DNA of 46,813 bases from a virus: positions 1 through 46,813 of the IMG/VR virus record IMGVR_UViG_3300025120_000103; one strand, 5' to 3'. How positions within the stretch are numbered: the stretch's first letter is position 1; the number at the start of each line of letters is the position of its first letter. The notes beneath the pieces were generated by a model that searched no databases, was not told the DNA's origin, and worked only from the letters and a program-made list of their open reading frames with translations. Of the stretch, positions 1 through 46,813 are shown piece by piece. A program made the translations under genes and the position numbers.

Positions 1-25
1 GTGATGCTTACTGTGTGCCTCCTAC

Positions 26-54
26 TTGACAGTGGGGGGCATATGTGTTAGACT
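26..54 (+). promoter_or_regulatory. Possible sigma-70 promoter
   Basis: A perfect TTGACA (26-31) is followed after 17 bases by TAGACT (49-54), four of six matches to TATAAT. Cyanophage early genes use host sigma-70-type promoters, so the form is plausible. However, a start near 61 would run straight into the hairpin at 62-83, so this is either a chance match or a promoter for a very short RNA. Confidence 0.25.
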
Positions 55-61
55 ACAGAGT

Positions 62-83
62 AACACTGAGGGACAGTGTTTTT
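62..83 (+). terminator. Probable Rho-independent terminator
   Basis: AACACTG (62-68) pairs perfectly with CAGTGTT (74-80) around the loop AGGGA, and the stem runs into five Ts (79-83). An outer pair, AGACTA (50-55) with TAGTCT (83-88), extends the structure. It most likely ends an upstream plus-strand gene lying mostly outside the window. The outer pairing would compete with the U-run, so a structured RNA is an alternative. Confidence 0.5.
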
Positions 84-168
84 AGTCTGGGGATGATGTT
101 GTTGAGGTTGTGTAGCGACCCCCCCCTCGACGAAAAAGCACTAAGTCCCTAACCTACAAAAGTGTGTA

Positions 169-233
169 CCCCTGAGAGAAATAAAAAAAAATCCAATAAA
201 AAAAATACCCCCCATAGGATTTGCTCTCAGGGG
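169..233. repeat. 10-bp perfect inverted repeat, long loop
   Basis: CCCCTGAGAG (169-178) is the exact reverse complement of CTCTCAGGGG (224-233), with a 45-base, A-rich loop. The right arm can instead pair with a closer C-tract (ACCCCC at 207-212 with GGGGGT at 230-235), so two mutually exclusive hairpins are possible. Seen directly; function unknown. Confidence 0.6.
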
Positions 234-235
234 GT
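198..235 (-). terminator. Possible minus-strand terminator
   Basis: Read on the minus strand, ACCCCC (235-230) pairs with GGGGGT (212-207) and is followed by an A and eight Ts (205-198). This has the form of a Rho-independent terminator for leftward transcription. No minus-strand gene is visible to its right, so it would only act on antisense transcripts. Confidence 0.35.
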
Positions 236-252
236 CTTGACCGTTTAAGGTT

Positions 253-260
253 TTTAAATA
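253..260 (+). promoter_or_regulatory. T4-type late promoter candidate (TTTAAATA)
   Basis: Octamer close to the T4 late -10 element TATAAATA, 28 bases before the ATG of the 64 aa gene. It is weaker than the downstream copies, having TT in place of AT at positions 2-3. Confidence 0.4.
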
Positions 261-288
261 ACTGTAAGTAAACTGTGAGAAAGTATTA

Positions 289-483
289 ATGAATTACCAC
301 ATATATTTGAAGGGGGAGTGTATCTTACCTAATTTGAGTGAGGAAAAATTCAAACAGAACTGGGAGTGTTTGCAGGGGTTAGTGGGATTTATGAAGACTG
401 ATTATACTGCTGAGGATCTCTCATATGAGGAGGTAGAACCACTGGTGGAAAACCCTACCTATGGAGAGGGTAGCAGTTATTGA
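289..483 (+). CDS. Conserved small phage protein, 64 aa
   Basis: A 64-residue acidic protein starting MNYHIYLKG. It contains a short beta-like start, a central segment with EEKFKQNW and a DYTAEDLSYEE motif near residues 38-48. I recognise this as a small conserved hypothetical of T4-like marine phages, but its function is not known to me. It has no signal peptide, membrane segment or cysteine motif; the two cysteines (11, 27) are isolated. The start follows a weak purine stretch (GAGAAAG) and a late-promoter-like octamer, which suggests late expression with the next genes. The identification rests on remembered family resemblance; the coding call rests on length, start context and position. 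Confidence 0.75.
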   Translation: MNYHIYLKGECILPNLSEEKFKQNWECLQGLVGFMKTDYTAEDLSYEEVEPLVENPTYGEGSSY

Positions 484-489
484 CATCAG

Positions 490-497
490 ATTAAATA
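490..497 (+). promoter_or_regulatory. T4-type late promoter candidate (ATTAAATA)
   Basis: Octamer related to TATAAATA, 35 bases before the ATG at 532 and just after the stop of the 64 aa gene. It is identical to the octamer before the tail tube gene. Confidence 0.5.
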
Positions 498-531
498 AGA
501 TGTATAATTGAAGTGTAGTGAATTAACTATC

Positions 532-1314
532 ATGGCAAAAGGATTTACAGTAAAAGCAGCAGCGCCAAGGACAACAAAGAAGCCTGCTGAGGAGTGGGAT
601 TATGATGCAATCAAGGCAAGGATGAAAGGGAAGGCAATTGTCTTTTGTCTACCTGGAAGGGGATGTAGTTATGCATTCATGAAAAACTTTGTGCAGTTGT
701 GTTTTGATTTGGTGCAGAATGGCATGAGCATCCAGATCAGTCAGGATTACTCTTCTATGGTAAACTTTGCACGTTGTAAGTGTCTAGGTGCTAATGTATT
801 GCGTGGACCTGATCAAATTCCATGGGATGGTAAGTTACAGTATGATTATCAGTTGTGGATTGATAGTGATATTATCTTCAACACTGAGAAGTTCTGGCAG
901 TTATGTGATGTATCATTGAATGCAGAGGGCGAGGAGAAGGCAATTACTGCAGGTTGGTATAGTACAGAGGATGGGAGGACGACCTCTGTTGCACATTGGT
1001 TAGAAGAGGATGATTTTAGAAATAATGGTGGAGTGATGAATCATGAGATGGTAGATGGTATTAGTAAGCGTAAGAAGCCATTTACTGTTGACTATACTGG
1101 ATTTGGATGGGTAATGATTCAGAAGGGCGTCTTTGAGAATGAGGGTATGAAGTATCCATGGTTTGCTCCTAAGATGCAAGTCTTTGAGAGTGGAGCAGTA
1201 CAGGATATGTGTGGAGAGGATGTAAGTTTCTGTTTAGATGCAATTGAATCTGGATATGAGATTTGGTGTGATCCACGTATTCGTGTTGGTCATGAGAAAA
1301 TGCGTGTTATTTGA
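532..1314 (+). CDS. GT-A-fold glycosyltransferase-like protein
   Basis: A 260-residue protein. I chose the ATG at 532 (MAKGFTV) over an in-frame TTG at 508 because the extra eight residues precede a typical phage start and the spacing to the late promoter fits. Around residues 100-110 a WIDSDIIF segment gives a D-x-D motif, which in GT-A enzymes binds the metal and nucleotide sugar. Near the C-terminus GEDVSFC and a basic end with RIRVGHEK resemble the acceptor/catalytic-base region of family 2-like enzymes. The probable role is sugar transfer to a virion or host-surface component; substrate and target cannot be read from the sequence. No membrane segment is visible, so it is probably cytoplasmic. 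It is common in T4-like marine phages, usually as a hypothetical protein. Confidence 0.7.
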   Translation: MAKGFTVKAAAPRTTKKPAEEWDYDAIKARMKGKAIVFCLPGRGCSYAFMKNFVQLCFDLVQNGMSIQISQDYSSMVNFARCKCLGANVLRGPDQIPWDGKLQYDYQLWIDSDIIFNTEKFWQLCDVSLNAEGEEKAITAGWYSTEDGRTTSVAHWLEEDDFRNNGGVMNHEMVDGISKRKKPFTVDYTGFGWVMIQKGVFENEGMKYPWFAPKMQVFESGAVQDMCGEDVSFCLDAIESGYEIWCDPRIRVGHEKMRVI

Positions 1315-1327
1315 TTAGGAGATTATT

Positions 1328-1474
1328 ATGGCAAAAGTAAGAAAATCACTGTTGGGCAATATTTTCATTGAATCCCAACCCAAGAAAACAAGACAGGGTT
1401 CAGGGCAACATACAAAGTATGCTGCAACTAGCAGTAACTCTAAGAAGAAGCGATATAGAGGACAGGGCAGATAA
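1328..1474 (+). CDS. Small basic conserved protein, 48 aa
   Basis: ATG at 1328 with a good ribosome-binding site (TAGGAG at 1316-1321) encodes MAKVRKSLLGNIFIESQPKK and continues to a very basic C-terminus (SKKKRYRGQGR), ending at TAA 1472-1474. It is about one-third lysine, arginine and histidine and could bind nucleic acid. It sits 13 bases after the glycosyltransferase stop and directly before a strong terminator, so it is the last gene of that transcript. I recognise the sequence type from T4-like cyanophages; no function is known to me. A longer overlapping frame (1368-1565) runs through the terminator and is not real. Confidence 0.8.
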   Translation: MAKVRKSLLGNIFIESQPKKTRQGSGQHTKYAATSSNSKKKRYRGQGR

Positions 1475-1482
1475 GAATAATG

Positions 1483-1510
1483 AGAGGGGTATTGTTACCC
1501 CTCTTTTTTT
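1483..1510 (+). terminator. Strong Rho-independent terminator
   Basis: AGAGGGGTA (1483-1491) pairs perfectly with TACCCCTCT (1496-1504) around the four-base loop TTGT, followed by a T-run to 1510. It ends the transcript of the 48 aa gene. This is the clearest terminator in the window. Confidence 0.9.
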
Positions 1511-1520
1511 ATGGTATAGT
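1492..1520 (+). promoter_or_regulatory. Candidate sigma-70 promoter overlapping terminator
   Basis: TTGTTA (1492-1497) is followed after 17 bases by TATAGT (1515-1520), preceded by TG at 1512-1513 as in an extended -10. It would drive the 217 aa gene, whose ATG is at 1553. The -35 lies in the loop and right arm of the terminator hairpin, so the promoter follows directly on the terminator. No TATAAATA-like site precedes this gene. Confidence 0.45.
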
Positions 1521-1552
1521 ATTATGGCTAGCGGAAAAATCTCTATTTACTC

Positions 1553-2206
1553 ATGGCATATTTAAATCATAGTTTACCTGATTGGTCTTGTTATATTCGT
1601 AATGAGTTCTTATATAATCATAAGAAAGGACATGGTGAGGTGACTAAGTGCGATGTTCATAGTGTTGCTAGCATCGAGAAGCGAGTGCCTCTATTTGAAG
1701 CATTTTTAGAGAATGGTGTGAACTGGACTAGACGTCCTCTACATGCCTTCTGCTGGGACCCTGAGGCACCCATAGAACCATTGGAGGACATAATGTACTG
1801 GGACTGCTTTAGTCCTTATATTGATGTCCAGAAGCGTCATAGGTTATCTGGTCTTGAAGCAGAACTGATACGACCTGATGGTAAGAAAGTAAAGGGTAGT
1901 TATATGTGGACTTTAGATTGGAGTTGGGAGAATAAGGGAATACCTGATCTAAACTTTTCAGAGACACCAGAACATAAGTGTGCGCATTTGTTTAAGATGG
2001 ATAATGGTAATTATTATGCCTATCCTAATAATAGAATTATTTGGTATGATAATGCATGGGTATTCAATAGGATTGAAAAGAACCCTGGATTTGAGATTGA
2101 TACTACAGTGTATAGTGTAGAGAATAAGAGAAGGATTGAAACATCAGACCATTACATCTATGATATCAAAGACCTAGATAAAGAAAGAGGAACTATTAAT
2201 GACTGA
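1553..2206 (+). CDS. Conserved T4-like phage protein, 217 aa
   Basis: A 217-residue soluble protein rich in tryptophan, tyrosine and histidine. Conspicuous blocks are SCYIRNEFLYNHKKGHGE near the start, a W-D-C-F-S-P-Y segment near residue 85, a YMWTLDWSWENKG stretch near residue 120 and NYYAYPNNRIIWYDNAWVFN near residue 160. I recognise it as a conserved hypothetical of T4-like marine phages but know no function. No membrane segment, signal peptide or classic enzyme motif is visible. It follows a terminator and its own sigma-70-like promoter, so it may be expressed earlier than the virion genes. Its 3' end overlaps the next gene by 8 bases, suggesting translational coupling. Confidence 0.8.
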   Translation: MAYLNHSLPDWSCYIRNEFLYNHKKGHGEVTKCDVHSVASIEKRVPLFEAFLENGVNWTRRPLHAFCWDPEAPIEPLEDIMYWDCFSPYIDVQKRHRLSGLEAELIRPDGKKVKGSYMWTLDWSWENKGIPDLNFSETPEHKCAHLFKMDNGNYYAYPNNRIIWYDNAWVFNRIEKNPGFEIDTTVYSVENKRRIETSDHYIYDIKDLDKERGTIND

Positions 2207-2360
2207 ACCAAATCTATTAAGAGAGATTGCAAATGATGATAAAACTCCTAAAAATACTAAAAGATTGGTGGAAGATGGATTTTATGAGGCAACTGACTGT
2301 ACTGACCCTAATCATATCTGTACTTGTGGCAATGAACAGATAACACTTATTGAAGATTAG
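2199..2360 (+). CDS. Small conserved protein, 53 aa
   Basis: ATG at 2199 overlaps the end of the 217 aa gene (its TGA is at 2204-2206) and reads to TAG at 2358-2360. The product starts MTEPNLLREIANDDKTPKN and has three cysteines near the C-terminus (C34, C41, C43, as D-C-T-D-P then C-T-C-G). These could bind a metal with another ligand such as H39, but the set is incomplete for a standard zinc finger. It resembles a small protein found in other T4-like marine phages. Function unknown. The overlap points to coupled translation with the gene before. Confidence 0.7.
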   Translation: MTEPNLLREIANDDKTPKNTKRLVEDGFYEATDCTDPNHICTCGNEQITLIED

Positions 2361-2363
2361 TGG

Positions 2364-2371
2364 TCTAAATA
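2364..2371 (+). promoter_or_regulatory. T4-type late promoter candidate (TCTAAATA)
   Basis: Octamer just after the stop of the 53 aa gene and 27 bases before the gp25 start. The same octamer precedes the prohead core gene at the other end of the window. Confidence 0.6.
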
Positions 2372-2397
2372 GGTCAGAATTGTTGTAACATAATTAA

Positions 2398-2799
2398 GTG
2401 CCTCTAGAAAGAGTCAGTAAAGGTTTTAAGGATGTAAGTGCATCATTCCAGGTTAACCCTATCAACTATGATATTGTTACTATAAAGAATGAGAATGCCA
2501 TCAGTAGATCTATACGTAATTTAATTCTGACAATACCAGGTGAAAAACCATTTCAACCTGATATTGGATGTAGTGTGACTAGACTCTTATTTGAATCATT
2601 TGATAATTTAACTGCTAATCAAATTAGATCAGAAATTGAAAGAACAGTAGTAAATTATGAGCCTAGAGTAGATCTGCAGGGAGTTAAAGTTTCTGCAAAC
2701 CTTGATGCTCACGAATTTGATGTAGTCATTAAGTACATCATTATTGGTGCAAATGCACGTACACAACAATTAACATTTGCATTACAGCCCACTAGATAA
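2398..2799 (+). CDS. gp25: Baseplate wedge subunit gp25
   Basis: A 133-residue protein of the gp25 family (T4 gp25 is 132 aa). This lysozyme-like-fold baseplate protein joins gp6 and gp53 in the wedge near the tail tube. The conserved EKPFQPDIGCSVTRLLFE segment (about residues 49-66), with the family's characteristic P-x-x-G and L-F-E, supports the call. The start is GTG at 2398, and the protein has no internal methionine, so no ATG alternative exists. The stop directly abuts the gp6 ATG, and the gp25-gp6-gp7 order matches other T4-like marine phages. A late promoter-like octamer lies 27 bases upstream. Confidence 0.93.
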   Translation: MPLERVSKGFKDVSASFQVNPINYDIVTIKNENAISRSIRNLILTIPGEKPFQPDIGCSVTRLLFESFDNLTANQIRSEIERTVVNYEPRVDLQGVKVSANLDAHEFDVVIKYIIIGANARTQQLTFALQPTR

Positions 2800-4860
2800 A
2801 TGCCTCTAGTTAATTTTAGCGACTTAGAATTTAGTCAAATAAAAGATTCCATCAAGGATTACTTGCGTGCGAATTCAAATTTTACTGACTATGATTTTGA
2901 GGGATCTAACCTATCAACAATTATTGATACTTTAGCATACAACACTTATATTACCTCATACAATGCCAATATGGTAACTAATGAGGTATTCATTGATAGT
3001 GCTACCCTGAGGGAGAATGTAGTCTCTCTTGCAAGGAATATAGGGTATGTACCAAGATCAAAGAAAGCATCATATGCTAATGTAACCTTTACAGTAGATG
3101 CATCTGCTACAACAGCAGTTACTGTAACATTGAAAGCAGGGTCTGTAATGACCTCCACATCAACACAGACTAATAAATCAAAGAACTTTATATTCTCTAT
3201 TTTAAATGATATTACTGTCCCAGTTAATTCCAGTGGACAGGCAGTATTCAGTGATATAAAAATATGTGAAGGAACTTATATTACACAACCATATACTGTA
3301 GATGGTAGTAATCCAAATCAGAAGTTTATTTTACCTAATACTGGTATTGATACTGGACTACTTTCTGTTGTTATAAAGGATACTAAGGATTCTACAGTTA
3401 AAAAGAAGTTTACCTTATTTGATAGTTTATTTGATGTAAATGCATCTACAAGGGCATATTTCTTACAAGAGATTGGTAATGAGAACTATGAACTTCTATT
3501 TGGTGATGGTGTATTTGGTGAGAAGTTGCAAGATAAAAATTATATTGAAGCAAGTTATATTGTAACTAGTGGTCCTTCTGCCAATAGCATTGAAAGATTT
3601 AAGTTCATTGGCAATTTAGAATCTAATAATGGTGATATTATTAGTTCAAAGGTATCAGTCATTAGTACTGAACAAAAGTCTATTGGTGGTAAGAACATTG
3701 AATCTGTAGCATCTATCAAGAAATATGCTCCACAGATCTATGCATCACAAAATAGAGCAGTCACTGCTGCAGACTATGAAGCATTAATTCCTAAGATTTA
3801 TCCTGAAGCAGAGTCTGTATCTGCTTTTGGTGGTGAGGATCTTACTCCTCCCCTCTTTGGTAAAGTCTTTATTAGTATTAAACCATATAATGGTATCTTT
3901 CTTTCATCATCAATTAAGGAGAACCTACAAGCAGCAATCAAAAGATATTCAGTTGCTGGTATCTTGACTGAAATTGTTGACTTGAAATACCTTTATATTG
4001 AAGCAGATTCTGAGGTATACTATGATACTAACAATGCACCTTCTAAAACCTCAGTACAGGATACTGTAACTAAGAGTGTTGTAAGGTATTCTGACTCTAT
4101 TGAATTAAATAGTTTTGGTGCAAGATTTAAATATTCCAAATTTCAAAATATAATTGATAATAGTAGTGATGCTGTAACTTCAAACATCACTAATATCTCT
4201 ATGAGAAGGGATATGGCAGCACAGTTAAATACTTTTGCAGAGTATGAACTGTGTTTTGGAAATAGATTCCATCTTAAGAATCATGGTCATGGTGCTGTTT
4301 ATGATGGCACTTTAGTTGGATATAATATCAAATCATCTGGTTTCCAGGTGGCAGGTATCAATGGTACTGTTTACCTTGGTGACAAGGCAACAGGAGACCT
4401 TACAAGAGGTTCTCTGTTCCTGTTCAGGTTGAACTCTCCATCAGAACCAATTATTGTAAAACAGAACATTGGTACAATTGACTACAAGAAAGGTGAAATT
4501 AAATTAAACCCCATCAATATAATTAGTACACAGGTCAATAGGAACACACCACTAGTAGAGGTTTCTGCTGCTCCTTACTCAAATGATGTCATTGGTCTCC
4601 AAGATCTCTATCTGCAACTTGATGTAAATAATACAACAGTTGATGTTATTCAAGACAATATTGCATCTGGCAATGATGTCTCTGGTTCCAACTATATTGT
4701 ATCACCTAGTTACACTTCAAATGTATTGGTAAGAGGAACACCAGTTACGACAGTACCTGAACTCTCTACTACAAACATTACTACTACTAATCCTACTAGT
4801 AGACCTTCAACTAGTACATCATCATCTTCTTCATCTTCATCATCTTCCTCAGGCTACTAA
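2800..4860 (+). CDS. gp6: Baseplate wedge subunit gp6
   Basis: A 686-residue homologue of T4 gp6 (660 aa), the protein that forms the inner ring of the baseplate wedge (baseplate-J-like family). The N-terminal stretch with DYDFEGSNLSTIIDTLAYNT and NMVTNEVFIDSATLRENV (residues 28-72) is the typical family start. The core around residues 315-330 (QNRAVTAADYEALIPKIYPE) is the conserved J-type motif. The last ~20 residues are almost all serine and threonine, encoded by TCA/TCT/TCC repeats. The ATG immediately follows the gp25 stop with no obvious ribosome-binding site, so translational coupling is likely. Confidence 0.93.
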   Translation: MPLVNFSDLEFSQIKDSIKDYLRANSNFTDYDFEGSNLSTIIDTLAYNTYITSYNANMVTNEVFIDSATLRENVVSLARNIGYVPRSKKASYANVTFTVDASATTAVTVTLKAGSVMTSTSTQTNKSKNFIFSILNDITVPVNSSGQAVFSDIKICEGTYITQPYTVDGSNPNQKFILPNTGIDTGLLSVVIKDTKDSTVKKKFTLFDSLFDVNASTRAYFLQEIGNENYELLFGDGVFGEKLQDKNYIEASYIVTSGPSANSIERFKFIGNLESNNGDIISSKVSVISTEQKSIGGKNIESVASIKKYAPQIYASQNRAVTAADYEALIPKIYPEAESVSAFGGEDLTPPLFGKVFISIKPYNGIFLSSSIKENLQAAIKRYSVAGILTEIVDLKYLYIEADSEVYYDTNNAPSKTSVQDTVTKSVVRYSDSIELNSFGARFKYSKFQNIIDNSSDAVTSNITNISMRRDMAAQLNTFAEYELCFGNRFHLKNHGHGAVYDGTLVGYNIKSSGFQVAGINGTVYLGDKATGDLTRGSLFLFRLNSPSEPIIVKQNIGTIDYKKGEIKLNPINIISTQVNRNTPLVEVSAAPYSNDVIGLQDLYLQLDVNNTTVDVIQDNIASGNDVSGSNYIVSPSYTSNVLVRGTPVTTVPELSTTNITTTNPTSRPSTSTSSSSSSSSSSSGY
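4807..4853 (+). repeat. TCN trinucleotide tract encoding poly-serine tail of gp6
   Basis: A run of TCA, TCT and TCC codons (with some ACT/AGT/ACA at its left edge) encodes the serine-rich end of gp6. Such tracts can slip during replication, so length may vary among isolates. Confidence 0.7.
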
Positions 4861-4872
4861 TAAGAATTACAA

Positions 4873-7800
4873 ATGACAGTAGATAGAGTAAAATTACAGC
4901 AAATTGTTGCTAGTCAACTTCCTAGGTATGTTAGCGAAGACTTTCCTCTTCTAACAGATTTTTTAGAGCAGTACTATGTCTCTCTAGAATCACAAGGCGG
5001 TCCTTCAAACCTGATCAAAAATATTGATCAGTATGTGAAAGTTGATGAGTTAACTAATTTAGAGACTGAAACCACTCTAACTGAGGATATTGATTACTAT
5101 ACTAGAAGTGTAAAAGTAGAAAGTACTTATGGTTTTGTTGATACTGATGGTATTATCAAAATTGATGATGAGATTTTTCTCTATGAGACCAAAACACTTA
5201 CCTCTTTTGAAAACGTAAAGAGAGGATTTAGTGGAATTACTTCATATATTACTCCTGACAACCCTGACAGACTTACTTTTGAGACTACACAGAATCAATC
5301 TCACCAAACAGGGGCACATGTTCAGAACTTAAATGTTCTTTTTCTTCAACAATTCTTCAAAAAACTGAAAAAACAGGTAGTTCCTGGGTTTTCTGACAGA
5401 AATTTCTATACAGGATTGGATGAAAAGAACTTTATTTTCAATTCAGACAGTTTTTATGCCTCAAAAGGCACTGACCAGTCCTTTGAAATTCTCTTTAGGG
5501 CACTTTATGGCGAAGATGTAGAAGTAATTAAGCCATCTCAGTTCCTTTTGACGCCTTCTAATGCAAATTATAAGGTAACTAAGGACTTTGTTGTTGAGAA
5601 ATTGCAAGGTGATCCCCTTCAGTTACAAAATTTGACACTTTTCCAGCAATTGACTGGTGCTAGAGGTTCTGTTACTAATGTTCAACAGATCCCATATGAC
5701 AATTTTCAGTATTATCAGATAAGTATTGACTCTGGTTTCAATAGAGATAGTGATGTAACAGGTTCAATCTATGGTAAATTTGAGCCAGACCCCCAAACTA
5801 AGATTCTAAACCAAGTTGGAGCAGGTCAAACCTACCTTGATGTTGATTCTACAGTAGGTTTTCCACAAAGTGGTACTTTAGAAGTCGTTGATGTAGACTT
5901 AGAACTGCTTCGCTTGAAGTACGATGGAAAAACATCTACCCAATTCTTCAATGTAAGTGGTGTAGACAATGTGATTCTTAAAACTACTGACATTTCCCTT
6001 GATTCTTATGCATTTGCCTATGTTGGTATCCAAACTACAAAACAAGTTAAGGTTAGATTCACTGGTTCATTGAGTGATTTTGAGCAAAATGACAAAACTC
6101 ACTCATATAAGAAAGACGATACTATCCAATTAAGGTCTTTAGGTTATGAAGCACCTGGAAAGAAGAATAATAACTACTCTCTCAACATAAAAACCAACTG
6201 GCAAGTTAAAAAGACCACTTTATTGGATGCTAGTGCTTTCCAGTATGGGTTTGAGTTCTATAATACACATTTTTTACAAGAAGGATATAAAGTAGTCCTT
6301 GAAAATATTGATAAAACCATGTCTTTGCCTGGTATTATCTCTAGAATCCAATCTTCTAATGAAATTGTTGTAACTTTTCAGCAAAATTTCTTAACAACTG
6401 GTTCTTACACAATTGAAAACCAGACTTTAAAGGGAAATTCTATAAAATATCCATATTTGGAGAAATATACTGCAAATATTCAGAACACTTATGCAAAATA
6501 TGATGGTTCTACTCTTATTGCTTCAAATAGCATCCCTAAGTACAACAATTTGGAGACCAATCCATATGACAGAAGGATTGTTTTCAGTGCAACCTTACAA
6601 AGTACTGATATTTTAACATTACCTACTAATCAAACCACTATTCCTGACCACGCTTTCTATACAGGTGATGCATTATACTTAGAATCCAAAGGAGTTGGGT
6701 TTGAAGGTGTAGTATCAGGTGCATATTTCATCTATAGGGTAGATGAAAGTAGAATTAAACTTTCTAGGTCAAAAGCAGACCTTGCAAGAAAAATTTATAT
6801 CACTTTTAATGGTTCTGTAACAAATGCAGTTGTAACACTGCTTGATTTTTACCAAAAAGAGATTGCACCACAAGGAATTTATAGAGAAATTCCAAATCCA
6901 ATTAATGACAGTAAAAGATATATTACAAATGCTGGATTTAATGGAATTCTCAATAATGGTGTAGAAATTCTCAACTATAAATCTCAAAATAGTGTATATT
7001 ATGGAAATATTGAAGATTTCACCATTACTGCTGCTGGAAAAGGTTATGATGTCATCAATCCACCAGTTTTAATCATCCAAGATGATGTTGGTATTGGTGC
7101 AACTGGTGTTGTTAATGTAAAAGGACAACTTGAGAGACTTGATATCCTAGATAAAGGTCTTGGATACTATGAAGCACCATTTATCAGGATTTCTGGTGGT
7201 AATGGCACAGGTGCTGCAGCAGAAGCAAGGATGACTTCTATTAAGCATGAGAATTCATTCCTTGCTGATGGAACTTTAGAACAAACTAGACTTGATTTAA
7301 ATCAAATTTCATTTTCTAGTGACCACAAGTTCCTAGATGGTGAAAGTGTCATTTATCAACCAAGAAGTACAAAAGGAATTACTGGTTTAACCACTGATTC
7401 TGAATATTTCTGCTCTATTCATAGTCAGACAGCAATTAAACTTCATAATACAAAGACTGATGCTTTGGTTGGTATCAATACAGTTGATTTAATTGGATAT
7501 GGTGTAGGAACACAATTTATTGTAGCATCAGAACCCAAAAGTGTTGTCTCATCTGTCATTATTACCAATCCTGGTAAAAATTATGAGAGCAAGAAAAGAA
7601 CAATCCCACAGGCAGGCATTAACACTGCTCTAAACACTGTCAACATCAAAGGTCATGGTTATCAGTCCAAAGAGATTGTTAGATACAACCCTGGCAATCC
7701 TTTAATTGTTGGTCTTTCCAAAAAGACTGATTATTATGTTGTAAAAGTCACTGATGATGCATTCTCTCTGACTGAAGTTGGTATTGATACTATAGCTACT

Positions 7801-10800
7801 GATTATTATTTTAATAATGGCATAATTATTAACTTTACCCAACAAGGTGAGGGTTCATTTAACTATCAACCAATTACTGTTAGTGTTGAAGGTGCTGCTG
7901 CATCTTATGATAAGTCATTTGTTGAAGATTTCCAAGAATTGTTTGTTATTGAGTCCCCAATTGATAAAAACATCATTACTCCTGTTCAGGTTCTTGCTTG
8001 GACAGATACAGAGGCAGAAATTCTAAATTCTCTGACAAATGATGAATTCTATGTTCAAGTCTCTGCAGATTCTCACTGGTTAATTAGTGATGAACCATTT
8101 GTTGGCAATATTCTTCTTTATGATGCAGAATTGCAACCTATCTTTAGAGGTGGCATCCAATCTATTGACTTACTTAATGGTGGTGTAGGATATGGTTCAT
8201 CTGAGATTATTGATTTCAGAAGACAACCAAGTCTTCAGTTCCAATCTGGTACAGGTGCTGTTTTACAACCAATTATCTCCAATGGACAGATTTCAGAAGT
8301 TGTAGTTCTCTCTCCTGGTGTTGGTTATAACTCACCACCTGACCTTAATGTAATTAGCGCTAATGCCACTGGCAAATTTGCTGTTCTTACTCCTGTTTTG
8401 AATAATGGCAAAATTCAAAGCGTATTTGTTGTAAAAGGTGGATTGGGATATGAGTCAGGCAAGACATCTATTGATATTATTCCATCAGGTAGAGGTACAA
8501 GAACAAATGCCAATATCAGAGGATGGAATATAAACCTCTTTGAAAGATACCTTGATAATATCCTTGAGGATGATGGTATCTTAGCAGAAAATATTTCTAA
8601 TAAGGAATTGCAGTATTCTCACCTTTATGCTTCTAGAGCATTGAGGGAGTCATCTACTGCTATTGATGGATTTGATAAAGATAACAAACTTTATGGCACT
8701 TTTGATTTAAGAAAGAATATTGCTGAGGAAGAGATTGAGAATATCTACCACTCACCTATTCTTGGTTGGGCATATGATGGCAATCCAATTTATGGACCAT
8801 ATGGTTTTAAAAATCAAGATGGAACTGGGTTTGTTAAGAGAATGGTGTCTAGTTACAAACTTAAAACCACTCCTGTTAACAGACCATCATTCAATACCTA
8901 TCCTAATGGATTCTTTGTTGATGACTATATCTATGCTGCAGATGGTGACCTTGATGAGCACAATGGCAGATTCTGTGTCACACCCGATTTCCCAAATGGA
9001 ATATACGCATACTTCTGCACAATTAGTGAAGCTATTGATTCATCTGGACCTTTCCAGAAGTTTAGAAGACCTGTATTCCCATATGTAATTGGAAATACTT
9101 TTAGGTCTGTTCCTTCTGAATTTAACTACAAAGGAATATCCAATCAAACAGATTATAATATTGAAAGTAATGGTTGGTTTAGAAATACTACAAATTATTA
9201 TACTAATGCAGGTAGTAGTGGTTATGACTATATCTACAATTCTAATAATGTCAGAAAGCAATCTATTGATATTACAGCAACATCCAGAGGAACTGTTAAT
9301 AGTTTAACAATTATTGATGGTGGTGATAACTACCAGGTTAATGATACTATCATTCTTAATGAAACAGACACTCAGGGTAGAAACTGTAAGTGGAGGGTAA
9401 ATGAAATTGAAGGTAAGAGAGTTAATACTGTAAGTCTAGCAACAACTGCTTTCAACAATGTAACATTTGTTCCAAATGGCAATAAGTCAGGATTTGTAGC
9501 ATTTACTGAGGTTCCACATAAATTTGATACTAATGATATCATCAGTGTTGATAATTTAAGTGAGGACTTCAAAGGTTTCTCTGGTTCTTACAATATTGGT
9601 GTTACTACATCAAAATATCAATTGGTTATTGGTATCGCATCTGCCTCACAAACAGGTGTTGTAACCTTTATGAATATTAAAGGTATAGAAGGTTCTCTGC
9701 TTAAAGATAATGACATCCTTACAATTGAATCAGAAAGAATCAGAGTTCTTGAACTTGATAAACTCAACAGCAGAATTAAAATTCTAAGAGAGCAAGATAA
9801 TACAATTGGTGCTTCACACTCTGCTGGATTGTTGTTTAGAGAAGAGACAAATAAGTTTGTCTTTAATACTGGCATCACTACATCCAAGAAATTTAGATTT
9901 AATCAACAGTATTACTTTGACCCTCATGAGCAGGTAGGAGTAGGTTCACTTGCACAAGCAGGAGCAGGTGTCACTCTGGGTATCAAGAACCCTGGTGCTG
10001 GAACTACACTCAGATTTGTCAGAGAGCAGATGATTTATCTGCCTGGTCATGGAATGGCACCTAATACACCAGTTGTTTATTCTAGTGGTGGTAACGTAAA
10101 TCCAATGAGAGGTTGGAGTGGTATTGAGACATCATCAATATTTACTTTGGCAGATGGTCTCAACTTCTTTGCAACACCTCTTGATAATGACCATATTGGA
10201 ATTTCAACCAATAGAATTGGTCTTAACTCAGAAGGTCTCTTTATAGGTGCTGGAACAACATTAACTGATACAGGATTGCAAGCAGGTATTATTTTCTTTA
10301 CTAGTGTAGGAGCTGGTGATACTCATAGTTTCACTACAAATAGACTTAATGTTTTAAAAGGAAGAGTTTCTAAAAATGTTGTAACTGTATCAGTTGCTGA
10401 TACTCATGGATTGTCTACAAATGATTTTATCAACTTTGACCTTAATCCTAAGGACACTCAGACAATCAGTGTTGTATATAATGAGCATAACAGAAGGATG
10501 GTTTTTGATCCTGATGTTATTGAGGAAGCACAGGTAAATTCAGGCACTAGTTCATTCATTGTACCAAAAGACAAGTATTTACTTGGTGATAAGATCATCT
10601 ACTCTGCATTAGTACCATCTGATGGATTAGTTTCAGAGGATATGTATTATGTCTATCCTATTGAAGATAATAGGATTAAGTTGATTAAAGAAATATCTGA
10701 AATTAATAATGATTATCCTGCCTTTGTTAATATTGGCACTGCTAAGACTGCAACTTTCTCCAAAATCAATCCTAGATTGACTGTTCAGCAAAACAGAACT

Positions 10801-13800
10801 TATAAGTTTGATCTTTCTTCTCCCACTTTAGGGTTTACTAATGCTTTGACAAAGTTCTCTGCATTTAGTATGAAGATCACAACTGATGATGCTTATATTG
10901 ATGAATTCCTTGTAGGCGAAGGTTCAAATGCATTTGAAGTTATAAGAGATGGTGAGGTTGGTGTATCTACAGATGCATCACTGAGTTTGAGAATTAGTGC
11001 TAATGTGCCTAAGAATCTTTTCTATAAATTTGATATTGATAATATTGACATTTTACCATCTGTACAAAAACAATTAATTGTTGATAAGACTGTGCCACAG
11101 TTTAGTCAAATTAATCAGGTCCCTAGTAAGTATGATGGATCACATCAGGTTGTAGGTGTAGCAACAGATGCTTTCCAGTTCAATGTTTTCAATGTTAAAG
11201 ATCTAACAAATAATTATAATGAAGGCACTGCAAATATGAGTTATACTACTAACTCAAGATTTGCATATGGACCCATTCACTCAGTTAAGGTAATTGATAA
11301 AGGTGTTGGTTATCAATCACTTCCTGGTTTTGAGGGTGTTACTAGCAAAACAGGTACAGGTGCTTTAATTGAACCCAATAGCAATTCAATTGGTCAAATT
11401 TTAGATTTCAAAATCAATAATATTGGTTTTGGTTATCCCTCAGATAAAACTCTGAAAGCAGCAGGTAATACTCCTGAAATTCTTAAGATTGAACCCCTTG
11501 CTCAGTTTGATTACATTGGCATTACATCAGCAGGTGTAAATTACTTTGTAGCACCTGAATTGGTTGTAATTGATGGTTTATCTAAGAAGCAAATTACTGA
11601 TGTTCAACTTGATTTTGAACTTGGTGCTACAGAAGTAAAGATTCTTAAAAATACAATCTCACTTAATAATGTAACACCTGATATCCTTCCAATCAATAAT
11701 CCCAATGGTTTCTCCATTGGTTCAATGTCTTATTTTGAAAATAATAAGATTGTAAGACTGTATCTGAACAAATCATTCAGTACTCCTGAAGAATTCCCAT
11801 TTAAGGTTGGAGAAAAGATAATTGTTGAGAATATTGCCATTGGTTTCAACACAGATGGTAAAGGATACAATTCTGATAGTTATGAGTATGCACTCTTCCC
11901 ACTTACTGGTCTTGATGCCAAACTAGGTGGTTCAAATGGGTATGTTGAGTACAGTCTTGCTGACTATTTGTCTGCAAATGAATATCCTGGAAACGTAACA
12001 TCTATTGTTTCTGCTTATATTACTCCTAAGACATATTTCCCAATATTTGATATTGATTTAAAAGTATCTGACTTCTTTGATGGAGAAAGAGTAAGTAATG
12101 GGTTTGCAGATGGCACTGTTGAAAGATGGGATCCTATTAGTGAAACTCTATTTGTTTCATCCAACAAATCATTCCTTCCAGGCACTATTATTCAATCAGA
12201 CAGTTCACAAATCAAGTCAATTATTAAGTCAAGGACTAATTTCAATACAACTATTAAAATTGGTGCTGGTGCAACTGTTATTGATGGTTGGCAGACCAAT
12301 TCAGGTGTTCTGAATGACAATCTACAAGTCCTTCCTAACAATGAGTATTATCAAAACTTCTCATATTCACTTAAGTCAAGAATTGACCTTGAAACTTGGG
12401 AAGATGCAGTAAGTGCTCTTAATCATACTGCAGGTTTCAAAAAATATGCAGATTTGATCATTGAGAATGAAGCAGTAAGTTCTTGTACACCTGTTGAGAT
12501 TGATTTAGATACAACTGTTGATTTAATTGGTGAATTTAGTCTAAGTTGTTTCCCAGACTTTGATGGTGGAACTGAAAGAACTATTGATATACAAGGAAGT
12601 AAGATTATTTCTGATACCATAGTATTCTCCAATAAAATCCTTCTTGACTACTTTGAATCAAGAGGTAATAGAGTACTTAACCTCTCCTTAGGAGGTGGTG
12701 GTGGTGCTGGTGGCAGTCCCTTTGATGATGAACCAAGAGAAGAACCTTTTGAATCTATTGCTAACTATGAGAACAAATTTACTCATAATAAGATACTTAC
12801 TTTGGTTCAAGATGCCCAATTAAGAGATAGAAAGCAGTCAAGTATGTTGACTGTTATGCAAGATGGCACCCAAGGATATATCAACCAGTATGGTATGTTG
12901 GATACTGTCACACCTCTTGGTCATTTTGATTATAGAAACATTCAGAATGGAACTTGGTCACTTGATTTCTATCCAGTAACACCTCTCTACAATAACTATG
13001 AAGTTACAATCTTCTCATTCAGTCAACTTGACAATGTTTTGAGTATTGGAGCAACTGATGTTGGTAGTGTTGTAAGGATATCTACTGGTCAGACCGAAGT
13101 TGCAGCATCAAGTACAACAGAAGTTATTTCTATTGGTACAACTTATAGATCTGCTAAGGTCATTGCTCAGTTACATGATTTCCAAAATGACAAGTATTAT
13201 GGCAATGAAATTAATCTCCTTCATGATGGCACTAATGTTACATTAATGCAATATGGTGATATCACTTCATCCACTGAATTGGCAGGTATTTCTGGTTTTG
13301 GTACATTCATTGGTAGAATTGATAGTGGCAATATTGTTCTTGACTTCAAGTCAACTGTTGGTACTGCATTATCAGTCAATGCCATGGTCATTGCAATTAG
13401 TGACCAGAATGCATCTGGAATTGGAACAATTGACTTAGAAGTTTCAAATGTATCTTCTTACTCCAAGTCAATTGCTGCTTCTGCAACACCAATTGCAAAT
13501 ATTGTTGGTTCTTACTATGAACCTGACAGTTCTGGATACTTTGTTGTTTCTGTCGAGGATATCACAAATAATGAGTATGAATGTTTTGAGGTAATGTCAC
13601 TTGACAGTCTGTTTGAGGAAAACTTTGTTGAGTTTGCAAGAGTCAATACTGGCACATCTGGTCTTGGTACTGTTGGATTCACTTCAACTGGAAACAACAT
13701 CAATCTGACTTATACTCCTGTTCCAAACATTAATGTTGAGGTAAGAGCATTTGCTGTTACTAATCAAAACTATTTGAATGTTTCAGGTATCACATCTGTC

Positions 13801-16800
13801 AACTTAGAGAACAATATCCTCTTCTCTAAGCAAGGCACTTATACTGGTCAAGAGTTTGATAAAGCAACAGCATTCCCACTGTTGTTTGATGGAAATCCAG
13901 TCTTTGGTGGTCCATTCTTGGGTAATAATCCTGGTGTTGTCAATACAGCAACCAATCAAATTGTTATACCTAACCACAACTTTATAACTGGTGAGAAAGT
14001 TAAATATACTCCCTTCAATAAACTAAAAGTAGGAACTGAGAATGCAATTAGCATTGCCTCTACTGATGTTCCAGGTGTTGGTATTACTAACAAACTACCA
14101 GAAGATGTATATGCAATTAAGTATAGTGATGTGACTGTAGGATTTGCTAAGAGTGCTGCTGATGCTTTGGCAACTGTTCCCATTCCTCTAAATCTAACAT
14201 CAGTTGGTATTGGCAGTATTCACACTCTATTTGGTGCTAATGAAAATGCAAGATGCTTGATTGCAATTGACAATATGATTCAAGCACCTATTACTGAGGT
14301 GAAGATTGAAACACAATTGCTTTCTAATATCATTTTTGAACCCTCATTTAGGGTTGTTGGTATTCAGTCATTTAAATCAAATGACCTTATCCAAATTAAC
14401 AATGAAATTATGCTTCTTCAAAACATTGGAGTTGGCAGAACAAATAATTTCAACGTTGTCAGAGCACAAATGGGTACTGAAGTTGAAACCCATGTAATTG
14501 GAGATGTTGTTAAATTGCTAGGTGGCAACTACAACATCACTGAGAATACTATCCACTTTGCAGAAGCTCCTTATGGCAATACACCAATTGGAACCACTAC
14601 TCAGGGTCCAGATGAGGTAGATTGGCAGGGTATCACCACTTCATCTACCTTCCAGGGCAGAACCTTCATGAGAAGTGGTGTTCTTAATGGTGTAGATCAC
14701 ACATATAAGAATAACTACACATTTGATAATATTCAGTCTGAATTCAATGGATTTGATAATGAGTTTTTACTGACTATTAATGGTGGAGATAATATAGCAG
14801 GTTTTGCTACCAACCAGGCAATTGTCCTGAACTCAAATATTCTTCAGGAACCCACAGGTGCTCAAGAGTCAACAGGCGACTTTACTCTGAATGATAAAGT
14901 TGGTGTTACAACAATCACATATACAGGAACAAGTCAGTCATCTGAAAATGATCCTAACAGAGCAACTATCCCCAGAGGTGGTAACATCACTGCTGTTGGT
15001 TCAACACAAGGATCTGGATATCAACCATTAGTTGGTGCTGGTGCATCTGTATTTGTTAACTCGAGTGGTCAGATTTCATCTATTGCAATTGGCAATAGTG
15101 GTTCTGGTTATAGATCAGGCATCCAAACTCATGTCTCAGTTGGTATTCTGACATCTTCTACTGACAATCAACCTGTTATTGGAATTGGTACTGCAAATAT
15201 TGTAGGTGGCCATATTGATTCTATTGATCTTTACAATGTAGCATCAAACCTAGACCAATTCAACCCTCCTGTAGTTGTTATTGACAAACCACTTCCTTAT
15301 AGCAATCTTTCACTAGTTTATAGTGGAGGTAATGCAATAGAAGGTATTGGTACTGGTGCAAGAGTTGATATCACTGTTGGTCAAGGATCAAGTGTCATTG
15401 ACTTCACATTAATCCAAGGTGGTTTTGCTTATGGATTCAATGAAATATTGACAGTATCTGTTGGTGGAACACTTGGTATTCCTCTTACAAGTGGATTTAG
15501 TGGCAATGAATTTCAACTCACTGTTGATGATCTCTATCGTGATACCTTCAATGGTTGGACACTTGGTGAACTAGATGTATTTGACAAATTAGATCCATTA
15601 TTTGATGGTGAGACAACTAAGTTCAATCTTTCAATTGCTAGTGCATCATATGGTATTGAAACTGCTGATGGATCAAATGTTGATTTGAATCAGGCATTGA
15701 TTGTCACTATTAATGATGTTCTTCAAATTCCAGGCGAATCATACAATTTTGCAGGTGGTTCTATCATAGAATTCTCACAACCTCCTGCAAGGGGTGACAG
15801 TTCTAAGGTTATCTTCTACAAAGGAACACCAGAAGTTGATGTTGTATTTGTAGATATTCTTGAGACAGTTAAGGTTGGTGATACTCTCCAACTTATGAAT
15901 GATCCAGGAAAGGGTCAAAATAATTCTTTATTGCAAGAAAAGAGAACTGTTGTTGGTATCACTACCCTTGATACTGTCAAAACCTTCCCATATGCTGGTC
16001 CTGGTATTACTACTGACATTTCATTAGAGAGACCCATTGAATGGTGTAAGCAAAAGGATGATTTATTCATTGATGGTAGAGTAGTTGCCAAAGATAGAGT
16101 TGAGTATGAACCGTTCATCTATCCTGCTGCATATATTATTAATGATATTGGTCCTGGTGATGGATTCTGTTATGTTGATACAGTAAGACCTCTGTTTGAT
16201 TCAGCACCTGAGACTCAACTTATTGATTATCAATTTAAAGTCACATTTACTGATCAGACTGAAATTAAGACAGCAATTGCAACTGCATCTATTACTAATG
16301 GTTCTATTACTGGATTCAATCTTGTAGATGCAGGAAAGGGATATGCAACTCTCCCTACACCAGAAATTTCCATTGGTAATGCTGGATTTACTTCTACTGG
16401 TAGAGCAACAGCAACAGCATCTGCTATTGGAGATGTTGTTGGAAACTTGAATGTTATTAATCCAGGAGTAGGTTACACTGTTCTTCCTCCTATTATTATT
16501 GAAACACCACCAGCAAGAACTGAAACAGTTGGAGTTGATTCATACTTTGGTGATTATGGACAAATTGTTGGTGTTGCCCAATCAAATGGTGGATTGACAA
16601 CACTTGAATTCTACATTCCAGATGACTCATTTATGAGAGATCCTTACTATGTTGGAGTTGCTGTTACTTTATCAGAGATTGGTAAGAATGATTACTTTGT
16701 TGTCAATGAATCAAATGTTGGACTTTATAGCACTGTGTCTGATTTTGATGGCATTTATAGAGTTGAAAAAGTTTATGATTATATTTCTGATTTGACCAGT

Positions 16801-17115
16801 ATTGGTGCTGGAGTAACAATGGTAAGGAGAGTTGAAATTCAAGGTATTGGTGTTGGTTCTACCAACTTCTCATCAACATTAATTACTTTTGATAGTGATC
16901 TGCTTACTTGGGATAATAGGGTTGGATATGCTCTGGGAAGTGGTTTATTTGAAAGAAATAGAATTTATGGTGAATATACTTGGGGTAAAGTGAGTTTTAT
17001 AAACAGATCTCCTGTCACTGCAAAGAGATTTACTGCTTCATCATACCCTAATTTGGACAAATCCCCATTGATGACCAGATCTACAACCCTTAAATATAAT
17101 AATTACACTCCATAA
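4873..17115 (+). CDS. gp7: Giant baseplate wedge protein gp7 (4080 aa)
   Basis: Residues ~15-45 (LLTDFLEQYY, then NLIKNIDQY) and ~190-215 (FYASKGTDQSFEILFRALYG, followed by EDVEV) match what I recall of the C-terminal third of T4 gp7 (FYSTKGIEASYKFLFKVLYN, then EEVEI). That region initiates wedge assembly with gp10/gp8/gp6. Position after gp6 agrees. T4 gp7 is 1032 aa; here about 3800 residues follow the T4-like part. These contain about 15 G-x-G-Y beta repeats (e.g. residues ~720, 760, 1100, 1146, 1186, 2141, 2181, 3376, 3406, 3816, 3861), seven HxF/HG-x-x-x-x-x-x-V-x-Y repeats (~592 to ~3035), three D/N-E-I/M repeats (~96, ~1615, ~3176), a YHYH-type domain (~1290-1395) and a degenerate cupredoxin-like segment (~1970-2060). 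It is probably an elongated peripheral baseplate or fibre-anchoring arm. CpG is very rare in the gene. Confidence 0.85.
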   Translation: MTVDRVKLQQIVASQLPRYVSEDFPLLTDFLEQYYVSLESQGGPSNLIKNIDQYVKVDELTNLETETTLTEDIDYYTRSVKVESTYGFVDTDGIIKIDDEIFLYETKTLTSFENVKRGFSGITSYITPDNPDRLTFETTQNQSHQTGAHVQNLNVLFLQQFFKKLKKQVVPGFSDRNFYTGLDEKNFIFNSDSFYASKGTDQSFEILFRALYGEDVEVIKPSQFLLTPSNANYKVTKDFVVEKLQGDPLQLQNLTLFQQLTGARGSVTNVQQIPYDNFQYYQISIDSGFNRDSDVTGSIYGKFEPDPQTKILNQVGAGQTYLDVDSTVGFPQSGTLEVVDVDLELLRLKYDGKTSTQFFNVSGVDNVILKTTDISLDSYAFAYVGIQTTKQVKVRFTGSLSDFEQNDKTHSYKKDDTIQLRSLGYEAPGKKNNNYSLNIKTNWQVKKTTLLDASAFQYGFEFYNTHFLQEGYKVVLENIDKTMSLPGIISRIQSSNEIVVTFQQNFLTTGSYTIENQTLKGNSIKYPYLEKYTANIQNTYAKYDGSTLIASNSIPKYNNLETNPYDRRIVFSATLQSTDILTLPTNQTTIPDHAFYTGDALYLESKGVGFEGVVSGAYFIYRVDESRIKLSRSKADLARKIYITFNGSVTNAVVTLLDFYQKEIAPQGIYREIPNPINDSKRYITNAGFNGILNNGVEILNYKSQNSVYYGNIEDFTITAAGKGYDVINPPVLIIQDDVGIGATGVVNVKGQLERLDILDKGLGYYEAPFIRISGGNGTGAAAEARMTSIKHENSFLADGTLEQTRLDLNQISFSSDHKFLDGESVIYQPRSTKGITGLTTDSEYFCSIHSQTAIKLHNTKTDALVGINTVDLIGYGVGTQFIVASEPKSVVSSVIITNPGKNYESKKRTIPQAGINTALNTVNIKGHGYQSKEIVRYNPGNPLIVGLSKKTDYYVVKVTDDAFSLTEVGIDTIATDYYFNNGIIINFTQQGEGSFNYQPITVSVEGAAASYDKSFVEDFQELFVIESPIDKNIITPVQVLAWTDTEAEILNSLTNDEFYVQVSADSHWLISDEPFVGNILLYDAELQPIFRGGIQSIDLLNGGVGYGSSEIIDFRRQPSLQFQSGTGAVLQPIISNGQISEVVVLSPGVGYNSPPDLNVISANATGKFAVLTPVLNNGKIQSVFVVKGGLGYESGKTSIDIIPSGRGTRTNANIRGWNINLFERYLDNILEDDGILAENISNKELQYSHLYASRALRESSTAIDGFDKDNKLYGTFDLRKNIAEEEIENIYHSPILGWAYDGNPIYGPYGFKNQDGTGFVKRMVSSYKLKTTPVNRPSFNTYPNGFFVDDYIYAADGDLDEHNGRFCVTPDFPNGIYAYFCTISEAIDSSGPFQKFRRPVFPYVIGNTFRSVPSEFNYKGISNQTDYNIESNGWFRNTTNYYTNAGSSGYDYIYNSNNVRKQSIDITATSRGTVNSLTIIDGGDNYQVNDTIILNETDTQGRNCKWRVNEIEGKRVNTVSLATTAFNNVTFVPNGNKSGFVAFTEVPHKFDTNDIISVDNLSEDFKGFSGSYNIGVTTSKYQLVIGIASASQTGVVTFMNIKGIEGSLLKDNDILTIESERIRVLELDKLNSRIKILREQDNTIGASHSAGLLFREETNKFVFNTGITTSKKFRFNQQYYFDPHEQVGVGSLAQAGAGVTLGIKNPGAGTTLRFVREQMIYLPGHGMAPNTPVVYSSGGNVNPMRGWSGIETSSIFTLADGLNFFATPLDNDHIGISTNRIGLNSEGLFIGAGTTLTDTGLQAGIIFFTSVGAGDTHSFTTNRLNVLKGRVSKNVVTVSVADTHGLSTNDFINFDLNPKDTQTISVVYNEHNRRMVFDPDVIEEAQVNSGTSSFIVPKDKYLLGDKIIYSALVPSDGLVSEDMYYVYPIEDNRIKLIKEISEINNDYPAFVNIGTAKTATFSKINPRLTVQQNRTYKFDLSSPTLGFTNALTKFSAFSMKITTDDAYIDEFLVGEGSNAFEVIRDGEVGVSTDASLSLRISANVPKNLFYKFDIDNIDILPSVQKQLIVDKTVPQFSQINQVPSKYDGSHQVVGVATDAFQFNVFNVKDLTNNYNEGTANMSYTTNSRFAYGPIHSVKVIDKGVGYQSLPGFEGVTSKTGTGALIEPNSNSIGQILDFKINNIGFGYPSDKTLKAAGNTPEILKIEPLAQFDYIGITSAGVNYFVAPELVVIDGLSKKQITDVQLDFELGATEVKILKNTISLNNVTPDILPINNPNGFSIGSMSYFENNKIVRLYLNKSFSTPEEFPFKVGEKIIVENIAIGFNTDGKGYNSDSYEYALFPLTGLDAKLGGSNGYVEYSLADYLSANEYPGNVTSIVSAYITPKTYFPIFDIDLKVSDFFDGERVSNGFADGTVERWDPISETLFVSSNKSFLPGTIIQSDSSQIKSIIKSRTNFNTTIKIGAGATVIDGWQTNSGVLNDNLQVLPNNEYYQNFSYSLKSRIDLETWEDAVSALNHTAGFKKYADLIIENEAVSSCTPVEIDLDTTVDLIGEFSLSCFPDFDGGTERTIDIQGSKIISDTIVFSNKILLDYFESRGNRVLNLSLGGGGGAGGSPFDDEPREEPFESIANYENKFTHNKILTLVQDAQLRDRKQSSMLTVMQDGTQGYINQYGMLDTVTPLGHFDYRNIQNGTWSLDFYPVTPLYNNYEVTIFSFSQLDNVLSIGATDVGSVVRISTGQTEVAASSTTEVISIGTTYRSAKVIAQLHDFQNDKYYGNEINLLHDGTNVTLMQYGDITSSTELAGISGFGTFIGRIDSGNIVLDFKSTVGTALSVNAMVIAISDQNASGIGTIDLEVSNVSSYSKSIAASATPIANIVGSYYEPDSSGYFVVSVEDITNNEYECFEVMSLDSLFEENFVEFARVNTGTSGLGTVGFTSTGNNINLTYTPVPNINVEVRAFAVTNQNYLNVSGITSVNLENNILFSKQGTYTGQEFDKATAFPLLFDGNPVFGGPFLGNNPGVVNTATNQIVIPNHNFITGEKVKYTPFNKLKVGTENAISIASTDVPGVGITNKLPEDVYAIKYSDVTVGFAKSAADALATVPIPLNLTSVGIGSIHTLFGANENARCLIAIDNMIQAPITEVKIETQLLSNIIFEPSFRVVGIQSFKSNDLIQINNEIMLLQNIGVGRTNNFNVVRAQMGTEVETHVIGDVVKLLGGNYNITENTIHFAEAPYGNTPIGTTTQGPDEVDWQGITTSSTFQGRTFMRSGVLNGVDHTYKNNYTFDNIQSEFNGFDNEFLLTINGGDNIAGFATNQAIVLNSNILQEPTGAQESTGDFTLNDKVGVTTITYTGTSQSSENDPNRATIPRGGNITAVGSTQGSGYQPLVGAGASVFVNSSGQISSIAIGNSGSGYRSGIQTHVSVGILTSSTDNQPVIGIGTANIVGGHIDSIDLYNVASNLDQFNPPVVVIDKPLPYSNLSLVYSGGNAIEGIGTGARVDITVGQGSSVIDFTLIQGGFAYGFNEILTVSVGGTLGIPLTSGFSGNEFQLTVDDLYRDTFNGWTLGELDVFDKLDPLFDGETTKFNLSIASASYGIETADGSNVDLNQALIVTINDVLQIPGESYNFAGGSIIEFSQPPARGDSSKVIFYKGTPEVDVVFVDILETVKVGDTLQLMNDPGKGQNNSLLQEKRTVVGITTLDTVKTFPYAGPGITTDISLERPIEWCKQKDDLFIDGRVVAKDRVEYEPFIYPAAYIINDIGPGDGFCYVDTVRPLFDSAPETQLIDYQFKVTFTDQTEIKTAIATASITNGSITGFNLVDAGKGYATLPTPEISIGNAGFTSTGRATATASAIGDVVGNLNVINPGVGYTVLPPIIIETPPARTETVGVDSYFGDYGQIVGVAQSNGGLTTLEFYIPDDSFMRDPYYVGVAVTLSEIGKNDYFVVNESNVGLYSTVSDFDGIYRVEKVYDYISDLTSIGAGVTMVRRVEIQGIGVGSTNFSSTLITFDSDLLTWDNRVGYALGSGLFERNRIYGEYTWGKVSFINRSPVTAKRFTASSYPNLDKSPLMTRSTTLKYNNYTP

Positions 17116-17117
17116 AG

Positions 17118-17125
17118 GATAAATA
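17118..17125 (+). promoter_or_regulatory. T4-type late promoter (GATAAATA)
   Basis: Seven of eight matches to TATAAATA, two bases after the gp7 stop and 28 bases before the ATG of the 790 aa fibre-like gene. Confidence 0.75.
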
Positions 17126-17152
17126 AACCTAGGAAAAGGACTCCCTTCAAAA

Positions 17153-19525
17153 ATGGCATATCAAGGTATTAATACAGGAACCTCCCCTAATGATGGTTTA
17201 GGGGATACTCTTCTAGATGGTGGTGTTAAGATTAACAGCAACTTCTCTGAATTGTACAATATTATAGGTGATGGCACCAGCACATTCGTTGGTGTTGTTA
17301 CTCAAATCTCTGCAGGAACAAATGTAAGCATCTCAACTGCTTATGGTTCTGTTGAGGTATCTGCACCTACACCAACCAATCTACGAACTGATAACCTTAG
17401 GGTTACTGGAATTACCACCCTTGGTGCTACCAATGGCATTGGTACAGTAACAATGGGTATTGGTGTCACTGCCCTCTATGTTGATGGTAGTGCCAGAGTC
17501 ACGGGAGTCCTTACTGTTGGCACTGGTTCTATCACACTTGAGAGTGACAGGGTACACGTAGGTTCTGGTATTACAATTGATGCTAACAACAACACTATGG
17601 TGTTGGGTGATAACATTACAATGACTGCATCCTCAGGTGCTGTTGATGTTGCTTTAATGACAGCAGGTTCTGCTACTGTTACTGGTCATTCTACAGCAAC
17701 AACTCTTGCTAGTTCTGGTACTGCCACATTTGCTGGTGATGTAAGTCTTGGTTCATCTATTACATTATCTGACACTAAGGAGATCTTACTTGGAGATAGT
17801 GCAGAATTTTCACTTTCACATGGTGATTCTACTGGAAACCTGATTGAGTCAAAATCAGGTGCCTTTAATTTGAAGGGCAACACCCTCAATATTATTGCTG
17901 GTACAGCAAATACAGTTGTTGCTGCAACAAACCCAGATGGTAATTATGGTATTGAGTTCTACTATCTCAATGACAAGAAATTAGAAACTAGGTCATCAGG
18001 TGTAAGAGCACTTGGTGGTTTCCAGGTTATATCTGGTATTACAACACTAGGTGTTGTGACTGCTACTACCTATTATGGAGATGGTAGTAATTTAGCAGGT
18101 GTTGGCAACACTTTTGATGTATCTACAGATACATTAGTTGTTTCTGGTATTACAACATTAGGTGTTGTGACTGGTGCTACTTATTTTGGTGATGGTTCAA
18201 ACCTGTCTGGAATTGCAGGTATCAGTACTACAAAAATCAATACTACTGAACTCAACAATAGTGGAATTACAACCCTTACAGGTCTTGTAGAAGTTGGTTC
18301 TGGTGTCACTATAAGTGGCATTGCAACATTCAACCAAGGTTTCCAAGTTGGTGGAACTCTTAATGTAAATGAAAGTCCTACTGCACTTTTCTTTGATGCT
18401 AATGCTTCTGACAAATTCCAATTAAAGAATGCACTTGGCACAGTTGACCTTCAAGGTACTGGTCAAGTTAGAGCTTTGAAAGCCAACTCTTCTGAACTTT
18501 TATTCCGTGGCATTGCTGATGGATCATTTGAAGCATATTGGGATGGAAATAGAAAGTTTGCAACTTGCAGTATTGGAGCAACAGTTACTGGTCAATTATC
18601 AGCAGGAAACTTTATTGGTGATGGTTCAGGACTAACAGGTGTTGTTGGTTCTGGTTCTGGTATTATTGTTAATGATAGTGATACACCTATTGGAACTGCA
18701 GGAACAATTAATTTTGGTACTGGTCTTAGTGTATCACCAGCATCTGCAGGTGTAGTTACTGTTACTTCTAGTGGTGGTGCTGGTGGTGGTCAACCAGAAA
18801 TAACATGGACTCTTGGTAACAATGGTAGCAGTGATTATACATTTACTGGCAGTGGATTCTCTGGTGCTACAAATGATCCAACTTTATATCTTGTAAGAGG
18901 TCAAACATATAAGTTTGATAATCAGAGTACTGGACATCCATTTAGAATTCAATCTACTACTGCAACACCAGGTGGTGGAACACAGTACAATACTGGGGTA
19001 ACAAATCAAGATGCTACTGGTGGTACAGCAACTAATGTATTGACATTTATTGTACCAATGGATGCTCCTGATACACTGTATTATCAGTGTACATCACATT
19101 CTACAATGTTTGGTGCTATCAATGTTATTGGTGGTCCAGTGCTGCCCTCAAGATCATCTGTCTCTGGTGCTACTGCTAGCATTGCAGATAATGTTATTGG
19201 CAACATTGATATCACTGGATTTAAATCATATAATCTATTGAAGGTTGGTCTGTCAACAGCAGGTTGGTTTAGACTATATACAGATGGCGCATCTAGAACT
19301 GCAGATGTTGGAAGGAGTGTTGGAATTGATCCAAACCCAGGAAGTGGAGTTATTGCTGAAGTTGTAACCACTGGCATTTCAACTACACAATTAGTTTCTC
19401 CCTTTGTTCCAGGTGGCAATATGGATGAACCTGCAACTACAACAATGTACGCATCAGTCAAAAACCTATCTGGTGTAACACAGTCTATATCAGTAAACTT
19501 AACACTTCTCCAACTCGAGGAATAA
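17153..19525 (+). CDS. Tail fibre-like protein with cupredoxin-like domain
   Basis: A 790-residue virion protein. The N-terminus (GINTGTSPNDGLGDTLLDGG, then NSNFSELY) is the anchor type seen on many phage tail fibre proteins. Residues ~60-500 are beta-repeat fibre sequence, with two near-identical 26-residue units containing SGITTLGVVT and Y-x-GDGSNL (292-317 and 329-354). Residues ~581-655 resemble a plastocyanin-type domain: TYKFDNQSTGHPF with H595, then LYYQCTSHSTMFG with C646, H649 and M652, the usual four type-1 copper ligands. The last ~130 residues form a small domain that could be the distal tip. The role is probably host recognition or baseplate attachment; the receptor is unknown. 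It is preceded by a late promoter and an AAAAGGA ribosome-binding site. Confidence 0.75.
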   Translation: MAYQGINTGTSPNDGLGDTLLDGGVKINSNFSELYNIIGDGTSTFVGVVTQISAGTNVSISTAYGSVEVSAPTPTNLRTDNLRVTGITTLGATNGIGTVTMGIGVTALYVDGSARVTGVLTVGTGSITLESDRVHVGSGITIDANNNTMVLGDNITMTASSGAVDVALMTAGSATVTGHSTATTLASSGTATFAGDVSLGSSITLSDTKEILLGDSAEFSLSHGDSTGNLIESKSGAFNLKGNTLNIIAGTANTVVAATNPDGNYGIEFYYLNDKKLETRSSGVRALGGFQVISGITTLGVVTATTYYGDGSNLAGVGNTFDVSTDTLVVSGITTLGVVTGATYFGDGSNLSGIAGISTTKINTTELNNSGITTLTGLVEVGSGVTISGIATFNQGFQVGGTLNVNESPTALFFDANASDKFQLKNALGTVDLQGTGQVRALKANSSELLFRGIADGSFEAYWDGNRKFATCSIGATVTGQLSAGNFIGDGSGLTGVVGSGSGIIVNDSDTPIGTAGTINFGTGLSVSPASAGVVTVTSSGGAGGGQPEITWTLGNNGSSDYTFTGSGFSGATNDPTLYLVRGQTYKFDNQSTGHPFRIQSTTATPGGGTQYNTGVTNQDATGGTATNVLTFIVPMDAPDTLYYQCTSHSTMFGAINVIGGPVLPSRSSVSGATASIADNVIGNIDITGFKSYNLLKVGLSTAGWFRLYTDGASRTADVGRSVGIDPNPGSGVIAEVVTTGISTTQLVSPFVPGGNMDEPATTTMYASVKNLSGVTQSISVNLTLLQLEE
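18026..18103 (+). repeat. Fibre repeat unit, copy 1 (26 codons)
   Basis: Encodes V-I-SGITTLGVVT ... YYGDGSNLAGV. It matches the unit at 18137-18214 at 21 of 26 residues, offset by exactly 37 codons. Similar units recur in the 906 aa protein. Confidence 0.75.
18137..18214 (+). repeat. Fibre repeat unit, copy 2 (26 codons)
   Basis: Encodes V-V-SGITTLGVVT ... YFGDGSNLSGI, the second copy of the unit at 18026-18103. Confidence 0.75.
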
Positions 19526-19531
19526 GGAACC

Positions 19532-21067
19532 ATGGCAGTAACAACAGAAACGTACTCAGCAGCTGCTGGATGGAGCAGAAGTGATGTGATTACACTTCTC
19601 GAGAGCGGATTTACATTTGCGGGAATGCATGGTGGACCAATAGCAGGTATTACCAGTACTGTTAAAACCCATTTTGGTGGTGGTACAGTAGGGTCATCTA
19701 GTACTGTTTATTATGATGTTCCAGTAGCTACAACTAGTGGAATTGGAACAGGTGCAACATTTAATGTGCAAAGAAGTAGTGGAAATATTGCTGATATTAA
19801 GGTAAATAAAGTTGGTTATAATTATGCTGAGAGTGAAAATGTAACATTAGATCCACAACATATTGGTGGTACACAAAATTCAGCAACTACTGCAACTGCT
19901 ATTGTTGGTGTAATGGGTCAAGGAAGTCCAGAAAGTTTTGGCACAACTAGCACTTTCTTCAGAAAGCAAATGCTTTCTTCTTATGATAGCAATAGACCTT
20001 GGGGTGCCTTAAGGCAGGTTAGAGATCAAGGTAAAATATATGGAACAACATATAGAGCATTTAAAATTCATGATGATTATAGAATGAATGTTTTGGTTGG
20101 ACCATCACTTTCTGCCAATGAAGATGATCAAACTAGTGGTTATGGAATGTATGGAGATTCCTTTAGAGGAACTGAACAGTTAGATGTAACCAATTCATAT
20201 GGTGACAGATTAGATACAGATGCAAATACTACCGCCCAGGTAAATAATAATGATAATTTTCAGTATGCAACTTCTTCATCACCAACAACACATGGTTTAA
20301 ATTTAAATGTTTACAGATCATCAATAGATCCTAATTTTGCTGTATTTTCTTGGCAACAACCATCAATTGACGGAACTTTGACTGATTCTACATTTAGCAC
20401 TTTTATAGTACACAACTTTGATAGTTCATTGTGGGATTATGATGAAGTATTTACAGCAGGTCACACTTTCATAACGCCCAGTTCGGTAGCAAATACAAGT
20501 CAAGCATCTAGTATTGGATTGAGTTTTAATACAATTTTGAGTGGAAATAAGTATCAAACTTATCAAAATATATGCACCAGAAGTGCTGAATCTGGATATA
20601 TTCAGATATATAATACCTCTCATAGAGGAACACCTTACGTCAGTACCAGATATGTTAGCACTTCATCAGATAATCAAAATTCTGCACAGGGTGATGGTTA
20701 TGGGTATTCTCAAAATTCACAATACAATGATACTAGAATTTTCACTAGAGTTGGTGGATTTAAGGATGGTGGTAGGATAGTCAATGATTATTCTGATCCA
20801 AATTATAATAATGGAAATCATCATCCAATCACACATCGTAAGAGTGTAATTAAGGGTATTCCTATCAATGCTGGTTTGGTTCCAAATCCATATTATATTC
20901 CAGATGACTTTTGTATAATTGATATGACACTTGACCAATCTGAGCAAAATATAAGACAGGGTGATACTATTACTGTAAGTGGTTCAGAAATTTATAAAGT
21001 CATCACCGGTGGATATAATAAGTATGAACAAACTAGTGGCATGTTCTTCTGTGCTAGGGTAGCTTAA
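19532..21067 (+). CDS. Probable virion protein, 511 aa
   Basis: A 511-residue protein of unknown function in the baseplate/fibre block. The N-terminus (AAAGWSRSDVITLLESGFTF) is followed by one G-Y repeat of the type found in gp7 (residues ~85-130: VNKVGYNYAESENVTLDPQ then a T/A-rich end). The remaining ~370 residues are rich in N, S, Y and D with no recognisable enzyme motif, as in phage structural proteins. It has no membrane segment. It starts seven bases after the previous gene with a good ribosome-binding site (TAAGGA) and ends in a TAATG overlap with the next gene, so the three genes from 17153 probably share the late promoter at 17118. I recognise it only as a marine T4-like phage structural type. 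Confidence 0.65.
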   Translation: MAVTTETYSAAAGWSRSDVITLLESGFTFAGMHGGPIAGITSTVKTHFGGGTVGSSSTVYYDVPVATTSGIGTGATFNVQRSSGNIADIKVNKVGYNYAESENVTLDPQHIGGTQNSATTATAIVGVMGQGSPESFGTTSTFFRKQMLSSYDSNRPWGALRQVRDQGKIYGTTYRAFKIHDDYRMNVLVGPSLSANEDDQTSGYGMYGDSFRGTEQLDVTNSYGDRLDTDANTTAQVNNNDNFQYATSSSPTTHGLNLNVYRSSIDPNFAVFSWQQPSIDGTLTDSTFSTFIVHNFDSSLWDYDEVFTAGHTFITPSSVANTSQASSIGLSFNTILSGNKYQTYQNICTRSAESGYIQIYNTSHRGTPYVSTRYVSTSSDNQNSAQGDGYGYSQNSQYNDTRIFTRVGGFKDGGRIVNDYSDPNYNNGNHHPITHRKSVIKGIPINAGLVPNPYYIPDDFCIIDMTLDQSEQNIRQGDTITVSGSEIYKVITGGYNKYEQTSGMFFCARVA

Positions 21068-21282
21068 TGGCAAATTACAATCCTGGAAATACAACTGCTG
21101 TAAGCGGTTTCTCAAATACAAAACCATCTGAACAAGTGGCAACTTCTTTTTTCTATGAACAGAAGTGGCCATATGTCAATAATTATAATTTCGTAGATTC
21201 AACTGCCACAAGACCTGGATGGTTGACTGGCAGAAGACCTAATAAGGGTCAACAATACCCTCGTGGTATCTATAATAAATAA
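21067..21282 (+). CDS. Small virion-associated protein, 71 aa
   Basis: A 71-residue basic protein whose ATG overlaps the stop of the 511 aa gene by one base (TAATG), implying coupled translation. Sequence features are a polar N-terminus, an aromatic centre (FFYEQKWPYVNNYNFVD, residues 28-44) and a basic, proline/glycine-rich end (GWLTGRRPNKGQQYPRG). No cysteine, signal peptide or membrane segment. Function unknown; coupling suggests that it works with the 511 aa protein, perhaps as a chaperone or minor subunit (inference). Its TAA stop lies inside the late promoter of gp8. Confidence 0.65.
   Translation: MANYNPGNTTAVSGFSNTKPSEQVATSFFYEQKWPYVNNYNFVDSTATRPGWLTGRRPNKGQQYPRGIYNK
21274..21281 (+). 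promoter_or_regulatory. T4-type late promoter (AATAAATA)
   Basis: Seven of eight matches to TATAAATA, 21 bases before the gp8 ATG. It overlaps the TAA stop (21280-21282) of the preceding gene. Confidence 0.7.
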
Positions 21283-21301
21283 GAAAAAAGTCCCATAAAA
21301 A

Positions 21302-22861
21302 ATGGCAGCGATAATTACTGATCAGCTTCGTATATTAAATGCTAGGAATTTTGTAGATGCCGTTCAGTCATCCAACAATTCTTTCTACGCTTGGATTGGG
21401 TTGCCTGATGCTCCCAAGTTTCAGGCAGATTGGGACGCCAATCCTCCTGCACCCAAGGATAGTTTGAATGAATCAAATTTTTATTGGGACACAATGCTTG
21501 CTCTCAAGAAAATTAATTCTGGTGATGTAAGTCAGGTTGTAAGAAAGATTAATTGGCAGTCAGGCACCACATATGATATGTGGAGAAATGATATCACCAG
21601 AAGTAATCCTTCACAACCTTCTGGTGCTTATGACATTTATGATTCTAATTATTATGTAATGAATAGTGAATATAAAGTTTATATTTGCTTATACAATAAT
21701 GCCACTCCTGAGAATGGATTTAGAGGAGGTCCTTCTCTAGATCAACCAAACTTCACTGATTTGGAACCAAGAGAAGCAGGTAGTAGTGGTGATGGTTATA
21801 TTTGGAAATACTTATATTCTATTAAACCTAACCAAATTATTAAATTTGATTCAACAAGCTATATTGCTGTCCCAACTGATTGGGATACAAACTCATCATA
21901 TAGTGCAGTCAGAGAGAATGCAAAAACCAGTGGACAAATCAAAATTGTCACTGTAAGAAATAGAGGTGTTGGTATTGGCACTGCTAATGTCACCTATACT
22001 AGAGTTCCTATTAGGGGTGATGGTAGAGATGCAGAAGCAACTGTTGTTGTTAATAATGATGCAAAGGTAGAATCTATTACTGTTTCTAATGGTGGTAGTG
22101 GTTATTCATTTGGAACACTTGACCTTAAAGAAGGTGGTGTACCAAAAGGAACAATTGACCCAGTATTTGATATAATTATACCTCCTCCTGGTAGTCATGG
22201 AGCAGATATTTACAGAGAACTTGGTGCTTACCATGTTCTTTCATATGCTAGATTTGAAAATGATTCTCAGAATCCTGACTTTATCACTGGTAATCAGTTT
22301 GCTCAAGTAGGTATTGTTAAAAATCCTACTAACTATGATGCAACATCAATCCTCACAAAGGATAAGGCTAGTGCTCTATATGCTCTTAAGTTGGCAGGTA
22401 TTGGGTATAGTGAAGCAACATTTACTGCTGACTCTGATGTAACTCAAACTGTTGGACTTGGTTCTACTGCTGTTGGTAAAGTTGTCTCATATGACCCATC
22501 CACAGGTGTCCTGAAGTATTGGCAAGATAGAAGAACTGCTGGTTTCAATAGTGATGGATCTAAAAACTCTGATCCAATTTATGGTTTCAGTATGTTGAAG
22601 TTTACTAATACACCTGCACTTGGAGGTAATATTAATATTATCCCAACATCTGGAAATACCTTACAGATTGATAGGGCATTTACGGGTGTATCGACAGTAA
22701 TAAATAATAGGACATACTACTTGGGTCAGGAATTTAATAAAGGTGTATCTAATCCAGAAGCAGAAAAGTATTCTGGAGACATCATTTATGTTGATAACAG
22801 ACCCTCAGTCACCAGATCCTCTTTTCAAAAAGAAGATATTAAAGTCATCTTGCAATTCTAA
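21302..22861 (+). CDS. gp8: Baseplate wedge subunit gp8
   Basis: A 519-residue homologue of T4 gp8 (334 aa), a dimer in the outer part of the baseplate wedge that contacts gp7 and gp10. The diagnostic stretch is GDGYIWKYLYSIKPN (residues ~167-181), matching the T4 gp8 segment GDGYVWEYLFEIPPD, with the nearby F/Y-I-A-V-P-x-x-W as in T4. The N-terminus carries a typical start with FYAWIGLPDAPKF (residues 29-41). It is ~185 residues longer than T4 gp8; the extra part includes two G-x-G-Y/GGSGY repeats (~215-280) like those of gp7. A late promoter precedes it, and the next gene starts five bases after its stop. Confidence 0.9.
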   Translation: MAAIITDQLRILNARNFVDAVQSSNNSFYAWIGLPDAPKFQADWDANPPAPKDSLNESNFYWDTMLALKKINSGDVSQVVRKINWQSGTTYDMWRNDITRSNPSQPSGAYDIYDSNYYVMNSEYKVYICLYNNATPENGFRGGPSLDQPNFTDLEPREAGSSGDGYIWKYLYSIKPNQIIKFDSTSYIAVPTDWDTNSSYSAVRENAKTSGQIKIVTVRNRGVGIGTANVTYTRVPIRGDGRDAEATVVVNNDAKVESITVSNGGSGYSFGTLDLKEGGVPKGTIDPVFDIIIPPPGSHGADIYRELGAYHVLSYARFENDSQNPDFITGNQFAQVGIVKNPTNYDATSILTKDKASALYALKLAGIGYSEATFTADSDVTQTVGLGSTAVGKVVSYDPSTGVLKYWQDRRTAGFNSDGSKNSDPIYGFSMLKFTNTPALGGNINIIPTSGNTLQIDRAFTGVSTVINNRTYYLGQEFNKGVSNPEAEKYSGDIIYVDNRPSVTRSSFQKEDIKVILQF

Positions 22862-22866
22862 GAATA

Positions 22867-25800
22867 ATGCCACAGGAAACTAACCTTAATGTTGCTCCTT
22901 ATTTTGACGACTTTGATTCGCAACAAAATTATTACAAAGTCCTTTATAAGCCAGGTTTCCCTGTTCAGGCAAGAGAACTTACAGGGATGCAGTCTATTCT
23001 GCAGAATCAGGTTGAGGAGATGGGAAACCACTTCTTTAAAGAGGGTGCAAAGGTTATCCCTGGTGACCTGACATATGTTCAGAACTTTTATTGTATTCAA
23101 ATTCAGTCTGAGTTCTTAGGAGTACCTGTTGGAATCTATCTTGACCAAATTGTTGGTGCTACCATCACTGGTCAAACTTCTGGCGTCACAGCAAAGGTAG
23201 TAAAGGTTCTTTCAAATGATGATTCTGAGAGAGGAGTATATACACTCTATATCAACTATGAGAACACTGGTTCATCATCAGAAGAAATTAGTGAATTCTT
23301 AAGTAATGAGATTCTGATAAGCAATAAAAATATTACATATGCTACAACCTTCATCTCTGCTGGTGAGGGTTTCTGTACCACTATTACTCAGAATGCATCT
23401 GCAGTTGGTTCAGCAATGTTTATTGCTGATGGTGTGTATTTCCTTAGAGGATACATGGTCAATGTGCCTGCACAAACTCTAATTCTTGATCAGTACAACA
23501 ATACCCCATCATATAGAATTGGTCTGGATGTTGTAGAAGAGATTGTATCTTCAGATATTGATCAGTCACTTAATGATAATGCTCAAGGTTTCAATAACTT
23601 TACTGCTCCTGGTGCTGATAGACTCAGAATTACTGCTACTCTATCAAAGAAGGGACTGAATTCTTTCAATGAGAGTAATTTTGTCCAACTGTCAACTATT
23701 GAGAATGGTAATCTTAGAACTATTATTACAGGTACTGAATATAACTTCCTTGGTGATGAATTAGCTTCTAGAACTTTTGATGAGTCAGGACATTATTATA
23801 TCAAAGAATATGTAGCAACTGTTAAAGAAAGTTTAAACAACAATCAAGGAAATAGAGGTTTATTTCTGAAGAATCAAGTTACCACTCAAGGTAACGTACC
23901 AGCACCAGATCTTGGTGTTTATAAAGTATCACCAGGAAAAGCATATGTTAAAGGTTATGAAGTAGAGAATATTTCCCCATCACTTATTGATTTCCAAAAA
24001 CCAAGAACCACAAAGGTCCTTAAAGATCAGGGAATTAACTTTGGTTTTGGACCAACTCTTGCTGTCAATAGAGTATTTGGTTCTCCAACTATTGGAATTA
24101 ATACATCAAACTCTGTGTCCCTAAGAGATACAAGAATGTCTGCTACTCAGGATCAGGCAAGTGGAGAAGAGATTGGTGTTGCTAGAATTTATGATTTTGC
24201 ACTTGAAGGTGGTTCATATGATGCTCTTGTCCCTGACTTAAACAAGTGGGACTTGTCATTGTATGATGTCCAAACATTTACTAATATTACTGTTAATGAA
24301 CCAGTAACACTTTCAAATTCAGTTTATATTAAAGGTGAGTCCAGTGGTGCAACTGGTTTCCTAAGATCAAATGTAAGTGCAGGAACTGCTATTACTGCTT
24401 ACCAAGTTAATGGAGACTTCTTCAAAGGTGAGAGACTGCTGTTCAATGGTCTGGTTGATGATGCCAGATATGTAACAAATTCTATTAATTATTCTCTGAG
24501 TGATGTAAGATCCATCTATTCAAAAGTTGGTGTTACAACATTTACTGCTGATACTGTTCAGGTTGGTGGTTTTAATTTTGGAAATGCATCAGTAACTGGT
24601 CAAAATGCTTCCAATCAATCATTCATTACAGTATCTGCTGATCCCAATTTCTCCTTTGTTGGTCTGGTAACTACTAATAATCTTATTCAGTATTCTAGAC
24701 CTGACTTTGACATTGTTTCATATGCAAAGGTAGTTGGTGTATCAAGAACAAACTTCACTATTGAGGCAGTAACATCTACTGCTAATGTCAATAGTGGTGC
24801 TCTTCCCACATCAACTGAGCAAGTTGGTAGTGTACAAATCATTGGTGCATCTGGCGTTGGTAATGCTGGATCAGGTAACATCACTGACAATGAGTCAATT
24901 TATAGTGCATTTCCTAAAAAGAATATTAACTCTGTAAATCTTCTTGGTTCAAACCTTGTTATCAGAAGACAGTATAGTGTAAGTATTACTAATGGTGCTA
25001 CAACACCCATTGACTGTGAAGCAAAAGAAATTTTCCTGGCATTTGATGAAGAAAGATATACTCTGATTAGATCTGATGGTAGCACAGAAGTGCTCACACC
25101 TGATAAATTTGTTTATCTGAATGGATCTACTACACTGCAGATTAGAGGACTTGGTTCCAATGCAGTCAACTGCAAATTAATCACCACTATTCGTAAATCT
25201 GAGATTAAGTCAAAAGTAAAACTGAAGGCAACTGCAAAGAGTATTGTTGTTGATAAGTCAAATTCAGTTGGTTCTGGTATTGGCACTACAACTTTAAATG
25301 ATGGTTTGGTCTATGGTGACTACCCCTTTGGAACTAGAGTACAGGATGAGATTATCTCACTGAATACTCCTGATGTTGTTACTATTTTGGGTGTATATGA
25401 ATCACAAAATACAGATAATGCTGACTCACCACATATGACCACATCCCAGATGGATGGTATTACTAATACAACTAATGACTTAATTATTGGTGAGATTGTC
25501 ATTGGTAGTCAAAGTGGTGCAAAAGCAATGTTTGTTGGTAAGAAGACTGATACCAGTATCTTCTTTGTTTACCTGAATAAGACTACATTCAAAAATACAG
25601 AAGTTGTAAACTTTGAAAGTTCTAGTGTTAATGCAATTGCTGGTGCTGTAAGTCTTGGTTCAAAGAATATCACAAAAGATTTTAGATTTAATAATGGTCA
25701 GAAAGGTGGTTTCTATGACTATGCAAGAATTGTTAGAAAGGGTACAGCAGGAAAACCTGCTAGAAAACTGAAGATCTTCTTCACCTCAGCATACTATGAG

Positions 25801-28800
25801 AATTCTGATCAGGGTGATATCACCACTGCTAATTCATATACCAACTTTAATTATACAACTGAGATTGGAAGTGTTAATGGTAGGAGAAATACAGACATTA
25901 TTGATGCAAGACCTAGAGTAAATGATTATTCTGTTGCACAAGGTTCTAGATCGCCATTAGAATTCTATGGTAGAGATTTCCTTGATGCTAATGGTGGCAC
26001 AAGTCAGAGTTCCAAGCACATTATTGCTTCTGATGAGTCAATGACTCTTGGATATGATTATTTCTTACCTAGGGCAGACAGATTATATCTTACAAAAGAC
26101 AGTGGTATTCAATTAGTATCTGGAACACCAGATGATCAACCAAGACTTCCTGATGGAATCAATGGTGCTTTAAATATTGCCAACATCTTCCTTCCTGCAT
26201 ACCTTTACAAAACATCTGATGCAAAGATCAACTTTGTAGAGCACAAACGATTCCAGATGAGTGATATATCAAAACTGGAACAGAGAATCAAGAACCTTGA
26301 ATACTATACTTCATTAAGTGCTCTTGAAAACAATACTCTCAATTCCTTTGTAGAAGATGCTAATGGTTTGAACAGATTCAAGTCTGGTGTTTTTGTTGAC
26401 AACTTCTCATCTCTTGAACCACAAGACACATCTATTGGTGTAAGAAATGCTATTGATACTAGAAATGGTGTTCTAAGACCTTCTCACTACACTACATCTG
26501 TTAATCTTCAACTTGGTACAACTGCTGTCACTGGCATTGGTACTGTTTCTGATGCAAACCAAGATTCTGATTTTGCAGAGGTTGTTGGTATTAATGTCAG
26601 GAAGACTGGTAGAGTTCTAACTCTAAATTATCAAGATGAAGCTTGGTTGAAACAACCATATGCAACTAGAATTGAAAGTGTTACTCCTTTCTTGATCCAG
26701 TTCTGGCAGGGTGAAGTTGAAATGACACCTGATGTTGATGTCTGGATTGATGTCAATAGAGTTGAAGTTAATAATGTGATGATGGAAGGTTCCTTCCAAG
26801 GCATCTCTGAGGCACTTGGAGCAGAGGTATCTACCACAGAGGATGGTGTAAGACTTGGTGTAAGTCCTGTCATCTGGAACTCTTGGGAGACTGTTGGAGT
26901 CAATGTGGACATGTCAATGTCCAACCAGCAGCAGTTCATTCAAGGTGGTTCTGATGTCATCTCTAATGGTCTGCTTGATAACCTCTTCCAGGGTGCTGAG
27001 GTAGGCATCAATCAGATTGTTGATGCTAGTGATACAGTAGTCAATAACATCAATGCTACTGGTGGTGTCACACTTGATCAGCAGAGAACAGGTTCACAAT
27101 TCACTGTAAATGAAGTAATCAATACTGAGTCACTTGGTGACAGAATTGTAAGAAGAGACTTAATCCACTTCATGAGATCAAGAAACATCTCATTCAAAGG
27201 AACAAGACTCAAGCCATTCACAAGAGTTTATTCATTCTTTGATGATGTAGATGTAACTGCTTTCTCAGTACCAAAACTTATTGAGATTGAGATGGTTCAT
27301 GGAACCTTTGTTCCAGGAGAAAATTGTTCAGGTGTAGTTGATGATGGTGGTTCTGCAATTATCAGTTCTGCCTCAGTTCCGTCAATCAACTTTAGAATTG
27401 CAAATGCTAACCATAAGTATGGTCCATATAACAATCCAACAGATGTTTATGATAGCAATCCATACAACAGAAATAACACTATTGCATCTGTTTATTCAGA
27501 ATCATCATCTATATTAAACATTGATACATTTAGTTTAGCATCACAAGACTTCCCACAATATGATGGATTTATTGGAAATGGGATGGTGTTGACTGGAAGT
27601 ATTTCTGGGGCACAAGCAAAGATCAAATCTGTAAGACTTAAGTCTGATAGAGTTGGTACAGTTCTTGGATCATTTAAAGTGCCAGATGGTGGCAATCCTG
27701 CTAACCCTGTATTTGAGACTGGTAGATCTAGGTTTAGATTGACTAGCAGTCCAATCAACAACTTGACGTCAGGTGCCACAACAACTGCTGCAGAAGCAAC
27801 ATTCTACTCACAAGGTGATGTTGATACAACTCAACAAACAACATTATCTGTCAGAAATGCAACTGTAGAACAAACTGATATCAGTCAGGTTAGAGCACTT
27901 TCTGATGTTGCAATTTCTAATAATATTGCAGTTGAAAGTGGATTTGATGTTGTAACCAATATTGATCAGGATGTTACTAATATCACCAATGAGTTCATTA
28001 CAAATGAAATCACTGAGATTACTAATATCACTGAAGTAACAAATGTCACTAATGAGATTACTAATGTAACAAATGTCTTTAATACTACTAATGTTACACA
28101 GGTAGTTAGACCTCCTAGACCTCCTGCACCACCTGATCCTGACCCTCTTGCTCAGACATTCTTTGTTGATGATCAGAGTGGTATATTTGTCACTAAGGTT
28201 GACCTCTTCTTCCAAGCAAAAGATTCTAATATTCCTTTCCTGTTTGAAATTAGAGAAGTTAGTCTTGGCACACCAACAACCACTGCTCTACCTTTCTCCA
28301 AGGTTAGTGTAGATCCAGATCAAATTAGTCTGAGTGATGATGGAACAGTTGCAACAACTGTTACACTCCAATCTCCTGTTTATCTGAATGGTTTGACTGA
28401 GTATGCTTTGGTTCTTCTTTCACACTCTACTGAGTATAAGGTATGGACAAGTAGATTTGGTGAGGCAGATGTTAGATCTTCTTCAAGAGAATCAGGTCAA
28501 ATTCTTGTCACAGAACAACCACTGCTTGGTTCACTGTTTAAGTCACAGAATGCCTCAGTATGGACACCTTCACAGTATGAAGACCTTAAATTCAACATGT
28601 ATGTTGCTAGTTTTGCTTCTTCTGGTAATTGCACATTCTACAATCCAAACCTTCCTGAGGATGTTGCTAAGATTGAACCTACTGGCGTCACAATGCTGCC
28701 AAGGCAAGCAAGAATTGGTATTGGAACCACTGTAAATGATCCTGATATTCAACTAGGCAACAGAATCACACAGAGAAATAATGATGTAAGTGGTGTTCTG

Positions 28801-30621
28801 GTTGGTTATGCTGGTTCAGCAACTGCTCAAATGACTATCACTAATGCTGGTGTTGGTTATACTCCATCTGCTGCTGGTCAACACTTCTCATATGCTGGTG
28901 TTGCTCTTACATCTGTCACAGGATTTGGTCTTAATGCAACAGCAGACATTACAGTTGTAGATGGTGTTGCAATTGGTGCCACTATTAATGTTGGTGGAGT
29001 TGGATATGCACTTGGTGATGTTCTTACACCAATCAGTGTTGGTACTCTTGAACTTGGTTCAGGTATGCAACTGTCAGTATCTACTATTCTTGGTCAGAAT
29101 ACACTGATTGTAGATAATGTCCAAGGCAACTATCTACCAAGTTCTAGTAATAGAATGGAGTTCATCAATGGTGCTGGTATCACTACTGAACTCAACTATG
29201 ATGCTGGTGGTGATGTCATTGCACTGAACCCAATCAATGTCACAAGTCAAGGTGACTACATGAAGATCTTCCAGAGAAACCATGGTCTATACTCCAATGT
29301 AGATAGAGTACAAATCAAGGGTGTATCTAGTGATGTTATTCCTTCCACTCTTGCAACCCCATATGACTTTGATGCTACAACATTCCTTACTCTTGAAGGA
29401 ACAGGTGAGTATGCACAGTTTGAGGGTGTTGGTGTTGCTGGTACTAACCCAGGTTACATCAGAATTAATGAAGAAATCATTAGTTACACTGGTGTCAATG
29501 GTAGAACACTGACTGGCATTACAAGAGGTATTGATAACACTATTGTTGCATCTCACTCTAAGGGAGAGACTGCTGAGAAATATGAACTTAATGGTGTATC
29601 ATTGAGAAGAATTAATAGACCACATCTTCTTTCTAATGTTACTGCAAATGAGTTAAGTGAAGCACCAATTGGTGTTGATTACTACTATCTAAATGTAAGA
29701 ATGAATGCTCAGGGAGCAAACAGAGCACCTGGCAATGTTGCAGGATTTGCACCACTGTATTTCAATGAGAGAGCAGTTGGTGGTGGTCCAAATGCACAAG
29801 CAAATTACAACTTACCATTCTCACTTTGTAATCCCAAGATTACAAATGTCACTCCATTTGGAACAAATATTATTCCACAGGTCAGAACAATTTCTGCATC
29901 TAGTGTGTCTGGTAATCAAGAGTCTTACAATGATGAAGGATTCCAACAGGTCACTCTGTTTGATAAGAACTACTTTAGTTCTTTGAGACAAGTTGCCTCA
30001 CCACAAAATGAATCACAAATTCTTGCATCTCAGACATTCCCTGGCAATAAGTCCTTCTCTATGAATATGGACTTAACCACTCAAAATAGAAGACTAAGTC
30101 CTGTCATTGACCTTGATAGTTGCAGTGTTGTATTCACCTCCAATAGAATTAATGCTCCTATTACTGATTATGCCAATGATTTTAGAGTTAATGGTCTTGA
30201 GGATGACCCAAATAGATTTGTATATGTGTCTAAGAATGTAGTTCTTGAAAATCCTGCAACTTCACTGCAAGTTGTACTTGATGCATATGTATCAACCTAT
30301 GGTGATGTCAGAGTATTTTATGCTTTGAATCAAGACACTAAACCAAATGAGACAATCTTTATTCCTTTCCCAGGACACAGAAATATTGCTCCAAATGGTT
30401 CTATCATTGACCTCTCTTCTAACAATGGCACATCAGATGTGAAGGTTCCTAAGATTGACTCTTATCAACCTGAACCATCTGTTAACTTGTTTAAAGAGTA
30501 CAAGTTTACTATTGATGAACTTGTTCCATTCAAGTCATTTAGAATTAAGATTATTGGTACATCAACTGACCAATCAAATCCTGTTCTCCTTAGAAACCTT
30601 AGAGGTATTGCATTAGCCTAA
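22867..30621 (+). CDS. Giant DUF4815-type baseplate/fibre protein (2584 aa)
   Basis: The N-terminus (NVAPYFDDFDSQQNYYKVLY, then PGFPVQARELTGMQSILQNQ and FFKEGAKVIPG) is the DUF4815 signature of marine and other large-phage virion proteins. Four S-G-A/V-x-A repeats occur in the first half (e.g. ITGQTSGVTAKV near residue 100, ESSGATGF near 493, GSQSGAKAMF near 880). Residues ~1697-1747 are an unusual T-N-I/V-T-N-rich stretch, followed by a proline hinge (PPRPPAPPDPDP) and a DPLAQTFFVD domain. Two G-Y repeats follow near residues 1995-2065 and an EEIISY/ITRGIDNTI repeat near 2200. The protein is probably a large fibre or baseplate-periphery component. Its stop overlaps the next start (TAATG). 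Exact T4 counterpart unclear; gp10-like position is a guess. Confidence 0.75.
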   Translation: MPQETNLNVAPYFDDFDSQQNYYKVLYKPGFPVQARELTGMQSILQNQVEEMGNHFFKEGAKVIPGDLTYVQNFYCIQIQSEFLGVPVGIYLDQIVGATITGQTSGVTAKVVKVLSNDDSERGVYTLYINYENTGSSSEEISEFLSNEILISNKNITYATTFISAGEGFCTTITQNASAVGSAMFIADGVYFLRGYMVNVPAQTLILDQYNNTPSYRIGLDVVEEIVSSDIDQSLNDNAQGFNNFTAPGADRLRITATLSKKGLNSFNESNFVQLSTIENGNLRTIITGTEYNFLGDELASRTFDESGHYYIKEYVATVKESLNNNQGNRGLFLKNQVTTQGNVPAPDLGVYKVSPGKAYVKGYEVENISPSLIDFQKPRTTKVLKDQGINFGFGPTLAVNRVFGSPTIGINTSNSVSLRDTRMSATQDQASGEEIGVARIYDFALEGGSYDALVPDLNKWDLSLYDVQTFTNITVNEPVTLSNSVYIKGESSGATGFLRSNVSAGTAITAYQVNGDFFKGERLLFNGLVDDARYVTNSINYSLSDVRSIYSKVGVTTFTADTVQVGGFNFGNASVTGQNASNQSFITVSADPNFSFVGLVTTNNLIQYSRPDFDIVSYAKVVGVSRTNFTIEAVTSTANVNSGALPTSTEQVGSVQIIGASGVGNAGSGNITDNESIYSAFPKKNINSVNLLGSNLVIRRQYSVSITNGATTPIDCEAKEIFLAFDEERYTLIRSDGSTEVLTPDKFVYLNGSTTLQIRGLGSNAVNCKLITTIRKSEIKSKVKLKATAKSIVVDKSNSVGSGIGTTTLNDGLVYGDYPFGTRVQDEIISLNTPDVVTILGVYESQNTDNADSPHMTTSQMDGITNTTNDLIIGEIVIGSQSGAKAMFVGKKTDTSIFFVYLNKTTFKNTEVVNFESSSVNAIAGAVSLGSKNITKDFRFNNGQKGGFYDYARIVRKGTAGKPARKLKIFFTSAYYENSDQGDITTANSYTNFNYTTEIGSVNGRRNTDIIDARPRVNDYSVAQGSRSPLEFYGRDFLDANGGTSQSSKHIIASDESMTLGYDYFLPRADRLYLTKDSGIQLVSGTPDDQPRLPDGINGALNIANIFLPAYLYKTSDAKINFVEHKRFQMSDISKLEQRIKNLEYYTSLSALENNTLNSFVEDANGLNRFKSGVFVDNFSSLEPQDTSIGVRNAIDTRNGVLRPSHYTTSVNLQLGTTAVTGIGTVSDANQDSDFAEVVGINVRKTGRVLTLNYQDEAWLKQPYATRIESVTPFLIQFWQGEVEMTPDVDVWIDVNRVEVNNVMMEGSFQGISEALGAEVSTTEDGVRLGVSPVIWNSWETVGVNVDMSMSNQQQFIQGGSDVISNGLLDNLFQGAEVGINQIVDASDTVVNNINATGGVTLDQQRTGSQFTVNEVINTESLGDRIVRRDLIHFMRSRNISFKGTRLKPFTRVYSFFDDVDVTAFSVPKLIEIEMVHGTFVPGENCSGVVDDGGSAIISSASVPSINFRIANANHKYGPYNNPTDVYDSNPYNRNNTIASVYSESSSILNIDTFSLASQDFPQYDGFIGNGMVLTGSISGAQAKIKSVRLKSDRVGTVLGSFKVPDGGNPANPVFETGRSRFRLTSSPINNLTSGATTTAAEATFYSQGDVDTTQQTTLSVRNATVEQTDISQVRALSDVAISNNIAVESGFDVVTNIDQDVTNITNEFITNEITEITNITEVTNVTNEITNVTNVFNTTNVTQVVRPPRPPAPPDPDPLAQTFFVDDQSGIFVTKVDLFFQAKDSNIPFLFEIREVSLGTPTTTALPFSKVSVDPDQISLSDDGTVATTVTLQSPVYLNGLTEYALVLLSHSTEYKVWTSRFGEADVRSSSRESGQILVTEQPLLGSLFKSQNASVWTPSQYEDLKFNMYVASFASSGNCTFYNPNLPEDVAKIEPTGVTMLPRQARIGIGTTVNDPDIQLGNRITQRNNDVSGVLVGYAGSATAQMTITNAGVGYTPSAAGQHFSYAGVALTSVTGFGLNATADITVVDGVAIGATINVGGVGYALGDVLTPISVGTLELGSGMQLSVSTILGQNTLIVDNVQGNYLPSSSNRMEFINGAGITTELNYDAGGDVIALNPINVTSQGDYMKIFQRNHGLYSNVDRVQIKGVSSDVIPSTLATPYDFDATTFLTLEGTGEYAQFEGVGVAGTNPGYIRINEEIISYTGVNGRTLTGITRGIDNTIVASHSKGETAEKYELNGVSLRRINRPHLLSNVTANELSEAPIGVDYYYLNVRMNAQGANRAPGNVAGFAPLYFNERAVGGGPNAQANYNLPFSLCNPKITNVTPFGTNIIPQVRTISASSVSGNQESYNDEGFQQVTLFDKNYFSSLRQVASPQNESQILASQTFPGNKSFSMNMDLTTQNRRLSPVIDLDSCSVVFTSNRINAPITDYANDFRVNGLEDDPNRFVYVSKNVVLENPATSLQVVLDAYVSTYGDVRVFYALNQDTKPNETIFIPFPGHRNIAPNGSIIDLSSNNGTSDVKVPKIDSYQPEPSVNLFKEYKFTIDELVPFKSFRIKIIGTSTDQSNPVLLRNLRGIALA

Positions 30622-30839
30622 TGAGCAACTATATTCCTGTTGAGGGTAGAGATGGTTTTTATAGAGACACCAAAACTGGTGCCATTGTTAATAGAAACCA
30701 TCTTGAATACCAATCTTACATTAAACAGAGACAAAAATTGACCTCTGACAAAGAGAGAATTAGTAATCTTGAGAATGATGTGAGTGATATAAAATCTATG
30801 TTAAATAACATCGTTGATTTATTACAAGACCATAAATAG
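30621..30839 (+). CDS. Small coiled-coil protein, 72 aa
   Basis: A 72-residue protein that starts within the stop of the giant DUF4815 gene (TAATG), so translation is coupled. The first ~40 residues (GRDGFYRDTKTGAIVNRNH) look like a short folded tag. Residues ~38-70 form a heptad-patterned helix (ISNLENDVSDIKSMLNNIVD), suggesting a coiled coil and oligomerisation. I recognise this type in T4-like marine phages. Function unknown; it is likely a small virion or assembly partner of the preceding giant protein. Its TAG stop overlaps the late promoter of gp13. Confidence 0.75.
   Translation: MSNYIPVEGRDGFYRDTKTGAIVNRNHLEYQSYIKQRQKLTSDKERISNLENDVSDIKSMLNNIVDLLQDHK
30831..30838 (+). promoter_or_regulatory. 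T4-type late promoter (CATAAATA)
   Basis: Seven of eight matches to TATAAATA, 24 bases before the gp13 ATG. It overlaps the last codon and stop of the 72 aa gene. Confidence 0.75.
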
Positions 30840-30861
30840 TCGTATTAGTAGTATCCTATAA

Positions 30862-31731
30862 ATGGCTAAGCCCACTTCAAGACAAGGATTAATAGATTAT
30901 TGCCTTAGGCAACTAGGAGCTCCTGTCTTGGAGGTTAATGTTGCTCAGGAACAGATTGAAGACCTTGTAGATGATGCAATCCAATACTTTAATGAGAGAC
31001 ACTTTAATGGTGTAACTCAGTTATATTTGAAGTACAAGATTACTGATGAAGATGTTGCTAGAGGAGAAGCAGGACCACCTGGTGCTAGAGGTAAGGGCCA
31101 AGCAGGTATTACCACAACATCAGTTACTAAAACTATTGTTGGCACTGCCACAACATTTAACTACTATGAGAATAGTAACTATATTCAACTACCAGAAAGT
31201 GTAGTTGGTGTAAACAAAGTATTTCAATACAGTGACTTAGTTGGCACTGGTATGTTCTCTATGAAGTACCAGTTGATGCTTAATGATGTCATGGGTCTCA
31301 ATGGTATGATGGCAGGAGGTGGATATGACCTCACTTCATACTCAATGACTATGAGTTATCTTGAGACAATGAACTTCTTGCTCAATACCCATAAGCAGAT
31401 TAGGTTTAATCAGAGAGCAAACAGGATGTACCTGGATATTGATTGGGGTAATTTGAAGGCAGGTAGATTTATAATTATTGACTGTTGGGGTGCTATGGAT
31501 CCAGCAACATATGATGGTGTCTGGAATGATGTATTCCTGAAAAAATATTTGACTGCTCTGATTAAAAAACAGTGGGGTCAAAATCTGATTAAGTTCCAAG
31601 GTGTCAAACTACCAGGTGGAATTGAATTCAATGGTAGACAAATTTATGATGATGCTATGGCAGACTTGGATAAAATCCAAGATCAGATGTTAAGCACTTA
31701 TGAACTACCACCTCTGGACCTTATAGGGTGA
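30862..31731 (+). CDS. gp13: Neck protein gp13
   Basis: A 289-residue homologue of T4 gp13 (309 aa), the head-completion protein that with gp14 forms the collar joining portal and tail. The conserved start TSRQGLIDYCLRQLGAP is followed by VAQEQIEDLVDDAIQYF (residues 27-43), both typical of the family. The C-terminus (DDAMADLDKIQDQMLSTYEL) also fits. Residues ~69-77 hold a short collagen-like run (GEAGPPGAR), an odd insert in a loop. gp14 follows after six bases and gp15 comes next, the standard neck order. Confidence 0.92.
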   Translation: MAKPTSRQGLIDYCLRQLGAPVLEVNVAQEQIEDLVDDAIQYFNERHFNGVTQLYLKYKITDEDVARGEAGPPGARGKGQAGITTTSVTKTIVGTATTFNYYENSNYIQLPESVVGVNKVFQYSDLVGTGMFSMKYQLMLNDVMGLNGMMAGGGYDLTSYSMTMSYLETMNFLLNTHKQIRFNQRANRMYLDIDWGNLKAGRFIIIDCWGAMDPATYDGVWNDVFLKKYLTALIKKQWGQNLIKFQGVKLPGGIEFNGRQIYDDAMADLDKIQDQMLSTYELPPLDLIG

Positions 31732-31737
31732 TTCCTC

Positions 31738-33210
31738 ATGCTGAATCCATTTTTCCTTAACGGTTCACAATCAGAACAAAGTTTAGTACAATCTCTTGTC
31801 AATGAACAACTGAGAATGTATGGTATTGAGGTGTACTATCTTCCTAGAAGATACCTCAAAACTAATAGCGTAATTAGAGAAGTAATCCAGTCTGAATTTA
31901 AAGATGCTTATCCAATTGAAGCATATTTGGATAACTATGAGGGATTTACTGGACAAGGATCTATACTGTCAAAATTTGGTATTGAGAATAGAGATGACTT
32001 ACAACTAATCATCTCAAAAGAAAGATTTGAAGATTATATCAGTCCATTACTTGCAAATATCCCTAATAGTAAATTAAGCACTAGACCCAAGGAAGGAGAC
32101 CTTATCTATTTCCCATTGGGTGATAGATTATTTGAGATTAAGTTTGTAGAACATGAGCAACCTTTCTATCAACTAAAGAAGACCTATGTCTATGAGTTAA
32201 GATGCGAACTCTTCAGATATGAGGATGAAGTTCTTGATACTAATGTTGAGGACATTGATGATGAGATTGCACAGATTGGTTATATGCAGACTTTGAGTCT
32301 GATTGGTGCTGGCACAACAGCAACAGCAGAAGCAACTGTATGTGCTAATGGTGCTGTCAGTCAGATTTATATTGGTAATATGGGTAGGAACTACTCATCT
32401 ACTCCTACTGTTGGTTTCTCATCTGCTCCTACTGGAGGAGTTACTGCTGAAGGTGTAGCAGCAGTATCTTATGAATATCCTGGATGTAAAGGTCAATCTG
32501 GAGTTGTCACTTCAATCTATATTACCAATGCTGGATGTGGTTATATCACACCTCCTTGGATTACATTATCAGGTGGAGGTGGTTCAGGATTTGCTGCTAC
32601 AACAGGCATCAGCACTGATGGTTCTATTATGCACATCACTGTCACTGATGGTGGTTCAGGTTATGTGATGGCACCTGCTGTATCTATTGGTCAATCTGCT
32701 GGTGTCTTCCCCACATTTGACAATACAACATACTCATTTGATACTAATCAATATACTTGGGATAGTGAGTATCCATCAGCAAGTAGAGATGCTGTGGCAA
32801 TCTCCACAATCAGCACTTCTGGTATTGTCACTGATGTATATGTCATTGATGGTGGTGAAGGATATGGAGCTGCACCTAAGGTATTCATTACACCTCCTAT
32901 GTCATTCTCAGAAGCAAATATTGGAGAAGGCACATTTAAATTTAATGAGATTGTGACTGGACAAACATCTAACACCACTGCAAGAGTTAAAGAGTGGAAT
33001 GCTGTTATAAATATTATGGAAGTGTCTATTGTTGATGGATATTTTGTAAGAGGTGAGGTACTTGTTGGTTCAGAATCAGGTGCAAGATATGTTATTGGAA
33101 GTACAGTGACAGATGATTTAGTCACTCCTTATGCACAAAATGATGTTATTGAGTCTGAGGCAGACAAGATTGTTGATTTCTCATCAGCAAACCCCTTTGG
33201 TATGCCCTAA
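31738..33210 (+). CDS. gp14: Neck protein gp14, with repeat insertion
   Basis: The first ~180 residues match the gp14 neck family (T4 gp14 is 256 aa): EQLRMYGIEVYYLPRRYLK near residue 29, EAYLDNYEGF near 61, STRPKEGDLIYFPL near 117, and FEIKFVEHEQPFYQL near 137. gp14 binds gp13 at the head-tail joint. The protein is 490 aa because residues ~184-440 carry four G-x-G-Y/GxNY beta repeats (~217, 264, 304, 378) and two S-G-A-type repeats (~405 and ~445), the same families found in gp7 and the DUF4815 protein. The C-terminal ~40 residues (DIVDFSSANPFGMP) resemble the usual gp14 end. The insertion may form surface domains on the neck. Confidence 0.9.
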   Translation: MLNPFFLNGSQSEQSLVQSLVNEQLRMYGIEVYYLPRRYLKTNSVIREVIQSEFKDAYPIEAYLDNYEGFTGQGSILSKFGIENRDDLQLIISKERFEDYISPLLANIPNSKLSTRPKEGDLIYFPLGDRLFEIKFVEHEQPFYQLKKTYVYELRCELFRYEDEVLDTNVEDIDDEIAQIGYMQTLSLIGAGTTATAEATVCANGAVSQIYIGNMGRNYSSTPTVGFSSAPTGGVTAEGVAAVSYEYPGCKGQSGVVTSIYITNAGCGYITPPWITLSGGGGSGFAATTGISTDGSIMHITVTDGGSGYVMAPAVSIGQSAGVFPTFDNTTYSFDTNQYTWDSEYPSASRDAVAISTISTSGIVTDVYVIDGGEGYGAAPKVFITPPMSFSEANIGEGTFKFNEIVTGQTSNTTARVKEWNAVINIMEVSIVDGYFVRGEVLVGSESGARYVIGSTVTDDLVTPYAQNDVIESEADKIVDFSSANPFGMP

Positions 33211-33213
33211 ATA
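33206..33213 (+). promoter_or_regulatory. T4-type late promoter (CCTAAATA)
   Basis: Octamer 22 bases before the gp15 ATG. The TAA at 33208-33210 is at the same time the gp14 stop codon. Confidence 0.6.
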
Positions 33214-33234
33214 AAGGTATATAAGTTTAAGATA

Positions 33235-34233
33235 ATGTTTGAGTATTTTTACAACGAGATCTTCAGATCTGTAATTATTGGATTTGGTTCTTTGTTTAAT
33301 GGGATTCAAGTCAAACACAAGGATGAGAATGATGACACTTTTAGTATCATCAAAGTTCCTCTTGCCTATGGACCTACACAAAAGTTCCTAGCAAGAATGG
33401 ATCAGAATCCTGATCTGAATCATCCAGTTCAGATGACACTACCAAGGTTGTCATTTGAGTTTACAAACTTGCAGTATGATCCCAGTAGAAAGTCTACTCA
33501 GACACAACAACTTGTATTGACTAATGAAGATGGAACAGAGACTAAGAAGTCTTATCTTCCAGTTCCTTACAATATGACAATCACTCTTACAGCATATACT
33601 AAACTGAATGATGATATGCTCCAAATTGTTGAGCAGATTGTGCCTTACTTTCAACCATCATATACCATCCCTATTAAGTTCCTTGGTAATTTGAAGGAAA
33701 GTACAAATGTCCCTATTGTGCTTGATGATATTGACATGACTGATGAGTATGAGGGAAACTTTGATACTAGAAGAGCACTTCTTTATACATTTACATTTAC
33801 TGCTAAGACATACGTATTTGGTCCTCTTGCAGATGTATCCAAGGATATCATCAAGAAAACTACTATTGGTTATATTGCTGGTTCCAAGTCTGGCAAGTAT
33901 GAAAGAGATGTTACCTATCAGGTCACACCTAGAGCACTCAAAGATTATGATGGCGTAGTTGCAACTCTGCTAGCAGAGAATGTTGATATGGTTGAGAATG
34001 TCATCAATGTAGATGATGGCACTAAGGTTAAGAAGAACACATACATCTATGTTGGTCAAGAGGAGATGTATGTAGAAGATGTAATTGATAATAAACTTGT
34101 AGTAAGAAGAGCACAGGACAAGACACCAATTCAGAACCATGTTCTGGGGTCTAAGGTCTACAACATCAATCAGGAAGATAATGTCAAGATTGAGGTTGGA
34201 GATGACTTTGGATTTGATGGTAATGTTTTCTGA
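33235..34233 (+). CDS. gp15: Tail sheath stabiliser / tail terminator gp15
   Basis: A 332-residue homologue of T4 gp15 (272 aa), the ring that caps tail tube and sheath and receives the neck. The start (FEYFYNEIFRSVIIGFGSLF) and the segment PRLSFEFTNLQYDPSRK (residues ~79-95) are family hallmarks, as is PVPYNMTITLTAYTK (~114-128). About 60 residues after ~270 (NVINVDDGTKVKKNTYIYVG) are an extra C-terminal part compared with T4. It lies between the neck genes and terminase small subunit in the expected order. Confidence 0.93.
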   Translation: MFEYFYNEIFRSVIIGFGSLFNGIQVKHKDENDDTFSIIKVPLAYGPTQKFLARMDQNPDLNHPVQMTLPRLSFEFTNLQYDPSRKSTQTQQLVLTNEDGTETKKSYLPVPYNMTITLTAYTKLNDDMLQIVEQIVPYFQPSYTIPIKFLGNLKESTNVPIVLDDIDMTDEYEGNFDTRRALLYTFTFTAKTYVFGPLADVSKDIIKKTTIGYIAGSKSGKYERDVTYQVTPRALKDYDGVVATLLAENVDMVENVINVDDGTKVKKNTYIYVGQEEMYVEDVIDNKLVVRRAQDKTPIQNHVLGSKVYNINQEDNVKIEVGDDFGFDGNVF

Positions 34234-34241
34234 GGTAACTT

Positions 34242-34667
34242 ATGGATAAGTATGAAAAGTTAAATGACACTTTTGATGTGGAACCTATCTCTTCAGATAT
34301 TGAAAAGGTGGAAGTCAAAAAAGAGATAGACAGATATAAGTCATCTGCTGAAGATATCAAAAAAGACTATGAATATACAAGAGGAAACTTGTACTCAATT
34401 ATTGAAAAAGGACAAGAGGCAATCAATGGCATTCTTGAGATTGCTCAAGAAAGTGAGATGCCAAGAGCATATGAGGTTGCAGGTCAGTTAATTAAAAATG
34501 TATCTGATGCCACTGACAAGTTGCTTGACCTTCAGAAAAAATTGAAGGATGTAAATGAGGAAGATAATAAAGGACCAACTTCAGTTACCAATAATGCATT
34601 ATTTGTAGGTTCTACTGCTGACTTACAGAAGATGTTGAAAAAGGTTAATCAAGACATAAATACTTAG
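34242..34667 (+). CDS. gp16: Terminase small subunit gp16
   Basis: A 141-residue, mostly helical, acidic protein of the gp16 family (T4 gp16 is 164 aa). It forms a ring that regulates DNA recognition and the gp17 ATPase. The central hairpin of helices with YEYTRGNLYSIIEKGQEAI (residues ~47-65) and SEMPRAYEVAGQLIKN (~72-87) is typical. The coiled-coil end (LLDLQKKLKD) and the terminal MLKKVNQDI also fit. The gene ends in the late promoter of the next gene. Unlike in T4, gp17 is not the next gene: three genes separate the two subunits. Confidence 0.92.
   Translation: MDKYEKLNDTFDVEPISSDIEKVEVKKEIDRYKSSAEDIKKDYEYTRGNLYSIIEKGQEAINGILEIAQESEMPRAYEVAGQLIKNVSDATDKLLDLQKKLKDVNEEDNKGPTSVTNNALFVGSTADLQKMLKKVNQDINT
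34655..34662 (+). promoter_or_regulatory. T4-type late promoter (CATAAATA)
   Basis: Seven of eight matches to TATAAATA, inside the last codons of gp16 and 17 bases before the next ATG. Confidence 0.65.
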
Positions 34668-34678
34668 AAAGCATTGAA

Positions 34679-35011
34679 ATGGCTGTACCAGCAATCAATA
34701 TCTCAATAGATAAAAGCACTTCTTTTTCACAAGATTTTATTGTGAAGAATAGTGACCAAACATCTATGAATTTAACTGGATATACTGCTACTTCAAAGAT
34801 TAGGAAGTATCCAGAAGACTCAACTTCTAATAATTTTACCTGTGGCATAACATCATCCACTGGTACTATAAAAGTTTCAATGGGTGCTTCTACTACTGCA
34901 TTGCTAGCAAGTGGTAGAAACTATTATGATATTATAATTACATCAGGAGTAGGAACTGTCACAAAAGTGTATGAAGGCACTGCAATGGTAACTGCTACTG
35001 TATCTGCATAA
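34679..35011 (+). CDS. Small beta-rich virion-type protein, 110 aa
   Basis: A 110-residue protein, all-beta in appearance, with an Ig-like or upper-baseplate-domain pattern. It starts AVPAINISIDKSTSFSQDF, has LTGYTATSKIRKYP near residues 32-45 and YYDIIITSGVGTVTKVYEGT near 82-101. This type is common in T4-like marine phages between the terminase genes. I know of no proven function; a virion decoration or fibre-adaptor role is an inference from the fold pattern. It ends in a TAATG overlap with the 906 aa fibre-like gene, so the two are probably made together. Confidence 0.7.
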   Translation: MAVPAINISIDKSTSFSQDFIVKNSDQTSMNLTGYTATSKIRKYPEDSTSNNFTCGITSSTGTIKVSMGASTTALLASGRNYYDIIITSGVGTVTKVYEGTAMVTATVSA

Positions 35012-37731
35012 TGGATAATCTTGGAGATTTCTTTTCTTCTATAGGAGAAGAGAAAAAGAAGAAGAAAGAAAAGACCAAGGAATTAATTGGGGATGTATCC
35101 CTAGACGACCTTTTTAGCAATCTCAAAGAAGAAAAAAGTAAACTTCAAAAAAAAGTTGCAAAAAAAGCAAAAGAAAAAGAAGAATTATTAAAACAAGCAC
35201 AGATATTTGAATCATTTTTATTTAATGAGACACCAAAGGTAAAAAAAGATACTCAAAAAGAAGTAAAAATTCTTGAGAAAGGTCTTTTAAACTTAAAAAA
35301 TACATCTTATAAGTCTATCGATAGACTTATGAAAAGTATTTCTAAAAAATATGATATTACCCCACTTGAATTGCACAATCAATTCAAAGAAAAGCATGGG
35401 TCAATTCCTGACGATTGGATAAAACACCAAAAAGAAGAAGTAGATACTAGTGATTGGAGAGATGAATATGTACCAAATGATGTAGAATCTGTAGATATTA
35501 TTACACCAGAACCATTAGAAGCATCAGAAGGTATTGGTAGTAAATTAGTATCTAAAGAAGAAACTACTATTGACAAGTCTCTTCAAATTCTAGATCAACT
35601 TGTCACTGAAGAAGAAAAAATAAATGAATCTGAAACTGAAATTGCTCGTCTCAAACGTGAGATGGACCAACTTCGTAAGATGGTCAATGAATCCACTAGG
35701 ATTGCTAGCTCTCAAGGTGGTGGGGGAGAAGTTCGCTTAGAATTTTTAGATGATGTTGACAGAGATTCTGCAAAGGTAGATGGTCAAGCTCTTGTATGGG
35801 ATTCTAGTGCTAGCACTCTTGGAAAATTTGTTGGTTCTGATTATATTGCATTTTCTGGATATGCTCACACTGCTGGCATATCAACAATATCACAAGGATT
35901 GATTGGAACACCAGATATTGACGTTGACGTTATAACTGCAAACTCAGCAATTTTTTCTGGGAATGTTTCTGTTGCTGGCACTCTTACCTATGAAGATGTC
36001 ACTAACATTGATTCAATTGGATTAATTACAGCTAGAAGTGGAATCAAAGTTGGAAGTGGTATCACATTTGAACCAAATGGCCAAGCAACTTTTGCAGGAA
36101 TAATTACTGCATCACAATTCTCAGGTTATAATCATCTAGTTGCTCCATATGGTCCTACAACAACCATCAATGTTCAAGTAGCGACAAAGACATCTGCCCA
36201 CAGATACTTTGGTACTGGAAGTGGTCAGGGGTATGTTTTAGATGGTATAGAATCTCCATTTCTTACACTTACACCAGGAAGAACATATCGTTTTTCTGGA
36301 TCAGTTGGTGGTAGTCATCCATTCAGATTTTATCTTGATGCTGCAAAATCAACCCAATACAATACAGGTGTTACTGTAGGATCTGGTTATGTTGAACTAG
36401 AAGTAACAGACACTACACCAACAGTTTTACATTATCAGTGTGCTGCTCATGGTTACATGGGCAATTCTGTACAGGTTAATTCAAGTAATTCAATTTTACT
36501 GAATAGTCAGAATGCATCCCATTACTTAGATTATAATAATTTTACCAATACACCAACAATACCAACTAACAATAACCAACTTACAAATGGTGCTGGTTAC
36601 ATTACCAGTGCAGATGGTGGTAATGCTGATCAATTAGATGGCCAAGAGGGAACATACTACCTAAACTACAACAATTTTACAAATAAACCCACAATACCAA
36701 CCAACAATAATGAGTTGACTAATGGTGCTGGATTTATTACCACATCATTTACTAACACCAATCAATTAACAAATGGTGCTGGATTTATCACTGGAGTATC
36801 CACATTCTCTGGAAATTATAATAATCTGACAAATAAACCCACAATACCAACCAACAATAATGAGTTGACTAATGGTGCTGGATTTATTACAAATAATGTA
36901 AGTGGAACTCTTACTGCAACAGCATTTAGTGGTGATGGTTCTGGTCTTACAAATGTAGGTATGGACACATCAAATGTGTCTGCTAATACTTTAGTTGTGT
37001 CAGGTGTATCGACACTTGGTGTTGTAACTGGTGCTACTTACTATGGTGATGGTTCAAATTTAATTGGTGTTGCTAATACGGCAAACGTTACATCAAATAC
37101 TTTGGTTGTAGTAGGTGTTGCAACCTTCTTTGGTAATGTTACAATTGGTGGCACTCTAACTTATGAGGATGTAACTGATATTGATTCTGTTGGTATCATA
37201 ACAGCAAATAATGGTGTCAATATTGCTGGTGGTGGGCTTCAGGTTGTTGGTATTACCACAATTAATAGTGACTTGAGAGGTAGTGGTACTGTTAATATTT
37301 TAGGTATTAATTCTGTTACTGCCACATCGTTCCATGGAGATGGTTCTGGTTTAACAAACGTAGGTATGGACACATCAAATGTGTCTGCTAATACTTTAGT
37401 TGTGTCTGGAGTATCAACAGTAGGTGTTGTTACCGGAGCAACATCTATTCAGGCAACAACATACTATGGTGATGGAAGTAATCTCACTGGTATTAATGCC
37501 GGTGCAGGTGGTACTGCAAATGTATCCTCAAGAACAATCCAATCGGGCATCATTACTGCAGTAGACCAATTTTACCCTCCAGCACTTACCTCAGTAGAAA
37601 GAGATGGGTTATCCTTTAATGTTGGAGCATTTATTTTCAATGAGACAGAAAACAAACTCCAGATGTATCTTGGGGGGCGATGGAGAAATCTTGCCTTTGA
37701 ACTTGATTCATATACTTTAGTTGGATTGTGA
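35011..37731 (+). CDS. Fibre-like protein with coiled coil and cupredoxin-like domain
   Basis: A 906-residue virion-type protein. Residues 1-70 are highly charged (EEKKKKKEKTKELIG) and residues ~195-230 form a heptad coiled coil (ARLKREMDQLRKMVNESTR). A fibre region follows from ~245. Residues ~420-490 form a plastocyanin-like domain: YRFSGSVGGSHPFRF with H436, then LHYQCAAHGYMGN with C477, H480 and M483. Residues ~505-635 are Asn/Thr-rich repeats (PTIPTNNNELTNGAGFIT), including two exact 62-bp DNA repeats. Further on are GDGSNL/GDGSGL units shared with the 790 aa protein. The C-terminal ~50 residues (LQMYLGGRWRNLAFELD) look like a fibre tip domain. It is likely a trimeric fibre, although it lies between the terminase genes. 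Confidence 0.75.
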   Translation: MDNLGDFFSSIGEEKKKKKEKTKELIGDVSLDDLFSNLKEEKSKLQKKVAKKAKEKEELLKQAQIFESFLFNETPKVKKDTQKEVKILEKGLLNLKNTSYKSIDRLMKSISKKYDITPLELHNQFKEKHGSIPDDWIKHQKEEVDTSDWRDEYVPNDVESVDIITPEPLEASEGIGSKLVSKEETTIDKSLQILDQLVTEEEKINESETEIARLKREMDQLRKMVNESTRIASSQGGGGEVRLEFLDDVDRDSAKVDGQALVWDSSASTLGKFVGSDYIAFSGYAHTAGISTISQGLIGTPDIDVDVITANSAIFSGNVSVAGTLTYEDVTNIDSIGLITARSGIKVGSGITFEPNGQATFAGIITASQFSGYNHLVAPYGPTTTINVQVATKTSAHRYFGTGSGQGYVLDGIESPFLTLTPGRTYRFSGSVGGSHPFRFYLDAAKSTQYNTGVTVGSGYVELEVTDTTPTVLHYQCAAHGYMGNSVQVNSSNSILLNSQNASHYLDYNNFTNTPTIPTNNNQLTNGAGYITSADGGNADQLDGQEGTYYLNYNNFTNKPTIPTNNNELTNGAGFITTSFTNTNQLTNGAGFITGVSTFSGNYNNLTNKPTIPTNNNELTNGAGFITNNVSGTLTATAFSGDGSGLTNVGMDTSNVSANTLVVSGVSTLGVVTGATYYGDGSNLIGVANTANVTSNTLVVVGVATFFGNVTIGGTLTYEDVTDIDSVGIITANNGVNIAGGGLQVVGITTINSDLRGSGTVNILGINSVTATSFHGDGSGLTNVGMDTSNVSANTLVVSGVSTVGVVTGATSIQATTYYGDGSNLTGINAGAGGTANVSSRTIQSGIITAVDQFYPPALTSVERDGLSFNVGAFIFNETENKLQMYLGGRWRNLAFELDSYTLVGL
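36679..36740 (+). repeat. Exact 62-bp direct repeat, copy 1
   Basis: Identical to 36829-36890, exactly 150 bp (50 codons) apart and in frame. It encodes the TNKPTIPTNNNELTNGAGFI repeat of the 906 aa protein. A diverged third copy lies near 36540-36608. Confidence 0.9.
36829..36890 (+). repeat. Exact 62-bp direct repeat, copy 2
   Basis: Second copy of the repeat at 36679-36740. Confidence 0.9.
36955..37001 (+). repeat. Exact 47-bp direct repeat, copy 1
   Basis: Identical to 37360-37406, 405 bp (135 codons) apart, in frame. It encodes VGMDTSNVSANTLVVS. The flanking GDGSGLTN codons also match with few changes. Confidence 0.9.
37360..37406 (+). repeat. Exact 47-bp direct repeat, copy 2
   Basis: Second copy of the repeat at 36955-37001. 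Confidence 0.9.
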
Positions 37732-37737
37732 TAAATA
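37730..37737 (+). promoter_or_regulatory. T4-type late promoter (GATAAATA)
   Basis: Seven of eight matches to TATAAATA, 26 bases before the ATG of the 692 aa gene. It overlaps the TGA stop (37729-37731) of the 906 aa gene. Confidence 0.75.
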
Positions 37738-37762
37738 ATAAAACAGAACTCTTTCTATTGAT

Positions 37763-39841
37763 ATGCAGGAAGGTAATCTTCATAAGTGGTTCAAAGGATC
37801 CAAGTCAAAAGACGGTAAGTCTGGTTGGGTCAATGTAGTCACTGGCGGAACTTGTGCTAGTGATAAACCAGGTGAAGGGACACCCAAGTGTGTATCTTCT
37901 TCAAAAAGGGCTAGTATGACCCCCGAGGAAAGAAAGTCTGCCCAAAGTAGAAAGAAGAAAGCAGACCCAAACCAGCAATCAAAGTCTGGTGCTGCAAAAC
38001 CGACTTATGTTTCCACAGATCCTAACAAGAAAATGAAAGAATCTACCGACAATCTATCAGAAAGAGTTGGTGGTGCTGGAACTCTTGTCAGACAAGGTGT
38101 AAAATTTGCCGGCAAGAAAGGTGGTCGTGCAGTTCAAAAAGGAACCACTGCCACAACAGCTAAAGGAAAACAGATGGCTACTTCTGCAAAACAGGGTAAC
38201 CAAAGTAAACTAGTTGGTGATGGAAAGAGTGAGAAGAGAGGAGCAGCAATTGGTGGAACTCTTGGTGCCATTGGTGGAGCATTGATTCCTGATGGTCCTG
38301 CAATGGTTGCCGGTGAGATTGGTGGTGGTATTATTGGTTCCAAGATTGGTGGTATCGTTGGTAGACAGTTTGATAAAAGATCACAAGCCAAGGCACAGAA
38401 TGAAGAAACCGATAAGAAAGGTTCAGGTTCTGGTAAGAAAGATGCATGTTACAAAAAAGTAAAAGCATCTGCTTCTGTATGGCCTTCGGCATATGCTTCT
38501 GGTCGTTTAGTTCAGTGTCGCAAGAAAGGTGCTGCCAACTACGGCAAATCTAAAAAAAATGAAGAGTATATGGCTCTTCCTGAGATGTCTGATATTCAGA
38601 TTAATGCCATGAGAAGAGCTGGTATTGAAGTTGAGGTTATTAATGAATTTTTAGGAACTGCAATTGCGGGAACAGTTGGTGCCGCAAAGGCCAAAGAAGG
38701 AAGTAGAGTAAAGAAAGCAGTTGGATCTGGTGCAGGATATGCAATTGGAGCAAAAACTGGCGAAACTGTTGGAAAACATGCAGGAGGAGCAATCGGTTCT
38801 GCAGTTGGAAGTGCAGCAGTACCTGTTGTTGGTGGTGCAGTTGGAAAAGTAGCTGGTAAGGCAATTGGAAAAGTGGTAGGTGGTATTGCTGGTGGTGGAG
38901 TTGGTGCGAAAGTTGGTAATAAGGTAGTGGGTGAAGAAGTTATTGATGAGAAGTGTTGGGACGGATATACTCAAAAGGGTATGAAGAAGAAGGGTAAGAA
39001 AGTAGTTCCTAATTGTGTTCCGGTTGGCGAAGAACTTGGTGGTGGAGTTGGGGGTGGTCTTACTGGGGCGGCATTGAACGTTGGTCTAAAAGGTGCAAAT
39101 CTTCTTAGTAAAGGTATTCAGAGTATCATTAAAAACCCAATTAAGACTGGTACTGGTGCTGCAGCACGACAGTTTGCAGGTACTTCCGGTAGCGATACCA
39201 ATAGAAGTAAAATTAATGTTAAGGAAGAAACTATTGAAGAGGCGACTAGAGTTCCTGCACAGAATGGTAATGTTTATTTGGTAGGGTTTACTTGGAGAGG
39301 TAAATACGTAATGATGAAACTTTTCTTCCCTGATGTTAAGAGACCATCTAGAAAAGAAGTACAGTCAGTACTTGAGAAGATTTATCCTGGTTGTTATCTT
39401 CAAAGATTTGATCTTGCACCGTATAACCCTGGCGAACCAATGCTGAATGTTGGTGTTAATGAAGAATCTAGTAAGAGTTGTTCTAAAGGTGAGTACTATT
39501 GCAATGACTCTAAAAAATGTAAGCCAGTACCTAAAGGTCATCATGTAATGCGAAATGGCGATTTAATGAAAGATGAAGATCATGATGAAGGTGGTGATAT
39601 GAGTGAAGGAGCCGCATGGCAGAGAAAAGAAGGTAAAAATAAGACTGGTGGTCTGAATGAAAAAGGTAGAAAGTCCTATGAAAGAGAGAATCCTGGCTCT
39701 GATCTTAAAGCACCTCAACCTGAAGGGGGCCCTAGGAAAAGATCTTTCTGTGCTAGAATGGGAGGAGTCAAAGGACCAATGAAAAAACCAAATGGAGAAC
39801 CTACCCGTAAGGCTCTTGCTCTTAGAAAGTGGAAATGTTGA
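37763..39841 (+). CDS. Basic modular Cys-paired protein with glycine zippers (692 aa)
   Basis: A strongly basic protein built of small modules, each bounded by cysteines. Module A (~1-50) has HKWFKGSKSKDGKSGW and a C-x13-C pair. B (~226-266) has DACYKKVKASASVWPSAYAS then C-R-K-K. C (~397-415) has CWDGYTQKGMKKKGKK then C. D (~573-600) has CSKGEYYCNDSKKCKPV. E (~660-692) has SFCARMGGVKG and ends RKWKC. Between them lie two glycine-zipper blocks (~162-200 and ~296-391, G-x-x-x-G patterns), which often insert into membranes. A small domain lies at ~495-560 (VGFTWRGKYVMMKLFFPDVK). Such modules recur in T4-like marine phages. It may be an internal, ejected or DNA-binding protein; function unproven. 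It has its own late promoter and lies just before gp17. Confidence 0.75.
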   Translation: MQEGNLHKWFKGSKSKDGKSGWVNVVTGGTCASDKPGEGTPKCVSSSKRASMTPEERKSAQSRKKKADPNQQSKSGAAKPTYVSTDPNKKMKESTDNLSERVGGAGTLVRQGVKFAGKKGGRAVQKGTTATTAKGKQMATSAKQGNQSKLVGDGKSEKRGAAIGGTLGAIGGALIPDGPAMVAGEIGGGIIGSKIGGIVGRQFDKRSQAKAQNEETDKKGSGSGKKDACYKKVKASASVWPSAYASGRLVQCRKKGAANYGKSKKNEEYMALPEMSDIQINAMRRAGIEVEVINEFLGTAIAGTVGAAKAKEGSRVKKAVGSGAGYAIGAKTGETVGKHAGGAIGSAVGSAAVPVVGGAVGKVAGKAIGKVVGGIAGGGVGAKVGNKVVGEEVIDEKCWDGYTQKGMKKKGKKVVPNCVPVGEELGGGVGGGLTGAALNVGLKGANLLSKGIQSIIKNPIKTGTGAAARQFAGTSGSDTNRSKINVKEETIEEATRVPAQNGNVYLVGFTWRGKYVMMKLFFPDVKRPSRKEVQSVLEKIYPGCYLQRFDLAPYNPGEPMLNVGVNEESSKSCSKGEYYCNDSKKCKPVPKGHHVMRNGDLMKDEDHDEGGDMSEGAAWQRKEGKNKTGGLNEKGRKSYERENPGSDLKAPQPEGGPRKRSFCARMGGVKGPMKKPNGEPTRKALALRKWKC

Positions 39842-39852
39842 TTAGGTAATTT

Positions 39853-41520
39853 ATGAGTAATGATGTTTATTTGGGTAATCCCCTTCTCAAGAAGGCGAAT
39901 ACTTCAATTGAGTTTACGCAAGAGAATATTGAAGAATATATTAAGTGCAAGCAGGACCCGGTATACTTTGCAAATAATTATGTAAAGATTGTGACCTTGG
40001 ACCATGGTCTTCAACCGTTTAAGACCTACGATTTTCAAGATAAGTTAATCAATAATTTCCACGAGAACAGATTTAATATCTGTAAGATGCCTAGACAGAC
40101 TGGTAAGTCTACAACCTGTGTATCGTATCTACTTCACTATGCTATCTTTAATGATAGTGTAAACATTGGTATTCTCGCAAACAAAGCAACAACTGCAAGA
40201 GAACTATTAGCAAGACTGGCTACTGCATATGAGAACTTACCTAAATGGATGCAGCAAGGTATTCTGGTCTGGAATAAAGGAAACATAGAACTGGAAAACG
40301 GATCAAAAATACTTGCAGCATCAACTTCCGCTTCAGCTGTCCGAGGAATGTCTTTTAACATTCTTTTTCTGGATGAGTTTGCCTTTGTTCCTAATCATGT
40401 TGCTGACGCGTTCTTTGCATCGGTTTATCCTACTATCACTTCTGGACAATCAACGAAAGTAATTATTGTTTCTACGCCTCACGGCATGAACCACTTCTAC
40501 AGACTGTGGCATGATGCAGAAAAACAAAAAAATGAATATATTCCAACCGATGTTCATTGGTCAGAAGTTCCTGGTAGAGATGAGGTCTGGAAAGAACAGA
40601 CAATTAAAAACACTTCCGAACAACAGTTCAAGATTGAGTTTGAGTGCGAATTTCTTGGGTCTGTTGACACATTGATTGCACCAAGTAAACTGAAAAATTT
40701 AGTATACGATAATCCAATTCAAACAAGTGCGGGACTGGATGTTCATGCTGTACCAATTCCTGACAATGATTATATTATGACTGTTGACGTTGCACGAGGG
40801 GTGGGGAATGACTACTCTGCCTTTATTATTACCGATATTACTACATTTCCACATAGAGTTGTAGCAAAGTATAGGAACAATGAGATCAAACCAATGTTGT
40901 TTCCTAACATTATTTTTCAGTTAGCAAAGAAATATAACAATGCATTTGTTCTCTGTGAGGTCAATGATATTGGAGACCAGGTTGCGAGTATTCTTCAATA
41001 TGATTTGGAGTATCAGAATGTTCTGATGTGTGCAATGCGTGGTAGAGCAGGACAGGTTGTAGGTCAGGGTTTCTCTGGTAATAAAACACAACTTGGTGTC
41101 AAGATGTCTAAGACAGTCAAGAAGATTGGGTCACTTAATCTCAAGACAATGATTGAAGAAGATAAACTTATATTCAATGATTACGAGATTATTTCAGAAT
41201 TGACTACGTTCATTTCAAAGAGTAATTCATTTGAAGCAGAAGAAGGATGTAATGATGACCTTGCAATGTGTCTGGTGATCTATGCGTGGTTGGTTGCTCA
41301 AGATTATTTTAAAGAACTGACGGACCAAGATGTCCGTAAGAGACTATATGAAGAACAGAAGAATCAGATTGAACAGGACATGGCACCGTTTGGTTTTATG
41401 AATGATGGTTTAGATGAAGGAACCTTTGTAGATAACGAGGGAGACAGATGGTATACAAAGAGTAATGATTATGATGAGTATGGATCAGCCGCTGGTGGTT
41501 GGGAACTCTGGAACTATTAA
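39853..41520 (+). CDS. gp17: Terminase large subunit gp17
   Basis: A 555-residue packaging motor (T4 gp17 is 610 aa), with ATPase and nuclease domains that translocate DNA into the prohead through gp20 and cut it. Walker A is RQTGKST (residues ~81-87, K85). Walker B with catalytic acid is ILFLDEF (D174, E175). The coupling motif region includes IIVSTPHG. The RNase H-type nuclease domain shows D312 (TVDVARG), E369 (CEVNDIG) and D468/D469 (NDDLAMC), the expected acidic set. The start follows a TTAGGT-type site ten bases upstream; there is no late promoter directly in front. CpG is much more frequent here than upstream of 37 kb. Its stop overlaps the next gene (TAATG). Confidence 0.96.
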   Translation: MSNDVYLGNPLLKKANTSIEFTQENIEEYIKCKQDPVYFANNYVKIVTLDHGLQPFKTYDFQDKLINNFHENRFNICKMPRQTGKSTTCVSYLLHYAIFNDSVNIGILANKATTARELLARLATAYENLPKWMQQGILVWNKGNIELENGSKILAASTSASAVRGMSFNILFLDEFAFVPNHVADAFFASVYPTITSGQSTKVIIVSTPHGMNHFYRLWHDAEKQKNEYIPTDVHWSEVPGRDEVWKEQTIKNTSEQQFKIEFECEFLGSVDTLIAPSKLKNLVYDNPIQTSAGLDVHAVPIPDNDYIMTVDVARGVGNDYSAFIITDITTFPHRVVAKYRNNEIKPMLFPNIIFQLAKKYNNAFVLCEVNDIGDQVASILQYDLEYQNVLMCAMRGRAGQVVGQGFSGNKTQLGVKMSKTVKKIGSLNLKTMIEEDKLIFNDYEIISELTTFISKSNSFEAEEGCNDDLAMCLVIYAWLVAQDYFKELTDQDVRKRLYEEQKNQIEQDMAPFGFMNDGLDEGTFVDNEGDRWYTKSNDYDEYGSAAGGWELWNY

Positions 41521-41750
41521 TGGACTTTGATGAGCAACTAGAACTAGGTCATTTACTTTTAAATTATAGAAGATGTAAAAGTTGTGGTGAAGTAAAAAAT
41601 CTTGTAGATGACTTTTATAGGACAAGAAAGGACAGAGGAGCAGTTCCTTCCTCTTATTCGTATGTCTGTAAAGAGTGTTTTATTGAGTATGTAAAAGAGA
41701 AAAAGAAAGATAGAACTCCAAAATCAAGATGGGAATATCCTGATTGGTAG
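41520..41750 (+). CDS. Zinc-ribbon protein, 76 aa
   Basis: A 76-residue protein whose ATG (41520) lies in the TAATG overlap with the gp17 stop; this start is preferred over an in-frame TTG at 41499. Four cysteines form a zinc-ribbon pattern, C19-x2-C22 and C50-x2-C53 (RRCKSCGE ... VCKECF), followed by a basic tail (YVKEKKKDRTPKSRW). The ribbon resembles the N-terminal zinc module of endonuclease VII-type and HNH proteins, but no catalytic H-N-H or D/E cluster is present. It may bind DNA or gp17. Coupling to the terminase suggests a packaging or late-regulation role (inference). Confidence 0.75.
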   Translation: MDFDEQLELGHLLLNYRRCKSCGEVKNLVDDFYRTRKDRGAVPSSYSYVCKECFIEYVKEKKKDRTPKSRWEYPDW

Positions 41751-41788
41751 GGTTTACTTCATGTTTACCCTATCAAAACCGGGATATT

Positions 41789-41796
41789 CATAAATA
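41789..41796 (+). promoter_or_regulatory. T4-type late promoter (CATAAATA)
   Basis: Seven of eight matches to TATAAATA, 37 bases before the sheath gene ATG and the only obvious promoter in the 82-base gap. Confidence 0.8.
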
Positions 41797-41816
41797 TTTT
41801 TAGTTAAATGAGTAAC

Positions 41817-41823
41817 AAAGGAG
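41817..41823 (+). promoter_or_regulatory. Strong ribosome-binding site of gp18
   Basis: AAAGGAG with nine bases between GGAG and the ATG at 41833. It is among the best sites in the window, as expected for a protein made in high copy. Confidence 0.8.
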
Positions 41824-41832
41824 AGAGAAAAC

Positions 41833-44277
41833 ATGGCTACTCCTCAACTATCTCCAGGAGTTTTAGTCAGGGAAGTTGACTTAACTGTTGGAAGAGCTGA
41901 GAACGTTCTTGACAACATTGGTGCAATTGCAGGACCCTTTTCACTGGGACCAGTAAATGAGCCAATTACGATTGAGACACAGCAACAATTCCTTGATACT
42001 TTTGGTAAGCCAATTGGAACTGATAGACAGTACGAATACTGGATGTCTGGAAATTCATTCCTCTCCTACGGTGGTATTCTAAAAGTTGTTAGAGTCGGTG
42101 GAGACACCCTGAATAATGGTAATGCCGGAACTCAACAAGCTTCGGAAGTTGTCAGAATTGATAACCTAGATGATTACGAGCAGAATCATACTACGGACTC
42201 TAGTTTCTACTGGGCGGCAAGAAACCCAGGCACATGGTCGAACAGTCTGAAAGTTTGTACGATTGACAACTTGTCAGACCAAATTATCAGTATTGCCACC
42301 ACTAATCCAGGTGCATCAGGATTTGTTGTTGGTTATGGTGTCTCTACTGCAAAAGACGCAACTAATATTCCAGGTAATGGTTCGGTTATTCAATTCAATG
42401 GTAGCCTGAAAGGTATTATTACTGGAGTCAACACTGACGCACAAACCGCTGCAAATAGTTCGATTGAAGTTAAGGTACTTGCAAGAGTTACCCCGACTAC
42501 ACAATCCACTGCAAACATTGGTTTTACTACGATAAAAACTATTGGACTTGCGGGTACTTCAGTACTTTCTGTCAATAGCACCGCGGGTATTACTACGGGA
42601 ACTATCGCAATTATTCAGAATAATCCTGGAGTTGATGGTGCCGATGGTGGAGTTCGTGTTGTAAGTTTTGGTTCTTCTACAGTAACATTGGCTGTAGGTA
42701 TCGCTCAATCCGCATTGGTTGGTTTGGCTGTTACGTATCAAACACTAACCTCGATTGCAGGATCTGAGACTCCGATTACTTATCAGAATTACAATTCTGC
42801 GAATTCATTCTCTGCTAGTGATGCACTGATTACTACTCCTGCCAGTGGTATTGCAAATACTGCATTCACGAGTACATCAGTTACTGATTGGTACGATCAA
42901 CAAACCCTCGGTCTTACGAACTCTACAGTTTATTGGAAAAACATTGCACCGAGACCAGTATCCAACAGATTTGTAACTGAAAGATCTGGTGCAAATGATG
43001 CGATACACATAGTTGTTGTAGACGACAGTGGAGATGTTACTGGAGTTCAGGGTAACATTGTTGAGAGATTTGTATCGTTGTCTAAGGCTTCTGATGCTAC
43101 TGCTGATGGAGACAATCCTACCAGAACTTATTACAAGGACTTTATTGCAAATAACTCGAAGTTTGCCTTTGCTGGGTTTAACCCATCTAATGCACAAGAT
43201 ACTTATTGGAATACGATTCCAACAGCATCTGGTTTCTCAACTTCGCTCACACCTTATACCAATGCCGAAGGCCTTTGGGGTCAAGAAGCACTGGGTATTA
43301 GTTTCTCTTCATTGGGAAATGTAAGCTACACACTAACTGGTGGTGTTGACTATAGTGCCAACGGTGGTATGAATGCAGACCTTCCTGGTTTGTTACAAGG
43401 CTACAATTTATTCTCTAATAAAGATGAAGTTGCGGTTGATTATCTAATCATGGGTCCTGGACTTGCTGTAGAAAATGAATCACAAGCAAAAGCCAATCTT
43501 CTAATTTCTATTGCAGAACAGAGAAAGGATTGTATTGCAACTATCTCTCCACACAGAGCTAACGTTGTAAACGTAACTGATTCTACTACACAAACATCGA
43601 ATGTATTGGGATTCTATTCACCTCTACAATCATCGTCTTATGCGGTGTTCGATACGGGTTATAAGTACACCTTCGATAGGTTCAATAACGCATTCCGTTA
43701 TATCCCAACTAATGGTGATATTGCTGGTCTGATGGTAAGAACTGGTATCAATGCATACCCTTGGTTCTCACCTGCTGGTCTTCAGAGAGGTGTTCTGAAT
43801 AATGCTGTTAAGATGGCATACAACCCATCCAAGAATCAAAGAGACGAACTCTACTCTGCTAGAGTGAACTCAATTATCAACCAGAGAGGTTCTGGTATTG
43901 CACTTTACGGTGACAAGACTGCTCTTGCATATTCTTCGGCCTTCGATAGAATTAACGTAAGAAGATTGTTCTTGACTGTAGAACAAGCTCTTGAGGGAGC
44001 TGCAAATGACCAGTTGTTCGAACTCAATGACTCTAACACTAGAGCAAACTTTGTTAACATTGTCGAACCCTACTTGAGAGATGTTCAAGCTAAGAGAGGT
44101 GTTTACGATTTCAGAGTTATTTGTGACGAGACCAACAACACTCCAGATGTCATTGATAACAATGAGTTTAGAGCTGATATCTTCCTGAAGCCAACCAAGT
44201 CTATCAACTTCGTCACCTTGACGTTCGTTGCCACTAGAACTGGTGTTGACTTCGAAGAAGTAATTGGTACTGTTTGA
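41833..44277 (+). CDS. gp18: Contractile tail sheath protein gp18
   Basis: An 814-residue homologue of T4 gp18 (659 aa). It polymerises around the gp19 tube and contracts during infection. The start LSPGVLVREVDLTVGRAE (residues 6-23) and the C-terminal half with YNPSKNQRDELYSARVNSI (~658-676), GIALYGDKTAL and FRADIFLKPTKSINFVTLTF are hallmark sheath sequences. The extra length lies in residues ~170-310, a Thr/Ser/Gly-rich region likely to be an outward-facing insertion domain. It has its own late promoter, strong ribosome-binding site and higher CpG than the baseplate genes. Confidence 0.96.
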   Translation: MATPQLSPGVLVREVDLTVGRAENVLDNIGAIAGPFSLGPVNEPITIETQQQFLDTFGKPIGTDRQYEYWMSGNSFLSYGGILKVVRVGGDTLNNGNAGTQQASEVVRIDNLDDYEQNHTTDSSFYWAARNPGTWSNSLKVCTIDNLSDQIISIATTNPGASGFVVGYGVSTAKDATNIPGNGSVIQFNGSLKGIITGVNTDAQTAANSSIEVKVLARVTPTTQSTANIGFTTIKTIGLAGTSVLSVNSTAGITTGTIAIIQNNPGVDGADGGVRVVSFGSSTVTLAVGIAQSALVGLAVTYQTLTSIAGSETPITYQNYNSANSFSASDALITTPASGIANTAFTSTSVTDWYDQQTLGLTNSTVYWKNIAPRPVSNRFVTERSGANDAIHIVVVDDSGDVTGVQGNIVERFVSLSKASDATADGDNPTRTYYKDFIANNSKFAFAGFNPSNAQDTYWNTIPTASGFSTSLTPYTNAEGLWGQEALGISFSSLGNVSYTLTGGVDYSANGGMNADLPGLLQGYNLFSNKDEVAVDYLIMGPGLAVENESQAKANLLISIAEQRKDCIATISPHRANVVNVTDSTTQTSNVLGFYSPLQSSSYAVFDTGYKYTFDRFNNAFRYIPTNGDIAGLMVRTGINAYPWFSPAGLQRGVLNNAVKMAYNPSKNQRDELYSARVNSIINQRGSGIALYGDKTALAYSSAFDRINVRRLFLTVEQALEGAANDQLFELNDSNTRANFVNIVEPYLRDVQAKRGVYDFRVICDETNNTPDVIDNNEFRADIFLKPTKSINFVTLTFVATRTGVDFEEVIGTV

Positions 44278-44281
44278 TTAT

Positions 44282-44289
44282 ATTAAATA
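44282..44289 (+). promoter_or_regulatory. T4-type late promoter candidate (ATTAAATA)
   Basis: Octamer 21 bases before the tail tube ATG, five bases after the sheath stop. Confidence 0.6.
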
Positions 44290-44294
44290 ACTAC

Positions 44295-44301
44295 TAGGAG
44301 G
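44295..44301 (+). promoter_or_regulatory. Strong ribosome-binding site of gp19
   Basis: TAGGAGG with eight bases before the ATG at 44310, a near-perfect Shine-Dalgarno sequence. Confidence 0.8.
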
Positions 44302-44309
44302 ATCAACTA

Positions 44310-44942
44310 ATGGCAGACACAAAATCGTTATCACAATTTAAATCCAGATTAGCGGGCGGTGGCGCCCGCCCCAATCTATTTGAAGTTTCAATTCCATCAT
44401 TCCCATCAGCAATTTCTGATGCCTGGGGTAGTGGTGATCAGTCAGAGAATGGAACATTTAAGTTCCTTTGTAAGGCTGCAGCCCTTCCTGCGTCAAACAC
44501 ACCTTCAATTCCTGTACCTTTTAGAGGTAGACAATTGAAGGTTGCTGGAGACAGAACCTTTGACCCATGGACAGTCACCATCATCAATGATGAAGACTTC
44601 CAACTCAGAACATCGTTCGAGAGATGGGCAAACGTTATCAGTAAACTTGATGATGCAACTGGTGTTACCAACCCATCATCTTATATGACTGACGCATATG
44701 TTCAACAACTCGGTAGAGGTGCTGAAAGATTTGCAACCACCAATAGTGGTGGTCAGACCGCGGTTCTGAGAACGTATAAGTTCTTTGATATTTTCCCAAC
44801 GAATATCAGTGAAATTGCACTTGGGTATGATAGTGGGGATACACTAGAAGAATTTACTGTGGCATTTGATGTTCAGTATTATACAATTGGCAACTCACTG
44901 GAGTCTTCTGGTAGTAACGCTGGTGAAGTTTTAATTGAGTGA
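44310..44942 (+). CDS. gp19: Tail tube protein gp19
   Basis: A 210-residue homologue of T4 gp19 (163 aa), the hexameric-ring protein of the inner tail tube through which DNA passes. Family features are FKSRLAGGGARPNLFEVSIP (residues 10-29), KFLCKAAALPAS (~49-60), FRGRQLKVAGDRTFDPWTVT (~70-89) and DEDFQLRTSFERW near residue 95. It lies between sheath and portal, as in T4. The codons for the LAGGGARP stretch form a GC-only hairpin. A late promoter and strong ribosome-binding site precede it, consistent with high-copy expression. Confidence 0.95.
   Translation: MADTKSLSQFKSRLAGGGARPNLFEVSIPSFPSAISDAWGSGDQSENGTFKFLCKAAALPASNTPSIPVPFRGRQLKVAGDRTFDPWTVTIINDEDFQLRTSFERWANVISKLDDATGVTNPSSYMTDAYVQQLGRGAERFATTNSGGQTAVLRTYKFFDIFPTNISEIALGYDSGDTLEEFTVAFDVQYYTIGNSLESSGSNAGEVLIE
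44352..44369 (+). other. GC-only hairpin inside tail tube gene
   Basis: GCGGGCG (44352-44358) pairs perfectly with CGCCCGC (44363-44369) around the loop GTGG, at codons 15-20 of gp19. Such a GC-only run is exceptional in this AT-rich window. No U-run follows, so it is not a terminator. Confidence 0.7.
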
Positions 44943-44948
44943 TAAATA
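44941..44948 (+). promoter_or_regulatory. T4-type late promoter (GATAAATA)
   Basis: Seven of eight matches to TATAAATA, 34 bases before the portal ATG. It overlaps the TGA stop (44940-44942) of gp19. Confidence 0.75.
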
Positions 44949-44981
44949 ACTAGGAGATACACTTCTAGTAAATATATTGCA

Positions 44982-46658
44982 ATGGCGAGACTATTTGGTT
45001 ACTCAATTGAAGATGGCGAAAAAACACCGCCTAGTGTAGTATCTCCGATTCCACCCAATAATCAGGATGGATCGGAGAACTATGTTAGTAGCGGGTTTTT
45101 TGGTAGCTACGTAGATATTGAAGGCGTATATAAAAATGAGACTGATCTAATCAGACGATATCGTCAGATGGCACTCTATCCAGAATGTGATAGTGCAATC
45201 GAAGATATTGTAAACGAAGCAATTGTTTCGGACACAAATGATACTCCGGTATCAATCGAACTATCTAACCTAAGTGCAAGTGACAATATCAAGAAGAAAG
45301 TAAGAGAAGAGTTTAGATACATTCTCGAACTTCTCGACTTTGATAAGAAGGCACACGAAATTTTTAGGAATTGGTATATTGACGGAAGACTTTATTACAA
45401 TAAAGTTATTGACCAAAAGAAGCCACAAGATGGTATTCAAGAGCTGAGGTATATTGACTCAGCCAAAATGCGTTATGTGCGTAAGTTGAAGAAGAAAGGT
45501 CCTGATAGTCTTCAGACCGCACAAACCGCATTTACAAATTCTAACGAAACGTCATACGATTTTCCAGAGATAGAAGAGTTCTTCATCTACACTCCAGATG
45601 CTCGTACTGGCACTGGATATGGTGGTAATCCTCAGAAGGGAGTCAAGATGACTCGCGATTCTGTTACATATTGTACTTCTGGTTTGGTAGATAGAAACAA
45701 AGGACTTACATTATCTTGGTTGCATAAGTCAATTAAACCACTCAATCAGTTGATGATGATTGAGGATAGTTTGGTCATCTATCGTCTATCAAGAGCACCA
45801 GAACGTAGAATATTCTACATTGATGTTGGCAATCTTCCCAAGCAAAAGGCAGAACAGTATCTGCGTGATGTCATGATGCGTTATAGAAACAAGTTGGTCT
45901 ATGACGCAAACACTGGAGAAATTAGAGATGACAAGAAGTTCATGTCTATGATGGAAGACTTCTGGTTACCTAGAAGAGAAGGTGGTCGTGGTACAGAAAT
46001 CACTACACTTCCTGGTGGTCAGAACCTTGGCGAAATTACTGACATCAATTACTTCCAAAGAAAACTTTATAGAGCATTGAACGTTCCTGAAACCAGAATT
46101 GAAGGTGAAGGTTCTGGTATGTCACTGGGCCGTTCTTCTGAAATCTTGAGAGATGAGGTTAAGTTCTCCAAGTTTGTTGGAAGAATGAGGAAGAGATTCT
46201 CTGATATGTTTAACGACATGTTGAGAACTCAACTTCTTCTTAAGAACATTGTGACTCCCGAAGATTGGGAGTACATGGCGGATCATATTCAATATGACTT
46301 CATGTATGACAATCACTTTGCAGAACTTAAAGATGCAGAGTTGATGACAGAAAGAATCAATCTTGCGACATTGATGGAACCATATATTGGTAAGTATTAC
46401 TCTTCTGAGTATGTGAGAAGAAATATCTTCCGTCAGACTGATGATGAAATTGTTGAGCAAGATGAATTGATCGAAAAAGAAATCGAGAACGGTGTAATTC
46501 CTGATCCTAATGCAATTGCAATGGATCCCGGAATGGCTGGTGCTCCAGAAATGGGTGGTGGACTTCCACCCGATACTCGTGGTGGTGATGCAATTCAATC
46601 ACCAGAAGTACCCAAAGATCCAGCGGCACCAAAAAATCCAGCCGGTGGTGTAATCTAA
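44982..46658 (+). CDS. gp20: Portal vertex protein gp20
   Basis: A 558-residue homologue of T4 gp20 (524 aa), the dodecameric channel at the unique head vertex that nucleates prohead assembly and docks gp17 and the neck. Hallmark segments are YRQMALYPECDSAIEDIVNE (residues ~60-79), LSWLHKSIKPLNQLMMIEDS (~246-265), RAPERRIFYIDVGNLPK (~273-289), GQNLGEITDINYFQRKLYRA (~347-366) and NVPETRIEGEGSG (~368-380). The last ~50 residues are Pro/Gly-rich (ending DPAAPKNPAGG), a flexible tail. This gene is the classic marker (g20) for cyanomyovirus diversity. Its TAA stop lies inside the next late promoter. Confidence 0.97.
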   Translation: MARLFGYSIEDGEKTPPSVVSPIPPNNQDGSENYVSSGFFGSYVDIEGVYKNETDLIRRYRQMALYPECDSAIEDIVNEAIVSDTNDTPVSIELSNLSASDNIKKKVREEFRYILELLDFDKKAHEIFRNWYIDGRLYYNKVIDQKKPQDGIQELRYIDSAKMRYVRKLKKKGPDSLQTAQTAFTNSNETSYDFPEIEEFFIYTPDARTGTGYGGNPQKGVKMTRDSVTYCTSGLVDRNKGLTLSWLHKSIKPLNQLMMIEDSLVIYRLSRAPERRIFYIDVGNLPKQKAEQYLRDVMMRYRNKLVYDANTGEIRDDKKFMSMMEDFWLPRREGGRGTEITTLPGGQNLGEITDINYFQRKLYRALNVPETRIEGEGSGMSLGRSSEILRDEVKFSKFVGRMRKRFSDMFNDMLRTQLLLKNIVTPEDWEYMADHIQYDFMYDNHFAELKDAELMTERINLATLMEPYIGKYYSSEYVRRNIFRQTDDEIVEQDELIEKEIENGVIPDPNAIAMDPGMAGAPEMGGGLPPDTRGGDAIQSPEVPKDPAAPKNPAGGVI

Positions 46659-46661
46659 ATA
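46654..46661 (+). promoter_or_regulatory. T4-type late promoter candidate (TCTAAATA)
   Basis: Octamer 26 bases before the last ATG; its TAA at 46656-46658 is the gp20 stop codon. Confidence 0.6.
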
Positions 46662-46686
46662 AACTTTAAAGTAATTATTAATCAAC

Positions 46687-46813
46687 ATGGATGACCTTAT
46701 GGACATGCTCGTCAAAGATGACGAGTCTGCATCACAAATTAGCGATAAAATCAAAGATATTTTGTTCGCAAAGAGTGCAGAACAGATTGAAACTATCAGA
46801 CCAAATGTAGCTG
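46687..46813 (+). CDS. Probable prohead core protein (partial, N-terminus)
   Basis: Open frame from ATG 46687 to the window end, 42 complete codons, starting MDDLMDMLVKDDESASQISD and continuing KIKDILFAKSAEQIETIRP. Position directly after the portal gene, the acidic helical start and the K-I-K-D-I-L-F-A-K-S-A segment suggest the gp67-like prohead core or scaffold component found in T4-like marine phages before the gp21 protease. The C-terminal part is outside the window, so the identity is tentative. An internal ATG at 46699 is an alternative start; neither has an obvious Shine-Dalgarno sequence. Confidence 0.6.
   Translation, partial: MDDLMDMLVKDDESASQISDKIKDILFAKSAEQIETIRPNVA

Follow-up and report, generated by a model that had tools for sequence, protein, structure and literature searches.

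The 790-residue gp9/gp10-like protein encoded in the 46,813-nucleotide stretch of viral DNA analysed here (the window) very probably contains a cupredoxin domain with a type-1-like set of copper ligands, located by modelling at residues ~549–659. A preliminary description had noticed a copper-site motif in this protein, and the four residues it named, H595, C646, H649 and M652, are all encoded in the 790-residue open reading frame (17153–19525; Table 1). Ligand conservation, profile searches and the predicted fold bear out its central claim of a cupredoxin-type domain with all four type-1 copper ligands, here on a tail or baseplate protein. The domain is likely to bind copper in nature. Many phages have related domains, with these four residues kept, on their structural proteins, and their particles may therefore carry copper.

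Table 1. Positions of the carrier protein, its domains, the predicted copper ligands and the second cupredoxin domain in the window.
Feature	Position	Strand	Basis
gp9/gp10-like baseplate wedge/tail-fibre connector, 790 aa	17153..19525	+	Pfam, PHROG, synteny
N-terminal T4 gp9/gp10-like attachment domain, residues ~1–104	17153..17464	+	Pfam; alignment with RN05-S, S-B43, S-B05, P-TIM68
Predicted cupredoxin domain, residues ~549–659, eight predicted strands	18797..19129	+	AlphaFold2, Foldseek, alignment A1
H595, first predicted copper ligand, in GHPF	CAT 18935–18937	+	Invariant in A1; aligns with the plastocyanin ligand His of PPHN
C646, predicted thiolate copper ligand	TGT 19088–19090	+	Conservation, plastocyanin profile alignment
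H649, second predicted His ligand	CAT 19097–19099	+	Conservation, plastocyanin profile alignment
M652, predicted axial ligand	ATG 19106–19108	+	Conservation, plastocyanin profile alignment
C-terminal domain behind the cupredoxin, phrog_15343/9627	19130..19522	+	PHROG match
Second predicted cupredoxin domain, residues ~383–491 of a 906-aa tail-fibre protein	36157..36483	+	A1 profile

The terminase and portal proteins of the window are 90% and 82% identical, respectively, to those of S-B43/RN05-S-type Synechococcus phages. On these identities and the gene content, the window is the structural-gene block of a T4-like cyanophage, probably one of the Kyanoviridae, and the nearest relatives found for the carrier phage are S-B43, RN05-S and P-TIM68. 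Residues 4–104 of the carrier protein match the Pfam domain T4_gp9_10_N (PF07880) with 38.2 bits against a cut-off of 25, and comparison of the whole protein with PHROG gives phrog_677 ('baseplate wedge tail fiber protein connector', E 1e-46). A 4080-residue gp7-like giant, the gp9-like protein and gp8 follow one another in the window, and the same gp7–gp9–gp8 order is found in P-TIM68 and RN05-S. By its N-terminal domain and its placement between gp7 and gp8, the protein belongs to the T4 gp9/gp10 family. It is extended beyond that architecture by long repeats of fibre-like type, by the cupredoxin and by one more domain at the C-terminus, which it shares with tail-fibre proteins (for example, the 'long tail fiber proximal subunit' of S-SCSM1). 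The earlier label of tail fibre-like protein needs correction: the protein is a gp9/gp10-like baseplate connector with fibre-like repeats and not a simple tail fibre.

Several other genes of the window have features of their own. The 511-residue open reading frame between gp9 and gp8 (19532–21067) has no Pfam or PHROG match and is missing at that place in P-TIM68, S-B05 and RN05-S. The gp7-like baseplate wedge protein (4873–17115) contains a YHYH domain at residues 1292–1385 (PF14240, E 3e-27). A 217-residue protein (1553–2206) matches phrog_3704, 'ferredoxin', and is a possible auxiliary metabolic gene product beside the baseplate genes. The tail sheath protein (41833–44277), at 814 residues, far exceeds the 496-position PHROG model that it matches end to end, which makes an inserted domain probable from its length.

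We asked how closely the four ligands are kept. The 790-residue protein has just two cysteines (472 and 646) and five histidines (135, 179, 223, 595 and 649). When its own residues were shuffled 20,000 times, C..H..M arose in 0.02% of the shuffles, and C..H..M together with a histidine at the right upstream distance in none of them. A tblastn search with residues ~544–666 retrieved at least 357 phage records, nearly all from Synechococcus or Prochlorococcus phages and mostly annotated gp9; the usual annotation of the domain-bearing structural proteins is 'baseplate wedge tail fiber connector' or hypothetical. IMG/VR was searched with six peptides, five without any ligand residue and the sixth with M652 only, and every one of the 85 tblastn segments from 80 loci has H/C/H/M. 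When 43 divergent copies were aligned (A1, mean column identity 38%), only six columns proved invariant: Y24, H57, Y106, C108, H111 and M114. Four of them are the ligands, and the other two are tyrosines; by simple arithmetic, six columns drawn at random from the 118 would contain all four ligands with a probability of ~2 in a million. All four are likewise kept in 208 of 217 viral, phage and bacterial copies, down to roughly 25–30% identity. Conservation of H/C/H/M in homologues, which the preliminary description had set as a test beforehand, therefore holds.

The exceptions are informative about the site. In a single copy from Acidobacteria, the axial Met is replaced by Gln, which is the axial ligand of stellacyanin-type proteins. 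The S-B43 copy (L168/L188) has lost H, C and H together, with F, A and V instead, and reads GFPF...QASNVAGM, and it is still recognisable as a member of the domain family despite the missing ligands. Hence, copper is not strictly needed for the fold, and a stability role for the metal is weakened. A related question is which metal the intact site holds, since in vitro a Cys/His/His/Met site can also accept other soft metals. The site could accordingly bind zinc, or Cu(I) only, or be mostly empty in nature; the fold, the loop position and the four ligands including an axial Met are together the signature of type-1 copper, and we regard this alternative as unlikely.

The fold evidence points the same way. 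An AlphaFold2 model of the domain has eight strands, with a pLDDT of 90.1 and a pTM of 0.82, and the best 50 PDB matches to it in Foldseek are all cupredoxin-fold proteins, at moderate TM-scores of ~0.5; they include NirK, rusticyanin, AcoP and laccase domains. The predicted fold, by which the copper-site proposal was to be judged, is thus a cupredoxin-like barrel. In the numbering of A1, the model places H57 in the loop before strand 59–62, C108 at the end of strand 103–108, and H111 and M114 in the loop before strand 115–121. These predicted positions on the secondary structure are those of cupredoxins and agree with the ligands meeting in space. The model also matched Pithovirus- and Marseillevirus-like 'beta-sandwich proteins' in BFVD (A0A481Z6J5, A0A481YVH3 and others).

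With the single sequence, a PDB search gave weak matches to antibody domains only; the 43-sequence A1 profile then gave 55 matches, mostly cupredoxins, among them nitrite reductases (NirK), plastocyanin, pseudoazurin, rusticyanin, auracyanin, amicyanin and CoxII. The best of these, 6hbe, has a CSIHPYM segment that aligns without gaps with the phage loop. In hhalign, the H, C, H and M of cyanophage PetE plastocyanins fall in register with the phage ligands (E 0.0019, at a low probability of 14.5%), which likewise agrees with ligands that meet in space. Pfam Copper-bind (PF00127) scores 13.7 bits on the window protein, below its curated cut-off of 21.2, and a homologous second copy in a P-SSM2 tail spike passes that cut-off with 23.3 bits. 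Other Pfam families considered for the domain, CBM_4_9, At5g54830-like and DUF4352, were set aside, their matches to single members being weak or scattered. The weak CBM_4_9 match (E 0.039) and the antibody-domain matches would speak for a non-metal beta-sandwich, Ig-like or carbohydrate-binding-like, in which the motif is coincidental. Against this, exactly the four ligands are invariant and both profile and fold searches give cupredoxins, and we consider a coincidence of this kind very improbable.

We next compared the domain with known cupredoxins. Its ligand loop reads CTSHSTM, that is, C-x2-H-x2-M, and this short loop is of the amicyanin type. Cyanophage PetE plastocyanins read CGPHQGAGM, or C-x2-H-x4-M, so the original attribution of the spacing to plastocyanin and halocyanin was inexact. 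The likeness to amicyanin is confined to the loop, and we do not claim membership of the amicyanin subfamily; 2ux6, a pseudoazurin with an engineered amicyanin loop, is among both the sequence-profile and the fold matches. Amicyanin and the C-terminal domains of some copper nitrite reductases share with the phage domain the fold, the H...C-x2-H-x2-M set and the loop length, but they are periplasmic electron carriers or parts of enzymes, whereas the phage domain is flanked by tail domains in a virion protein. Plastocyanin shares the cupredoxin profile and has its ligands in register, but is a free secreted photosynthesis protein with PPHN around the first His and the longer loop. With its C-x2-H-x2-M loop and its internal position in a virion protein, the phage domain falls outside the plastocyanin subfamily. 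Syn9, P-SSM2, S-SSM4 and S-CAM8 carry petE as a separate gene. An origin by capture of a host or phage petE was rejected on two grounds: in the phages with PetE, this protein has a gene of its own and a different loop, and the domain has its nearest relatives among other virion domains and exported proteins of bacteria.

The domain recurs well beyond the window protein. It forms the C-terminus of a ~400-residue gp9 in the typical cyanomyoviruses Syn9, S-SSM4, S-CAM8 and P-SSM7, and searches of 12 whole phage records, all picked for having a match, gave between one and four copies in each of the 12. Further carriers are gp7 of P-HM1, a pelagiphage tail fibre, a subtilisin-like protein, spikes (with two copies in one P-SSM2 spike) and podovirus fibres, and the carriers span many ocean and freshwater phages. 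The window itself holds a second copy in a 906-residue tail-fibre protein (35011–37731, phrog_30742), found with A1 by hmmsearch at 74.7 bits (E 4e-25 for the protein alone, 1.5e-22 for all window open reading frames). Its predicted ligands are H436, C477, H480 and M483, and C477 is the sole cysteine of that protein.

Alignment with the window protein showed that its gp9 orthologues in the closest relatives, S-B43, S-B05 and RN05-S, have no cupredoxin domain at their ends. The domain is therefore not needed for baseplate assembly in general, and an essential part in gp9 is ruled out. The genomes of the same three phages have one domain each, with like scores, the S-B43 copy being the one without H/C/H. 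On this comparison of sequences, the domain is an optional, exchangeable module.

Relatives of the domain also occur in cellular genomes. A scan of GTDB genomes with A2, a subset of A1, gave 77 loci, some of which are clearly of phage origin, such as L129 with its gp9-like N-terminus. Bacterial exported proteins of Flavobacteriaceae, PS1/OCS116 and Myxococcales belong to the same domain family and have the same ligands, mostly at 42–64% identity to the phage-family query; unlike the phage virion carriers, they are cellular proteins, many apparently lipoproteins or secreted. Many of the Flavobacteriaceae relatives are in proteins with lipoprotein-like leaders, the predicted mark of extracytoplasmic sites. 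PS1/OCS116 Alphaproteobacteria have ~430-residue proteins in which two cupredoxin domains from different branches stand in tandem (loci L084, L105–L107, L111, L115, L116, L123–L125, L130, L131, L133, L134 and L136). In a domain tree made by a quick method from 114 columns, bacterial and viral copies are interleaved and the two window copies lie far apart; because many of its forks are unresolved, we do not read a direction of transfer from it.

Taken together, we propose an optional, exposed type-1 copper module that is filled after lysis and serves adhesion or stability, an explanation that, as a whole, we hold about as probable as its negation. The module would sit on the C-terminal part of the gp9/gp10-like connector and therefore should lie outside the virion near the fibre attachment point; by analogy with T4, we infer both its surface exposure and its copy number on the virion. 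The host cytoplasm, where phage proteins fold, is poor in copper, so the metal would most likely be loaded after lysis, from the lysate or the water. The metal would then rigidify an exposed, optional surface-interaction domain and not serve a metabolic electron-transfer chain. The recurrence of the domain on unrelated virion proteins, its optional presence and its membership of a family shared with exported bacterial proteins make a surface-interaction or stability role the likeliest, and we put this role at slightly short of an even chance.

Two more active uses of the copper are possible, but less supported than such a surface-interaction or stability role. Type-1 sites are tuned for one-electron transfer, and in T4, gp9 is part of the route by which the long fibres signal to the baseplate. 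Both points would suit a redox switch: the Cu(II)/Cu(I) site would detect a reducing host surface and take part in triggering the gp9 or baseplate change, or would swap electrons with host envelope proteins. However, close relatives dispense with the domain, and its occurrence on many unrelated virion proteins (gp7, spikes, podovirus fibres) gives it no fixed place in a trigger path, so that a switch seems decidedly improbable.

The other such use is a copper counterpart of the iron 'Ferrojan horse', with virion copper as a lure or ligand for a metal-uptake protein of the host surface. Iron binding through HxH motifs has already been proposed for marine phage tail fibres (PMC11705849), which favours this reading, as do the strictly kept ligand site and the several copies per phage genome. 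Iron-binding HxH fibres (T4 gp37; alterophage R22Y, PMC11705849) likewise carry a metal site on a phage adsorption structure, but the window protein differs from them in fold, ligands and expected metal, and none of its five histidines forms an HxH motif, which places it outside that group. Few sites are available per virion, no known host copper receptor is linked to the domain here, gp9 of close Synechococcus-infecting relatives is without the domain, and the domain is shared by phages that infect different hosts and by exported proteins of bacteria. A copper lure is, on balance, rather unlikely.

A protective role was also considered, with the domain as a scavenger of copper or reactive oxygen in the surroundings of the virion or the lysing cell. 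Copper is toxic to picocyanobacteria and the ligand site is conserved, as such a role would have it; the stoichiometry is much too low for copper buffering, though, and type-1 sites are not, to our knowledge, known for superoxide dismutation. We give this role very little credence, and the adhesion or stability module remains our preferred reading.

The cupredoxin fold is already known, and Pfam recognises one copy of the domain, in the P-SSM2 tail spike. A search of the literature available without subscription returned no description of cupredoxin or plastocyanin-like domains in phage tail or cyanophage structural proteins, and two cyanophage genome papers name plastocyanin solely as the petE gene. 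Marine and freshwater phages might even use redox-active type-1 copper centres, filled after lysis, on their adsorption apparatus to recognise or sense the host surface. We regard this as a long shot; if true, virions with such host-sensing centres would be copper-protein particles and would count among the biologically relevant copper ligands of the ocean. Few viruses in the ocean are as common as cyanophages. If their sites hold copper, phage particles would be assemblies of metalloproteins that supply strong organic copper ligands, and the four residues would offer a defined target for asking whether copper affects adsorption.

Follow-up and report, generated by a model that had tools for sequence, protein, structure and literature searches.

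Type-1 copper proteins, for example plastocyanin and pseudoazurin, hold their metal at a site made of two His, one Cys and one Met (PMC8610252, in part). A metal site in a phage fibre is also known from T4 gp37 and alterophage R22Y, and among published ideas that of an iron Trojan Horse in phage fibres comes closest to the observations reported below (PMC11705849, in part). Those fibres bind iron by paired HxH motifs, in contrast to the domain described here, which has a cupredoxin fold and a putative site of His, Cys, His and Met (PMC11705849, in part). The literature searched, which was mostly open access, with bioRxiv preprints outside it, yielded no description of phage virions with cupredoxin or blue-copper domains. 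The cryo-EM structure of P-SCSP1u neither shows nor excludes such a domain because it resolves the fibre N-termini only (PMC10575957, in part). The fold and the ligand set are known, and the virion setting, the breadth of occurrence and a changed second shell are apparently new to the literature searched.

The window, by which we mean the whole stretch of DNA analysed, comes from a virus record of 46.8 kb and is T4-like cyanophage DNA; its large terminase is 90.6% identical to the counterpart of Synechococcus phage S-B43. Searched with a domain HMM made from homologues, the window has exactly two copies of the domain, one in a 906 aa tail-fibre protein (E 1.9e-32) and one in a 790 aa gp9-like protein (E 2.7e-36), these E-values being optimistic since both window copies belong to the training lineage of the HMM (Table 1). 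The first-pass annotation had placed H436 (in SHPF), C477, H480 and M483 in the 906 aa protein, and all four residues were confirmed at these positions; the interval it had called cupredoxin-like, 36271-36474, lies inside the modelled domain. It had also described two diverged copies with all four putative ligands kept, which agrees with our alignment, where the copies are 28-33% identical and the ligands match, the 790 aa copy having GHPF at residue 594 (H595) and CTSHSTM at 646. In a tree of the domain, based on only 100 columns and with 22 of its 75 inner branches drawn open, the 906 aa and 790 aa copies fall in separate groups, each shared with other phages. Given this identity and the separate groups, neither copy is a recent duplicate of the other, and we reject a recent copying of the domain from one gene to the other.

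Table 1. Positions in the window of the two cupredoxin domains, their putative ligands and the genes around them.
Feature	Position	Strand	Evidence
906 aa tail-fibre protein, cupredoxin domain inside	35011..37731	+	PHROG 30742 tail fiber protein, E 1e-120
Cupredoxin domain of 906 aa protein	about 36157..36477	+	AlphaFold strands at model residues 3-109; PDB profile search; Foldseek; VIA
Codon of putative ligand H436, within SHPF (36313-36324)	36316..36318	+	motif position; column conservation
Putative ligand loop C477-x2-H480-x2-M483, CAAHGYM	36439..36459	+	motif position; column conservation
790 aa gp9-like baseplate/fibre connector, other cupredoxin copy	17153..19525	+	PF07880 T4_gp9_10_N E 2e-9; PHROG 677 E 1.1e-46
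Cupredoxin domain of 790 aa protein	18800..19129	+	domain HMM; AlphaFold; VIA
Putative ligands of 790 aa copy, H595 and C646-x2-H649-x2-M652	18935-18937; 19088-19108	+	motif positions
110 aa tail-fibre-assembly-like protein, directly upstream of fibre gene (context, outside domain)	34679..35011	+	phrog_1084, phrog_3304

The fibre gene lies in a variable island between the terminase genes. The order in the window is small terminase, 110 aa gene, 906 aa gene, 692 aa gene and large terminase, and the 110 aa protein matches phrog_1084 (unknown function, E 7.1e-25) and phrog_3304 (L-shaped tail fiber protein assembly, E 3.4e-19). Prochlorococcus phage P-TIM68 has a small terminase, a domain-bearing fibre gene, one further gene and the large terminase; at the equivalent locus S-SM2 encodes a 554 aa tail-fibre-like protein without the domain. 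In S-B43, the four genes tested of the nine annotated between the terminase genes contained no domain, and a profile search of the whole record gave a single strong domain match elsewhere, at 86846-87190. By these three comparisons, the cupredoxin domain is a module of the island that some phages have and others lack. For the homologue in S-TIM5, the name virion structural protein is an annotation only. Both window proteins have the domain inside their PHROG matches (PHROG 30742 and PHROG 677), whereas those entries name no copper or cupredoxin domain. Rfam gave no match anywhere in the window.

Both copies are predicted to form a seven- to eight-strand Greek-key beta-sandwich that matches solved cupredoxins. 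AlphaFold modelled the 906 aa copy with a pLDDT of 92.5 and a pTM of 0.85 (65-row alignment), and the 790 aa copy with a pLDDT of 88.3 (42-row alignment). By sequence, conservation and alignment to copper proteins, the putative ligands come in the order His, Cys, His and Met, as at a type-1 site, with one on an inner strand and three in the C-terminal loop. With the 906 aa model, Foldseek placed rusticyanin at the top and pseudoazurins, plastocyanins and a mutant amicyanin lower; with the 790 aa model, it placed a three-domain Cu nitrite reductase at the top and rusticyanin lower. Against 2dv6, VIA-align gave a Z of 11.5 for the 790 aa copy (rmsd 2.3 A, 98 aligned residues, 22% identity) and a Z of 9.0 for the 906 aa copy (rmsd 3.5 A, 95 aligned, 16% identity); since the latter Z is near the level that may mean a common arrangement only, the 906 aa model alone would not prove kinship. 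A sequence-profile search of the PDB listed 60 matches with E up to 1. Apart from one designed beta protein (6e5c), the list consists of 59 copper proteins (cupredoxins, multicopper oxidases and Cu nitrite reductases) and is headed by a Cu nitrite reductase (E 8.2e-7). The two top matches align to the C-x2-H-x2-M loop ungapped, while plastocyanin has two residues inserted before the Met. Neither window protein reaches any of the curated Pfam or NCBIfam copper families (790 aa protein against PF00127, E 0.083).

Several lower-ranking hits were also recorded in these searches. The Foldseek list for the 906 aa model includes an aspartic peptidase (SO1698) in ninth place among copper proteins (E 2.3e-3), and two immune-type proteins further down. 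A single-sequence PDB search with the 906 aa domain returned antibody domains (E at least 0.03) and one fluorescent protein; it was uninformative and is superseded by the profile search.

We then compared the conservation of the four ligands with that of the rest of the domain, using two samples of homologues, each made of the best ~80 matches. Sample 1 was drawn with patterns without the His, Cys and His (one pattern holds the Met), and sample 2 by the N-terminal half of the domain only. Among the 39 domains of sample 1 below 80% identity (mean pairwise 44%), 37 have all four ligands and two have none, and conservation is 95% in the ligand columns against 55% in the median column. Sample 2 has all four ligands in 79 of 80 domains, and in 26 of 26 after redundancy removal; in the non-redundant set the ligand columns are conserved at 100% and the median column at 78%. 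Homologues with freely varying ligands and a conserved core were not seen. Among all domains collected (296 hits, 289 of them with at least 75% of the columns), the four ligands are intact in 279 of 289; one IMG/VR locus set was fetched with a C-x2-H pattern and two others partly so, and samples 1 and 2 are the fairer measure. Three of the ten non-intact entries (L002, L185 and L266) are one contig, 94% identical to the window stretch, with Asn in place of H480; the others comprise two with FAMM, two with DATL, one with DSTI, one Puniceicoccaceae protein with HCHQ, and one domain truncated at the end of its locus. The first-pass annotation had argued for selection on metal binding rather than chance, and the ligand conservation together with the profile and fold matches supports this, although binding itself is something that we infer.

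Judged from the alignments, selection acts on the ligand site as a unit. In a non-redundant set of 89 rows, the same three divergent rows have lost the first His, the Cys and the second His together, for which independent loss would have a probability of about 1 in 113,564 squared by our own arithmetic, the rows being only roughly independent. In the tree, these three rows sit on long branches at different places, so the losses may be separate, their positions being unsure. Since these three copies still match the domain HMM, the fold does not need the site. Alignment A1 contains 66 of the 91 locus references and the two window rows; it omits near-duplicates as well as the rows that diverge most, such as the ligand-less copies L027 and L044/L045, and keeps the ligand-poor L020. 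Among intact domains the zero entropy of the ligand columns results from having chosen intact domains, and conservation is measured by the full samples. In the intact non-redundant domains, Pro follows the first His in 81 of 85 and Gln in the other 4, and all four non-ligand positions of the loop vary at 2.2-3.0 bits.

Amicyanin and the Cu nitrite reductases are among the closest known counterparts of the domain. C-x2-H-x2-M is the amicyanin spacing, and amicyanin (TIGR02657) and the C-x2-H-x2-M cupredoxin domains of Cu nitrite reductases share both fold and ligand spacing with the phage domain, with an ungapped loop match in the Cu nitrite reductases 6hbe and 9cck. The amicyanin model TIGR02657 is matched by 13 of 68 alignment members (best 1.7e-4) and by neither window protein, although these have the C-x2-H-x2-M loop. 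Unlike amicyanin and the reductases, the phage domain is embedded in tail proteins and has Pro or Gln after the first His. Other Pfam matches among the 68 alignment members were PF25489 (16), collagen (11), PF00127 (9), CBM_4_9 (7) and PF13473 (1), the collagen matches probably coming from flanking residues.

The cyanophages themselves offer a second comparison, since plastocyanin above the Pfam cut-off is encoded in 5 of 12 isolate records. Phage PetE, encoded elsewhere in the same genomes as the tail domain, is small, with an N-terminal hydrophobic segment, PPHN and C-x2-H-x4-M, whereas the tail domain has mostly H-P and C-x2-H-x2-M; the 906 aa protein is thus not a small secreted protein of the PPHN and C-x2-H-x4-M type. 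In a profile-to-profile comparison of PetE and the tail domain all four ligands pair (P 1.9e-4, probability 47%). Asn follows the first His in all five phage plastocyanins and in none of the 85 intact tail domains, which have Pro or Gln. This Asn is a second-shell feature of type-1 sites, though not a universal one, and the change to Pro or Gln could alter the metal site. An origin of the tail domain from cyanophage PetE is not supported, as the two occur side by side and have different loops and contexts; they may still share a deep common origin.

The domain is a mobile module of virion-type proteins, fibres and gp9 among them, and occurs in cyanophages, pelagiphages and Methylophilales phages. 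The 790-type domain occurs in 358 of 50,697 phage records, named Synechococcus (271), Cyanophage (55), Prochlorococcus (25), Marine (4), Pelagibacter (2) and uncultured (1), so that 351 of the 358 carry Synechococcus, Prochlorococcus or Cyanophage names. For comparison, a search with the window terminase returned 2636 records, 634 of them named Escherichia and 238 Vibrio; the 790-type tally contains no record with either name, although tblastn picks up a short domain less readily. The 906-type copy was found in 35 records, among them Methylophilales and Pelagibacter phages and podoviruses. A relative is encoded in at least 540 among the 600 pattern matches listed from IMG/VR. A profile search of 12 isolate records found the domain in 11, with S-SM2 giving no match, and all 12 domains inspected (11 proteins, 10 isolates) have the four ligands. 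Its place in the protein varies: it is near the N end in P-GSP1 and P-SCSP2, internal in P-TIM68 and Mosig, and at the C end in S-SSM5 gp9 and Baldr. Cells have copies as well. A Bdellovibrionales MAG encodes a 146 aa protein, lipoprotein-like as judged by eye, with a single such domain, and 431-437 aa frames of PS1, OCS116 and another alphaproteobacterial genome have two domains each, which makes the module common to phages and cells; the underlying scan of genome contigs was mostly collagen-repeat noise, with 4 of 79 loci (L106-L109) as full matches and L172 as a weak one.

On balance we favour, with moderate confidence, reading the domain and its complete type-1 ligand set as mainly a metal-locked structural or adhesive module, the metal being most likely copper. 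Copper is taken as the metal because type-1 copper proteins have these same ligands, and the retention of all four across many aquatic phages suggests that virus particles with the domain carry a metal, probably copper. The domain would take up one metal ion per chain, at assembly or following release into water, its ligand Cys staying free; the metal would then bridge the His on the strand and the C-terminal loop, at the open end of the sandwich, and the loaded domain would serve as a stable structural or adhesive part of the fibre and not as an electron carrier with a fixed partner. Electron-transfer cupredoxins dock their partners around the ligand loop, and the variable positions of that loop disfavour one fixed redox partner. 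The varied place of the domain in the protein likewise disfavours a role at the tip only, and from position and loop variability together we infer the structural role.

The cysteine content bears on the proposed free thiolate. C477 is the sole Cys of the 906 aa protein (four more in the counted frame precede the ATG), and a disulphide in this protein was rejected because there is one Cys only. The ligand is also the sole Cys in S-SSM5 gp9 (408 aa) and in the Melnitz-3 fibre (517 aa). Among 233 unique domain-bearing frames of at least 200 aa, 103 have no Cys beyond the ligand, counts being on stop-to-stop frames that may include residues upstream of the true start. The S-TIM5 domain protein, with 17 Cys, is not Cys-poor.

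Among other readings, it is unlikely, in our estimate, that the loaded domain is a copper bait that imitates a secreted cupredoxin and so aids contact of the fibre with a copper-uptake protein of the host. Metal-binding fibres and a Trojan Horse route have already been discussed for iron (PMC11705849, in part), azurin is reported to interact with OprC (PMC8610252, in part), a copper-regulated transporter is used by pyocins (PMC10422930, in part), and phages of picocyanobacteria and SAR11 often carry the domain. However, the domain is at the N end, in the middle or at the C end and not at the tip only, the authors of PMC8610252 did not themselves see an azurin-OprC complex, and the footing in OprC and pyocins comes from Pseudomonas, which is not a host of these phages (PMC8610252, PMC10422930, both in part).

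We consider it similarly unlikely that the ligands are kept for a reason other than copper, be it zinc or another metal, or packing and hydrogen bonds in an empty spacer of cupredoxin fold. The altered second shell and the Asn variant of H480 in a close relative would fit such a reading, but the three divergent copies that keep the fold by HMM without His, Cys and His indicate that packing alone does not demand these residues, and a buried free Cys in otherwise Cys-poor fibres fits a thiolate ligand.

A redox module, in which cycling between Cu(I) and Cu(II) would act as a trigger at the cell surface or protect the particle from oxidants in sunlit water, seems about as unlikely. Its ligand set is that of redox cupredoxins (PDB profile search; PMC8610252, in part) and many of the hosts are photosynthetic, yet the loop around the ligands is variable, so that this region shows no conserved docking face, the Asn of phage plastocyanins is replaced by Pro or Gln, and the same site occurs in phages of non-photosynthetic hosts (Pelagibacter, Methylophilales).

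A chance motif or artefact has a negligible probability and is already refuted: the short C..H..M motif is not significant by itself, with four bare occurrences over all six reading frames of the window, of which two lie in stop-broken frames, but the whole-domain HMM matches raise it above chance, and two confident models and hundreds of homologous stretches stand beside them.

If the site does hold copper, the tightly bound copper ions of each such virion would number from several to dozens, at one ion for every fibre or connector chain and with chain numbers taken from T4-like phages. Copper is scarce and toxic for the main marine phototrophs, and their infection would then be tied to this metal. 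Going further, many tailed phages of aquatic picoplankton might be copper-carrying particles whose fibres and connectors load their blue-copper domains with the metal and use it at the cell surface, either as bait for a copper-uptake protein or as a redox trigger for infection, a tentative and doubtful extension of our reading. Small recombinant domains from the single-Cys isolate proteins, S-SSM5 gp9 and the Melnitz-3 fibre, make the idea testable. There is also a matter of annotation: in S-SCSM2R a protein of the tail-domain kind is labelled PetE, and a true PetE is encoded elsewhere.

In three homologous loci fetched from other records (L027, L044 and L020), the tail-type cupredoxin domain is kept while the His, the Cys and the second His of its putative metal site are lost. 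In the L027 protein, an intact copy of the domain comes first and the degenerate copy follows. These ligand-less copies would serve as natural controls for the contribution of the inferred metal.

One member of the tail-type family carries the name of another cupredoxin. SSCSM2R_202 of phage S-SCSM2R (PQ898602.1), a protein of 168 aa annotated as PetE, belongs to the tail-type family, and a gene with an S8-peptidase domain adjoins it. The same genome encodes a true plastocyanin, likewise labelled PetE. Tallies of phage petE as a metabolic gene may contain tail-type cupredoxins such as SSCSM2R_202.

Relatives of the domain were also found in bacterial genomes, as a stand-alone form and within two-domain proteins, the OCS116 representative of which sits on a contig of 402,520 bases. 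A divergent copy is borne by a TSP3-repeat protein in a Puniceicoccaceae single-cell genome and has Gln in place of the axial Met.

Coordinates of cupredoxin-related features in other genomes and of window proteins (L-numbers, positions within the fetched locus)
Feature	Position	Source or remark
Domain without His, Cys and His	L027:4061-4459	
Domain without His, Cys and His	L044:4457-4894	
Domain without His, Cys and His	L020:2965-3363	
SSCSM2R_202	L023:1782-2288	S-SCSM2R
True plastocyanin	1-324 in the S-SCSM2R genome	S-SCSM2R
Stand-alone domain, lipoprotein-like	L108:3878-4315	Bdellovibrionales MAG
Two-domain proteins	L106, L107, L109, near 3125-4440	PS1, OCS116, another alphaproteobacterium
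TSP3-repeat protein	L172:135-1577	Puniceicoccaceae
ORF, 4080 aa	4873-17115	very long
ORF, 2584 aa	22867-30621	very long
Neck protein (head closure Hc2), 490 aa	31738-33210	
692 aa protein	37763-39841	between fibre gene and large terminase; matches several function-less PHROGs

Within the window, the domain HMM found zero cupredoxin copies in the two very long ORFs. The neck protein contains an extra region matching PHROGs for baseplate and virion structural proteins, and the conserved C-terminus of the 692 aa protein contains Cys. In a viral-structure fold search, the model of the domain in the 906 aa fibre protein matched entries named "beta-sandwich protein" (E 3.5e-9 to 1.7e-6) from Pithovirus LCPAC302 and LCPAC304 and Marseillevirus LCMAC201 and LCMAC202.
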